A stretch of 64,000 nt of DNA from Aspidapion aeneum (lineage: Eukaryota > Arthropoda > Insecta > Coleoptera > Brentidae), in NCBI GenBank assembly GCA_963576565.1, contig OY755047.1, positions 19,971,171-20,035,170 on the forward strand, read 5' to 3'. A program made the position numbers and the translations under genes. The stretch's first letter is position 1. Each line of letters opens with the position of its first letter. Under the pieces are notes generated by a model, which saw only the letters and a list, made by a program, of their open reading frames with translations, ran no database searches and was not told the DNA's origin. Of this stretch, positions 1 through 64,000 are shown piece by piece.

Positions 1-3000
1 TGTTGTAGCGTATGCAAATACTCTATAGAATACCGTTTCCAAAAATCATTATGTAGTTTTTGGATTAGTTGCCATCTCGAGAGCCGATTTAGGGGAACCT
101 CGGACAAATCTGACTCCGGAATTTCTGAATTAAGGGGTTCAAGGGTCAAAAAATGCCCAGGGGTAAGAGGTTGAAGATCGTGTGGGTCTGAAGAGGCAGG
201 AGATAAAGGGCGACTATTAAGTACGGCTTCTATGCGACATGTAAGGGTGGACATTTCCATGATGGACAACTTCTGGTCGCCGACTACTCGAACAAAGTGA
301 GTTTTAAAACTTTTGACGCCAGCTTCTGCCAGGCCATTGAAATGTGGACTGAGAGGAGGTCCCAGATTCCAACGAATAGAAAGTCTGGTGGCCGCACTTC
401 TTGCGTAATCAAGTAATTGGTTACAAAACCCTATAAAATTACTGCCTTGATCTGACCAGCATTGCGTCACGCTTCCACGTCTGGAAATGAATCGATGGAA
501 TGCACCTACGAACCCTTCGGTGGACAGTTCCATGGTTAATTCCAAATGCACGCAATGTGTGGCCGTACAGACAAACACACAGACATACGATTTGAAAGCT
601 TTACATCCACGGTAACGATGAGGAATCACAAAGAAAGGTCCACAAAAGTCGATAGCTACACTCGAAAAAGGTTTAAGTTGATTGATTCGATGAGCGGGAA
701 GTGAACTCATTATTGGCGGTCTATAGAGTTTAGGGTTGATTCTAAAACATTGCAAGCACTTGGATATGGTTCTTTGAATTGCCCGTGTTTATTATATTTT
801 CATCAAGAAAAGGTGAAAGTTTTCGGAAAGGTTTCGGTATTGGTTTATCCTTAGATAACGCGGAAAAAAGCTCAGAAAAACAAGAACCTTGAACGCGTTT
901 GATAAGAAGGTATAACGCACTTTGCATCTCACCGGTGGTAGGAAAAACAATATTCTCAAAAATAACTTTTTGGTCCGGCGGCTTAGTGGGTTTTTGATAG
1001 GAATGGTTTTGAAAAAGGTTAACTATTCGAAGGACATAACAAATGATACGTTGAATTTTTGATATAGATGAATATTTGATAAGAAGCTGATCTAAGAAGT
1101 TAACGTCAATTATCGCATTGCAACAGACCTTTGGCTTTTCCTCCAGATTAATATCTCCGAAATCAATCGGCATTTTTGATTTATGAAAATCGGGCCATTC
1201 GTTTTCGGGAGACCACAAAGACGACGGTGCGTTCTACCACATGTCATGTGACATGAGCTGTGAAGGGGTGGCCCCTCGTGACGCAATATCGGCTGCATTT
1301 AAAGCAGAAGGAATGTAGCGCCATGAGTTTGAGGAAATGATTTCTTGGATTCTACTGACTCGATTTCCAACAAAGGTTTGCCAGCGATTAGGAGGGGATG
1401 AAAGCCAATGCAATACGACTTGCGAATCGCAGAAAGTAACGATATTTGTAAAAGTTATTTTTCCTTCATAGCTAGATAAAACAAAGCCAATTAATTCGCT
1501 TAAAAGAAATGCGCCTAGGAGTTCTAGCCTAGCCAAAGTCTGTGACTTTATAGGCGCGACCCTAGATTTTGCAGATATGAGAGAATTTTCCTCTTCTACA
1601 CGAAAATATACGTCGCCTGCGTAGCCTCGAATTAAAGCGTCACAGAAGCCGATGATTTGACAGGTATTGGTTTTTGACAGTTTGATTTGTTGGGGTAATT
1701 GAAAATTCGAAAGAAGCGGGAATTCAGAACGAAGTTTGTTCCAAGAGTCGATGATAGAAGAATCTGGTTCTTCGTCCCTGCCTATTTTTGATTTCCACAA
1801 CTGTTGCAAAATAAATTTTGCTTGTAGCAACAAGGGACAAAGAAAACCTAAGGGATCGAAGATTGTTCCTATGATAGATAAAATAGCACGTATGGTTGGG
1901 GGTTTGTCCTTCATTCGGCATTGATAAGAAAAAATGTCGTTTTTTGGATGCCATTGAAGTCCTAAAACTTTGATAAAGTGGGGTTCCTCCTTGTCAAAAG
2001 AGTGAGGCATTTGACGATCGGATTCTGGCAATGTTGCCAATAAATCAGGACAATTGCTTGCCCATTTTTTAAGTTCAAATCCTCCCGACTTCAACAAATC
2101 ATTGAGTTCTGTTTGAAGGGAGAGAGCTTCAGAAAGTGAAGGGCTAGTTCCCAAGATATCGTCGATATAGATTGACGTTTTTAGAACAGTACTAGCCATA
2201 GGAAAACGTTCCTTTTCTCTCTCGGCCAGCTCATTTAAGGTACGCATGGCTAGAAAAGGTAAGCATGTCATGCCAAAAGTTAAAGTAGAAAGTTCCCACA
2301 CTGAAAGTGGGTCCTGTGGAGAAAAATTCCACAATATCCTTTGATAAGGACGGTGATAAGGATTGATAAGGACTTGACGGAACATCTGTTTGATATCAGC
2401 AATGTAGGCAATAGGATTAAGACGAAACGTAAGGAGTAAAGAAGCAATATCCTTTTGAAGTTTCGGTCCAGATAACAACGTGTCATTGAGACTAATATTT
2501 TTTGGGGTGACTGCCGAACAATCCCAGAGTACCCTTAATTTTGTACTTAAGCTTTCCGGCTTTAATACGCAATGATGTGCCAAAAAACATGATACGTCGA
2601 CTTTTGGTTGACTAGGTAAAACTAGATTCATATGATTAGAATCGATATAGTCTTGCATGAAACTAGAATAGGCAGTGTACAGATCAGGATTTTTGAGTAA
2701 TCTATTTTCTAGAAGTAAAAATCTACGATAAGCTTGCGGATAAGTATTTCCTAGGTCAGGGTTTATTTTATCTTTAAACGGAAGATCTACCATGAATCTA
2801 CCGCTCGGTTGCCGTACTACACTCGCAGTAAATATTGATTCTGCTTGTTTTTCTTCCTTTGATAAGATTTGTTTTTTAGGCAAATGTTCGATTTCCCAAA
2901 ACCTAGGGAGAATGACCTCTAACAGAGGTGAATGACTCGTTAAAAAACAACTGCTTCGTTCCGTAAGACTACCTACTTCGTCAACCTTTCCCATGACGAC

Positions 3001-3429
3001 CCAGCCAAAGATAGTTTCAAGGGCTGAAGGTTGCCCTATTTGTCCAAGAACCCTGCCCTCCTTGAATATCTGTGCGAACAGCTCGCAACCAATAACTAGG
3101 CCCACAGGTCTAGATTTGAAATAAGATGGGTCGGCAAGTTTAAGGTTTTCCAAGTGTCTCCACTGATTATCGTTCAAAGTGAATGTAGGCATATTGGAAC
3201 ATAATTGTGGAACGACAATTGCTTCGAAATTAAGTAAAGGAGTGACCTGTCCTTGTGGCTTAATGTGACATTGAACGAGCCCTTTGGAACTAAAAGAAGA
3301 CATTTGATTTAATCCGAATATTTCAGTGGTGTAACTTCGCCTAGGAAGATTAAGACGCTGAATACACTTTTCACTGATGAATCCTGTCTGTGATCGCAAC
3401 CGTCCATAACATCGATTATGGCGGTGCAT
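1..3429 (-). pseudogene. BEL/Pao pol (RT, RNase H, integrase), broken
   Basis: A 731-codon open stretch (3429-1234) covers the end of the protease, the reverse transcriptase (YIDDILGTS, with the two catalytic Asp) and RNase H. A TAG at 1234-1236 interrupts the same frame, which reopens from 1218 for about 430 nt. Around 760-780 a deletion and frame change join this linker to the integrase. The CxxC half of the integrase zinc motif survives and the His-His half is missing. The DDE core (IDFCGPF, then WSDQGSNF, then the Glu region) reads open to position 1. At the 5' side the protease Asp-Ser/Thr-Gly triad expected before SQTGF is absent. The product would be inactive. Identification as BEL/Pao is firm. 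Confidence 0.85.
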
Positions 3430-4803
3430 AAAAGAAAGGTACCTGAAGGTCCTGAGGTATTTAATGACACATGAAGATTATTGACAGGTGATGTATGAAT
3501 GACAGGACTAGTATCTTGGCTTCCAGACTCTTGATTAGTTTCTAAGATATGAGTTAAAGTGTGGTGCCTTTTACTATTGCAAGTCCTGCATGAATATTTT
3601 GATTTGCACGTATCTACCCCATGCAAGGGATGAAAACACGCTAGACATAATTTTTTCTGCTTGACGAAAGATAGGCGATCGATAGGTGAGAGATCAAGAA
3701 ATGTTTGACATTTCGAAAGCACGCGACCTTGATTACACCGGAAACATTTTATTCCCGTACTTGAATTAGTTGAGGTGCCAGCCAGTCCTATAAAAGGCGA
3801 ATTGGATGATTTATAGGTAGGCTTTTGCCCAAAATGATTTCGCATAGAATTTGAATTTTGATAGGTAGGTTTTTGCCGAGACTGATTTTGCATAGAATTT
3901 GATTTTTGATAGGTAGACCTTTTTGGGTGCTGTTGATTGAGGAAGTGATTCCAAAACTTTACATCTTTTTTCTAGAAATTGAAAAAGTGACTGAAAAGTG
4001 TGAATTTCGGTATTAGTATTGGCGTGACTCATTTCGAAATTTGAACGCGTCGGAATATCCAATTTTTCTAACAAAATGAAAAAAATAATAAAGTCCCAAC
4101 TGTCAACGTCAAAGCTAAGTGATTTTAAAATTTCTAGGGATTCAGAAAAGGTGTCAATTAAATTACGCAATTCTTTAGCTGACTCGTTTTTTAATGTGGA
4201 GTTCATAATTGTGCTTAAAGCATCATTTGCGAGGTCTCGCTTGTTTTGATATCTATTGACTAATTTGTCGTAAGCAATTTTATAATTTTGATCAGATAAG
4301 CTAATCCCTGATATCAATTTTAAAGGCTCATCCTCTATATATGAAAATAAATATTGAAGTTTTCGGACGTTACTTAGACTTTGATTTTGATCTATAATGT
4401 TATTAAAAAGATCGAAAAAGCTTTTATCACCTCGGAATATGGGAATACCTAACTCTTTGAGTTTTGGAGTTTCAGATTCGTTTTGTCGAACATATGATCC
4501 CGAAAGGGTTGGGGCCTCAACCGGAAATATTTTAGAGTAAACCCCCTTACACGCATAAAAATATTTACGAGCTTCTGAAAGGATCGCATCCTGCGTTTTA
4601 AACTCCTCGTCGTCCGAGTCGTCTATCAACATAATGACATTATTATGTGCCAGCATGCATTTATCGAAGGTTTCATCCAAATCGGAATACCTCACTTGAA
4701 ACTCGTTTCTCGCTTTTTCGTCCTTTGCCGCGGTCTGTGAAAACACACTCGGTGATCGCAGATAAAAACCCTTGCGTTTTTGCACGGCTTTTTTGACAGA
4801 CAT
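3309..4803 (-). pseudogene. BEL/Pao gag with zinc knuckles, frameshifted
   Basis: Chosen start ATG at 4803 (MSVKKAVQ); the open frame upstream is leader sequence. The first 300 residues are a capsid-like region with the FRGDKSFF and NVRKLQYL segments seen in BEL gag. A short run of A near 3925 shifts the frame. The nucleocapsid part, with CxxC and CxxxxHxxxxC clusters (for example CFRC, CLACFHPLHGVDTC), continues in another frame at 3893-3309. Just before the knuckles is a duplicated 16-residue unit ending QKPTY plus a few residues (3818-3912), with a degenerate third copy upstream. Confidence 0.8.
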
Positions 4804-4832
4804 GATTTTACCTTTGAATGACGAAATTGTCG

Positions 4833-5106
4833 GTAAATATACAATTAACGCTAAATTAATGCTTCTGAAATAGAAAAATGACGAATTGTCGAAAATATGC
4901 ACTAATTTATCGCAATTGATGAAAATTGTTTTAAATATCGAAATGATATGGAACACATCTAATCACAGAAATGTCTGTAAATATACAATTAACGCTAAAT
5001 TAATGCTTCTGAAATAGAAAAATGACGAACTGTCGAAAATATGCACTAATTTATCGCAATTGATGAAAATTGTTTTAAATATCGAAATGATATGGAACAC
5101 ACCTAA
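4833..5106. repeat. 130-bp tandem duplication in BEL leader, period 144 bp
   Basis: Positions 4833-4962 and 4977-5106 are nearly identical. Each copy, read on the minus strand, carries a pyrimidine tract ending TTTCTATTTCAG, which looks like a splice acceptor ahead of gag. The duplication lies between the presumed LTR and the gag start. Confidence 0.85.
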
Positions 5107-5427
5107 CACACTGAACATGTGTTTGTTTGTTTTGTTTTTTGATTGATCCTCGATTTTGTTTATACTGAATGACCACGCGGTAGTAGACCCTGCGTTACCA
5201 TAGCAGCGGACCGAAAACAGGTACTGCGCCGACACTGTGGCGCGAGCGAAAATTTCTCTCGTTTCAATACGATGGGAAAAATTCAAGGCCGCCTTGTTTT
5301 CGGCGTGAAAATAAATGGCCGACTTATTAATACCGTCGTATGGAGTAAATTTAAAATAATTCGGCTCGAAAGGAACACAATTAATTATTACAGAACCGAT
5401 TTTAATTAAATAAAAACCATCATGGTA

Positions 5428-5676
5428 AATAGAATAGTGACTTTGGATTTTCATCTTCCCGATTTTAATAATGTTTGGTACACTTATTCTATTTATAAAG
5501 TAGATGAAAAATCTAAATTTTGAAAATTTTGGGCCCAGTAGTTTAATTAAATTTAAAAAAAAACTACTGGGCCAAAAATTTTCAAAATTTAGATTTCTTC
5601 ATCTACTTTATGAATAGAATAAGTTTACAAAATTATTAAAATCGGGAAGATGAATATCAAAAGTCACTATTCTATT
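5428..5676. repeat. Long inverted repeat (hairpin), arms about 117 bp
   Basis: Arm 1 at 5428-5544 and arm 2 at 5561-5676 are reverse complements with few mismatches, separated by a 16-bp A/T loop. It looks like a foldback MITE, lying between the BEL leader and the FAR-like exon. No coding potential was seen. Confidence 0.85.
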
Positions 5677-5837
5677 GGTTGGTTTCGTTTGAAATGACCC
5701 TAATGTGATATTTAAAGGGCAATCGATCTATATTAAAAATTAATAACAAAAAAACTACTGAACCAGACATTTTCAAAATTTAGATTTAGACCCAATAACA
5801 ATCACAAAAGGCTGTATTTTACATTAATAGTACTTAC

Positions 5838-6179
5838 GCAACTGTTTAGCATTTGATCAATGCGAATTTGAACATCTTTATTCTTCTTATGCCGGACAAT
5901 CACGTAGAGTTTTATATCTTCACAGCTCCTTAAAAGTTTTTCCACAAGTAACTTTCCCAGAAATCCAGTAGCCCCAGTTACCAAGATATTTTTGCCTTTT
6001 AGAAACTTTACAATTTCACTGTTTTCTTCCTGGACTCTGACATCATTGTCTTGCAGATACAAATGTAAAGGATAGTCTAAATCATCTGGAGAAAATTTGC
6101 CATTTTTAATTTTTTCGAATCGTGAAGGCAATGGATCTTTTACGCAGAGCCTTACAAAGTTGTTTTTGTTCGCAAGCAT
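5838..6179 (-). CDS. FAR-like first exon of a second fatty acyl-CoA reductase gene
   Basis: Reads 114 codons from ATG 6179 to a GTAAGT donor at 5837, ending phase 0 after ...MLNSC. It contains the NAD(P)H-binding motif TGATGFLG at about residues 68-75. It is nearly identical to exon 1 of the complete FAR gene at 51508-51167, and the homology continues about 180 bp upstream. No exon 2 is visible to the left because a BEL element fills that side, so the rest of this gene is either outside the window or lost. It could be the start of a functional tandem paralogue or an orphan duplicated exon. Confidence 0.8.
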
Positions 6180-6351
6180 AATTTTATGTTTATTTATAAA
6201 ACAATGGCACCTCACTAATTATAATTAGCAGAGTAAAATAAAAGTTAACTGCACTTTCGGTTTGTTTTTGTGAAAAAACAAGTTCAACTTTTTGCAATAA
6301 GTCAATTTATTCCTAAATATCGTTTTTATTAACCCCTGCTCAGACCCTGCG
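6180..6351 (-). promoter_or_regulatory. Upstream region shared with the other FAR exon 1
   Basis: This stretch aligns with 51509-51680, including the segment TTTGCAATAAGTCAATTTAT (6293-6312), and the match ends at CAGACCCTGC. It is a conserved 5' flank of both FAR first exons, so it probably holds promoter and 5' UTR. No clear TATA box was assigned. Confidence 0.45.
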
Positions 6352-6913
6352 TCAGGGGCGTGCCTAACTTTTTGGTTGCCTGAGGCAAAGTTTACCAATT
6401 AAAATATAAGTTGCTGCACTTGAGCCGGCGGCCGACATCAAACGCCGAATCGCACACCTGTTTTGCAGCGCAGCGGGTTACTGGCTGGCGGATATTTGAG
6501 CCGGCGCACAGTGGTCGATTTTAGAAAAAACCTGGCATTTAATCAACTAAACGGCCATTCCATGCAAGTTGTAACCTCCGATCAAAAAATACAATTATGA
6601 TTGACAAATGGTACCAACTTAATAAAATTTTATTTAAAAAGGTCCAAATTTTATTCCTATACAAAAATTTATCGTAAAATAAATATTCTTCCTTTATACT
6701 AGATCGTCAAATTTCCAAGTCTAATATAACAACAAATCCCAGTTAAAAAATGCAATTTATCCAGTGTACCATGATCGGTATGAAAGGAGTTAAAACAAAT
6801 GCATTTATTTTGATAGTTTGTTTGACTTGTGTTTCGTGTTGTAAAAGCCGCATTTTTTATTTAAGGTAAATTTAAACACTATTTAATTAATATAGATTAT
6901 CATATATACAGTT

Positions 6914-7356
6914 TGTCCCTTCCGTTACGCCCAAATTTTAAACGTTTTTATATCTTTTGTATGATTGAATATAAGTAAGCCAAAACTTTATTTTCTCTTT
7001 AATTTAAGGGAAGGTAATACTTTTCTTGTTTAAAATGTCCTGCAGTGTTCTAGAGATTACTAAAATATGTTTTTAATTTCTGTCCCTTCCGTTACGTATT
7101 TCTTTTACATTGTATAAATTTAGAGAAATCACGTTTACGGTTTTATCAAATTTGGTGGTGGTTTTTAACAGTCCCTTCCGTCATGCTTCAAATTAATAAT
7201 TTTTGAGGAATTAAACCGTCAACCACGATACTTACTTTGCCAAATAAAGCCTTGTTAAATAGCTTTTGTTTAGTACCATTTAGTTTAATTTGACTTAAGT
7301 AATATGATGAAAAATTGTATATAAATAAAAAATTGCGATTGTCCCTTACGTTAATG
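6914..7356 (+). repeat. Four spaced copies of a GTCCCTTCCGTTACG motif
   Basis: The core GTCCCTTCCGTTACG or a close variant occurs at 6915, 7082, 7171 and 7341, spaced 167, 89 and 170 bp apart in A/T-rich DNA with no open frame. The function is unknown. Confidence 0.6.
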
Positions 7357-7510
7357 ACAAAATTGTATGGAATCAAATGATTTTGCAATAATATTTCAAT
7401 ATGTGTTTTTTAAACTTGACAACTTGACAAAATAAATTTTTTAAAATTAGTCACTACGAGTTTTTTAATAATTAGATGCTTATTAGAGTTTGTGAAGTTT
7501 TGAACAAAAA

Positions 7511-8305
7511 TAAATGGATCCATGACGGATCTGATACCTTCCTAGCTAGCCTATTAGCACACTTCAATCAATTCAAGCTATCCTAATCACCCTTAAAAAC
7601 AGTTTTTTGTAAATATCTCGGAAACTAAAGCTCGTACGAAGTTTTTGGTTCGGTTCGGTTGGGTTATAAAAATAGTAAATTATTGAGCAAAATGTGGTCT
7701 ACTGTATTCCGAAAAAACCAAACCTAACCGAACCGAACCGAACCGCATATTGATGCGATGCTCCGTTAAAAAGATAGCATTTAAAAAAAAAATTATTTGT
7801 CAAAAAACTGTCATTAGCAATAATGGATTTTTGCCAAAATCTATCGTTAGAGTGTCGAACACTATTTTATCAAAAAAATTTATAAAAATCAGTTCAGCGG
7901 TTTAGGAGCTATCATGTTACGGACCGAAAAATAAATGGATCCATGACGTATCTGATACCTTCCTAACCCATTAGCACACTCCAAGTAAACTCCATGCTAT
8001 ATCAACCTTAAAAATAGTTTTTGTAAATATCTCCGAAACCAAAGCTCCTACCAAGTTTTTGGTTATAATACAAATTTTTGAAAAAAATGTGCGCTACTAT
8101 ATTCCGAAAACCGCATATAGATGCGACGCTCTGTTAAAAAGTTAGCATTTTTTAAACTTTTTAACTGTCAAAAAACTCATCATCATTGGCATTGATGAAT
8201 TTCGGCCAAAATCTAATCAGCTCGTTACAGTATCGAATACTATTTTACCTAAAAATTTCATGATAATCGATTGGGCGGTTTAGGAGCTATCGTGTTACGA
8301 ACAGA
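7511..8305. repeat. Two tandem units of about 421 bp
   Basis: Units begin with TAAATGGATCCATGACG at 7511 and with a close match at 7932. Each closes with TTTAGGAGCTATC and GTTACG (about 7909 and 8281). Unit 1 carries an extra inverted pair of GGTTCGGTT / AACCGAACC repeats. Noncoding. The second unit leads directly into the AC microsatellite. Confidence 0.7.
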
Positions 8306-8306
8306 G

Positions 8307-8483
<177 letters not shown>

Positions 8484-10566
8484 GACGTCACGACGATACT
8501 GCTAGGGTAAGTCAAAATACACCCAAATAACACATTTTCGGCGTTATCTCAAAAAAAAAATCGTCGAAAACAATACCTTCCCTAGCCATTGCTGTGAGAG
8601 CTACGAAGATAAAAATACACACACATACACACACACAGACAGACATCATAACGATATTGCTGGGGTAGGTCAAAATACACCCAAAGAACACATTTTCGAC
8701 GTTATAAAAAAATAAATTATATAATATAAAGTATTGTTCATATTTTCATTCATACTAATGAACCGCGCACTTGCCGCTTCTCGAGCGTGATAGGGATCTC
8801 CTTGCGAGTGCGCATACCCGTAAAAAAAAAAAACTCGTCTTAGTCTTTTGTTTTTTATTAGCTTTGTCCTTTGATTAGTCTTAGCTGTCTTAAACAAAAT
8901 CGGCTGTTCATACTCGTCTTTAGTTTTTGATTAGTCTTAGTCATAACCCACTGAAAAAAAAAATCAATAAAAAGGCCCTCTTCAAAATTTATTTTCTACA
9001 CAAAACAATCTTATTTAACCTAATCTGTGCACGAAACACAAACACGAAAGAACAGAAGGGCAAAAGAAAAAAAAAATTGAGGTTATGAGATTTTCTGTTA
9101 AAAACTTGATTAATGGCGGTAAATTCAAAATTTCGACCGCGCGCTTGCGCTCTTCGGATGCCCTGTAACAAAAACAACAAACATCAGCTGATGGCTGTCA
9201 CTCGTCTTAGTCGTTGTCTTAAGGATTGAATGTTGGTAACTATTAAGACAAATACTAATCAAAAACAAAAGCAAAAGCATTGTATGAATACTCCCATAAG
9301 AAACAGTGGTTTTAACATTCTTATGACAAGACATATGACTAAACCAAGACAAAAGACTAGACAAAAGACGAGTATGAACGAGTGGATCTGAGGAAACAAG
9401 GAGACGATTAAAAATATCAAACAAGTTATCAGAGGCAAAAATCGACATTGGACGTCCGCTCTTTTGTTTAACATGTTTTGAAGGCGACACTCGTGAAAAA
9501 GCCTACTTAAACAACGTTAGAATTATCAAAATCGGTCTTGAAATTTGGAATTTTTAAGCAACAAGCATGCAAATATGGCTCATTAGGTTAAAACTGTGAG
9601 ATGTAAGCGAGTCACTTAAATTAACATATCTTCACAACGGCAACGGACGGCAACGTTTTTTGACAGAAAACATAAGTAGCGGGATTGGCGAATCGAAAAA
9701 AGCCAATGGGAAGCTAGAAAAATGCTAAAAACAAACAAAATAACTTTTGAATTTTGACAACAAAAAAAAATTCAAAAAAATGGCACTTCTCTTTATGACA
9801 CTGTATATCTTTGTTAAAACTAACACAAATACTATAGTATGGCACCCTTTTAAAACTTCATACCTTTACGGTTATTTTCCATTTCAGAAAAATTTTGAAC
9901 ACAATACTATCCAAATTTATTTTAAAAGAAAATATTGGCTTAATTTTCGTTTATAAAAAGACTCCTTGAGGCGATGACAATTTGTCAACTTTGATGTTTT
10001 ATAAAACAAAATAATTATACTAAACTTCATTAATTTATCTCAACGCCTCCTTGACGCATTAGGGTGCCTTTAAGCGTAGTTTTCAAAAAAAAAACTAACA
10101 ATAAATATTGTCTATTTCTGCCTGGTTTTAAAGGAAATCGGCATCCGTGCGGCGGCCGACATCAAACGCCGAATCGCACACCTGTTTTGCAGTTACGACC
10201 AGCGACAGAACATACGTCGGCACTCGTTTGATCTCTATATTTCCATTGATTTTTGACAAGTGTAGCAACTTATATTTTAATTGTGTAAACTTTGCCTAAG
10301 GCAAAGGGAAAACTGATGCCCCTTATTTAAAAACAAACATCTCGTGAGTTTGTTTTATGCAATTTAGAGATTAAAAGTGTAACACTGCGAATCGTTCATC
10401 GAATTGCTGGGATTCGCGAAGCAGTTTGCAGATGCGTTTGTTGCCTTATCCAAACTAGTGTACTAATTGCTGTTCGGTTCATTGCTCTGTTGTCAAATTC
10501 CTTGACAGCTAATTGGTTTAGTTAAAAAAAACATAAAATTGTAAGTAAATTTATTTCTATTTTCAG
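8484..10566. other. Noncoding repeats; no gene recognised
   Basis: A/T-rich sequence with fragments of dispersed repeats. At 8765-8832 there is a copy of the 3' end of the Jockey LINE found at 32636-32702. At 8833-8940 and 9310-9390 there are mutually inverted ACTCGTCTTAGTC-like repeats. The short open frames here have no recognisable domain. The DNA from 10321 to the stumps exon shows nothing recognisable. Confidence 0.6.
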
Positions 10567-10975
10567 GGTCAAAACAGTGTCTTCATCCTTCTAACCTATC
10601 CTCTTCAAAAAGAAGACATCGTAAAAATCTCAATCGAACGCAACGGCGAAATCGTTGAAATAAAATCCGTCAAACGCCGCAACCCTTACATCATCAAAAT
10701 CACTATACCGGAAAATTTGACTGAGATTACGTCGATCGTTAATGTTCTAGTCGAGAAAAGCGGGAGCATTATCGAAAGTAGACCCATAAAATGCGAAAGC
10801 AAACTACGGGAGCTTTTTTGATTCCACACTCTTGGCTTCAGTCCAGCAGATCGGGAACAGCTGGACAACTGGTTAGTCCACGGATTCCAAAAGAAACTTC
10901 CAGCACATTTTAATCTCTTAGCGAACAATCCAACGCCGGCGCCGTTCCATGCTACCATGCAGATGCACAAACATA
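10567..10975 (+). CDS. stumps: stumps exon: DBB domain with in-frame TGA
   Basis: Acceptor TTTTCAG at 10561-10566; ends phase 1 at GTAAGT. The reading GQNSVFILL...IKSVKRRNPY is the Ig-like first half of DBB. After an in-frame TGA at 10819, the same frame continues as TLGFSPADREQLDNWL, the helical second half. Matching family sequence on both sides of the stop in one frame points to a point nonsense change or a base-call error. Confidence 0.75.
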
Positions 10976-13900
10976 GTAAGTATTTATTCCAGCGTTTAAT
11001 AAAAACGTATATTCAGATCCTCTTTGTAGCGGACCATTTTGTATAGATAAACTTTGACCGTGGTATTATCAGGTATGTTTCCAGTACGTTTGGTTATCAA
11101 GAATATTATTATTCTTCAGGTAACGAAGAATATCCGACACTGCTTAAGGATCTAACGGATACTCCCAGTCAGCCAATATGCTCAGAGGCTACATGAATAT
11201 GAACGAAGTCACCAATATGTACACCAAGTTGAAAGAGCTGAGTAGCACCAAAGAGAACAAAGGGAATGATGAAGGTTAGTTAACAATCTATCTTGAATAT
11301 ATCCTTACATTGAAAAAAAAATTATATAATCCTTTAATTTACTTAAACTTTAAAATATCCAAACAAACTTAGAATAATTAGTCGGCAATTTCTGATCGTG
11401 GTGTATCTCGTTTCGCCCGAATGCCCTATGGATCAAATTACCGTAATCATTTATAAATGACTTACTCCATATAAATATACAAACGCTAATTCTATATATT
11501 ATTTAATCCAACCTAAAATTATTAATATGGGGTCTGTGGTTTTGGTTCCTTTTACACTTATGCCTTTTAGATCAAATTAGCGTTTCGAATCCTTTTTAAA
11601 TTAGGTACTTATGACAAACGCTAACTGAACAATATTCAAACAAACTTAAATACGGTTATCTATTTTGATTATGAAGTAATCCGTTTTTCACATGTGCCAT
11701 TTGGATCAGTGTAACGTAATCTACTATGAATTACTTATAAATTATAAATAAATCGTGGAGTATTTCCTTTTACGCGGATGCCATGTGGATCAAGTTCACG
11801 TAATCCGTAATAACTAAAATATAACAGACAAATATATAAGTGCCAATGTTTTTCTTACTAAAACAAGCTTATTTTCTTTCCTTTTCTAGATGACGGCGAT
11901 TACCTGATGCCAAATAACGTACACGAATTCTTAAACTACTACAAAGTTTGTCCAGCACCGGGACCAGTTCTGTCGCCTCAATGCAGTGTTGACAACTCGC
12001 CTTTGACTCCTTCCAGTGAATGTGAAAGCAGTCTTTATATGGCCATTTCTTCAACAGGTAATATTTGAAATGAATCAAAAATCTATACATTTAAAGGATT
12101 CTTTTAACAAGAAAACATATTATGGTATCTTATGTTTTGCATCATTCCGTTGTTTTTTTTTTGTTACAAGTCAACAACAAGCTCTTTTACCCAGTCCAGA
12201 GAAAATATTCATCTAGTCAAGAACCTCGAACAACCAAAGAATTCGAAAAAAGACAAAACCACCACAAATCAAAAACATCTCTGAATAACAACAAGAAAAC
12301 CAAAGAAATTGAAGACAAAGTACAAAAAAAGCTAGCAGAAATCATTCTGGATTTTAAGAATAACGTTCATTCGCTACCCCAAGTTGAAAAGTTCGTGGAA
12401 GATTGGAAAAATAGGAATGATGTTCAATTATCCTTTTTGGAAAAGAAGAAACAGTTAGATGTTATGAGGGAAAGGTAAATAGCAAAAATTATACTTTCTC
12501 TTCTATACCTTTAACCTCATCGTTTTCCACGTCCTCGTAATCTGTTATTATGTCATTTTTCTTTTAGATATGAAAAAATCCAACAAGAAAGCCTCAACGA
12601 AAAAACCCCCACCCTTCGAAAAATTACGACGACTATTTTCGAAACCAAAGTCGAACAGCTCCGAAGAAAAAACAAAAGAAGCAACATCAACTGCTGTTCA
12701 CATTTCAGGGCCTGCAATGACTCTGAATCACAGCTGCAGACCCATCAGTTCTTTAAGCACGTCTAGCAGCGGTTCTAGTGGAAGAATGAGTACTATAAGC
12801 GGTTGTAGTTTAGGAGAAAGTGGTACTCATTCGGATAACGAGGAACGAAAGGTAGGGGAATGATACTTCGCCAATAGTTTTATTTTATTTTGATATTTAG
12901 AATTTATCTTAGTAAGATGATTAATAAAATTTATATTTTCTTTTAGCAAATACTGACACACTCACATACAAGCGACGATTTTAGAGCTGATTTGGATAGA
13001 GCTATAATGCAGTTCAACTATACACCTGTTCCGGTTCCAAAGCCGGTTATCAAATTTCCACAGATCGCTCATTTTGAGACTATTGAGGAGAAACCCAGCA
13101 GTCCTGCGAAAAGACCTGATAGTTTAGCTTTGAATAACGATAATTTTTATATTCAATTTCCGTCCAATGGACCTCCAGTCGAAGGTAAGGAAGTATGATG
13201 GGATTTACCAATAATTATTTTTGTTTTCAAACAAAATTTCAATCAATCAAAGAGATTTCTCACCTGTGTCAAAATATAGCGAGGGTCATTTATTAAAATC
13301 ACTACCATGTCATTAACAACTTTACTTTAACTTCTTCTCCGATACTGGTTAAGAAAACTTACTAGTAAGAAAAATAAATTAGAAGAATTTAAATTTTTAA
13401 AAGTACTACTTGGGTCTCGTTTCCTGCAGCAGTCCCTTATAGTTTTCGGTCCATTGTTCTGGTTTGATGATCTGAATATTTAGTGAATTTCCATACTTCA
13501 GAACTCTGCCTACCTCCTACGTGTGTGTTTATATAATAGCATTTGCGGTCAAACATTTTATTTTTTCCCGTGGGTATCAAATATCTTAGCTGTCTTCTGA
13601 TTTCCCTGTAGATGTCTAGGTCTCTTTGCCCTTTAGTACTGAGCCATTTCAAGTATATGCAATTTTTCTCCTTGACCATTTCCTGTATTTCCTCCGTCCA
13701 CCACATCTTATTGCTTTTTACTATGTTTACATATATCTCTCCAAATTAGTGTTCTGTGTTTATTAATTTTTCATCGAATCGCTTCTAATACAATATTTGC
13801 GTACTTTCGATTTCTAGACTTCTAATGTCGTATTTTTGATTTTCTTCGATGCATTCTAGATTTTCATTTTCACCAATACTTTCATCTCTATATGTTTTTC

Positions 13901-15044
13901 TTAACGGGAATAATATTTTTGCTTTTATCAGATGGTGGTCAGATTCACAGGTAACACCACGAAATTCTCGCACATCATACCACTTTAATTCCGAGTGATC
14001 TCCACCTATAGCATAATCAATGATTGATTTAAAATTTCTTGATGACTGCGTCCAGATATATCGATGAATATCCTTATGTTTAAAACAACCCTTATTTATT
14101 TTTGGTTGTGGGTTTAACACAATTGCATTAGTCTTAAGCCATTATCATTTGTTACTTCCTCTCTAAATGGTCTTACTACTTTGCTTTGGGTTTGTTTACC
14201 AGTTCGACTATTAAAATCGTCAAGCATAATTATTTCCCTGGTATTACCGATTTTGGTGATAGTCTTATCAAGGTGGTCGAAGAATCTTTATTTTGCGTGG
14301 GCTCTTATTATATGCTTATATTATATCCCAGCATCTTCATGTTAACTCGAAGTATGTTTTCATAAATGCAGTCGTAGTCCGTCTTGTTTTTGAGGTATTT
14401 CTTTACTAATAAAGATACCCCTCTGGCTGCTCTCCTCTCTTTTGGGACTCCAATAAATATGTGGATAAAGTTACTGACTCCACTTGTACCTTTAAAAGTA
14501 CCAGAAGAATAATTTTACTACATTTTTATTTTTTAAATGTGAAAAGTATTACTCATGATATGAATCATTTGTCTTTGTTTCGATAGTTTTGTATGACAGG
14601 CAATAATCACGTGTCGCTCGACAAAGTGGGTTTATTTTAAACGGACGCATAATACAAACTGCAAAACGTTAAAAGAGAGAGCTTATTCTATAATAACTTG
14701 GTATTTATTCTTTATATCTTTTTAATTATTTAATTTATTTGTTGTTTAGCAGAACTAGAGTTACTACTATATTATAACTTCAAAACTAAACATTTTACCC
14801 ACTTTACATTGTTAGACCTCAAAGTAGACTGTTACTCGAAAAATTTGTAATTCTATTAAGTATAACTTATTTAAACACATATTTTTTTGCTTTCACTTGA
14901 CACATATTTTCTTTTTCAGGGCTAAGTCAAATCACGGAATCAAAAGATGTTGTCGACTGTAGTCCAACAAAACAATCAGATTACATGAATATTCAAGTTG
15001 ATGTTGATGTTCACCACGAATACATGAACTTTAAATGTTCTTAA
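10567..15044 (+). CDS. stumps: stumps/Dof-like FGF-receptor signalling adaptor, 3' seven exons, disrupted
   Basis: Exons: 10567-10975, 11120-11274, 11890-12057, 12171-12474, 12568-12851, 12947-13184 and 14920-15044, all with GT-AG borders. The first exon matches the Dof/BCAP/BANK (DBB) domain. Coiled-coil, Ser-rich and proline-rich sequence follow, then a C-terminus with YMNI and EYMNF; YMNM lies upstream. Dof proteins link the FGF receptor to Ras/MAPK signalling in mesoderm and trachea through phosphotyrosine docking (family knowledge). The 5' exons are outside the window. Three lesions: TGA at 10819-10821, a frame change with apparent loss of the ankyrin-like part in exon 2, and a one-base excess at an A6 run in exon 5. 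It is either a decaying copy or affected by assembly errors. Family assignment is good; functional status is unclear. Confidence 0.75.
11120..11274 (+). CDS. stumps: stumps exon: ankyrin-like region, internally deleted
   Basis: Starts with NEEYPTLL in the phase set by the previous exon and ends with LRGYMNMNEVTNMYTKLKEL in a different frame that agrees with the next exon. In Dof relatives, PTLL leads into an ankyrin-like stretch of several dozen residues, which is missing here. The change lies at about 11145-11165. YMNM is a potential Grb2 (YxNx) and PI3K (YxxM) docking site. Confidence 0.65.
11890..12057 (+). CDS. stumps: stumps exon: YLMP and YKVCPAPG region
   Basis: Acceptor TTTTCTAG, donor GTAATA; enters and leaves in phase 1. 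It reads DDGDYLMPNNVHEF...SSLYMAISSTG with no stop. Several tyrosines in acidic context are candidate phosphorylation sites. Confidence 0.75.
12171..12474 (+). CDS. stumps: stumps exon: coiled coil
   Basis: Open frame enriched in Lys, Glu and Gln, including KEIEDKVQKKLAEIILDF and DWKNRNDVQLSFLEKKKQLD, consistent with the Dof coiled coil. An alternative acceptor 24 bp further in (after TTACCCAG) keeps the same frame. Ends phase 2. Confidence 0.75.
12568..12851 (+). CDS. stumps: stumps exon: basic Pro region and Ser-rich stretch, A6 frameshift
   Basis: From the upstream phase the exon enters as RYEK and hits an A6 run at 12573-12578. The conserved-looking frame (KKPPPFEKLRRLF, then the Ser-rich SSLSTSSSGSSGRMS) is offset by one base after that run. 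A homopolymer error in the assembly is as likely as a real mutation. Ends phase 0 at GTAGGG. Confidence 0.7.
12947..13184 (+). CDS. stumps: stumps exon: linker with proline motifs
   Basis: Open in the expected phase: QILTHSHTSDDFRADL, then YTPVPVPKPVIKFP and FETIEEKPSSPAKRP. Donor GTAAGG. No domain recognised; it is placed here by splice phase and position. Confidence 0.7.
13410..14500 (-). mobile_element. Non-LTR retrotransposon relic in stumps intron
   Basis: Two broken open stretches. 14120-13785 matches a LINE endonuclease C-terminus (HRYIWTQSSRNFKSIIDYAI, then a SDHHLIKAKI segment). 13706-13437 matches the linker before the reverse transcriptase (WWTEEIQEMVKEKNCIYLKW). A second relic of the same family is at 34260-35460. 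The endonuclease resembles RTE-like elements, but the clade is not certain. It lies in the last stumps intron, antisense to the gene. Confidence 0.75.
14920..15044 (+). CDS. stumps: stumps terminal exon with YMNI and YMNF
   Basis: Acceptor CTTTTTCAG; phase fits the previous exon. Reads GLSQITESKDVVDC... and ends EYMNFKCS followed by TAA at 15042. The two Tyr-Met-Asn motifs are classical Grb2 SH2 docking sites (family knowledge). Confidence 0.8.
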
Positions 15045-15990
15045 TCAACTCAAGAGTATATTTTTGTGAAGTATAAAAAAATACCGTGACTATAAAAAAT
15101 ATTATTTGGTCCAGATAGATTTTGAATATCTATAATTGTAATTTTTATATCCTTTATTTATTGCATTGTTTTAATATTACTGACCGTTCTTTCTCTCTAT
15201 ATAGTTTTTGTGAAATTATTTCCTTTGGATACTGAAAGAAACATGCGTAATTTAAAACATAAGTTTAATGTTGTATTGCCTAGAGACCCTGTATGTATGA
15301 CATATTTTTACAAAAGAGTGGCGACAAACCCATCAAGATCACTGAAATTAACATTTTAGGTTATGTTATTTTCTTGCTAAGTTCATTGGCGTTTCAATAA
15401 AATAATTTAATTTGTCAGCAGTGAGTGACATCAATCATCATGCAACATATAAACAAACACGTTTGTCCGCAACCCTGTATATGTTTTATTAAAAATCGTT
15501 TATTTTTATTTTCCGACGCTTATGAATTGACAAGGACAGAAGGTGCGTCCCTCTCTAAACATCGCTAGAGTATAGAGGACCGATATTTTCATCCTTTGAT
15601 TTTGACTTAAACAAATATGATGAATATAAAGAGTTTGTCGCGTCTCTTTTTCTTTAAAATATGTTATAGATACAGGGTCTCTAGTATTGTCTATTTTTGA
15701 CTACTTAAAAAGTAAGTTTTTTTTACATTTTGGACTTTCTTTGAAGTATGGTGTAATTTAGTGTTTTTGCAATTATTGTGTAATTGTTTGATTTAATTAT
15801 TGTCCTAGACATTGCATTGCATAATATTTATGTTACAATTTATCTCATATAGAATTTATTTATTTTGAATTTGTTTTTAACACAATACTTTTTGTATTTT
15901 ATTTGTAGGTAATTTTATATTTTGTACTTTTTGTAAAGTGAAAGTGAAAATAAAAATATTAAATTTAAATATTAGTATACATTTATTTAA
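15045..15990 (+). terminator. stumps 3' UTR with two poly(A) signals, meeting FAR 3' end
   Basis: AATAAA occurs at 15396-15401 and 15949-15954 on the plus strand. A minus-strand AATAAA at 15987-15982 serves the FAR gene, whose stop codon is at 16012-16010. If the distal stumps site is used, the two mature transcripts would end within about 40 bp of each other or overlap. Confidence 0.6.
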
Positions 15991-16009
15991 CAAATTTTCC
16001 TAAATTAAT

Positions 16010-16169
16010 TTAAACTAAATTGAAAGCAACAGTGACAAATATAAACATTAAAAGTGGCCATAAGTATCCCACAGGATTTAGTAAGTACAATTTGTTGAAA
16101 AGAAAAATAAATAATGACAATAAAATAGAAAGAAAAACGATGGACAATACTTTTCGAATGTAGAATAAC
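16010..16169 (-). CDS. FAR exon 8: C-terminal membrane segment and stop
   Basis: Acceptor TTTTTTTAG; one base completes a Lys codon begun in exon 7. It reads [18 protein letters not shown] and continues strongly hydrophobic to FNLV and TAA at 16012-16010. The exact phase match and the FAR-like RLFYI start support it; alone it could pass for an A/T-rich chance ORF. Confidence 0.75.
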
Positions 16170-19100
16170 CTAAAAAAACAAAATAATATAAAAAAAAAAC
16201 ATTTAACATGTACATGGTGTTCCAAATTTGATGTTTTTTGGGGGCTCCGACAAAAAAATTATTCACATTGTGAGCCTTTATTTTCAAAAGAGATATGATT
16301 TTTTATTGACCCAGAAAAGTCCCCAAAGAGATTGAGTTTGTGACACCCTGTATTACACGTCGAATTAAAATGTGTTTGCTCAAGTTGTTATTAGTAGTAC
16401 GACTAATATTGCACGATTAAAATCGAGCCAAAATGGATGCCGTCCCGTCTTTTTTAACCATTGACATTTCGTTCTCTGGTTGAGAAGTGTCAAGTTTTTG
16501 TCAACTCAGCTGTTTTTGTTTATTTGTGCTTTTGTTAGTTTTTTAAATGAAATCAGGGCTATCAAAACGGACAGGCCACCATCCTCAACTTTGTTGACGT
16601 CACATCGGGGGCTGATTTTTTTTTGATGGTCACGTCGCGACACAACTGATTGTTTTTAAAATATTGAAGCTGGAATGACGGTTCATGAATATTTGATTTT
16701 TGTTAAATAAAGCCGGCTTTGAGATTGTTTTTACCATATTCTTGCAGAACAATTTTTTTAAAATGTATAGTAATCCTTAATTTTTCAGAGCCACTTCATT
16801 AGCTCACACAAAAATTAAATTTAAAGCGGAAGCGAATGTGTCCATTTCTGCGTGGAAAGTAATCTTGCTTATTATCGGCACTCGGCGACTTTATATCAAA
16901 AAATGACTTCTTTGTAGTGTAATTTAATTTTAAAAAGATTAACGCTGGTATTTTTTGATTCTAAATGAATTTTATTGTAAAAAATCATTAAAAAATCGAA
17001 AAAGTTTTACAATAGAAACAAATAAACAAATGCCCTGAACAACACAGTTGACAAAGTCAAATACATGTCAAAAATAACAGTTGGCATGGCGGGTAATTTG
17101 AATTTAAATTATGGAATGCATAATCTTGAAGATTTTAACCTTTTAGTCATCTTGCGTACTTACAAAAGTCTGGTGGAATATCGGGATGGTGTCTGAGAAT
17201 ATTTCACTGAAATTTCGCGGAAATCTGTAGTGCCATTTTGAAAATATCATAATAAAACATAAGACCCAATGTAAAAGTCAGCCCCCCGAGGACAGCAATC
17301 TAAAGCTACATTTCTAATTGAGTTTGCGGGCCGACATGAACGCCAGCAAGGGAGTCTTCACGGACTAGCGTACGTGCTGTGGTTAGCGCATGCGTAATTA
17401 ATTTGTTTATAGCTCACTTTTATTTCTACAACTGGCTGAGTGAGCTCTGCATGCCGCTTTGTATATCGTAATTGAAACATCGAGAATGTTTATGAAAATT
17501 CCAGATCATAATCATTCCAGACATAACCACATTTTTCGGGTATGCGTATTTCTTTTGGCCGCTCAAGTGCACCTTTAATATATGTTCAGCTTTCTTTTAC
17601 TCATACTAATATAGGAGACAGATATAGCCAAAAAGATCTCGATCGAGATTATTCCCGATACCGATCATTTAGGTGATGGAACTGCGCATGTCTGGTACGC
17701 CGCACGGAAGCCAGCACGGGCCGCAGAGTTTGCAGCTTGCAAGCACGAAGGACCGTGTGGACACGGTGGTCGTCATTAGAAATAGTTACATTTATTCCCA
17801 TATGCCTAGCACGCGTGTCGGATTGCAACTCTGCCAGCGAACACGATTAGAAATGCACCTTAAGGCCCTGTTTCCACCAATACATGCCCACCTCGATTAA
17901 AAGAACGATGGGCCATGGATTAGCACCGGCTTTAAATGTAACGTCACTTGATTCGTTTTTTGAATCGTGGTGGGCATGCATTGGTGGGAACAGGGTATAA
18001 CTGTCAAAAACTGTTCACGGGCTTAAAACGTTAGTGTTTGTATAAGAGTGGAGAAAGTCCGAGATTTGGTTTCTTTTCCAAGAAAAACACAAAAATAACA
18101 ACAACTGACAGTCTAGCGATAAATTCAAAGAATAGCGAGTTTGGTCGTTAAGCTGTCTAAACCAATTTTCCTCTTTTTCAATGGTAATGTCAAACGCATG
18201 GTGTATACAAGGTGTGACAATAAAATTATAAGACTGTTGTAAAAAATCTACTTTATTTAAATACTAATACAACTTAATGATAATCCCTTCTCTATCGACG
18301 CAGCGTTGCATGCGTTTTTTTGCAATGTTGGAAGCAATTTTAGAAATCATCAGAAGAGAGGCTGTTAAGAACTCTTGTCGTTTTTTCCTTGACGTGTTCT
18401 AATATTTCAAAACGGGTTCCTTTTAACGATTTTTTTACTTTCGGAAACGCCAAGTCTGTTAAATATGGTGGGTGGTTAACGACGGGGATCTTCTTATTAG
18501 CTAAAAACTGCTTAATGGATAGGGCATTGTGGGCCGGTGCATTGTCCTGGTAGAGCAGCCACGCGTTGTTCTTCCACAAATCTGGACGTTTTTTCCATGC
18601 ACGTTGCCTTAGCTACATACATACTTCCAAATATGAATGTTGGTTCACTGTTTGACCCTCACGCGCCCATTCAATAAGAATAACTAATATCGAAAAAAAA
18701 ACAATGAGCATCGCTGTTATGGATGTGCTTGAGCGCCCTTCTCGTTCGTCATCTTTAACTTCTTCACGAGCCTCGAAAAAGCTTTTATGCCACATAAAAA
18801 TCGTTGCACGAGACATACACTGCTTTCCGTAGACATCTTTTAGCATTTGAAAGTATTCAGTAGCCGTTTTTTTTTACTATTACTTTAAATTAATATGTTG
18901 ATCAATTTTGTCGTTTCTCATAATTGCGGCAAATGAGCTATGCTATGCCACTTCAAACCACTGTGTAAGCCAAACTAGTAGAGGAAAAGCGACAAGATTG
19001 CGCGCGGTAGTAGAACGCGCATCAAAGTGAATAACTCTAACCGCCCGAGGCGTGGGGCCAGTTTTAAAATTTAATTGTCACACCTCGTATATAACATCTT

Positions 19101-22100
19101 TTTTCCCTCGTTATTTACATGTTCCAAATTCACACTTGAAAAAATTAAAACGCCACTAGAATAAGACTTCTCAAACCTACTAACTTTTTGCGTATTATTT
19201 TGTCATGTTTTTTCTCTATATGATTTTTAATAAAAACAAGTCGCGAAAGCCTGTTCTAACAGCCCTCTAGATAAAGACCTGTTAAAAGTAACAACTGTCT
19301 GCGTCTTTTTTTGTCACTTTTTTTAATAGCTTTTTTAAAATTAAAAGTGATAAGAATACAACACCAAGACAATTTTAAAAGATGGTTTGGAGTTTAGAGG
19401 CCAAAGCACTCCCGGATAGATTTTGTCGAATTGAAAAATGTCGCCAATAGGTGGCGCTGCTTCTAGTAAAATACCAAAAATATTTGGTTGACAAGCCATG
19501 CAAATCGCGTTTTAAAACTCGTCTAGAAAAGGCGCAAACCTAATGTGATTTTAACGTTGATAAAAATCGACTTAGAATTCACTTGAAAATAACGTAAAAC
19601 ATTGCTGTTTTGATTTGATAATGACGTTATTACAACGTCGTTTTTAGCAACGTTATTTTTTATAATGTTAATGAATGACCTATTAGGGAACATCCTTAAA
19701 TTACTTAACGCTAAAATTAAGAATTTTTGATCCCCCCCTCCCCCCTTGTAACGCATTTTCAAAAAAACACATTAAAAAAACATTGAGTGTAACGCAACGC
19801 CCTCCCCCCCTAGAGCGTTACGTAATTTAAAGACAGGCCCTATAAGCTTGTTTTCACATATGAAATAAACGATTTTTTCTAGCAGCTTTTAAAATCAACG
19901 TTTTTTTTTCTCACGCGTCTTTTATCTGTTAAACACGTGATTGTGCTATGTGGGTATATCCTATAATTCGCATAAAACTGGCAACATTAACTGTCTAAAA
20001 GTGCAGATTATGCCTATCACCACCAGATACATAATATTCCAGTACTATCGGTAACTGCCCATTCATGATGCAAACATGAGGACCTTGGGGTCTTTAAGCA
20101 AAAATGACCTGATTGGTTGCTTTCAAAGATATATGCATATTATTTCCATATAGTACGTATTATTGCAATACCTACAGCTTACGATGCAGAATACAAATAT
20201 ATCAAAAATATCAGTGGGTATAAGTCTATCATTTTTGCGGTGTCCTGATTGGTTATACTTTTACGCATGAATATTATTTTATTCTTGTATTCGTGACGTC
20301 AACATCGGCGTACAGTTGACAAAAACTCTATCTATGTAAATGGTGTATGGTGTCTGTGCTTTTTTCCTACCTTTATTTCTGAATGTTTGCATCAAACGCC
20401 AACCATTGTGTAAATAGGTAACAGAGAGTATTGAAATATTACGTATATGATCCCCACAGCTTCATATAAGTACTTACTTTACAGATCGTGCTCTGGAGGC
20501 ATCTATCGTTTTCTCAATGGGTTCGTTCAAGATGTTTTCTTTTGCCCCCACCACTAACACAGTATAGTACGTGCGCCAATCAATAGAGGTCATATCGAAA
20601 TTAAAATTTTTCTTATCAGTTTCGTTTAAGTAGTTCCACAGTTTTAAAGTGTTTGTGTTATCAAATTCGAAGACGTTGGAAGAAAAAAAGGAGAGTACTG
20701 AGATGAATTTTTCGATTTTTTTGTAACCTTCGCGTAACCTAAAAATATTTACTTGGTTACGTTCAATTTATATTTAAAATGACGAAAATCAAAAAAATCA
20801 TACACAATGTATTTCATTATAACTTTTAAACTGTACCACCGATTTTAATGAGACATACTGCGCTTTGCAGGAAATCACTAAACCGATTTTAATGATTGAA
20901 CTTGTTGCGCATGGCAAAACGGAGCTTCAAGGGTCAAGTTTGATCTTGTCTGCCATCTTGGATTTTAGGATGGAGGAAGAAAAGTACTCAAAAGTCCAAT
21001 TCTCTGTAAAGTAAACTTTGTAGAATCGGTGGTACCTATATAGTTTGAAAGTTATAACAAAAAACATATTGTCTGGTATTTTTTGGCTCACCCGGTCCAG
21101 AGTTTAAACTCTATGAGTGCTAATAATAGATAGTTTTTGGCCATGTTTTGCATTGCATATAACGCAAATAGTCCACAGTACACCGGTCTATTTTTTAAAT
21201 GATGACTAAGAGGCTGAATTCTCGTACATAGCTTTATTCGGCCGAGACGCCTAACTTCTTTCCCTGCGATATAATAGATAGTTTTTGGTCGTGTTTTGCA
21301 TTGCATATAACGCAAATAGTCCACAGTACACCGGTCTATTTTTTAAATGATGACTAAGAGGCTGAATTCTCGTACATAGTGTTACGGGTTCACAACGACA
21401 AATTAAAACTCGCAAATGTTGAAAACGATACGTCAATTTATTTCGACAAATTATGTACAAAAACACGCACTTAAACTTAGTAATAACATGCTAATAATTC
21501 ACTACTATAATCGGTCTATTAACTTCGTGTTAATCTCGCGACCACTACGCACGTTATCTGTGACTGACTCCTGGTGCGCGACCCCGGCCCTATATATAGG
21601 ATCGTCCATCTCTCTCGAACTTTCCGGCAGCCTTCGACGTCCGGAAAGTTCCCGCACTACCGCGACCGCAAGCCACAGACAACGCAACTAAAACCTAGAC
21701 TAAGAATACAACCTTAAGATAAATCGACCTAATACTACACTAAACCTAAATACATTCCAATTATAAAATTTAAATAACTTAAATTTGTAACACTATCCTC
21801 CTCTTCAGGTTTGATCGTCTCGATCAACATTTCCCAGGTAAGGTTTTAGTCTGTCTAGATGAACAACTTTCATCTTGGACTTCGGGCTTCTCTGGATTCG
21901 GTAGACTACATCACTAATTCTCTTAACAACTTTATAAGGCCCTTCCCATGGTGGTGTCAACTTAGGTGATCTTCCTTTCTTGCGTTGAGGATTGTATAGC
22001 CAGACTTGATCATTCTCTTTGAACCCTGAAGAGTTTGCTTTCAGGTCATATCTCGCTTTCATGCGGTCACTGGCTATTTCTATTCGCTCTCTAACCACTT

Positions 22101-25100
22101 CATGGATATCGTGCAGCTTTTGCCTTAAACGTTCGACATAGTCATTAACCTCTAAGTGTGCTTCTTCAGGTGAACCAAACATATCACATGGTAAACGCAG
22201 TTCTCTACCAAACAGGATACTAGATGGAGTAGCTCCTATCGTATTGTGAATGGCAGTTCTATAGGCCATCAAAAACAATGGAATATATTGGTCCCAATCT
22301 GTTTGGTGCTCATCAACAACTTTGCAAAGATGTTCCTCTATTGTTTTATTAAATCTTTCAACCATGCCATCTGACTGCGGATGCAAAGCAGTAGTCCGTG
22401 TTTTATGTATTCCTAAAAGGTCACAGAGATTCTGGAAGAGCTTTGATTCAAAGTTTCTTCCTTGATCTGAATGTAGTTCCAAAGGAATGCCAAATCGGCT
22501 GAAAACATCATTTACCAGAACTTCTGCAACTGTAGCGGCCTCTTGGTTAGGAAAAGCAAAAACTTCTGGCCATTTGCTAAAATAATCCATGACAACAAGG
22601 ATGTATTTGTTGCCCTTTTTAGTTTCTGGAAATGGTCCGGCCACGTCAATAGCAATGCGTTCAAATGGCAGGCCTAAGTTATATTGTTTCATTTGACCTC
22701 TGGACCTTGTATTGGGACCTTGGCTGGCTGCGCAAGTCGAACATCGGCGGCACCAGTTTTTCACATCTTGAAAGTAATTGACCCAATAAAATCGGTTTCG
22801 AATTTTGTCCATGGTTTTATTTATGCCTAGGTGCGCGCCTGATTTTCCACCATGGCATTCGGCCATTATATTGTCTACCATGCTCCTAGGAACCACTACT
22901 TGATTAATCACAGTAAGGCCATCGGCACTTTCCCAGGCACGTTTAAGGATGTTTTCTTCTACTATCAGTGAATCCCATTGTGCCCACAGTGATTTGAATA
23001 TCACCCCTTGGTTTGCGATATCTTGCCATAATGTTCGTGGCTTGTTCTCTTCTTTCAATCGCAAGATAGGTCCTACATCTTTGTCATTAAGTTGTGTGGT
23101 TCTAATCGAAGCCGACATCCATTCTTCATCTGGTTCTAACTTTATCTGGCGCACGTAGGTAATTCCTTCTTTCTGGTCAATTTTCCTGCAATGTTTACAA
23201 TCCTCGGGGCAAGGTCTTCTGGACAATGCATCTGCATTATTATGCACCCTTCCTGCTCGGTGCTTAATTTGATAATGGTATTGTTGTAGCTTTTCTATCC
23301 ATCTCGCGACTTGCCCCTCAGGTTGTTTCATTTTCATGAGCCACTGTAACGCAGCATGATCCGTTCTAATCAGAAACTCTTGTCCGTAGAGATATTTGTG
23401 AAAGTGATCTACGGATTTAACTATGGCTAGGAGCTCCTTTCTAGTAACACAATAATTTCTCTCGGGTTTGGATAGCTTTTTGCTGAAAAATTCGATGACC
23501 CGTTCTTCTCCATCTTGTACTTGGGAGAGTACTGCTCCTATGCCATCGTTGCTCGCATCAGTATCTAATATGAATTTTCCTTTTGGAATGGGATATGCAA
23601 GAATCGGACTAGAACATAATGCTGCTTTTAGTCTTCTAAATGCCTGGTCACATTCGGTATTCCATTTGTAAGAAGCTTTATCTTCTGTAAGTCTATGTAA
23701 CGGAGACGCTATTTTGGCGAATCCTTCTACAAATCGTCTGTAGTATGTACACAGACCCAAAAAGCTTCTCAATTCATGTTTGTCACGAGGTTGAGGCCAT
23801 TTTTTATTGCTTGTAGCTTCTTTTCGTCGGTATGGATGCCTTCTCGGGAAACGACGTGACCCAGGAACTCAACTTTTTCTTGGAACAGAAAACATTTCTT
23901 TGAGTTTAATTTAAGATTTGCGTTCCTGATTCTTGAGAATACTTCTCGTAAATTATCTAGATGTTCTTGAAATGATTTCCCCATTACTATGACATCATCC
24001 AAATAGACCAGGCAGGTTTTCCAAGTAAGGCCTCGTAGAACGACTTCCATTAGTCTTTCAAATGTAGCTGGGGCATTGCACAGGCCAAATGGCATCACAT
24101 TAAACTGATAAAGTCCACTTCCAGCAGAGAATGCAGTCTTCTCTTTATCTCTTTCAAAGATTCCTACTTGCCAATACCCACTTTTCAGGTCAAGAGTAGA
24201 AAACCAATATGATCCTGCCAACGTTGTTAATGTGTCGTCTATTCTTGGCAGTGGGTAACTATCTTTCTTGGTCACATCGTTAAGTTTCCTGTAGTCGACA
24301 CAAAATCTAGTACTTCCATCCTTTTTAGTGACCAACACCACAGGAGATGACCAAGGACTTGATGACTCTTCAATAACACCGTCGCTGAGCATTTTATTAA
24401 TGAGATTGTGAACTTCTTCTTGCTTGGCCATTGGTAGTCTTCTTGGGGGTTGTCTTATCGGTTGGGCATCGCCAGTGTTGATAGCATGTTGAATAAGGTT
24501 TGTGCGTCCCGAACTACTCCTAGTTTCGAAGATATTACTTTGTTCTTCTATAAACTCTCTCGCTTTACTATATTCTTCTGGAGTGAGATGTTGCCAAGTT
24601 GACTCAAATTGCTGAAGTACCTCCATTGGTAACTTGCTTGTATCCTCGGAAGTTGGCTCTTCACATCTTGTTACTTTCTGTACTGGTTCAAATAATGCTA
24701 CCACCTCCCCCTTATTAATTTTGACACTATTTGGGAAAATATTGGCGACTCTAATCGGGATGTCTTTATCGGTTTTAACTAGTGATTTTGCAACGAGGTA
24801 GGTGTTGGGTGTGTTTTGTTGGCTTATGAGTCCGACGCAGCTTGATGTTTTACTTTCTAGCCTCCCAAAAATTATGGTCTCACTGTTACCGACTAGTCTT
24901 GTTGTGCATACTGCCACCACCTTTATTGGTTCTTTATTGATGTGACTATTTGACAAAATGAACTCTTCGTTCCCAAATCTTAGGGTATTAAGTTTATTAT
25001 CAAACGCAAATCCATGTTTACTTATCAGGTCCATTCCCAAAATAAATTCGTCTTCTATGTCTGCAACTAATACCGAGTGACGAATCTTCAACCTCCCCAG

Positions 25101-28100
25101 CTGTAGGTCTATGTCTGTCTGCCCCAACACGTCGGCGGATTCTCCAGTCACAGTCTTAAGTGTTATTTTCTTTTCTGTTGGTCGAATTTTATATCTCGTT
25201 GCAATTTTGAACTTAAGCAATGATATGGCAGCACCAGTGTCTACTGTTATATTAACTTTTCTTCCATTAATAAGTCCGTCGATGTTAAGACTGTCAGCAG
25301 TATGTTTTAAGCTCTTGATAGAGTAAATTTTGGGGGCTAAATTTCCATTAGCCAACACCCCCCTCTGCGTTGACTAGTTTTAGTTTTTTCTGATCTCTTC
25401 TTCGGTACTCTGTCCCACTAGATGGTGAGCGAGACCTCATTTGGACACGACAATCGCGTTGAATATGCCCTGTACGTCCGCATCTAAAACACTTTACATT
25501 TGGATGGGATCGTCTACTTTCATTCAAAGAATCAATCTTCTCTATCAGTGATTGAAACAGTTGGTTTAGCGTTTTTAAGTTGACCTCATCTCCAGTGCTC
25601 ATTTCTTCTCCCTCCTGAATTGAAACACCTCTTACTTTTGGCCTGGACATATTATTTGATGATTCAATTTCAAGGGCTCGAATCAACACTTCACTGCTGT
25701 TATGGAAGCGTTCTCGACGAAGTAACTTTGCTAAGTCCGTGTCTCGTAATCCGTTAATAAAGCGATCTACCGTGAAGGGATCTCTGTAATTTTCTGGCAT
25801 TTCTGGGTAAGCTAAATACATCAGCCTCCTGATATCTGCTTCATACTCTTGCAATGATTCTCCTGGCCTTTGTTGACGAATATTTAATTCTGACCAATGT
25901 AAATTTCGCAAGTGTTCGTCTCCATACCTTCTTTCTAACGCTGCCACTAGAGCGTTATAATTCTGTTTTTGCTCGACTGGAATGGACCGTAAAAGTCCCA
26001 GAGCAGGTTCTCGTAGAGCTACTAACAATGCTCTAGCTTTTTCCTCATCATCCCAACCATTTGCAGCAGCGGCAGCTTCAAACTGTTGTTTATAAGTAGA
26101 CCAGGAAGACGTACCATCGAAATTTGGAGGCTTAATGTTTTGGTTGGAATTCACAACACATCCCTGAGTTTTCATTTTGTTGTGTTCTTTTTGGAGCTGT
26201 ATAAGCTGTTTTGACACATCCTGGAGCTTTTCTTCCACTGTTTGAAAAACTTCTTCTCTTACATTCTGTAGCTTGGTCGCCACTTTTTCTTCAACATTCT
26301 GCAATTTGTTTTGTACCGTTTCTTCTACATTCTGCAATTGGTTTTGTACCTTTTCTTCTACATTATGCATTCTTTGAGTTATTTCTTCCTTAACATCTTC
26401 AGTTGCTGCTTTGAACTCTTCTCTCAGCTGTTCGGAGTTGCTCTTTATCTGATCGAAGTTTTCTTGCATGCCATCTAATGTGTGTCTCATATCGTTCTGG
26501 TTTTGTTCAATAGTGTGTTTCATGTCGTCCATGGTGTGTTTCATATCGCCCTGGTTTTGTTCAATGGTCTGTTTCATGTCGTTCTGGTTTTGAGCCATTT
26601 GAGCTGCTAGAGCCTGCATCATTTTAGTTAAATCTTCCATCTTGGCCGATCTTTGTCTAGTAAGCATCAACTTCGTGATAAATCACTTAAAACGTGTATT
26701 TTAGGGCTACAAAGTGAATGTCGAAGTCGGTTTTTCAATATCTCGTCCAATTCTTAAATAGAACCTAATGGAATGTTCTGGAATATACTGGTAAATGCTA
26801 CTCTTTCTGCTACTAGGCAAATGTAGAAGTCACTTTTTGATTATCTCTTTTGGTTCTCGAATAGACCGTCGTCGAATGTTATGGAATATTCTAGAAATAA
26901 TTTCTAATTCTTACTTTTAAAATAACTAAGCTACTGTCGAAGTCGGTATTTGTATATCTTTTCTAGTTTTTGAATAGAACGTCGTAGAATGTTATGGAAT
27001 CTTCTAGAAATTCTTTCTAATTCTTTCTTTTGAAATAACTAAACTAATGTCGAAATCGGTATTTGTATATCTCTTCTAGTTTTTGAATAGAACGTCGTAG
27101 AATGTTATGGAATCTTCTAGAAATTCTTTTTAGATCTTACTTTTGAAATTACTAAGCTAATGTCGAAGTCTCTTTTTGGATATTTCTTCTGGTTTTCGAA
27201 TAGAGCGTCGTAGAAAGTGATGGAATGTTCTAGAAATTCTTTCTGATTCTTACTTTTAAAATTACTAATCTAATGTCGAAGTCGGTATTTGTATATCTCT
27301 TCTAGTTTTTGAATAGAACGTCGTAGAATGTTATAGAATATTCTAGAAAATCTCTCTAATTATCAATTTTTGGATTGTAAAGTTAATGTCCAAGTCGGTT
27401 CTTAAATATCTCTTTTAGTTTTTGAATAAAACAATATCGAACTTCTTCGAATATTCTAGAAAAATCACTTACTGTTTCTCTGTCCAATTGTCCTATCCGG
27501 TGATACTGTATAAGGATAGTCTTTGCACTATTTATTTCTTTTAATCTCACTTCTGACACCAATTGTTACGGGTTCACAACGACAAATTAAAACTCGCAAA
27601 TGTTGAAAACGATACGTCAATTTATTTCGACAAATTATGTACAAAAACACGCACTTAAACTTAGTAATAACTTGCTAATAATTCACTACTATAATCGGTC
27701 TATTAACTTCGTGTTAATCTCGCGACCACTACGCACATCTGTGACTGACTCCTGGTGCGCGACCCCGGCCCTATATATAGGATCGTCCATCTCTCTCGAA
27801 CTTTCCGGCAGCCTTCGACGTCCGGAAAGTTCCCGCACTACCGCGACCGCAAGCCACAGACAACGCAACTAAAACCTAGACTAAGAATACAACCTTAAGA
27901 TAAATCGACCTAATACTACACTAAACCTAAATACATTCCAATTATAGCTTAGCTTTATTCGGCCGAGACGCCTAACTTCTTTCCCTGCGAAACTTTTTGA
28001 ATGCGATTCCTAAAGCTACATTTCTAATCGTGTTTGCGGGCTGACACGAACTCCAGCACGGGAGTCGTCACGGACTAGGCCATTTCTAATCGTGTAGCGA

Positions 28101-31100
28101 GCCAGCGTGCGTGCTGTGGTTAGCGCATGCCTAATTGATGTGTTTATATTTATAGGTTATGTTGTTTTAAACAAAATAAATATTTTTCAAACTTTTTAAG
28201 ATATTTTTCTTATTCAAAATGGAAAACTCACAATCGACAAATAAAAAAAAGTGTTGAATTCTTCCTACAATGTGTCTGCAAATATAAACCTTTGTATGAT
28301 AAAAGTGACAAGGGATATAAGTCGGTATTGCAGGTAGTGCACCTTTAATATATGTTCATCTTTCTTTTACTCGTACTAATATAGGAGACAGATATAGCCA
28401 AAAACATCTCGATTGAGATTATTCCCGATTTCGATCATTTAGGTGATGAAACTGCGCATGTCTGGTACGCCGCACGGACGCCAGCACAGGCCGCAGAGAA
28501 CAGAAAAAAAGAAACAGGTATTAACTCTCAAACTATTTCAATTTCAATTTCAGTATTCGTTCGATCGCAGTTCGGTACGTTTTTATTGCACCGTACCTGC
28601 GTAATAGTGCTAACGAGGTCAAGTCGAGGTTTGTTTTGTTTATAATAAACCGCGCGAGCGAAAAATCTGTGTAAATATCTATAAACAATGTTTATTATAA
28701 ATAATATATCATGTTTAAAAGCAAAAAAAGTGTACCATCACATGTGAAGCGTGTTTTAAAAATTATCGAAAAGCCCAAACAAAATCAAGAAAAAATGGAT
28801 AATGCCGAATTATTTCAGGATAGTCATGCTACAACACAAAATGAAGAAGTTTTATATAGCGAATGGAAAAAATCCCAAAACGAAAAAAATTCACTTAGTG
28901 TACAAGTGGATTATCTCCGAAGTCAACTGGAAAGTATGCAAAAAAAATTGCAGATTTAGAGACAAAAGTCACTAAAAAAGAAGAGTCTGACATGGACTAC
29001 ATTACTGATGAGGACGATCTAGCAAGAGAAACTGAGTGGATCAGACAAAAAGAAAAAGGTTGGAAAAAACGTCGAATGGATACTTCACTCTCACCACCAC
29101 AAAAAAGCTCGGGCACTGGAGAGCCCTCCAATAAAACACAAAATGAAGAACCCCCTACTAAGGTTAAAAAAGCTCCATTACCTCCACCGATTATGGTAAA
29201 TGGCGTAAATAATTTTAATGATATTTATGAAAAGTTAAATATCATACAAGGAGTTAAAATAAAAGTTTTAAATAACGGAAATATTAAAATAAATGTACAA
29301 GACGCAGACAGCTATCGGCTGGTTACTAAAATGCCTAATGAAATAAATTATCAATGGCACTCATACGAAAACAAACAAATAAGGCCAATTAGAGTAATAG
29401 CGAATAGGCTACACTTCTCATGGGACCCACAAAAAATTGTAGCTGATCTACAAAAAAAAATGTTTTAAGGCACTGGAAGCCAGCAACAAACTGAAATGGA
29501 GAACAAGACAACCTCTTAACATGTTTATGTTTATTAGTAGGTGGTAGACGCTTTTACTCATTGGGCGTCGACCGGTGAGATACCACCATGCCAGAACTGA
29601 GTAGCGCCAAGTGGTATCACCACGTTCCGCTACTGCGCTGGCAGTCCGGTTCCAACAATGAGTAACAGATAGCATTATGGCGCCTCCAGGATAAAAATAT
29701 TCCGGAGGTAAAATACCCTACCACTCGGATCTCCGGGCGTCGGGTGATCCTGGGGGTCCTTCATGCAAAGATATTAAAAGAAGACCAAAAACTCAACTCA
29801 GAATTGATTTTAGCAATATAAGAGGATTGAGTACCAACATGAATTCAGTTCACCAACATCTTGAAGAACAAATACCTGACATGCTTGTTCTCACTGAAAC
29901 TAAAATCAGTTCTGCAACACCTATTGTGAGCTATCTTTATCCCGGCTATGACCTATACCACCGATTTCGACATAATTTTGGGATCTGTGTATACGTTAAA
30001 AATGATCTTTCATGTCATCGAGAGGAGAAGTAAGAACCAGCGAACCTCGATATCATATGGCTAAAATTCACCTCAAAGTCATCGACCAAGTTCATCTGCT
30101 GCCTCTACCGACCGCCAAGTAACACCGAGTGCCAAAACTTTTTCGCGACATTATCCGAAAACTGTGATAGTATACAGTCTAACTATCCACATGCGAAAAT
30201 TGTTTTTTTAGGCGATTTCAACGTCCACAATATACCCTGGCTAAAACACCACAACAAAACAGATAATGAAGGCAGGGAAGCAAAACTTTTGCCATAAGTT
30301 GTGGTCTAACGCAGCTTGTCGATAAACCTACCCGTATCTCAGAAAGGGGTGAATTTGCAGCGCTTTTAGACTTGTTCCTAACTACAAATCCTGACTCGTA
30401 CACAATTCAAGTAAATCCCCCACTTGGTTCATCCGATCATAAACTTATAATAACAAAGTGCGAAATGCTCATACTACCAAGCCAACAATCACTTCCTCGT
30501 AAAATGTGGCACTATAAATCGGCAAAATGGAATGACCTTAAACAGTTTTACCTGGATTTTCCATGGCAAGAGGTTTGCTTTAAAACAGCTGATCCCACTA
30601 TTTGCTGTAATGAAATAACAAAAGTAATCTTATCTGGAATGGATGCATATATCCCACATACAATAAAACGCAGAGCAAATGCAAAACCTTGGTTCAACAG
30701 CCAGTGTCAAACGGCTGTACAGAAAAAACACAGAGCATATAATCTTTGGAAACGACAACAAATCGCTCAAAACCACACAGAATTTATAGAAGCCAGAAAT
30801 AGTTGCAAAATTACTATCGACGCCGCCAAAGAAACATACAATCAAAGAATAAAAAACAGGTTGCTGAATTGTCCAAGTAGTTCTAGGTCCTTTTGGTCTC
30901 TTGCAAAAGCTGTTGGATCAAACTTCACCAAGTCATCCATACCACCACTTACAGATAAAAATACTCATTTAGCCACAACATCAGAGGAAAAAGCCAATAT
31001 GCTGGCCAAAATCTTTTTCCACAACTCAAACCTAACAGTGCCAAATGGAAAAAATCCACCGTTCATTGAAAGAGTTTCCCACAGTATGCCAGAGGTACCC

Positions 31101-34100
31101 TTTTGTCACAGAGAAATACGAAAATTCCTTAAAAAGTTGGATACAAACAAGGCAATGGGTCCAGATGGCATTCCCGCGATAGTACTTAAAAATTGTGCTA
31201 ACGAACTCACCCCAACTTTCGCTAAATAATTCAATTTATCTTACAGGCAAGGAGTATATCCATCAGCATGGAATTCTACCGCAGTACAACCTATTCCAAA
31301 GAAAGGAAAAAAAACAGATCCGTTAAACTATAGACCAATTGCTCTACTTCCGGTGATATCAAAAGTAATGGAAAGAGTTGTGAACAATCACCTAACCAAG
31401 TACTTGGAAAAGTACAAAATTATCAACGACAAGCAATACGGATTTCGAAAATATAGGTCAACTGGCGATTTACTTACATACGTCACTCACTTATGGCAAA
31501 AAGCGATTGAGTTACGGGGCGAAACAAGAACAATTGCCTTAGATATATCTAAAGCATTCGATAAAGTCTGGCATGAAAATCTGCTCAACAAGCTCAAAGC
31601 AATGGGATTGTCGCCGAAACTTTGCACTTGGTTTGAAAGTTACCTTAAGGATAGATCCATTTATGTTGCACTGGATGGCCGGAACTCCAACTCTTACCAA
31701 ATAAATGCTGGTGTGCCACAGGGAGCAATCCTTTCGCCAACACTTTTTCTGATTTACATAAATGACCTCATAGATAAAACAGTAAATCCACTTTATTGCT
31801 TTGTAGATGATGGCAATGTAGTCTCCTCAGTCATACCACCCACTCAGTGTCTATCCGCACGTGAATTCCATCATCTTAGACTAACTCAAATATCGCAGAT
31901 AAATAACGACCTGGAGATAATAGAGGACTGGGGCAACAAAAACCTTGTACAGTTCAACGCGCAGAAAACCCAAGCAGCCCTGTTTTCAAAAAAGACCAGC
32001 ACCGGCGAGCCAAACATCATGCTATCTGGAAGTGCTGTTACATTGCAGAGCCAGTTGAACATCTTAGGAGTCACTGCAGAGACCAACATGTCTTGGCACA
32101 GTCACGTGGCAGATATAGCTAAAAGGGCGTCCCAAAAGCTTGGGGTGCTATTTCGTACAAGACATCTGTATACACCAAGTCAACTGCTGACACTCTACAA
32201 AGCCCAGATTCGACCAACTATGGAGTACTGCTCACATATATGGAGTGCGGCACCCAAACATACCTTAATGCTTTTGAACACCGTGCAAAAACGAGCTATC
32301 AAGCTGATCAATGACCCCGCACTTACCCGTAGCTTGGATTGTCTCGAACATCGAAGAACTGTGGGCGATCTATCTCTCTTCTACAGGTATTATCACGGAA
32401 AATGCTCTGAAGAGCTGGCACGTATGATCCCCACGGGAGTAGCACCTACTAGGCGAACACGTCAAACAGACGGTAACCATTAATTTACTGTCAAAATAGA
32501 GGCACCAAGAACCTCATTATATCAGAATTCATATCTCTGGAGAACAGCATCGCTGTGGAATAAACTCCCTGCGACAGTTTTCCCTGCAGGTTACAACCTA
32601 AACCGTTTCAAAACCAACACACATCAACATTTCCGCGCACTGGCCGCTTCTCGAGCGTGATAGGGATCTCCTTGCGAGTGCGCTTAACCGTAAAAAAAAA
32701 AAACAAAGCGGGGAGAACTGTTGAGTGAACCCTAAGTTTAAATCTGACTTTTCTAGTAAATTAAGTTAAAACAAAATTGCTAATTAGTCTTACTGACTAG
32801 ATTGTAATACAATAAACACAGTGTGTTTGACAAATAAAAAAAAACTATTTTAAAATTATAAATTACGAGATAAAAAAATTTCCATTAAAGAATTAACCGG
32901 TAATTTTTTTTTGTAGCCTAAAAAATGTGTTTGAATGTTAATGGCAATATTGTTCTACAAATCTTATGCTTGGTTTAGTCAGTCCGATGCATGAAGTATG
33001 TCTACGCCTGTGCACTCTGTTTTTGCAGGGGAAAAAATTGTTTTGCCTGTTAGTAATGACTTAAAAAATAGACCGGTGTACTGTGGACTATTTGCGTTAT
33101 ATGCCATTTCATATTTTTGCAACTTGCCATTTCTAAAGCCTTACATAGGTCATTTTTGTCAAATATCAAGGCAACTTCACTAAGTGCTTAAATCAATCTG
33201 CAACAAACAATAATATATTTCTTATTGCCATATTATGATGTTTTTTATTATCCCACGATAGTCAGAACGAAAGGGTAATTACAAACATTTCCATTCTGAA
33301 CTACTTCTTTATGAGAAGCAAAATTTAAAACAATACATAGAAAGTCTTACATTTGACACTAAACTTAAATATTAAAATTGAAAATAGAATGTTTCCTTCA
33401 AAGTAAGATTATCTGAAATGGTTTGCTTTTAATAATAAAGTGCTACTTTATTAATATTGTAGTAGAAGAATTTCAAAGGTTTTTGTCAGATATCTCAAAT
33501 AACAAAAGACCAAATGCAAGAGTAGCAAAAACATATTTCCTATTACCCGTGTTTCTTATTCCCCCATCTTCCCCTATGTCAAATAGATGGGTTCAGCTCA
33601 TTGAGTTGTATAAGGCCATTGAATAAGTCGATGGTTCCGCTCAACAATGGTGTTACCTGTGCAGCCAGCGCCACCAAATGGCACGGAATCTAATAGAAGC
33701 TCGCTAAAACACAATCGCGCACGTTCTACGTACTTCGCAAAACTTATCTTAACCGTCCGTGAGTTCGCGGCGTTCTACGGAAGCCGTTAACGACATGTGA
33801 CGTTCTAATGTCAACAGTGTCAAATTGCTTTAGTTGTCGGCCATTTTTGGCACGACCAAAAACAATCTATTTTACTGATTCATAGAGACGTGAGTAGAAC
33901 AAAATTATTTTAAAAAAGTAGTGGAGACTTACATAGGTTTTTTGCCACTACAAATCAGGGCATAATCCAAAACATAAGCTGGAATAACGTGAAATAAAAA
34001 TTTTGCAAGTTTATACCAGTATTCATTGGTAGTTTGGTGATAGAACGGGTCTGACAAGGTCTGCAAACCACCTACTCTGCGTATAACATTGTCCGAAATA

Positions 34101-37100
34101 TCGCACATGTCTTTCCAGCTGTGAGGGTTTTGAGGTGAAGAGACGCAGTTGTATATGGGTACATTATTTAGATTCCTAAAAGGTAAAACGAGTATATAAG
34201 TTTGGACAATAGGGCGAATGAGATAACAATTTAACTCCCAAATTGACGATAAAGATTTCTACATAATTGTTTAGCGTAGTCCCAGAAAAATTAAACATTT
34301 TAACAAAGATACTACTATGTCGGTTTAGAACGTTTTTCTACGTTGTCCGACGCCTATTCTCCACCTCCTTCGATCCTGACAATCATCTTCTGTCAGGTTT
34401 TTTTTACTCTGGCCCTCTTTTTCTAGCTTTAAGCTTTTTAATACTATTCTTTATCATTTCTTTTTGGATTATTACTTTTTCTCCATGTACTTCTATGTCT
34501 CTCCTCGGAGAGGCTGACAGATATTCGGGTCTCGTTCCCTACAGTAGTCCCATGTATTCCATTTTTCTTGTTTGATGATCTGGATGTTTACTTTTTCTTT
34601 GATTGAGATTTTTACTGTTAAAAAAATTCCAGAACTCTGCCTACCTCCTTCGTGTGTATTTATGTCGTGGCATTACTGGCATTTGCGCTCGAACAATTCA
34701 TTTTTTTCTGTGTGTATTTTTGACGTTTAAAAAACCTGACCTTGCTACCTGGGTTCTTGTTTATGATAATCATTCTCTATTAGATCTCTAAGAATCCTAC
34801 TCTACAATCTACTTAGAGTACTGATTACTGAAAATCCTCTGTTATTGTTGCAATCCAGCTGGTTTCCTTTTTTACGTATTGAGGATATGAATGCAATTTT
34901 CCAATCATTAGGTACTGGATGTCCGTGTGTGTATCAAATTTCTTAGCTGTCTTCTGGTTTCCCTGTAGATTTGTAGATCTCTTTGCTCTTTAGTACTGAG
35001 CCATTCCAAGTATGTGAGTTTTTTCTCTTTGACCATTTACCACCACCACCTATATTTCCTCCGTCCACCATCTTATTGTTATTTCTATTACCTTGATGTC
35101 CAACAGCTTCGTTGCTTGCTTCCTTCAAGCTTTTTATTAAGTTTGCACATATCTCTTCAAATGAGTGTTGGGTGTTCTGTGTTTATTAATTATTTTTTCA
35201 TCTAATCGGTTCTGATACAATCTTTGCGTACTTTCGATTTCTCGACTTCTAAAGTTGTATTTTTGATTGTCTTCGATGCATTCTAGGTTTTCATTTTCTC
35301 CAATACTTTCATCCCTATTGGCTTTTCTTAAAGGGAGTAATATTTTTGCTTTTACCAGATGGTGGTCAGATCCACAGGTAACACCACGAATTGCTCGCAC
35401 ATCATACCACTTTAATTGCGAGTGTTGTCCACCTATAGCATAAATAATCAATGATTGATTTAAGATTTCTTGTTGGCTGAATCCAGGTTTAACAAAGATA
35501 ACGATAAATAATAGAAAAACAAAGCTCGTTAAGGTAACCTATTGTTACGGGTTCTCCACAACAATTAAAACTCGCAAACGTCAAAAATGATATGTCAATT
35601 TACTTCGACAATTATGTACAAAAACACGCACTTAAACTTACTAATAACTTGCTGATAATTCACTACTATAATCGGTCTATTAACTTCGTGTTAATATCTC
35701 ACGACCACTACAGTACGTTATCTGTGACTGACTGCCTGGTGCGCGACCCCGGCCCTATATATAGGGTCGTCCATCTCTCCCGAACTTTCCGGCAGCCTTC
35801 GACATCCGGAAAGTTCTCGTATTAATGCGACCGCAAGTCACAGATAACGCAACTAAAACCTAGACTAAGAATACAACCATAAAATACGTCAACCTAATAC
35901 TACACTAAACCTAAATAAATTCTAACTATAAAATAACTTAAATTTCTAACACTATCCTCCTCTTCAGGTTTGATCGTCTCGATCAACATTTCCCAGGTAA
36001 GGTTTTAGTCTGTCTAGATGAACAACTTTCATCTTGGACTTCGGGCTTCTCTGTATTCGGTAGACTACATCATTAATTCTCTTAACAACTTTATAAGGTC
36101 CTTCCCATGGTGGTGTCAACTTAGGTGATCTTCCTTTCTTGCGTTGAGGATTGTATAGCCAGACTTGATCATTCTCTTTAAACCCTGAAGAGTTTGCTTT
36201 CAGGTCATATCTCGCTTTCATCCGGTCACTGGCTATTTCTATTCGCTCTCTAACCACCTCATGGATATCGTGCAGCTTTTGCCTTAAACGTTCGACATAA
36301 TCATTAACCTCTAGGCGTTCTTCTTCAGGTGAACCAAAGATGATATCACATGGTAAACGCAGTTCTCTACAAAACAGGATACTAGATGGAGTAGCTCCTG
36401 TCGTATTGTGTATGGCGGTTCTGTAGGCCATCAAAAACAATGGAATATATTGGTCCCAATCTGTTTGGTGCTCATCAACAACTTTGCAAAGATGTTCTTC
36501 TATTGTTTTATTAAATCCTTCAACCATACCATCTGACTGCGGATGTAAAGCAGTAGTTCGTGTTTTTTGTATTACTAAAAGGTCACAGAGATTCTGGAAA
36601 AGCTTTGATTCAAAGTTCCTCCCTTGATCTGAATGTAGTTCCAAAGGAATGCCAAATCTGCTGAAAACATCATTTACCAGAACTTCTGCAACTGTAGTGG
36701 CTTCTTGGTTAGGCAAAGCAAAAACTTCTGGCCATTTACTAAAGTAATCCATGACATGTATGTATTTGTTGCCCTTTTTAGTTTCTGGAAATGGTCCGGC
36801 CACGTCAATAGCAATGCGTTCAAATGGCAGGCCTAAGTTATATTGTTTCATTTGACCTCTGGACCTTGTATTGGGACCTTGGCTGGCTGCGCAAGTCGAA
36901 CATCGGCGGCACCAGTTTTTCACATCTTGAAAGTAATTGACCCAATAAAATCGGTTTCGAATTTTGTCCATAGTTTTATTTATGCCTAGGTGTGCGCCTG
37001 ATTTTCCACCATGGCATTCGGCCATTAATCACAGTAAGGCCATCGGCACTTTCCCAGGCACGTTTAAGTATTCCCATTGCGCCCACAGTGATTTGAATAT

Positions 37101-40100
37101 CATTCCTTGGTTTGCGATATCTTGCCATGATGGTCATAGCTTGTCAAGTTGTGTGGTTCTAACCGACATCCATTCTTCATCTCGTTCTAACTTTATCTGA
37201 CACACGTAAGTAATTCCTTCTTTCTGATCAATTCTCCTGCAATGTTTACAATATTCAGGGCAAGGTCTTCTGGACAATGCATCTGCATTATTATGCACCC
37301 TTCCCGCTCGGTGCTTAATTTGATAATGGTATTGTTGTAGCTTTTCTATCCATCTCGCGACTTGTCCTTCAGGTTGTTTCATTGTCATGAGCCACTGTAA
37401 TGCAGCATGATCCGTTCTAATCAGAAACTCTTGTCCATAGAGATATTTGTGAAAGTGATCTACGGATTTAATGATGGCTAGGAGCTACTTTCTGGTAACA
37501 CAATAATTTCTCTCTGGTTTGGATAGCTTTTTGCTGAAAAATTCGATAACCCATCTTGTACTTGGGAGAGTACTGCTCCTATGCCATCGTTCCTCGCATC
37601 AGTATCTAATATGAATTTACCTTTTGGAATAGGATATGCGAGAATCGGACTAGAACATAATGCTGCTTTTAGTCTTTTAAATGCTTGGTCACATTCAGTA
37701 TTCCATCTATAAGAAGCTTTATCTTCTGTAAGTCTATGTAATGGAGACGCTATTTTGGCGAATCCTTCTACAGATCGTCTGTAGTATGTACACAGACCCA
37801 AAAAGCTTCTCAATTCATGTTTGTCACGAGGTTGAGGCCAATCTTTTATTGCTTGTAACTTCTTTTCGTTAGTATGGATACCTGCTCGGGAAACGACGTG
37901 ACCCAGGAACTCAACTTTTTCTTGGAATAGAAAACATTTCTTTAAGTTTAATTTAAGATTGGCATTTCTGATTCTTGAAAATACTTCTCGTAAATTGTCT
38001 AGATGATCTTGAAATGATTTGCCCATTACTATGACATCATCCAAATAGACTAGGCAGGTTTTCCAAGTAAGGCCTCGTAGAACGACTTCCATTAGTCTTT
38101 CAAATGTAGCTGGCGCATTGCATAGGCCAAATGGCATCACAATAAACTGATAAAGTCCACTTCCAGCAGAGAATGCTGTCTTCTCTTTATCCTTTTCAAA
38201 GATTCCTACTTGCCAATATCCACTTTTTAGGTCAAGAGTAGAAAACAACATGATCCTGCCAATGTTGTTAATGTGTCGTCTATTCTTGGCAGTGGGTAAC
38301 TATCTTTCTTGGTCACATCGTTAAGTTTTCTGTAGTCGACGCAAAATCTAGTACTTCCATCCTTTTTAGTGACCAACAACACAGGAGATGACCAAGGACT
38401 TGACGACTCTTCAATAACCCCGTCACTGAGCATTTTATTAATGAGATTGTGAACTTCTTCTTGTTTGGCCATTAGTAGTCTTCTTGGGGGCTGTCTTATC
38501 GGTTGGGCATCGCCAGTGTTGATAGCATGTTGAATAAGTTTTGTGCGTCCCGAACTACTCTTAGTTTCGAAGATATTACTTTATTCTTCAATAAACTCTC
38601 TCGCTTTACGAAATTCTTCTGGAGTGAGATGTTGCCAAGTTGACTGAAATTGCTGAAGTACCTCCGTTGGTAACTTACTTTTATCCTCCGAAGTTGGCTC
38701 TTCACATCTTGTTACTTTCTGGACTGGCTTAAATAATGCTACCACCTCCCCCTTATTAATTTTGACACTATTTGGGAAAATATTGGCGACTCTAATCGGG
38801 ATGTCTTTATCGGTTTTAACTAGTGACTTTGCAACGAGGTAGGTGTTGGGTGTGTTCTGTTGGCTTATGAGTCCGACGCAGCTTGATGTTTTACTTTCTA
38901 GCCTCCCAAAAATTATGGTCTCACTGTTACCGACCAGTCTTGTTGTGCATACTGCCACAACCTTTATTGGTTCTTTATTGATGTGACTATTTGACAAAAT
39001 GAACTCTTTGTTCCCAAATCTTAGGGTATTAAGTTTATTATCAAATGCAAATCCATGTTTACTTATCAAGTCCATTCCCAAAATAAATTCATCTTCTATT
39101 TCTGCAACTAATACAGTGTGGCGAATCTTCAACCTTCCCAGCTGTAGATCTATATCTGTCTGCCCCAACACGTCGGCGGATTCTCCAGTCACAGTCTTAA
39201 GTGTTATTTTCTTTTCTGTTGGTCGAATTTTATATCTCGTTGCAATTTTGGACTTAAGCAATGATATGGCTGCACCAGTGTCTACTGTGATGTTAACTTG
39301 TCTTCCATTTATAAGTCCGTCAATGTTGAGGCTGTCAGCAGTATGTTTTAAACTCTTAATAGAGTAAATTTTGAGGGCTACCCTTCCATTACCCGCCTTT
39401 CCGTGTTGAAAAGTTTTAGTTTTTCCTGATCTCCTCTTCTGTACTTTGTCCCGCTAGATGGTAGGCGAGACCTCATTTGGACACGACAATTGCGTTGAAT
39501 GTGCCCTGTAAGTCCGCATCTAAAACACTTTACATTTGGAGGGGATCGTCTGCTTTCTTTTAAAGAGTCAATCTTCTCTTTCAGTGATTGAAGAATTTGG
39601 CTTAGCGTCTTTGAGGAAACCTCTTGTTCATTGCTCATTTCTTTAACCTCGTGAATTGAAACAGACCTTACTTTTGGCCTGGACATATTATTTGATGACT
39701 CAATTTCAAGGGCTCGAATCAACACTTCGCTGCTGTTATGGAAGCGTTCTCGACGAAATAATTTTGCTAAGTCCGTGTCTCGCAAGCCGTTAATAAAGCG
39801 ATCTACCGTGAAGGGATCTCTGTAATTTTCTGGCATTTCTGGGTAAGCCAAGTACATCAGCCTCCTGATATCCGCTTCATACTCTTGTAATGACCCCCCT
39901 GCTTTTTGTTGACGAATATTTAATTCTGACCAATGCAAATTTCGTAAATGTTCATCTCCATATCTTCTTTCTAAAGCTGCCACTAAAGCATTGTAACTCT
40001 GTTTTTGTTCCGCTGGAATAGACCGTAAAAGTCCAAGAGCAGGTTCTCGTAGAGCTATTAACAAAGCTCTAGCTTTTTCGTCCTCGTTCCAACCATTTGC

Positions 40101-43100
40101 AGCGGCGGCAGCTTCAAATTGTTGTTTGTAGGTGGACCAGGAAGACGTTCCTTCGAAATTTGGTCATGGTCTGACAAACTTCTTCCCTAACATTCTGTAC
40201 CTTTTCTTCAACATTTTGTACCTTTTCTTCTACATTCTGCAATTTATTTTGTACCTTTTGTTCCACACTATGCATTCTTTGAGTTATTTCTTCCTTAAGA
40301 TCTTCGGTTGCAGTCTTAAACTCTTCTCTCAGCTGTTCGGAGTTGCTCTTTATTTGAAGTTTTCCTGCATGTCGTTCTGGTTTTGTTCCATGGTCTGCTT
40401 CATGTCGTTCTGGTTTTGTTCAATGGTCTGTCTTATATCGTTCTGGTTTTGAGCCATTTAAGCTGCTAGAGCCTGCATCATTTTAGTTAGATCTTCCATC
40501 TTTGCCGATCCTTGTCTAGTAAGCATCAACTTCGTGATAAATCACTTAAAACGTTTATTTTAGGGCTATAAAGCGAATGTCGAAGTTGGTTTTTTAATAT
40601 CTCTTCCAATTCTTAAATAGAACTGAATGGAATGTTCTGGAATATACTGGTAAATGTTACTCTTTCTGCTACTAGACAAATGTAGAAGTCTCTTTTTGAT
40701 TATCTCTTTTGGTTCTCGAATAGACCGTCGTAGAATGTTATGGAATATTCTAGAAATAATTTCTAATTCTTACTTTTAAAATAACTAAGCTACTGTCGAA
40801 GTCGGTTTTTATTTATCTCCTCTGGTTTTCGAATAGAACGTCGTAGAATGTTATAGAATATTCTAGAAAATCTTGCTAATTCTTACTTTTGAAATAACTA
40901 AACTAATGTCGAAGTCGGTATTTGTATATCTCTTCTAGTTTTTGAATAGAACGTCGTAGAATGTTATGGAATCTTCTAGAAATTCTTTTTAATTCTTACT
41001 TTTACAATTACTAAGCTAATGTCGAAGTCGCTTTTTGGATATTTGTGGGAATAGAACGTCGTAGAAAGTGATAGAATATTCTAGAAAATCTCTCTAATTA
41101 TCAATTTTTGGACTGTAATATTAATGTCGAAGTCGGTTGTCTCTCTTTTGGTTTTTGAATAAAACAATATCGAACTTCTTCGAATATTCTGGAAAAATCA
41201 CTTACTGTTCTGTCCAATTGTCCTAGCCGGTGGTACTATGTAAGGGTAGTCTTTGCACTATTCAATTCTGAATATTCTGGCAAAATTACTTACTGTTCTT
41301 CTTTTCAATTGTCCTAGCTGGTGCTACTATGTAAGGATAGTCTTTGCACTATTTATTTCTTTTAATCTCACTTCTGACACCAATTGTTACGGGTTCTCCA
41401 CAACAATTAAAACTCGCAAACGTCAAAAATGATATGTCAATTTATTTCGACAATTATGTACAAAAACACGCACTTAAACTTACTAATAACTTGCTGATAA
41501 TCCACTACTATAATCGGTCTATTAACTTCGTGTTAATATCTCACGACCACTATAGTACGTTATCTGTGACTGACTGCCTGGTGCGCGACCCCGGCCCTAT
41601 ATATAGGGTCGTCCATCTCTCCCGAACTTTCCGGCAGCCTTCGACGTCCGGAAAGTTCTCGTATTAATGCGACCGCAAGTTACAGATAACGCAACTAAAA
41701 CCTAGACTAAGAATACAACCATAAAATACGTCAACCTAATACTACACTAAACCTAAATAAATTCTAACTATAAAATAACTTAAATTTCTAACACTATAAT
41801 GCACATGTTTTCCCTACTTGCCTTTTATCTGTCGGGTTTGGAAAAGAAATGGAAATTGCTAGACGAAAATACCAACTAAATTTTATATCTGTTAATTTGT
41901 CATTCTCTATTGTTTTTTAGCGTCGGCCTAGGCAAATTAAAAATTTTACGAAAGATAAAGATTAAACATAGAAACTTCTACTTTTTCGTGATACTAAACA
42001 GTAGTCAGAACTGAAAAGTAACGAATTTTGAGATCACCACATTTCTACCATAAGAAAGTAGGAAAGCCTTTGGAGCATGTAGCGGCGACTATAATTGTTA
42101 GTTGGGAGTGGCGTCACTATTAATTCCGGCTCTTATAATATACAATGGCCTAATTTTGAAAGAAGACAGCTATTCTTATAATGCGAAACTGTCAATATAG
42201 TGTCCGGCACAATTAGTGCCTGGCACTATTGCAATAAGTCCCCATTATTTACGGCACAGTCCCTTTTTCTTGCCGGGACTCGGAGTTCTAGCACAGTGTA
42301 GTACGATACCACACAAGCTTAGTTTTCAAGAAAATTGAATAAAGCAAATAAAAAATTTTAAAAACTGTAATTTAAAAAAAAATAACCTCAAAATGAGTAA
42401 GCCCTGGTTCGGTTCGGTTCGGTTATTGATTTTTTTTGTTATAATTAAATGATAGAAGCAAAGCTATGTTCCCTACAATGTCCGTTTTCCTTTATACTTG
42501 TTATTTAGAAAAAGCTGCTATGGAGTGATTTATAACGAAGTCGGCAAAGGTAATGTCGCATCTTGTTGTAATTAAAAAAAAAATAAACGCAATAGGGCCA
42601 ATTTAATAAAAGAAATATGACTATAAAATAATAAGGTATTCCATAATATCCTCCTTTCCCTACTTGTCTTTCTTTGTTGGCAGTCGTATTGAAAGGGAAA
42701 AAATGGAAATTGCTTAACGAAAACACCAATGTATTGAAAATTTTATTTCTAATTTGTCTTTCTTTATTGTTATTTAGCATTAGCCTAGGAAAACTTAAAT
42801 TTTTAACATAAAGAAAGATAAAAAATACATAAACAAACCTCACTTATTGAATATTATTTGTCGTGTCTAAAACAAAGCAGTAAAGTTAAGTACCCTGTAT
42901 TTCCCCTTTTTCTCTATACTTGCCGCTCTTTAGCAATTCGAAAAGAACCCGCAACATAATTCTTTATAATGAAGGTGGCAGGCGTGATGTCGCAATTTTT
43001 TGTTTTCATTAAAAAAGCAATAAATCCAAGGGAGTCATCTGATAAAAGAACAAAGCCTATAAAATAAGGAAACATCATGCCCCTTTCCCCTACTTGCATT

Positions 43101-46100
43101 TTTTTATGGGGGACATGGAAATCGCTGAACAGAAACACTATACATTGGAAATTTTATATCTTGCTAATTTGTAATTGTTTTTTATCGTAGGCCTAGGAAA
43201 ATTAAAAATTTTAATATGGATAAAGATAAAAGATAGATAAAAAAACCTTGCTTATTGATTTCGCTTTATTTAACTTTGGAGACTATTTTTCCCTACTTGC
43301 CTTTCTTTAGCTGTTCGAAAAGAAGCCGCAATACAGTGATTTACAACAAAGTCTGCAGGAGTAGTGTCGCATTTGTTGGTTAGTGTTCCTTTTTGTATGT
43401 GAATGAGGCCGGCTCCTATTGCAGTCAGAAAACCAGTCGGCCCCAAAACGTTGTCACTCCAGGCACAGAAAGGTTCCCTTACCGAAGAAATTACTAAAAA
43501 AAAAAAAAAAAAACGGCCATAATTTGCTTTTTGTTTTCTATTGGTCAGCGGCGGCACGTGCTTACTTGGTGTGAAGGGGGGGGGGGGGTGCGAGAGGTAT
43601 AGCGAGGGAACCACAATTAGAAACATATGAATCTTTTCGGCCAATTTACAATCGATTCTTAGGCCAGCAAGATGACCTGATCTTGCTCCCAATGATTTAT
43701 TTTTGTGGAGTTTATTATTTGTTGTATCGTTCTCTATCGTACGTGCAATGGAAATTGTTTCCATATTCGTTAGTGACTAAAAGGAAATACGTTACACAAC
43801 ACGAAGTTTAGCATATCTACATGACAATGGATGTACCAAAGTTCTTTCTTACCTATTGATGGTCTGCAAATGCAGGCAGGTATTCCAGGAAGCTCACGTC
43901 TCATGTAATCTTCAATCGATTGTTTTGTCAGGGTATAGATGTTCGGCATGTTTCCTAACAATCTAAAACATAATAATAGGAGAGGGGAAGATAATGATAC
44001 CCAGTGGTAAATAGTACGCACCCCTCTGCTGCAAAATACGATTGTGAATGTGCAACACTCTAACTTTTTGTGTATATTGGTATATGGATTATGGATCTTG
44101 TTATCCAAATTCCACCAATACGAAAATCAAACGATCAGTGTGCAAGGAATAACAAAGAAAAATCAGATGTTTTTAAACACTATTTAGAAAAAATATTTCA
44201 GTCCCATAAAGCACCCGATGAAAACTTTCATTTAAATGAACCTCATTAAATCGAAGATCATATTAAGCTTACATCACCAAACGAAATATTAACCGAAATC
44301 AAAAATATTAATTCGAATAAAAAACCTCGGGCAAAGATCTTATTAACGGGGAAGTCATAAAACAACTCCCTAATTAACTAATTAATGCATCCTTTAGGCT
44401 TAGGCATGTACCTAAACTATGGAAAGTTGCAGAAGTTATCATGATTGCAAAACCAGGAAAGCCACTCCGTGTTGTGTCATCTTAGAGGCCAATGTCTTTG
44501 CTGCCAACTACAACCAATTTTGGTTTCAAACGGGAGGTAGATCCTTTACTTTGTAAAAAAAGTAATTATAACCAAGCTTTATGAAAAAACATTGCTTAAC
44601 AGAATAAAACCAATAATACAAAGAAATATCAATTTGGGTTTTAAAATAAGCATTCCAGGATAGACCAAGTACACAGAGAATTACTAATATTATTGTAAAG
44701 GCACTAGAAGAGAGAAAAGTTTATTCTGCAGTCTTTCTAGATGTAGTATAAGCATTTGACAAAGTGTGGCATAAAGGGCTTAATTTTAAACTAACACATT
44801 TTCGGCCAAAACAATATTCTGAAATTTTAAAATCATACGTATCTGATAGACATTTCATAGTAAAACAGGAAGATTCATACTCAAGTTTAATAGAAATTCA
44901 AGCAGGCGTGCCCCAGGGTAGCGTACTAGCCCTTTATTTATACTTATTATTCACTTGCGATATCCCAAAGCCAGAAAATTGTCACTTAGCAACATTTGCC
45001 GATGGTACTGGTTTATTGACGGTAGAAAAATGTATTGAAGGATCAATAGAAAAACTTCAGGATGCAGACACCGAAGTTCGCAGTTGGACCAAAAAGTGGC
45101 GAATAAAATTAAATGAAACCAAATCAATTGATGTTGATATTACAAACAAAAATGTAAATTACATACAAATCATTCCCGTACCATATTCAAATCAGGCAAA
45201 ATATCTCGGAATGACACTTATACCAAATTGCGCTGGAAAGTTTATGATAAGAAGAAGAATTTGAGAAAAGGTAAAGGAAAATGAACTGAATAATTGGAAG
45301 GAAGTCCAGTTTAAGAATTCATAATAAGTTATTGCTTTATAGACAAATACTGAAACCAATATGGACATATGGTATTCAACTATGGGGTCGACATAAAGAG
45401 ATTTTAAAATAAAGTATTAAGAAACACTTTGAAAGCACCTTGGTACGTTCGAAATAGTGACCTTCATCGGGACCTAAAAATCGAAACGGTAGCAGAGACT
45501 ATAAAAAAGTACACAAAAAGCCATGAAGATAGACACCATCGACATGGTGAACGTGGAAGCAACTCAGCTTCTAGAGAATAATACTATGCTAGTTCGAAGA
45601 CTAAAAAGAAAATAATTCTATAAACACAACACACTTGTAAATTACAGACTAAACGAACCCTAAGTGTAAATCTAACTTATCTAGTAAATTAAGTTAAAAC
45701 AAATCTGCTAATTAATTAATACAAGCATGGGATGACTCTTCCAACGTGTTTGTGTAGCCTTGCTTGTGATCATTAAATGCTCGAAGGTTAAAGTGAGTGC
45801 GTCAAGTAGTTTGTGTCCTGCTTATTTTGAAAGTTTATACAGTGTGTCAATTTTAAAATATGGAAAAAAACGAGATAGGAGCCATGATCAAATATTTTCT
45901 TATCAAAGGGTTATCGCCGACGGAAATAAAAGCTGAACTATTTAGATGCTAACCTAGGGGAATTTGCTCCTTCCTATACCACAGTTAAAACCTGGGTATC
46001 GGACTTTAAACGTGGTCGTACTAGCACTGATGATGCTCCGCGTTCTGCCAAGCCAAAAACGGCAACTTCTGAAGAAATGGTGCAAACCATTCACAAACTA

Positions 46101-49100
46101 ATACTAAAAGATCGCAGATTAAGACTGGAAGAGGTAACTGAGGCTGCGGACATATCAAAAGAACGAGTTCACCATATTTTATATGAAGTTTTAGGTATGA
46201 GAAAACTATCCGCCCGATGGGCGCCAGATCAAAAGTTCGTGTGTCTAACCATTTCAGAGGAGAATTTGGCATTGTTTAGACGTGATTCAGGGGACTTTTT
46301 GCGTAGATTTATTACGCTTGTCACAAGTCCGCTCTTGTAATGGCTAAAATCCACCAGCTAGGCTTTGAACTGTTAAACCATCCACCTTATTCGCCAGACC
46401 TAGCCCCGTCAGACATTTATTTGTTTCCAAACCTAAAAAAATGACTTGCTGGAAAAAAAAAATTCCTGAGATTTAGAAGTCATTGCTGCTACAAACGCCT
46501 ATTTTGACGAGTTGGATCACCACTCTTCTATATACAGGTCGTGGTGGTTGGATAAATCAGACTTTAGTGATGGCATCAAATCAGTTGAACATCTTTGGGC
46601 CAAATGTGTTACCTTACAAGGGGACTATGTAGAAAAATAAATTATTATTTAGTCACTATGGTGTTGCGTTCTATGTTAGGCCGGAAACTTTTCATTCCAT
46701 CCTCGTAGTTTGTAATACAATAAACACAGTTTATTTGATAAATAAAAAAATAAAAAAGTCAGTCCTCTCGTTGTTTGATAAGAGAATTTTTAATTAAAAA
46801 AAAAAACAAGTAAACTCCAACTAATTTGTACCAACATTCCTCCACTTACCCAGGAGTAATTTTTTCCAACGTTTCGTCCGGCAAATTGTCCGTCAGTAGT
46901 CGTAGCTGTTCCACAGTAGCTGTCGGCTTATAAAATTCTTCTTTTATATATTTCCTATCGCAGTTCGAGTAAGCTGTGCTGATATGAGTAAAAACTTCGA
47001 GGTTTTTGCAGTTTTTTGCCAGTTTTATGATTTCTACTGCGCCCAAAACGTTGCAGTTTACTGCGCTTCTTAAGGGTTCGTCAAATCGCACAGTGGCAGC
47101 GGCATGGTAAATTATATTTATCTAATAAAATAAAATCAAATATCTAACTATACTTCACTGATAAAAAGAAAGAAACATGAAATGCTGTCAAATGCTCAGA
47201 AAAAAAAATTGATTTAGGTTATAGAATACCTTCCCTGTAAAGGCTTTCTTTTATTTCTAATAAAAAAAATAGTTTAAACTAAGAAAACTTAAGTATTATA
47301 TAGGGTGTTCTCACAGTTGAGTCATTTATTTTAACAGGTTGTAGAACTCGTAAAAATAAGTAATTTTACCAAAAATCATTCATATAAACGTTGCAGATTA
47401 AAGAAGTGATTAACATTTCGAAAAATGTAAAATTTAAAAACTTTTCGTGTACAAACGATATGCTGCGGCTGCATTTTGTTGGCACTCCCCGTAAGTTAAT
47501 ATTATGCCCACTAGTTCATTGTTTTCATATACGTATGCCATTTTTATCGCATAAAATGCTCAAAAAACAAAAATATCACGCACTTTAGCGAATTATTTAG
47601 TATTGGTCAAATTGAAATTCTCACTGAAAACCGTACAATGAATGAATAAATGATGAGTAATTTGTATTCTAGAAAAAAATGAGGCATACCCAGTATCACC
47701 AGTAAACAAAATATTGATAAAAATCATCGAATAAATAACATATATTTCTTCGATGTAGTCAGGTCTTACAGTTTTTAAGTTTACCATTTTCAGAATTGTT
47801 AATAACTTCTTTATTTTGCAACTTTCATATAGATGATTTTTGCTACAATTACTTATTTTTACAAGTTCTACAACCTGTTAAAATAAATGACTCAACTTTG
47901 AGAACACCCTGTATAAAATCGCATTCTCATAGATATCTTTAATCACTTACTTTGTCTAGTAACTCATCTCTATCGTCTAAACTTAAACCAAGTTCTGGCT
48001 GGGATAAATCTCCCGTTATGGCAACGACGTTTTTCCTAAAGTTTGGACGTATTTTGGCAAGAGGATGAAAGACCTAAATTAAAACAAGAATAATAGTGGG
48101 TAGGTACCTGCTATACAGGGTGTCTCAATTCAATTCTTTATTTGAAAAATTGCGTCGAGACAGAAGGTAGAGGGCCTCGCTACATTTTGACAGTAGTTTT
48201 GGAAAACAAATCCGTCAGGCCTCTAGTACCTTATAGTGGGAAATTATCTTTCACTATAACTTATTCGAACTATACCCCAAATTTTAATGGAATTGGTTGT
48301 GCCTTAGGTGGCGGACAGAGAATAAAACTTGACCCAATAAAGAGTTGTTTTTTTTTACAAGCTTTTATTTAGCTTCAGATGTTCTGTCTAACTATCTAAC
48401 TATCCAACTAACTATCTATCAAATTTTGTGAAGCGTTTTTGACACACTTCCCATTATCCGATTTGGATGAAATTTGGTACACACATAGTGGTCCCATGAC
48501 AATACAACATTAAGAAAAAAATATCCTCCCACCCCTACCCCCACCCCTTCTATAGAAAAATATGTTTTTGACACACTTCCCGTTATCCAATTTGGATAAA
48601 ATTTGGTATACACATAGTGGTCCGATGATAATACAACAATAAGAAAAAAATATCCTGCCACCCCTACCCCCACCACCTTCCATAGAAAAATCCAGTCCAC
48701 ACATCCCGTTATCCGATTTGGATGAAATTTGGTATACATATAGTGATCCGATGACAATACAATATTAAGAAAGAAATATCCTCCCACCTCTACCCCCACC
48801 CCCTCTATAGAAAATATGTTTTTTACATACTTCCCGTTATCCGATTTGGATAAAAGTTGGTATACAGATAGTGCTCCGATGATAATACAACAATAAGAAA
48901 AAAATATCCTCCCAAAAAATTTAAGTCACAAGCTTTTATAAAATGCACTAAAAATTAAGAAATAATTTTCTTACATTCTAATATTATCATAATAATAAAA
49001 GCGATGGCCGACTGATGGAAATTTTGACGATGTTAGCACGATAAGGTATCCGTATCAATTAAATATCACTATTTGCAAGAATCAATCTAGCAGAAAAATG

Positions 49101-51508
49101 CAGAGGTACCAAACCCACCCAACCCGACTCAAGATACCCCAGAATTTCTCTGACATAGGTATGGCAATGGCATAACATTGCGGCACATCAAACATATCTT
49201 TGATGACCTGCTATGTTGAATATTCTTTAAGTGTTTAGATCACAAATTTAGATTAACTTATGCTTTGATTTGCGGCCATTGCTTTTATTATGATAATATT
49301 AGAATGTAAGAAAATTATTTTTGAATTTTTAGTGCATTTTGTAAAAGCTTGTGGCTTAAAATTTTTTTTACCAATTTATTTATTTGTAGAAACACTATGT
49401 TTCCGCCACGCAAAACGAGGTATAAAAAATTAAAATCGGTGTCGTGTTTCCTGAAAAATTACTTTTATTTTTACCCAACTACAGCACGGCAAAAGGAAGG
49501 GTAATGTTTTTCGATTGTTGATTTTGATTGTATGTATGTAAGTATGTTTGTGTCACCAGGGGCGCACCCAGGAATATGTCTTGGGGGGGGGGGGGGGGCG
49601 AGGCCTCTTGGGGGGGGGGGGGTGCCCAAACCCTCATGATGTCCAATTTTAATCTATTTTTTGTGTTTTTTCATGAAAAATGTGGAAAATGTGTAAAGAA
49701 ATCTAAGGCTTGGCCCCGGGCAGCCCCCCCCCTGGGTGCGCCCATGTGTGTCACGCAAGAGGCTAAACCGATTTTGACAAAAAAGGTGTCGTTGAATTTC
49801 TACTGAACCCGAAGGTGCTATAGGCTATATTTTTTTAAACAGGAATTAACATGGCGGTCTTTAGACGCCGTTTTGTCACATGATGTAGGCTTTAAGGCAT
49901 ACAAATAATCTAAATTTCAGGCGATTTTATTGAAATTCCTTTGATTACTCATTGCAAATGTCCTCTAATTTGTTGTAGTTACTTTGTAGTCCTCCCTACT
50001 CCCACCCATCTCCCCTCCTTTCATTCCCCCCACCCTATTCAAAAACCATATTCGCATAATTTCATCAAATATAGAGCGATTTCAAAAATTCTTTTTGCAT
50101 ACGCTTTCAGATTTCGTTTCCAACACCATTTGGCTAGTTCCCCCCCTCTCCCTCATTCCTCCCCGCCATCCTTAGTAGTAATAATTATAGCTATAACTTT
50201 CACAGTGGCGTGCCGTATAGGTGGCCAGGGGGCGCGAACGCCCCCCCCCCGCCCCTCTGCGTTTGGCGCCCCTGGCGTCCTTTGAGAAAAAAAAAGAAAA
50301 ACTAAATTTAATGCAAAAACAAAGGGTGCGTGTGAAAAGGTTTGTAATTTATTTGACTTCCATACCTATATTTGCGCCCCTTAAGGTCTTGGCCCCCCCA
50401 CCCTTTTATCCACGACACGCTACTGAACTTTCACAAATATAAAGCGATATCAAGAGTTCTTTCTGCACACGCTTGAAGACTTTGTTTTTAACATCATTTT
50501 ACTAGTTTCCCCCTCCCTCTCTTCTCCCCTCCCTCCTTATCAGTAATTGTTGTAGCTATACCTTTCACAAATATAGAGCGATTTCAAAAATTCTTTCTGC
50601 ACACGTTTTAAGACTTTTTTTCCAACATCATTTTACTAGTACATCAACACGTACTTTTTGGGTAAAGCTAAATGAATTGTAAATGCATAGTGCTTTTTAT
50701 AAGGCTGACTAAGAATTAAATCCTAAATTTGAAAATAAAAAAATTGCAAATAAAAAAAACACCTAACTTTTAAATTTATTTGTAACTACTAGTCGCAGTT
50801 GGGTACCAAATTACCCAATAGCCTGATTCATGAAAATACAAAACTGTATAATTTCGTATGTGCGCTTTGGGCATCAAAACATGTCATTATAGATATCCCT
50901 ATCAATTTTGTACTCAACTGCGACTAGTAGTTACAAGTAAATTTAGCAGTTAGGTGTTTTTTTATTTGCACATTTTTTTATAACCATTGTCTTATAATTT
51001 GAATTCGCTTGCATATATTCAATTCTGGTTGCATTCAGTTTCTCATAAATTAATTATTACAGAACCGATTTCAATGAAATAAAAATCATCAAGATAAAGA
51101 TCGATTGCTCTTTAAATATCACAATAACAATCACAAAAGGCTGTATTTGACATTAGTAGTACTTACGCAACTGTTTAGCATTTGATCAATCCGATTTTGA
51201 ACATCTTTATTCTTCTTTTGCCGGACAATAACATAGATTTTTATATCTTCACAGCTCCTCAACAGTTTTTCCACAAGTAACTTTCCCAGAAATCCAGTAG
51301 CCCCAGTTACCAAGATATTTTTGCCTTCCAGAAACTTTACAATTTCACTGTTTTCTTCCTGGACTCTGACATCATTGTCTTGCAGATACAAATGTAAAGG
51401 ATAGTCTAAATCATCAGGAGAAAACTTGCCATTTTTAATTTTTTCGAATCTCGAAGGCAATGGATCTTTTACGCAGAGCCGTTCAAAATTGTTTTTGTTC
51501 GCATGCAT
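16010..51508 (-). CDS. Fatty acyl-CoA reductase, complete eight-exon gene
   Basis: Exons, 5' to 3' on minus: 51508-51167, 48073-47951, 47121-46850, 43962-43853, 43493-43301, 34175-33933, 20738-20478, 16169-16010. The sum is 1704 nt with agreeing phases and no internal stop, giving 567 residues. FARs reduce fatty acyl-CoA to fatty alcohol with NADPH, for wax, hydrocarbon or pheromone synthesis, usually at ER or peroxisome membranes (family knowledge). Visible: TGATGFLG at 68-75; VRFDE and STAYSNCD in exon 3; the catalytic YxxxK as YTLTK at about 255-259; the FAR_C domain in exons 6-7 ([14 protein letters not shown]); and a hydrophobic C-terminal segment in exon 8. The introns hold two Gypsy elements, LINEs, mariners and MITEs. 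The specific orthologue cannot be named from sequence alone. Intron 5 is GC-AG. Confidence 0.88.
17290..17725 (+). repeat. Dispersed repeat, copy 1 (copy 2 at 27990-28500)
   Basis: Both copies contain CTACATTTCTAAT, GTGCTGTGGTTAGCGCATGC, and AATATAGGAGACAGATATAG, and end with CTGGTACGCCGCACGGA...CCGCAGAG in the same order. No ORF. The family is unknown. Confidence 0.75.
17866..17996. mobile_element. Small MITE with 30-bp inverted ends
   Basis: The left end CCCTGTTTCCACCAATACAT is mirrored by the right end ATGCATTGGTGGGAACAGGG; the complementarity extends through the adjacent GCCCACC. It is about 131 bp long, too short to encode anything. The target duplication is unclear. Confidence 0.75.
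18208..19087 (-). mobile_element. Mariner-like element, internally deleted
   Basis: Inverted ends with AGGTGTGACAATAAAA on the left and the near-mirror TTAATTGTCACACCTC on the right, flanked by TA. The N-terminal transposase fragment (18846-18613) has [18 protein letters not shown] and [10 protein letters not shown]. The C-terminal fragment (18579-18340) has [19 protein letters not shown] and a PYLTDLA segment holding the last catalytic Asp. The middle of the transposase, with the first catalytic Asp, is missing, so the copy is inactive. It lies in FAR intron 7. Confidence 0.88.
19385..19930 (+). repeat. Dispersed repeat with a nested MITE
   Basis: Matches 57070-56690 in reverse orientation over most of its length, from GGAGTTTAGAGG and AGCACTCCCG to CTAGCAGCTTTTAAAAT. 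The copy here is interrupted at about 19686-19850 by an element the other copy lacks. Confidence 0.8.
19686..19850. mobile_element. MITE with TTAAATTACNTAACGCT inverted ends
   Basis: The left end GGGAACATCCTTAAATTAC and the right end (reverse complement) GGGCCTGTCTTTAAATTAC are followed by TAACGCT. The interior has C-rich runs. The paralogous repeat at 56.7-57.07 kb has an uninterrupted sequence at this point, serving as an empty site. Confidence 0.75.
20478..20738 (-). CDS. FAR exon 7: C-terminal FAR domain
   Basis: Acceptor TATTTTTAG, donor GTAAGTA. It reads [18 protein letters not shown], then [18 protein letters not shown], then [18 protein letters not shown], closely matching the FAR_C consensus. 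It enters and leaves in phase 2, agreeing with exons 6 and 8. Confidence 0.88.
20772..21088. mobile_element. Foldback MITE of the TTGGCTCACCCGG type
   Basis: The left part, with CATTATAACTTTTAAACTGTACCACCG, is mirrored by CGGTGGTACCTATATAGTTTGAAAGTTATAAC on the right. It is related to the larger palindrome at 54.25-55.99 kb, which shares ATTATAACTTTT and the cccacccGG end. Confidence 0.7.
21124..21379. repeat. Tandem repeat of about 153 bp, target of the Gypsy A insertion
   Basis: Two copies of a unit with AACGCAAATAGTCCACAGTA, then AAGAGGCTGAATTCTCGTAC. The second copy is cut after CGTACATAG by the Gypsy LTR, and its continuation (CTTTATTCGGCCGAGACGCC) resumes after the other LTR at 27949. 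A fragment also occurs at 33062-33105. Confidence 0.8.
21380..21792 (-). repeat. Gypsy A 3' LTR
   Basis: 413 bp, with a TATA-like CCTATATATAGG near 21589-21600. Flanked inside by the polypurine tract. Confidence 0.9.
21805..23772 (-). CDS. Gypsy A pol, 3' part: RNase H and integrase
   Basis: 655 codons. The RT thumb leads into RNase H (LDTDAS near residue 70), then the integrase zinc motif ([10 protein letters not shown], then CRRCSTC), the DDE core ([17 protein letters not shown] and the downstream Glu), and a C-terminal GPYKV chromodomain-like region. It is separated from the upstream RT by a single-base frameshift near 23800, where copy B has one more base. Otherwise open throughout, which is consistent with recent activity of this family. 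Confidence 0.92.
   Translation of the reverse strand: MRSFLGLCTYYRRFVEGFAKIASPLHRLTEDKASYKWNTECDQAFRRLKAALCSSPILAYPIPKGKFILDTDASNDGIGAVLSQVQDGEERVIEFFSKKLSKPERNYCVTRKELLAIVKSVDHFHKYLYGQEFLIRTDHAALQWLMKMKQPEGQVARWIEKLQQYHYQIKHRAGRVHNNADALSRRPCPEDCKHCRKIDQKEGITYVRQIKLEPDEEWMSASIRTTQLNDKDVGPILRLKEENKPRTLWQDIANQGVIFKSLWAQWDSLIVEENILKRAWESADGLTVINQVVVPRSMVDNIMAECHGGKSGAHLGINKTMDKIRNRFYWVNYFQDVKNWCRRCSTCAASQGPNTRSRGQMKQYNLGLPFERIAIDVAGPFPETKKGNKYILVVMDYFSKWPEVFAFPNQEAATVAEVLVNDVFSRFGIPLELHSDQGRNFESKLFQNLCDLLGIHKTRTTALHPQSDGMVERFNKTIEEHLCKVVDEHQTDWDQYIPLFLMAYRTAIHNTIGATPSSILFGRELRLPCDMFGSPEEAHLEVNDYVERLRQKLHDIHEVVRERIEIASDRMKARYDLKANSSGFKENDQVWLYNPQRKKGRSPKLTPPWEGPYKVVKRISDVVYRIQRSPKSKMKVVHLDRLKPYLGNVDRDDQT
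23769..25358 (-). CDS. Gypsy A pol, 5' part: protease and reverse transcriptase
   Basis: 529 codons. The aspartic protease has DTGA at residues 40-43, and the reverse transcriptase has the catalytic YLDD at about 452-455. The frame is lost at the one-base deletion near 23800. It overlaps the end of gag by a few bases and lies in a different frame from it. A G6 run at the junction is a plausible slippage site for making Gag-Pol. Confidence 0.92.
   Translation of the reverse strand: MLANGNLAPKIYSIKSLKHTADSLNIDGLINGRKVNITVDTGAAISLLKFKIATRYKIRPTEKKITLKTVTGESADVLGQTDIDLQLGRLKIRHSVLVADIEDEFILGMDLISKHGFAFDNKLNTLRFGNEEFILSNSHINKEPIKVVAVCTTRLVGNSETIIFGRLESKTSSCVGLISQQNTPNTYLVAKSLVKTDKDIPIRVANIFPNSVKINKGEVVALFEPVQKVTRCEEPTSEDTSKLPMEVLQQFESTWQHLTPEEYSKAREFIEEQSNIFETRSSSGRTNLIQHAINTGDAQPIRQPPRRLPMAKQEEVHNLINKMLSDGVIEESSSPWSSPVVLVTKKDGSTRFCVDYRKLNDVTKKDSYPLPRIDDTLTTLAGSYWFSTLDLKSGYWQVGIFERDKEKTAFSAGSGLYQFNVMPFGLCNAPATFERLMEVVLRGLTWKTCLVYLDDVIVMGKSFQEHLDNLREVFSRIRNANLKLNSKKCFLFQEKVEFLGHVVSREGIHTDEKKLQAIKNGLNLVTNMN
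25348..26670 (-). CDS. Gypsy A gag
   Basis: 440 codons from ATG 26670. The N-terminal third is an imperfect repeat of short helical units (EQNQ-DMK and [11 protein letters not shown] types), consistent with a long coiled coil. A capsid-like region follows ([20 protein letters not shown]), then one zinc knuckle [14 protein letters not shown] at about 394-407. It is intact, unlike the copy B homologue. Confidence 0.92.
   Translation of the reverse strand: MMLTRQRSAKMEDLTKMMQALAAQMAQNQNDMKQTIEQNQGDMKHTMDDMKHTIEQNQNDMRHTLDGMQENFDQIKSNSEQLREEFKAATEDVKEEITQRMHNVEEKVQNQLQNVEETVQNKLQNVEEKVATKLQNVREEVFQTVEEKLQDVSKQLIQLQKEHNKMKTQGCVVNSNQNIKPPNFDGTSSWSTYKQQFEAAAAANGWDDEEKARALLVALREPALGLLRSIPVEQKQNYNALVAALERRYGDEHLRNLHWSELNIRQQRPGESLQEYEADIRRLMYLAYPEMPENYRDPFTVDRFINGLRDTDLAKLLRRERFHNSSEVLIRALEIESSNNMSRPKVRGVSIQEGEEMSTGDEVNLKTLNQLFQSLIEKIDSLNESRRSHPNVKCFRCGRTGHIQRDCRVQMRSRSPSSGTEYRRRDQKKLKLVNAEGGVG
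26700..27470. promoter_or_regulatory. Tandem 113-bp array with seven heat-shock elements, Gypsy A leader
   Basis: Seven units begin near 26716, 26819, 26933, 27048, 27160, 27274 and 27386 (AATGTCGAAGTCGG-like). Each contains a perfect GAAnnTTCnnGAA: 26771-26783, 26884-26896, 26997-27009, 27110-27122, 27223-27235, 27336-27348 and 27449-27461. The array sits in the transcribed leader between the 5' LTR and gag. Binding by heat-shock factor is inferred. Confidence 0.8.
27566..27944 (-). repeat. Gypsy A 5' LTR, truncated at its outer end
   Basis: Matches the other LTR until ATTCCAATTATA, then runs into the host repeat GCTTAGCTTTATTCGG. It contains the TATA-like CCTATATATAGG at about 27770-27782. 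Confidence 0.88.
27990..28500 (+). repeat. Dispersed repeat, copy 2 (copy 1 at 17290-17725)
   Basis: Same blocks in the same order as copy 1, ending at CCGCAGAG just before the LINE region. Noncoding. Confidence 0.75.
28711..29545 (+). pseudogene. Jockey LINE ORF1 (gag-like)
   Basis: Starts [14 protein letters not shown]; reads Lys-rich and Gln-rich sequence, is interrupted by a stop near 28957, and reopens to 29468. The C-terminal part ([11 protein letters not shown], then [13 protein letters not shown]) is the Jockey gag RNA-binding region. The last piece ([17 protein letters not shown]) continues in another frame after an A9 run near 29455. Confidence 0.78.
29780..32700 (+). pseudogene. 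Jockey LINE ORF2: endonuclease and reverse transcriptase, broken
   Basis: The endonuclease begins at [18 protein letters not shown] and includes LTETKI and [12 protein letters not shown]. The RT spans about 30900-32200 with FVDDG near 31800. Nonsense codons at 30030, 31227-31229 and 32481-32483, plus frame changes near 30290, disrupt it. The tail, past 32483 in the same frame, ends [10 protein letters not shown]. Confidence 0.85.
32849..33932. other. FAR intron 6 remainder, no gene seen
   Basis: A/T-rich. It holds a fragment of the 21.1-kb tandem repeat at 33062-33105 and otherwise no recognisable sequence. A 67-codon open stretch at 33423-33626 has no domain. Confidence 0.5.
33933..34175 (-). 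CDS. FAR exon 6: start of C-terminal FAR domain
   Basis: Acceptor CCTTTTAG, donor GTAAGTC. Reads [20 protein letters not shown], then [13 protein letters not shown] and [18 protein letters not shown], matching the VYNxxSxxxNPxxW start of FAR_C. The 243 nt enter and leave in phase 2. It lies 9.1 kb downstream of exon 5. Confidence 0.9.
34260..35460 (-). mobile_element. Non-LTR retrotransposon relic, second copy
   Basis: Shares the endonuclease-end segment ([21 protein letters not shown]) and neighbouring sequence with the relic at 13410-14500, also on minus. Heavily broken and in FAR intron 5. Confidence 0.72.
35543..35951 (-). repeat. Gypsy B 3' LTR
   Basis: TGTTAC...TAACA ends; TATA-like CCTATATATAGG near 35754-35765; adjacent polypurine tract inside. 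Confidence 0.9.
35964..38705 (-). pseudogene. Gypsy B pol: RT, RNase H, integrase, broken
   Basis: Open pieces: 38705-38496 and 38472-38227 (RT N-terminal), 38251-37478 (RT with YLDDVIV, RNase H with LDTDARND), 37388-37134 (RNase H end and linker), 37025-35964 (integrase, DDE core present). Relative to copy A there are deletions near 37030-37140 (about 30 codons) and near 37560, and frame changes at 38240 and 38500. The RNase H Ser of LDTDAS is replaced by Arg. Confidence 0.88.
38581..39370 (-). pseudogene. Gypsy B protease region
   Basis: The open piece 39261-38581 matches the copy A protease-RT linker closely. The protease DTGA motif lies just upstream (about 39277-39288). A premature stop near 38581 separates it from the RT. 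Confidence 0.82.
39378..40500 (-). pseudogene. Gypsy B gag, broken
   Basis: The C-terminal half (40064-39378) keeps the zinc knuckle [14 protein letters not shown]. The N-terminal coiled-coil half (40500-40130) lacks one of the repeats seen in copy A and is separated by a deletion near 40160. Confidence 0.85.
40560..41290. promoter_or_regulatory. Tandem array with six heat-shock elements, Gypsy B leader
   Basis: Same unit as in copy A. Perfect GAAnnTTCnnGAA at 40630-40642, 40743-40755, 40856-40868, 40969-40981, 41074-41086 and 41182-41194, plus a degenerate site near 41270. The unit order and number differ from copy A. Confidence 0.8.
41385..41793 (-). repeat. Gypsy B 5' LTR
   Basis: 409 bp, followed on its inner side by the same TGGTGTCAGAAGTGAG primer site as copy A. 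Confidence 0.9.
41810..43260 (-). pseudogene. Tandem partial copies of FAR exon 5 and its intron
   Basis: Degenerate copies of the 3' half of exon 5 lie at about 42491-42570 (reads [16 protein letters not shown]) and 42913-43000 (reads [20 protein letters not shown]). Each is followed by shared intron sequence with GGCCTAGG and ACTTAAA-like blocks. The intron block alone recurs at about 41820-42000. The unit is about 380-425 bp. The GGCAAGTA donor is still visible in the 42.9-kb copy. None has the exon 5 start, so they are probably nonfunctional. Confidence 0.75.
43301..43493 (-). CDS. FAR exon 5, with GC donor
   Basis: Acceptor T-tract plus TAG at 43494-43496. It reads [20 protein letters not shown], then [14 protein letters not shown] and [20 protein letters not shown]. 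To agree with exon 6 it must end after AAAGAAAG, giving the donor AG|GCAAGT, the standard GC-AG consensus. A GT donor three bases on would give a frame that stops at once in exon 6. Confidence 0.87.
43853..43962 (-). CDS. FAR exon 4: catalytic YxxxK
   Basis: Reads [20 protein letters not shown], then [14 protein letters not shown]; the Tyr and Lys of YTLTK are the short-chain-dehydrogenase-like catalytic pair. 110 nt, entering in phase 2 and leaving in phase 1. Borders are TTTTAG and GTAAGA. Confidence 0.9.
44150..45721 (+). mobile_element. Jockey/BS-type LINE relic
   Basis: Broken reverse transcriptase: [14 protein letters not shown], then [20 protein letters not shown], then [10 protein letters not shown], where the expected FADD has lost its second Asp. 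Multiple stops and frameshifts. Its 3' UTR (45655-45721) continues at 46708-46745 beyond an inserted mariner and matches 32720-32848. It lies in FAR intron 3. Confidence 0.83.
45722..46705 (+). mobile_element. Mariner element nested in LINE 3' UTR, internally deleted
   Basis: TA duplications at 45720-45721 and 46706-46707; degenerate inverted ends with ATGGRATGA. The transposase starts at ATG 45860 ([20 protein letters not shown]), continues out of frame with helix-turn-helix segments ([20 protein letters not shown]), jumps from DFLRRFITL to [20 protein letters not shown], and ends GDYVEK at 46640. The middle, with the first two catalytic Asp, is deleted. Confidence 0.88.
46850..47121 (-). 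CDS. FAR exon 3: core of reductase domain
   Basis: Reads [20 protein letters not shown], then [31 protein letters not shown] and [17 protein letters not shown]. Borders are TTTATTAG and GTAAGT. 272 nt, phase 0 to phase 2. Confidence 0.92.
47301..47911. mobile_element. TIR element (MITE) with inverted ends of about 95 bp in FAR intron 2
   Basis: The left end AGGGTGTTCTCACAGTTGAG and the right end (reverse complement) AGGGTGTTCTCAAAGTTGAG continue through TCATTTATTTTAACAGGTTG and beyond. TA on both sides suggests a Tc1/mariner-type target. Internal open frames have no recognisable domain. Confidence 0.8.
47951..48073 (-). CDS. FAR exon 2
   Basis: 41 codons, phase 0 both ends: [20 protein letters not shown], then [20 protein letters not shown] and K. 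The GDxxxPxLGLS motif is highly typical of FARs. Borders are TTTAG and GTAAGT. Confidence 0.92.
48420..48915. repeat. Four tandem units of about 125 bp
   Basis: Each unit has CCGATTTGGATGAAATTTGG or a close variant (starting near 48440, 48562, 48690 and 48815), then ACCCCTACCCCCACC and CTATAGAAAA. Open reading on minus is a by-product of the repeat. Confidence 0.85.
48916..49373. mobile_element. Foldback MITE with ends of about 100 bp
   Basis: The left arm (48916-49010) and right arm (about 49268-49373) are reverse complements through TTTTCTTACATTCTAATATT and the GCAATGGCCG junction. Noncoding interior. Confidence 0.8.
49557..49746. mobile_element. hAT-type MITE, TSD TGTGTCAC
   Basis: Starts CAGGGGCGCACCCAGG and ends CCTGGGTGCGCCCATG, flanked by identical 8-bp TGTGTCAC at 49549-49556 and 49747-49754. 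The interior has long G runs. An 8-bp duplication and CAG ends indicate hAT. Confidence 0.88.
50203..50425. mobile_element. hAT-type MITE, TSD AACTTTCA
   Basis: Starts CAGTGGCGTGCCG and ends CGACACGCTACTG, flanked by AACTTTCA at 50195-50202 and 50426-50433. Interior rich in C and G runs. No ORF. Confidence 0.88.
50743..50973. mobile_element. MITE with inverted ends of about 62 bp
   Basis: The left end TTGCAAATAAAAAAAACACC and its mirror at 50950-50973 extend through CTACTAGTCGCAGTTG. About 231 bp, noncoding. Target duplication not clear. Confidence 0.8.
51167..51508 (-). CDS. FAR exon 1: NADPH-binding motif
   Basis: ATG 51508 chosen because similarity with the second exon-1 copy begins here; an in-frame ATG lies at 51538. 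114 codons: about 60 residues of N-terminal extension, then [19 protein letters not shown]. The GTAAGT donor follows directly, phase 0. Confidence 0.9.
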
Positions 51509-51680
51509 ATTTTTATGCTTACGAAACAATGGCACCACTAATTATAATCAGCAAAAGTAAAATGAAAGTATAATGCTTTTGTTTTTTTTTGTGAAAATGC
51601 AAGTTCAGCGTTTTGCAATAAGTCAATTTATTCCTAAATATCGAAACGTCTTTATTAACCCCTGTTCAGACCCTGCCTGG
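51509..51680 (-). promoter_or_regulatory. Upstream region of FAR, shared with second exon-1 copy
   Basis: Conserved with 6180-6351 including TTTGCAATAAGTCAATTTAT. Probable promoter and 5' UTR; no TATA box assigned. Confidence 0.45.
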
Positions 51681-51799
51681 GGGAAAGGGGGTTAATAACT
51701 GCAACTATTTGGTTTTCACTCTCTCCAACGTCGATCACAAGAATACGAATGATCCCTGTTTGGAAGACGTCCTGACAATCTGCAGGAACAGTGATCCAT

Positions 51800-53805
51800 G
51801 CCAATCCACGACTGGTTTCGGCCTTTTTGGGCCATCCTCATAGTTCAGGCAAGATACGGGAAAATCCACTTTCTAGAAGCATTTTATATTACTTTTTGGC
51901 AAATGGGCAATTCCCCCTATTTTGACCCCGCTGAATCCGAATATCCCTGTTGCCAACTCGAAATATTGACATGGGCTGAGATATTCAAGATGGCGGCCAA
52001 AATGGCGGCGGAATTTTAAATTGCCGCTGGAAAGCCCAAATTGTCACAGGTGTACATTCAAAATATATATTTGTATAATTAAAAAATAATAACATATTAT
52101 TTTTTTTAAATGGTTGCACAAACCTCCAAAAACCCCCCCAGACCCCCCAAAATCTGAAAGTTTGAGGTTTTTTAAAATTTTCTTAAAAACTAAGCTTCTA
52201 AGAGAAAAATGTATAATATACTTTATTGTAGACAATAAAATTCCCTTTTCAACATGGTATAACTTAATAAAGTTAGGCTAATAACAAGCTCTCCAGCGGC
52301 GTCCGTTAATTGAAGTAATTAAAAAAAGTTGAAAATTTTTTTTTCCAGGATTTATTTAATTTTTTTAAAAACTAATATCTACAGAAAACCATGTGAAACT
52401 CGGTGAGGTTTGACTTATTGCAAACTCTCCAGCGACGTCCGTCCATGGGGGTGATTTCAACAAATCATTAAAAATAACATGTTTTTCATACGTTTTATTT
52501 AATTTTCTTAAAAACCAAACTCTTTATCAAAAAATGAGTTTTATACTTCGTCATAGCCAATAAAATTTCCTTTCAAACGATGTATAACAAAGTGGAAGTT
52601 ATTTTATATTTACCGCTCCAGTAGTGGTCTTAATTTTAAGAAATCATTTAAGATCAATCCAAACTAATCAATTTTGTGTCTTATTAGCTTTTCGGTGGAT
52701 AATAAAGAGCGGCGGATAAAAGGTCGAAAGTACAAAAGGTCAAAAAAATAAGGTCGAAAATACAAAAGGTCGAAAGTACAAAAGGTCGAAAGTACAAAAG
52801 GTCGAAAGTACAAAAGATCGAAAGTACGGCCGCGGGTCCACATCGACTGGACAGGTCAATTCGACTTGATACGGTAAATTTGTATTTTTAATATTTTGTT
52901 TTGTCGATTTTTTTCGACCTACAAATACTTTCGACCTTTTATGGCTTTGGCGGCGGGCCCGATAATAAAATGTCCTTTTAAACAGTGTGTCACAAAATGT
53001 GACCCATAGTATAGAAAACTCTCCAGAACCATCTGTTAATTGCAAAAATTACCAAAAAATATTATTTTTGTTACGGGTTTCATTCAATTTACGAACCTTT
53101 TTGAAGTATTTATCATAACATTAACCTCACTTTGTAATAAATCATTTAAAAAGAAATTGTCTTATCCTCAATAAAGAATAAAGGTACATTTTTTTTCTGA
53201 AAATCTTAGGTAGAAAAGATATTTAAATATGCATGAGAAACTGATTATTTCAGTTATTTTTGAAAATAAGTTTATATTAGTACGCCCCTGCAGCCCTAAA
53301 TATTGCAACAACCCGACATTTTAATAAAGTTTTTAAAAGAAAATGTTATGTTCTATAATAAAGTATACTATATATATTTTTTCCTAAAAAGTGCAGTTTT
53401 TGAGAAAATTTTGAAAAACCTATAATAAACATGTTTTTTCTAAATAATCCCTATTTACGTACGCCACTGAAGAGCTACTTGCTTTTCCTAACCTTATTGG
53501 CCAATACATCGTTGGAAAGGGAATTTTATTCTCCACAAAAAACTGTTCTTTGCAATTTTTGATAAAAAGGTTAGTTTTTAGTTAGAAAATTGCATAAAAC
53601 TGAAAAAAAACAGGTTTTTGGGGGTTTGGGGGGGGGATTTTCTCCGTCCCTGTCGATTTTTCGAGTTGGCAACAGAGATATTCGGATTCAGCGGGGTCAA
53701 ATTAGGGGGAAATGGTCTGTTGCCAAAAAGTAATATGATTTGCTTCTAGACCGAAAACGGAAAGCCTTTTAAAATAATATGCTCTGACTACATCCTCAGG
53801 TCAGA
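51800..53805. mobile_element. TIR element of about 2 kb with ends of about 170 bp
   Basis: The left end (51808-51975) and right end (53650-53805) are reverse complements, sharing TTTGACCCCGCTGAATCCGA, GTTGCCAACTCGAAA and ACTTTTTGGCAA. Inside are irregular tandem units with CTCTCCAGCGGCGTCCGT at about 52290, 52430 and 53020. No transposase was recognised. Confidence 0.75.
52715..52945. repeat. MITE with 18-bp AGGTCGAAAGTACAAA repeats, nested
   Basis: Five to six AGGTCGAAAGTACAAA units at 52720-52825 and an inverted TACTTTCGACCTTTT at about 52930-52945. It sits inside the 51.8-53.8 kb element. Confidence 0.7.
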
Positions 53806-54244
53806 AACGAGTATGCTCAGGTGAATGCAGGCGATAGCTCCGTGTATACGCTCCGTTTCACAAAAAGTATTTTTGCAATTTATAAGTTTTTAAATATTTT
53901 AAATTAAATATTGTTTTCGCCATTAACAAGCATAAATTACATGCAAGAATAGGTTAAGAACAAATAACATTTATAGTAACGCAGCGACTTGTTTTTAGGC
54001 ATTCATTTTCAGGACCGCTGTATTTTAATAAAATTTGTATTCGGCTAATCTACCCATTGAGCCACTTTGTTGTTGATTTCGAAAACAATATTTAATTAAA
54101 AGTATTAAATAATTATAAATGGTAAAAATACCATTTACCTCTTGGTTCAAAAAAAACTGGACAATTTTTTTTTCATTATAACTTTTAAACTATTCCATCG
54201 ATTTTAATGGGAAAAACTGCACTTGGCACAGAATTAATCAGAGT
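53806..54244. other. No gene; partial repeat
   Basis: A/T-rich with no recognised sequence until 54120, where one extra copy of the following palindrome's end repeats (TAAAAATACCATTTAC). Confidence 0.5.
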
Positions 54245-55985
54245 TTTGACTGAATGTATTTATGGTAAAAATACCATTTACTTGGTGGGCCAAAAAAAAC
54301 CGGACAATTTTTTTTTCATTATAACTTTTGAACTATATCATCGATTTTAATAGGACAAACTGCACTTGGCAGAGAATTAATCAGAGTTTTGACTGATTGT
54401 ATTTTTTTTTCAATGTTAAAATCCAAGATGGCGGACGAAATTAAAATGTACCCTTCAAAGATGCCCGTTTTTTCTCGTGTTGCGAACATGTGTTAATTAT
54501 TTTTTTAAATTAGTAAAAAAGCTGCATTTTTGCCACGCATAACAAGGTACGAATTAGCAAAATCGGTTCAGTATTTCTAAAAATTATATTTTTGTTACAT
54601 CCATTGTTTTGAATATTATACGATTGCCTTGCCAATCATGTCTGCATTTATTTCTTTATAAATTCATTACTACTGAACCGATTTTAATGAAATAAAAAAC
54701 AATCCGGTGCGAATTGATTGCTTTTTAAAGGTCATGATCCAAATTTATCATTATCTTAAAATTTATGATACCCTTAATTTATAGAAAAGCTACTTTTCCC
54801 CCGCACAACAAGGTATAAATTAGTAAAATCGATTAGATGGTTCTCCAAAAATCTATTTTTGTTTCAGCTATTGTTTTGCAGATTATACGATTGCATTGCC
54901 AATCCTGTCTGCAATCATTTCCTTATAAATTCGTTATTACTAAACCAATTTTAGTAAAGTAAAAACAAATATGTTAAAAATTGATTGATCTTTAAAGATT
55001 ATAATCGAAATTTGCCACCATCGTAGAATTTAAGATGTCGGACAAAATCATACTTGATTCTTGAAAATGGCGTGCTTATTCTTATTTTCCAAAATTATTT
55101 CAGTTTTTTTTTAATTTATAAAAAAACATTACTTTTCTTCCGCACAAAGAGATAAAAATTATTATGATTTTATATAAATTAAAAACACTAAAACATTTTT
55201 TGAAAATAAGAATAAACGTGCCTCATTTTAAAGAAAAATCAATTTTCACCATGATTTTTTTTATTTTACAAGATCGGTTCAGTGATAATGAATTTATAAA
55301 GAAATGAATGCATACAGAATTGGCACTGCAATCGTATAATCTGTACAACAATAGCTGAAACAAAAATAGATTTTTGGAGAACCATCTACTCGATTTTACT
55401 AATTTATACCTGTTTGTGCGGGGGAAAAGTAGTGTTTTTCTATAAATTAAAAAAAAAACTAACACATTTTCAGAAAATAAGACTAAACAAACCATTTTGA
55501 AAAATCAATTATGATTCTGTCCACCATCTTAAAAAGCGATCAATTCTCACCAGGATATTTTGTATTTCATCAAAATCGGTTCAGTAGTAATGAATTTATA
55601 AGGAAATAAATTCAGACATGATTGGCAAGGCAATCGTATAATATTCAAAACAATGTTTAAAACAAAAATATATTTTTTTGAAAACCACCTAACCGATTTT
55701 GCTGATTTATACCTTGTGGTGCGTGGCAAAAATGCTGCTTTTTTAGTGATTTAAAGAAATTATTAAAACATGTTCGAAAGACAAGAAGAAACGAGCATCC
55801 TTGAAGGCTAAAATTTTATTTCGACCGCAATCTTGGATTTTGAAACGGCGGACAAAAAAATTTATTTCTTCAAAAACCCTGATTAATTCTCTGCCAAGTG
55901 CAGTTTGTCCCATTCAAATTGATGGTATAGTTCAAAAGTTATAATGAAACAAAATTATCCAATTTTTTTTGGCCCACCCGGTATA
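54245..55985. mobile_element. Large palindromic foldback element, arms about 850 bp
   Basis: The left terminus (GGGCCAAAAAAAACCGGACA, CATTATAACTTTTGAACTAT) returns in reverse complement at 55850-55985. Internal blocks such as AATCGGTTCAGTAGTAATGA and TGCAATCGTATAATCTGTAC also pair across a centre near 55130. Arm lengths are judged by eye. No coding region. Confidence 0.78.
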
Positions 55986-56232
55986 TTTAAATTCCGTTTT
56001 GCTACATAACACTCCTGGCATTTAAACCCAGCATGGAGATATGTGATAGGGGAAATTGGTATAATATGGCACAAAAAGATAAAACCATCTTTATTTCAAA
56101 TTACGCATACTTATGTTGTGACGATGAGGCGGAAGTACAGCAAATAAGATGAGATATAGAAAAAACATTCATAGCAGCTTATCTTTAGCAGGATATTTAT
56201 CATTTTAAAATATTTTTGACCATGTGGCTACA

Positions 56233-56423
56233 CAGACGCGGATTTGAGGGGGCAACGTAGTAATTACCCCCCCCCCCCCTGAAAACAAAAATAAGCATTT
56301 TTTTGTTAATAATTAAAGGGCAAATAAAAAAGTTACCCCTCCCAGAAAAACAAAAAATATTACAAATAATATTTTCGTCCTCCATTACCCCCCCCCCTAG
56401 ATTTTGGGCCAGATCTGCGCCTG
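56233..56423. mobile_element. hAT-type MITE, TSD TGGCTACA
   Basis: Starts CAGACGCGGATTTG and ends CAGATCTGCGCCTG, flanked by TGGCTACA at 56225-56232 and 56424-56431. Runs of C/G inside; no ORF. Confidence 0.9.
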
Positions 56424-56684
56424 TGGCTACATTTAGTAGTTTATCAAAACTAACTATGCATTTTAGGAATTTTTCGTACTTTACGTATTAAATTAATGCA
56501 CATTTTAAGTATATTTTGTTTTGCATTTAAATTAGAAAGAGTATTTTCATTTTTAAATATTTAAAAAACAATAAATCTATGCATTTTGGTTGAATAAGGC
56601 ACAGTAAATGGGTTTAAAACGGCACTGTGTCATTTTATCCAATTTCATTTTTCACCCGCATAAATCATAACCCCCACATAGCGC

Positions 56685-57070
56685 AATCACGTGTTTAACA
56701 TGTAAAAAAGGCGTGAGAAAAATAAACGTTAATTTTAAAAGCTGCTAGAAAAAGCTGTTTTTTTCATATATGAAAAGAATCTTAATAGGTCATCCTATAA
56801 ACGTGGTGAAAAAAAACGTTGCTAAAAACGGCGTTGTAATAACACCATTGACACTTTAAAAGAGCAATGTTTTTAAATTATTTTCAAGTGAATTTTAAGT
56901 AGATTCTTATCAACGTCAAAATCACATTAGGTTCGCGCACTTTCTACGCAAATTTTAAAACGCGACTTGCATGGCTTTCCTACCAAATATTTTTGAAATT
57001 TTACTAGAAGCAGCATTTTTCACTTCGACGAAATCTATTCGGGAGTGCTTGGACCTCTAAACTCCAAAAA
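56685..57070 (-). repeat. Dispersed repeat (empty-site copy of 19.4-19.9 kb repeat)
   Basis: Reverse-oriented copy of 19385-19930 without the nested MITE. Contains ACTTGCATGGCTTTCC and GCTGCTAGAAAAAGCT-like blocks. Confidence 0.8.
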
Positions 57071-57599
57071 ACCAGTTAATGAACTGATCCCAGATCCTTC
57101 ACAATCACGACGCATCAATTATTAACCTGATAGAGATTCATTAATATTGTGTGAAAGTGTTTACTGTTGAAAAATCTTGTTTAGCTTTAAAAAAAAACCT
57201 ATTGTATGTATACAGATTTTGTCTTGCCTTGAGCGCCATATTTTAAAATTGTCTTGAAGTCCCACTAAACACAAAAACGTTTTAATAATGTCAAAATAAT
57301 GTATAATTTAAAAACATAACGTTAGGATGGATGTTAGTTCTAACGTCATATTCATAGTGAAAAAGAAGCTTAATAACCCGTTTTCTGACGTTAGAAAAAT
57401 AATCTTATGTTTTTATAACGTTTTTTTAAAGTGTTTTTCGAACGTTAAGAAAATATTGATTTTTAACAGTGAAAAAGAAATGTTTTTCTAACATTGAAAA
57501 ATAAATGTTTTTTTAACAATGAAAATACTCTGCCAATATATGGGCCCCTAAGCTCACACTAGGTACTATAGTTATAGTGTACGTGTGAGCTAATATAAC

Positions 57600-57960
57600 T
57601 AAAAACTGAAATATATTTTATTCAACTCCAGACTAAATTACCTTTTGTTTGATACCACACAAGCCATGTTTTGACTTAAACTCAAATTTTTAAAATCTAC
57701 CCCCACCCTTAAAAAAAACAAAAGACTAAAATGTATTTTGTTAAACTCCGGACTCAATTACCTTTCGTTTGATATCACACACGCCATATTTTCACTTAAA
57801 CTCTAATTTTTAAAATATACCCTTACCCTTTTTTTAAATAAATTGAAATGTATTTTTTTTAACTGCAGACTCAATTACCTTTCGTTTGATATCACACACG
57901 CCATATTTTCACATAAACTCTAATTTTTGAAATCTACCCCCACCCTTTTATTTGGTTTGT
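57600..57960. repeat. Three tandem units of about 118 bp
   Basis: Each has CTCAATTACCTTTCGTTTGA or a variant and ends TCTACCCCCACCCTT. Followed by AATCGGCCAAGCGGTTTTTG and a GACA-rich tail at 58078-58120. Confidence 0.85.
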
Positions 57961-58309
57961 GTTCGGAGGATTTTGTTCATTTTTAAATGGGACCATCTCG
58001 ACCCAAGACCCAGCCTAGGTACCAAATATCATTAAAATCGGCCAAGCGGTTTTTGAGTTATGCGCGTTGGTCGTTACAGACAGACAGACAGGACATACAG
58101 ACAGACAGACAGACAGACGGCGCAACAAAAAAGTTTCAAAATCATCTGAAATGCAAAGATATATAAAAATTTTTGAAATAGGAGCAACTTTTTTTTCTCG
58201 AAAAAATTAGGATCACCATAGCTCACATTACTATAGTATAGTATATGTGTGAGCTAAAACATATTTTTTTCAAATGTCTCTTTAAGGTAAGATAAATAAG
58301 GTAAATAAA

Positions 58310-58560
58310 ATTCTTCTGTTTTGGAAACGCAGGGCAGCAACAGTCCGTTGAGGTTTTCGTGAACTCGTCACTCAGTAAAGGAAATTCGGATCCGTAGCTT
58401 CTAAAAATAAAATTTTAAATTCTATGTAAACAATAAATTTTAAATTTTATTTTCAGAAGCTACGGATCCGAATTTCCATTACTGAGTGTGGAGTTCACGA
58501 AAACCTCAACAGACTCTTGCTGCCCTGCGTTTCCAAAATAGAAGAATTTTATTTACGTTA
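58310..58560. repeat. Palindrome with arms of about 115 bp
   Basis: GGAAACGCAGGGCAGCAACAG is mirrored at 58515-58535 and AGCTACGGATCCGAATTTCC at 58455-58480. The spacer is about 20 bp. Confidence 0.85.
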
Positions 58561-58875
58561 TTTATGTTACCTTATCTTTAGAGATATTTGGAAAAAATAT
58601 ATTTTTTCATTGTTAAAAAAACATTTATTTTTTAATGTTAGAAAAACATTTCTTTTCCACTGTTAAAAGTCAATATTTTTTTAACGTTCGAAAAACACTT
58701 TAGAAAAACGTTATAAAAACATAAGATTACTTTTCTAACGTCAGAAAACGAGTTATTAAGCTTCTTTTTCACTATGAATATGACGTTAGAACTAACATCC
58801 AACCTAAAGTTATATTTTTAAATTATACATTATTTTGACATTATTAAAACGTTTTTGTGTTTAGTGAGTTTTCTA

Positions 58876-59520
58876 CCGACTCGTATCAACTCGCAGTGAA
58901 ACGCAACTAATGGCGATGTTCAGGTAGTGGGACTGCTATACTATAGAGGGCCCTGCCATCGCGCCCTCTATAGTATATATTTTTTTAGAGCGAAATTATT
59001 TAAGAAAAGCCGGCCCTGTCCCTCACCCCCTCCGATTTTCTTGATTTTTTGTGGGAATATTACCTACCTGGAGAATAGACAAAAGCCAAAATATTGGCTT
59101 TCAAAAAAATTTATTGGCTAGGATATAGCCATTTTTCTGTTTTTCATAAATTTTTGACATGATTTTGGGTATTTTCTATAATTCAGAAGTTTTTTGCAGT
59201 AAAATGTTGAAAATTGGTACATTGATGTCGAAGTGATCAGAGAACAAGAATGTGTTCAATAATTTGACCTAGGACAAATTTCCACAAAAATGGTGGCCAA
59301 ATCCCCTAAAACTTACAGAAAAATACCCATTTCTTGGGGAAACTGTCTCACTCCGATAGCTCAAAAAATTGTGGTTTACCTAGTGGACTGTATTTAGACA
59401 AGTCCTTCGCTTTCATTTGAAGGGTATAGGAACGCACGCGAAATCGTACCTTTCTGAAGTGAAATTTAATTGAGACATAAAAATAATATTGGTATATGTT
59501 GACTATTTAAGAGCGAAATA
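58876..59520. other. No gene recognised
   Basis: Contains a short inverted pair CTATACTATAGAGGGC / GCCCTCTATAGTATA (58936-58980), perhaps a MITE end. The rest is A/T-rich without open frames of note. Confidence 0.5.
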
Positions 59521-60172
59521 ATAGAAAAATATTAATGATGCGATCTTATAGGAGAGGGACTTACCGGTGATGTCTTGATCTCTTCCAACTGGTGCACCAG
59601 ATTCGCCAGAAGTCTTCTATAGCGGTCCAGCACTCCCGAGTTTCAATGTTTGGAGTTTTAGAGGAACTTAATGGTTTTTAGAGTTCACCATTTTTTATAA
59701 AAGCGTTGATCGTTCAAAATATTCCGATCGAGAGCGTGTCTGAATGGCGACTCACTTTTAGGTTCTGTGGTTTTTGCGGCGTGTTTCTTCGCCCTCTATA
59801 GGAAAATCGCATCACTTCTAATAAAAAGAATTTAGAATTCTAATTTTATTAAAAAGAATAAAAACGCGATTTAAATTAAAATATGCAGAGGGCGGTAGTA
59901 ATATGAGGATTGAATTAAAATTAGAAATATATTATTAAATGCGTTTGGAATTTAAATATTAAACTATGCCAAATTGATAGTTTATAGCTAGTTTGTAAGT
60001 TTTAAATTTAACTTAACCTATTGAGTAAAACTACAACCCAATTATACCCAATTGTAACCCAAAATATGAGTTTTAAAAATAAAAATAAAATGTTCTGAAA
60101 AAATAATAAAAATTAGATTAAAAGAAAAAAAAGGTTTTTTGCGAAACCGAAACATACTGGCGGCCGAAAATG

Positions 60173-62129
60173 CTATGCATTTTCCAAGGGGCCAATAGGT
60201 AAAGGACACAGTTTAGAGATTGGTCTCTTTAACAAACTATCCTTGGTTTCGACAGAGGCTACTCGATTTATCCCATCCTTACCGGGAAAAATTTCAACCA
60301 CTCTGCCGAGTTGCCACTGAAGGGGCGGTAATAAATCGTTTTTAATTATAACTAAGCGTCCAACTTCAGGAGTTGAAGTGGGTTCCAACCACTTACTCCT
60401 TTGTTGTAGAGTATGGAGATACTCTTGTTGCCAGCGTCTCCAAAAATCTTGGTGGATTCGTTGGAGGAGCTGCCAACGCGTGAGACGATTTATTTTAATA
60501 TCAATAAAGTTTGCGTCAGGAACGGCACTTAGCGGTTCCAGAGATAAAAAGTGACCTGGGGTCAGCGCGGAAATATCATTTGTATCGCTAGAACTTTCAG
60601 TGAGAGGACGCGAGTTTAAAATAGCTTCGATTTGACAAGTTACAGTGTATAGTTCTTCGAAAGTTAATATTTGATGTCCTATTAAGCGGATCAAGTGTTT
60701 TTTAACTGACTTGATTCCTGACTCCCAAAGTCCTCCAAAATTGGGACTATTACTCGGGATAAAATGCCATTTAATGGGACGCGTAGAATCGAGCTGTAAA
60801 AGCTTGCGGTTAGCTGAGAAAAAGTTAGTTGCATTATCACTATACAAATCGGATACGTAGTTTCGGCGCGCAACAAATCTGCGAAGCGCAGCAATAAAAC
60901 AATCAGCGGTCAAATCGCTTGCTATTTCTATATGAATGCACTTAGTACTTAGGCAAACAAACAGACATATGTAAGCCTTCGTAGTACGATTTCCACGATG
61001 TCGACTCATGACTATATTTATTGGACCTCCGTAGCCAACACCGGTGTGCAAAAATGCTCTCAACTGAGATACGCGGGGAAACGTTAATGAACCCATCATA
61101 GGCTGAACCGACTTAGGATTGCATTTAAAACATATTATACAAGTTGATAAAACATCTGCAATTTCGCGTTTTGCGGCAATGATCCAGTACAATTGACTAA
61201 GCAAAAAATGTACCGTCCTCACTCCTGCATGAAGATATTTTATATGGAAATGTTCGATAATCATGAGGGTGAGTTTACTCTTGCGTGGTAATAAAATTTG
61301 ATGTTTCTTGTCATATTGCAGAGAGGAGTGATGCAATCTACCCCCTACTCTGATTAAATCGTGAGGATCTAAAAATAAATTAAATTTTTGCATTGATTTA
61401 TTTAGTTTTAAGTTGTTTTTTAAAGCGTGAATTTCTTCTGAGAAATAAATTGACTGTTCATTTTTTATGAGTAAATGAATTGCGTTTGTTATTTCAACAA
61501 ATGTTAGAAAATCTTCATTAATTTTTAAATTAGGCGGTTTTAAGAAAAATTTATTATTTAAAAAGCGTAAAATATAGGCTAAAACTCTACACATTTTAGA
61601 AAAATTAGAGTTTTCCATTAAAAGCGTGTCCAAAAAATTAGGAGCTGTATTTTGCGTTGCAATTAAAGTTAAATTAGGCAATGATTTCTCCTCTAACAGA
61701 GTTTCAGGAGAGTCATTTTGTTCACAGTCTTTAGGCCAGTATTCATAAGATTTTCTCAAAAAATCAGGGCCGTTAAAAAATAATTTGTGATTAATTAATT
61801 CACTGGGATAAACTCCTCTTGAAGCAACATCTGCGGGGTTTTGTGACGTTGAGATGTATGACCAATTTTTGGGTGGTACTTTATCTTGAATTTGTGTAAC
61901 ACGATTTTGAACGAACGTTTTCCACCTAGAAGGATGCGCTCTTATCCAAGAAAGTGCTACTTGTGAGTCACTAAAAGCAAAAACTTGATGTATTTTCAAG
62001 CGGGACTCAAAAGTGGTTAAAACAAAGTGAACTAAATCAGCCACAAGATTACAAGCGGCTAATTCAAGTCTTGCAATACTTGTAAATTTGAGAGGAGCAA
62101 CTCTAGTTTTAGAGCATAAAAGGTAAACT
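60173..62129 (-). CDS. BEL/Pao 2 pol, RNase H and integrase
   Basis: Open from about 62129 (CSKTRVAPLKFTSIARLELA) to the stop at 60173. RNase H segment VFAFSDSQVALSWIRAHPSR; integrase zinc His at IIEHFHIKYLHAGVRTVHFL with CIICFKC; DDE region with DLYSDNATNFFS and WESGIKSVKKHLI. The C-terminus reads KLCPLPIGPLENA. One frameshift near 62130-62150 separates it from the RT frame. Confidence 0.9.
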
Positions 62130-62134
62130 GATAT

Positions 62135-64000
62135 TTAATTTTTGTAAATAACGCGTAAATATACTACTCCGGCATAAGCTTTATTACTAGCGTCCGAAAA
62201 TGCGATTATTTCAATGCGTGCATTACCAGAAAAACAATTTATAAATCTAGGCAAGCGAAAATCTTTGAGTAAGGGTAGTTCCGATTTATAACGTTCCCAA
62301 AGTCGAATAATTTCAACAGGCGCTTCGGAATCCCAGTCTAATTTAAGTTTCCAAAATTCTTGAATTAGACATTTTATTAAAATGGTTACTGGCGCGAGCC
62401 AACCTAAAGGGTCATATATTTTAAAAATTTCAGAAAGTATATTGCGTTTGGTACATTCGCGACTCCAGGGTTCTACCGAGTAAGAAAAATAATCAGAACA
62501 AGGCTGCCATCTAAGACCTAAAATTTTAGTGGTCTCGTCGGTATCTAAAGAAAGCGCGGTTGGGTTTATATCGGGTACAGACAAGTGTTCTAAAACTTTT
62601 TTGTTATTACTAGCCCATTTATGAAGCTTAAAGCCTCGAGAGTTAAGCAAACAAGATAGCTCTTTTTGAAGCGAAATAGCTTCTTGTACAGAGCTAGCGC
62701 CAGTTACAAAGTCATCGACAAAATTGTCAGACCTTAAGACTTGAGAAGCGCGAGGAAAATTTTGTTTTTCATCTTCAGCCAATTGCTGTAAAACTCTAAA
62801 AGCTAAATAAGGAGCGGGGGTAGTACCGTATGTCACAGTTTTTAGACGATAATCGCGAATAGGTTCAGAGTTATGAGAACGCCACAGGATTCTTTGATAA
62901 TCCTGGTGCTGAGGTGCAATTAAGATTCCACGAAACATTTTAGAAATGTCGCAACAAAGAGCTACTTCGTGTAATCGAAAATTAAGTAAAATGCTGCAAA
63001 TGTCCTTTTGCAATTTAGGACCAGCGTAAAGTGTATTATTTAAGGAGAGGTTTTGGTTATTTGATTGCATAACTGTACTCGCATTAAAAACGACTCGAAG
63101 CTTAGTTGATAAGCTTTCAGGGCGTTCAATATGATGATGAGGAATGTAATAACTTTTTTCTGTAACTTCCCGGTTTTTGATTAATTCCATGTGATCAAGT
63201 GTTAAATATTCTTCCATAAAATCGGAATATTTTTTATAAGTTTCCGGCATTTTTATTAACCTTCTTTCTAGCGAGAGAAACCTCTTTAGCGCAAGATCAC
63301 GACTATTTGGAAAAATCGGTTCAATATTATCGCGAAAAGGAAGAGTTACAATATAGCGTCCTTCATCATTACGAGATACCGTATTTTGAAATATTTTTTC
63401 ACACATATCATCTTGAGGTGAAAGAATACGTTTCGTTTCAGGGATATTTTCTATTTCCCAAAATTTTATAAGCGAATCATTTAGCATTTTATTTGAAATT
63501 TGACAAAAAAATGATTGTGAAATTTGGTGCGTAGCGAGAGAATTAACTTTTCCCATTAAAATATATCCAAAAATGGTATTTAGCGCAATCGGTTCCTGAT
63601 TATTTCCAAAAATTCGTCCATCTTGAATTATATAAGGAAACAAATCAGCTCCGATTAAAATGTCAGTAGCTCCCGGTCTATAAAAGTTCGGGTCCGCGAG
63701 ATTCAAATTTTTAACTATTTTCCAGTCATTTATTTTAATCTCACGGCTAGGAACTGAAGAGCATATTTGCGGCAAAATTATAGTATTAACCGATAAAGTT
63801 TGCGTGTCATTACAAGGCCTGATAATTAAATTTACAGAACCCAATTTTGACTGTAAATGTGTGTCACCAATCCCCTGGACTTCAGTAGTCACGTATACGC
63901 GGGGTAACCCTAATTTATTTGCACATTTCAAGGATAAAAATGAGAGCTGCGACCCAGTATCCAAAACTCCCCTAACAGTCTGAAAATTTCCCCTAACATC
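62135..64000 (-). CDS. BEL/Pao 2 pol, protease and reverse transcriptase, partial
   Basis: Open from the window edge. The aspartic protease has LDTGSQLSF near 63960; the retropepsin-like region continues to GADLFPYIIQDGRIFG. The reverse transcriptase has LSTKLRVVFNAS and FVDDFVTGAS (catalytic Asp pair). RNase H begins IIAFSDASNKAYAGVVYL, where the frame ends. The N-terminus (gag) lies off the right edge. Confidence 0.9.
   Translation of the reverse strand, partial: DVRGNFQTVRGVLDTGSQLSFLSLKCANKLGLPRVYVTTEVQGIGDTHLQSKLGSVNLIIRPCNDTQTLSVNTIILPQICSSVPSREIKINDWKIVKNLNLADPNFYRPGATDILIGADLFPYIIQDGRIFGNNQEPIALNTIFGYILMGKVNSLATHQISQSFFCQISNKMLNDSLIKFWEIENIPETKRILSPQDDMCEKIFQNTVSRNDEGRYIVTLPFRDNIEPIFPNSRDLALKRFLSLERRLIKMPETYKKYSDFMEEYLTLDHMELIKNREVTEKSYYIPHHHIERPESLSTKLRVVFNASTVMQSNNQNLSLNNTLYAGPKLQKDICSILLNFRLHEVALCCDISKMFRGILIAPQHQDYQRILWRSHNSEPIRDYRLKTVTYGTTPAPYLAFRVLQQLAEDEKQNFPRASQVLRSDNFVDDFVTGASSVQEAISLQKELSCLLNSRGFKLHKWASNNKKVLEHLSVPDINPTALSLDTDETTKILGLRWQPCSDYFSYSVEPWSRECTKRNILSEIFKIYDPLGWLAPVTILIKCLIQEFWKLKLDWDSEAPVEIIRLWERYKSELPLLKDFRLPRFINCFSGNARIEIIAFSDASNKAYAGVVYLRVIYKN

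Follow-up and report, generated by a model that had tools for sequence, protein, structure and literature searches.

A tandem array of perfect heat-shock elements in the untranslated leader of a beetle Ty3/gypsy retrotransposon: a candidate HSF-bound enhancer

The stretch of beetle DNA analysed here, a window of 64 kb, contains two copies (A and B) of a Ty3/gypsy LTR retrotransposon, both on the minus strand, and each carries in its untranslated leader a tandem array of perfect heat-shock elements (HSEs). From motif content, position and conservation it appears probable that this array is an enhancer bound by heat shock factor (HSF) and paired with weaker promoter-proximal sites in the LTR. 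The features on which this reading is based are collected in Table 1.

The element and its relatives

In the sense direction copy A consists of an LTR, a primer binding site (PBS), an 878-nt leader containing the array, gag, protease-reverse transcriptase (PR-RT), RNase H-integrase and a second LTR. Pfam matches on the minus strand follow the order zf-CCHC, aspartic protease, RVT_1, RT_RNaseH and rve, and this succession of gag, protease, reverse transcriptase, RNase H and integrase is that of Ty3/gypsy elements. Self-comparison paired the LTRs at 21380 and 27564 (copy A) and at 35537 and 41379 (copy B), with an identity within each copy of 99.0% and 98.6% respectively. Between the copies the LTRs are approximately 89% identical and the two longest matching stretches show 92.7% and 94.1% identity. 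Copy B, with LTRs of 406 bp, has the termini TGTTAC..CTAACA (plus strand), in agreement with the TG..CA ends of LTR retrotransposons, and is flanked on both sides by a 4-bp target-site duplication, ATAG. A polypurine tract, GAAGAGGAGGATAG, precedes the 3' LTR of copy B and with the PBS of copy A makes up the pair of sites characteristic of such elements. No tRNA genes were found in the window.

Both copies appear to be defective in protein coding, since the reverse transcriptase and RNase H frames differ in copy A and the pol region of copy B is split over at least four ORFs (counting ORFs of at least 120 aa). The RNase H-integrase ORF of copy A runs to 21805, beside the 3' LTR (21792), so that there is no room for an env gene, and the env downstream of pol that marks the errantiviruses (gypsy proper) is absent from this copy. 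Beyond the 5' LTR of copy A, from 27947 onward, no similarity to the LTR is seen; a deletion or rearrangement after insertion probably removed the outer end of this LTR. Directly outside the 3' LTR of the same copy is a 109-bp direct duplication (21123-21379, 98% identical). At its N-terminal end gag contains tandem repeats of 33 and 54 bp within the coding sequence (26286-26582, minus strand), and Pfam gives apolipoprotein-like matches below its cut-off.

Among the 120 gag matches listed of 189, those with species names are from beetles with one exception. The named beetles among these listed matches are Aromia, Exocentrus, Zophobas, Coccinella, Diabrotica, Leptinotarsa and Gonioctena, and the single non-beetle label is a Rickettsia endosymbiont of a weevil. 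Pol is less taxon-specific than gag: its closest match overall has 73% identity and its best named relative is from the ladybird Henosepilachna (64% identity), followed at approximately 50-62% by relatives from a pseudoscorpion, butterflies, a fly and spiders. Taken together, these relatives point to a beetle as the probable host. When viral contigs were searched, the PR-RT query gave no match, a pol alignment gave 35 pattern matches and 0 confirmed relatives, and the three-unit HSE array pattern gave 0 matches. Against bacterial genome contigs the pol alignment yielded 2 confirmed relatives among 31 candidates, at 46% and 30% identity. Both come from mollusc-symbiont assemblies, we infer as contaminating host elements, and neither contains a perfect HSE.

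Other mobile or repetitive sequences are present in the window. These are BEL/Pao-type pieces at 1234-4956 and 60173-63964 (both minus strand), with Pfam matches to Peptidase_A17, DUF1759 and DUF5641; a reverse transcriptase ORF at 31353-32483 (plus strand) that matches RVT_1 only and is perhaps of LINE type; a (CA)88 microsatellite (8308-8483) and tandem arrays of 129, 16 and 117 bp (48435-48914, 52718-52827 and 57601-57950); and long inverted repeats, 85-96% identical (54284-54996 against 55227-55978, and 57263-57525 against 58604-58866), which are possibly non-autonomous DNA transposons.

Table 1. Positions in the window of the parts of copies A and B, with the basis of each assignment.
Feature	Position	Strand	Basis or remark
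5' LTR, copy A	27564..27946	-	99% identity to 21380-21765; U3 5' end absent relative to 3' LTR
3' LTR, copy A	21380..21792	-	BLAST self-comparison
5' LTR, copy B	41385..41790	-	HSE-like sites inside 41619-41663
3' LTR, copy B	35543..35948	-	ATAG duplication at both element ends
PBS TGGTGTCAGAAGTGAGA, presumably of tRNA-Leu type	27545..27561	-	adjoins 5' LTR of copy A
gag from first ATG, with CCHC zinc knuckle	25348..26667	-	ORF and Pfam zf-CCHC
Protease and reverse transcriptase ORF	23769..25358	-	Pfam gag-asp_proteas, RVT_1
RNase H and integrase ORF	21805..23772	-	Pfam RT_RNaseH, rve, Integrase_H2C2; frame differs from PR-RT
HSE-like site 1 GAAnnTTCnnGAc, about -86	27820..27832	-	LTR of copy A
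HSE-like site 2 GAAnnTTCnnGAg, about -59	27793..27805	-	LTR of copy A
TATA box TATATATA	27772..27779	-	LTR of copy A
TCAGTC, taken to be initiator-like (Inr consensus); putative start 27746	27743..27748	-	31 bases past TATA box
AATAAA, candidate polyadenylation signal	27621..27626	-	LTR of copy A
HSE array, copy A, units of ~113 bp, untranslated leader	26700..27470	-	TRF, motif scan, BLAST self-matches
Perfect HSE, unit 1, blocks 1-3, 10-bp register shift	26771..26783	.	motif scan and alignment
Perfect HSE, unit 2, blocks 3-5	26884..26896	.	motif scan and alignment
Perfect HSE, unit 3	26997..27009	.	motif scan and alignment
Perfect HSE, unit 4	27110..27122	.	motif scan and alignment
Perfect HSE, unit 5	27223..27235	.	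motif scan and alignment
Perfect HSE, unit 6	27336..27348	.	motif scan and alignment
Perfect HSE, unit 7, nearest the promoter, ~+291	27449..27461	.	motif scan and alignment
HSE array, copy B, six perfect HSEs	40560..41194	-	sites at 40630, 40743, 40856, 40969, 41074, 41182
Extra one-mismatch HSE GAATATTCTGGCA	41270..41282	.	duplicated tail of copy B leader

The heat-shock element array

The perfect motif GAAnnTTCnnGAA occurs 13 times on the two strands of the window, with seven occurrences in copy A, six in copy B and none elsewhere. In dinucleotide shuffles of the window the expectation was 1.29 (sd 1.13, maximum 5) and a count of 13 was reached in 0 of 100, although the seven sites of copy A are not independent since they sit in tandem repeats. 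A first-pass annotation of this DNA had put the chance frequency of the motif at once per 260 kb; this figure holds for equal base frequencies, and in this DNA of 36% GC 1.29 are expected per 64 kb on both strands. For a single consensus unit the observed match to the five-block element (14 of 15 bases) was reached in 1 of 3000 shuffles.

Homology-anchored alignment revealed in each unit a five-block element, GAA-TTa-GAA-TTC-GAA, with 5-base phasing and a variable block 2, and all 13 aligned array units contain at least three contiguous inverted nGAAn blocks. True 113-bp repeats are formed by units 2-7, where blocks 3-5 are perfect, and TRF reported a period of 113 at 26812-27432 in copy A and at 40679-41099 in copy B. 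Unit 1 (26771; 40630 in copy B) is divergent, reading GAA-TTC-GAA-TaC-GtA, and here blocks 1-3 are perfect in both copies. The seven perfect sites of copy A had been described in the first-pass annotation as lying at exact 113-bp intervals, and as a description of the sites this is accurate, but the homologous pitch of units 1 and 2 is 103 bp, so that the 113-bp step from the first site to the second is made up of this pitch plus a 10-bp (two-block) register shift. In copy B successive sites are separated by 113, 113, 113, 105 and 108 bp, and exact 113-bp spacing is therefore not required. About one unit appears to have been lost from copy B, whose fifth unit resembles a fusion of A5 and A6.

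The array lies between the LTR promoter and gag of this minus-strand element, as had been claimed; counted from the putative start, the sites of copy A are at approximately +290 to +970.

Conservation of the motif

The 13 units of copies A and B were compared in a homology-anchored alignment of 52 gap-free columns from which the tail site at 41270 was excluded. Units were defined by motif matches; in copy A they follow directly on one another and all were included. The mean pairwise difference is 0.047 for the 12 bases of blocks 1, 3, 4 and 5, the omission of block 2 from this figure having been chosen after the alignment was seen, whereas the nn spacers have 0.284 and the flanks 0.262. Only 0.08% of 200,000 random sets of 12 columns were as low as 0.047. 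Block 2 is not conserved, and with it the mean difference over the 15 block bases becomes 0.106. Seven of the nine core bases are invariant across the 13 units. When the test was confined to units A2-A7, a weaker test of invariance, all nine were invariant as against 53 of 113 columns overall (P 0.0007). The constraint is not purely on the HSE since a flanking AATA at -14 to -11 is also invariant.

A second comparison used the five clear orthologous pairs of units, leaving out A5, A6 and B5. Between copies A and B these pairs show 0 differences in 60 HSE bases and 39 in 447 other bases (Fisher P 0.006), with 2 of 20 spacer positions differing. Copy B keeps six perfect sites in the face of these 39 differences, and the earlier identification of the motif as a canonical HSE is supported. 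The first-pass annotation had also named conservation of the motif no better than that of the rest of the unit as an outcome that would count against its reading; within these two genomic copies, whose units share ancestry, the motif is the better conserved.

Two other comparisons were set aside. A motif-anchored invariance test (9/9, hypergeometric 3e-7) misaligned unit 1 and overstated the divergence elsewhere, and a global alignment of the two leaders, in which 1 of 63 core bases, 1 of 21 bases of the upstream GAA and 93 of 763 bases elsewhere differ, mispaired the last units.

These data bear on whether the array could be a neutral tandem repeat, in which an HSE present by chance in the founding unit persists through recent duplication. 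A perfect triplet did arise in 13 of 3000 shuffles of a single unit, and BLAST gives an identity to unit A3 of 85-94% for units A4-A6. The outer units count against this picture: outside the element A1 differs from the consensus at 17 of 64 sites and A7 at 31 of 88, but their HSEs are perfect, and under a neutral star model the probability of such retention is 0.07 for A1 and 0.03 for A7. For all seven units of copy A to hold a perfect HSE the same model, which assumes independent units and takes the consensus as ancestral, gives approximately 1e-5 when started from the consensus. Together with the absence of HSE differences among the orthologous pairs, this makes a purely neutral origin the least probable of the explanations considered. 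The perfect triplet at shifted blocks in unit 1 fits selection for HSF binding as opposed to selection for one fixed sequence.

The LTR promoter

Just upstream of the TATA box each LTR contains a pair of GAAnnTTC sites that was absent from the first-pass annotation. In 4 of 4 LTRs these two sites, which precede both the TATA box and the initiator, have a third block with one mismatch, and a perfect three-block site within the LTR itself, as in ONSEN, was found in none of the four LTRs examined. Windows that resemble an HSE with no more than one mismatch number four in every one of the four LTRs (two sites in each of two phases), compared to a mean of 0.087 in 300 shuffles of one LTR, although the two sites are not independent events since they are an inverted repeat of each other. 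The 5' LTRs of A and B are identical over the 35 bp spanning the sites, as against 32 differences in 381 positions for the whole LTR, and the 3' LTR of copy B has one change within this span. The core promoter next to the sites is conserved as well, and the conservation of the sites may reflect that of the whole core promoter.

The leader as DNA and as RNA

The tandem arrangement of protein-binding sites between the PBS and gag is shared with the Su(Hw) array of Drosophila gypsy, and on the strength of this position the first-pass annotation had raised the idea of an insulator. The array would then be a boundary, with an insulator protein brought in by the HSE-like motif. TGCATA, the core of Su(Hw) sites, occurs 0 times on either strand of both leaders, and the insulator idea is not supported in that form; CGATA, the motif of BEAF, occurs once per leader and not once per unit. 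The BEAF motif is enriched at HSF-bound fly promoters (PMC3021535), but the conserved bases of the array are the bases of the HSE, and positional resemblance alone says little. We regard an insulator function as highly improbable.

In the sense direction no ATG is found between the PBS region and the gag ATG, either in the 878 nt of copy A or in the 834 nt of copy B, whereas shuffled leaders contain a mean of 4.4 and 4.6 respectively (P 0.0035 and 0.005, 2000 shuffles). A leader without an upstream ATG fits a scanned 5' UTR, and the array is therefore probably inside the gag message. Counted over 26645-27560 in copy A there is 1 sense ATG (the gag start) against 18 antisense, and over 40502-41375 in copy B 1 against 15. 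Protein coding in the array was considered and rejected, since each sense frame contains 15-24 stops and the longest open stretch among them is 59 codons.

The packaging signals of retroelements are usually located ahead of gag. The repeat might accordingly act as leader RNA, in packaging, dimerisation or translation control, with the palindromic TTCTAGAA being kept for its role in RNA; both the placement of the array in the presumed transcript ahead of gag and the lack of upstream AUGs in the sense leader are consistent with this. The leader of copy A does not, however, fold unusually well (z +1.55, with 19 of 20 shuffles folding at least as well) and it has no Rfam match at E up to 1. In several units a C or G in the spacer interrupts the GAATATTC palindrome but leaves the GAA and TTC blocks intact, and unit 1 holds its HSE at a shifted place. 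An RNA role for the repeat thus seems quite improbable, if marginally less so than an insulator.

Proposed mechanism

If the array is an HSF-bound enhancer, as we favour, heat or other proteotoxic stress would cause the host HSF to trimerise and to bind cooperatively at the LTR sites close to the promoter and at the array downstream. Bound HSF would then raise transcription from the LTR, and the element would be expressed when HSF is active. The number of sites could be tuned by tandem duplication, and the array could confer a heat response on neighbouring host genes. The location of the array downstream of the promoter, unlike the arrangement known from Hsp promoters, counts against this reading. 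A fuller model is that of two-part heat-shock control, with Hsp-like HSEs in the LTR and an array in the leader, the unit number shifting by duplication and deletion while the sites are kept by selection; judged from the sequence, this model is put forward as tentative, and we hold it somewhat more doubtful than not. If it is true, a strong enhancer, portable and heat-responsive, would be set down next to host genes with each new insertion.

The binding preference of HSF is known from the fly, where ChIP has shown that the factor occupies inverted AGAAN triplets in vivo (PMC2936546). The same study reports that most strong motifs are unbound, with less than 15% (107/815) occupied (PMC2936546). 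In a beetle, knock-down of HSF lowered two Hsp transcripts (PMC7522579).

It is also conceivable that HSF binds the array mainly in a developmental capacity. Germ-line HSF, active at normal temperature, would then drive the element during oogenesis or early embryogenesis, and its induction by heat would be a by-product. Inheritance of a retrotransposon needs expression in the germ line, which counts in favour of such a role. HSF is reported to be required in Drosophila oogenesis and early larval development, and HSF sites are predicted in the LTRs of Drosophila copia and gypsy (PMC10745035). The sequence separates neither the developmental role nor heat induction from the other, but high-affinity arrays of multiple sites would suit a strong inducible response, and a primarily developmental role is considered unlikely.

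Comparison with known systems

HSF-driven heat activation of retrotransposons has been well worked out in plants, and nematode Helitrons are known to supply heat-shock sites. The plant elements ONSEN (COPIA78), TERESTRA, COPIA37 and ROMANIAT5 likewise have nGAAn blocks in their regulatory DNA (PMC5059998, PMC3907296). The heat-responsive element of ONSEN is bound by HSFA2, and in an hsfa2 mutant the activation of ONSEN falls severely (PMC3907296). Among Brassicaceae COPIA elements perfect 3P and 4P elements correlate with up to approximately 100- and 1000-fold heat induction, and the ONSEN site itself is reported to have arisen by duplication of a proto-site (PMC5059998). The ONSEN group are plant Ty1/copia elements with sites in the LTR, whereas the beetle element is an animal Ty3/gypsy with six to seven perfect sites in the leader and two imperfect sites in the LTR; its Ty3/gypsy domain order and its named gag relatives, mostly beetles among those listed, place it outside that plant lineage.

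In Caenorhabditis, Helitrons provide another case of an animal mobile element with dense overlapping clusters of HSEs, bound by HSF-1 and conferring a heat response on genes nearby (PMC6927752). These elements contain 61.4% of C. elegans HSEs (PMC6927752). Helitrons are, however, DNA transposons and, as far as that report is drawn on here, placement in a leader beside their own promoter is not described (PMC6927752); the clusters of six to seven sites found in the beetle are outside any Helitron.

Among insect LTR elements, Drosophila copia and gypsy likewise have HSF sites in their LTRs, although as single predicted matches, and transcripts of Tirant are increased under chronic heat (PMC10745035). 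In the portion of that survey used here the 5' UTR listing includes no HSF site among the entries listed and no array of perfect HSEs is described (PMC10745035). The element described here differs from Drosophila gypsy in the absence of Su(Hw) cores, in the motif that is repeated and in having no env gene. The untranslated leader region (ULR) of copia is reported in older work to carry tandem enhancer repeats, and we know of no HSE array in it. This region, between the LTR and the first gene, is bound by MOF, MSL-1 and MSL-3 and is likewise a leader bound by regulatory proteins, here of chromatin (PMC2443393), but copia is a Ty1/copia element and in the beetle binding is predicted.

A literature search, mainly of titles and abstracts and with few subscription journals, found no leader HSE array in an animal LTR retrotransposon, which is weak evidence of novelty. 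The comparison suggests that what may be new here is the coupling of an animal Ty3/gypsy element to HSF, and the use of a leader array rather than of the LTR alone. An array of apparently selected perfect HSEs in a beetle would be a clean case tying a retrotransposon to the heat shock response and, if this is true, it would suggest how periods of heat could set off transposition in insects and rewire the genes close by.
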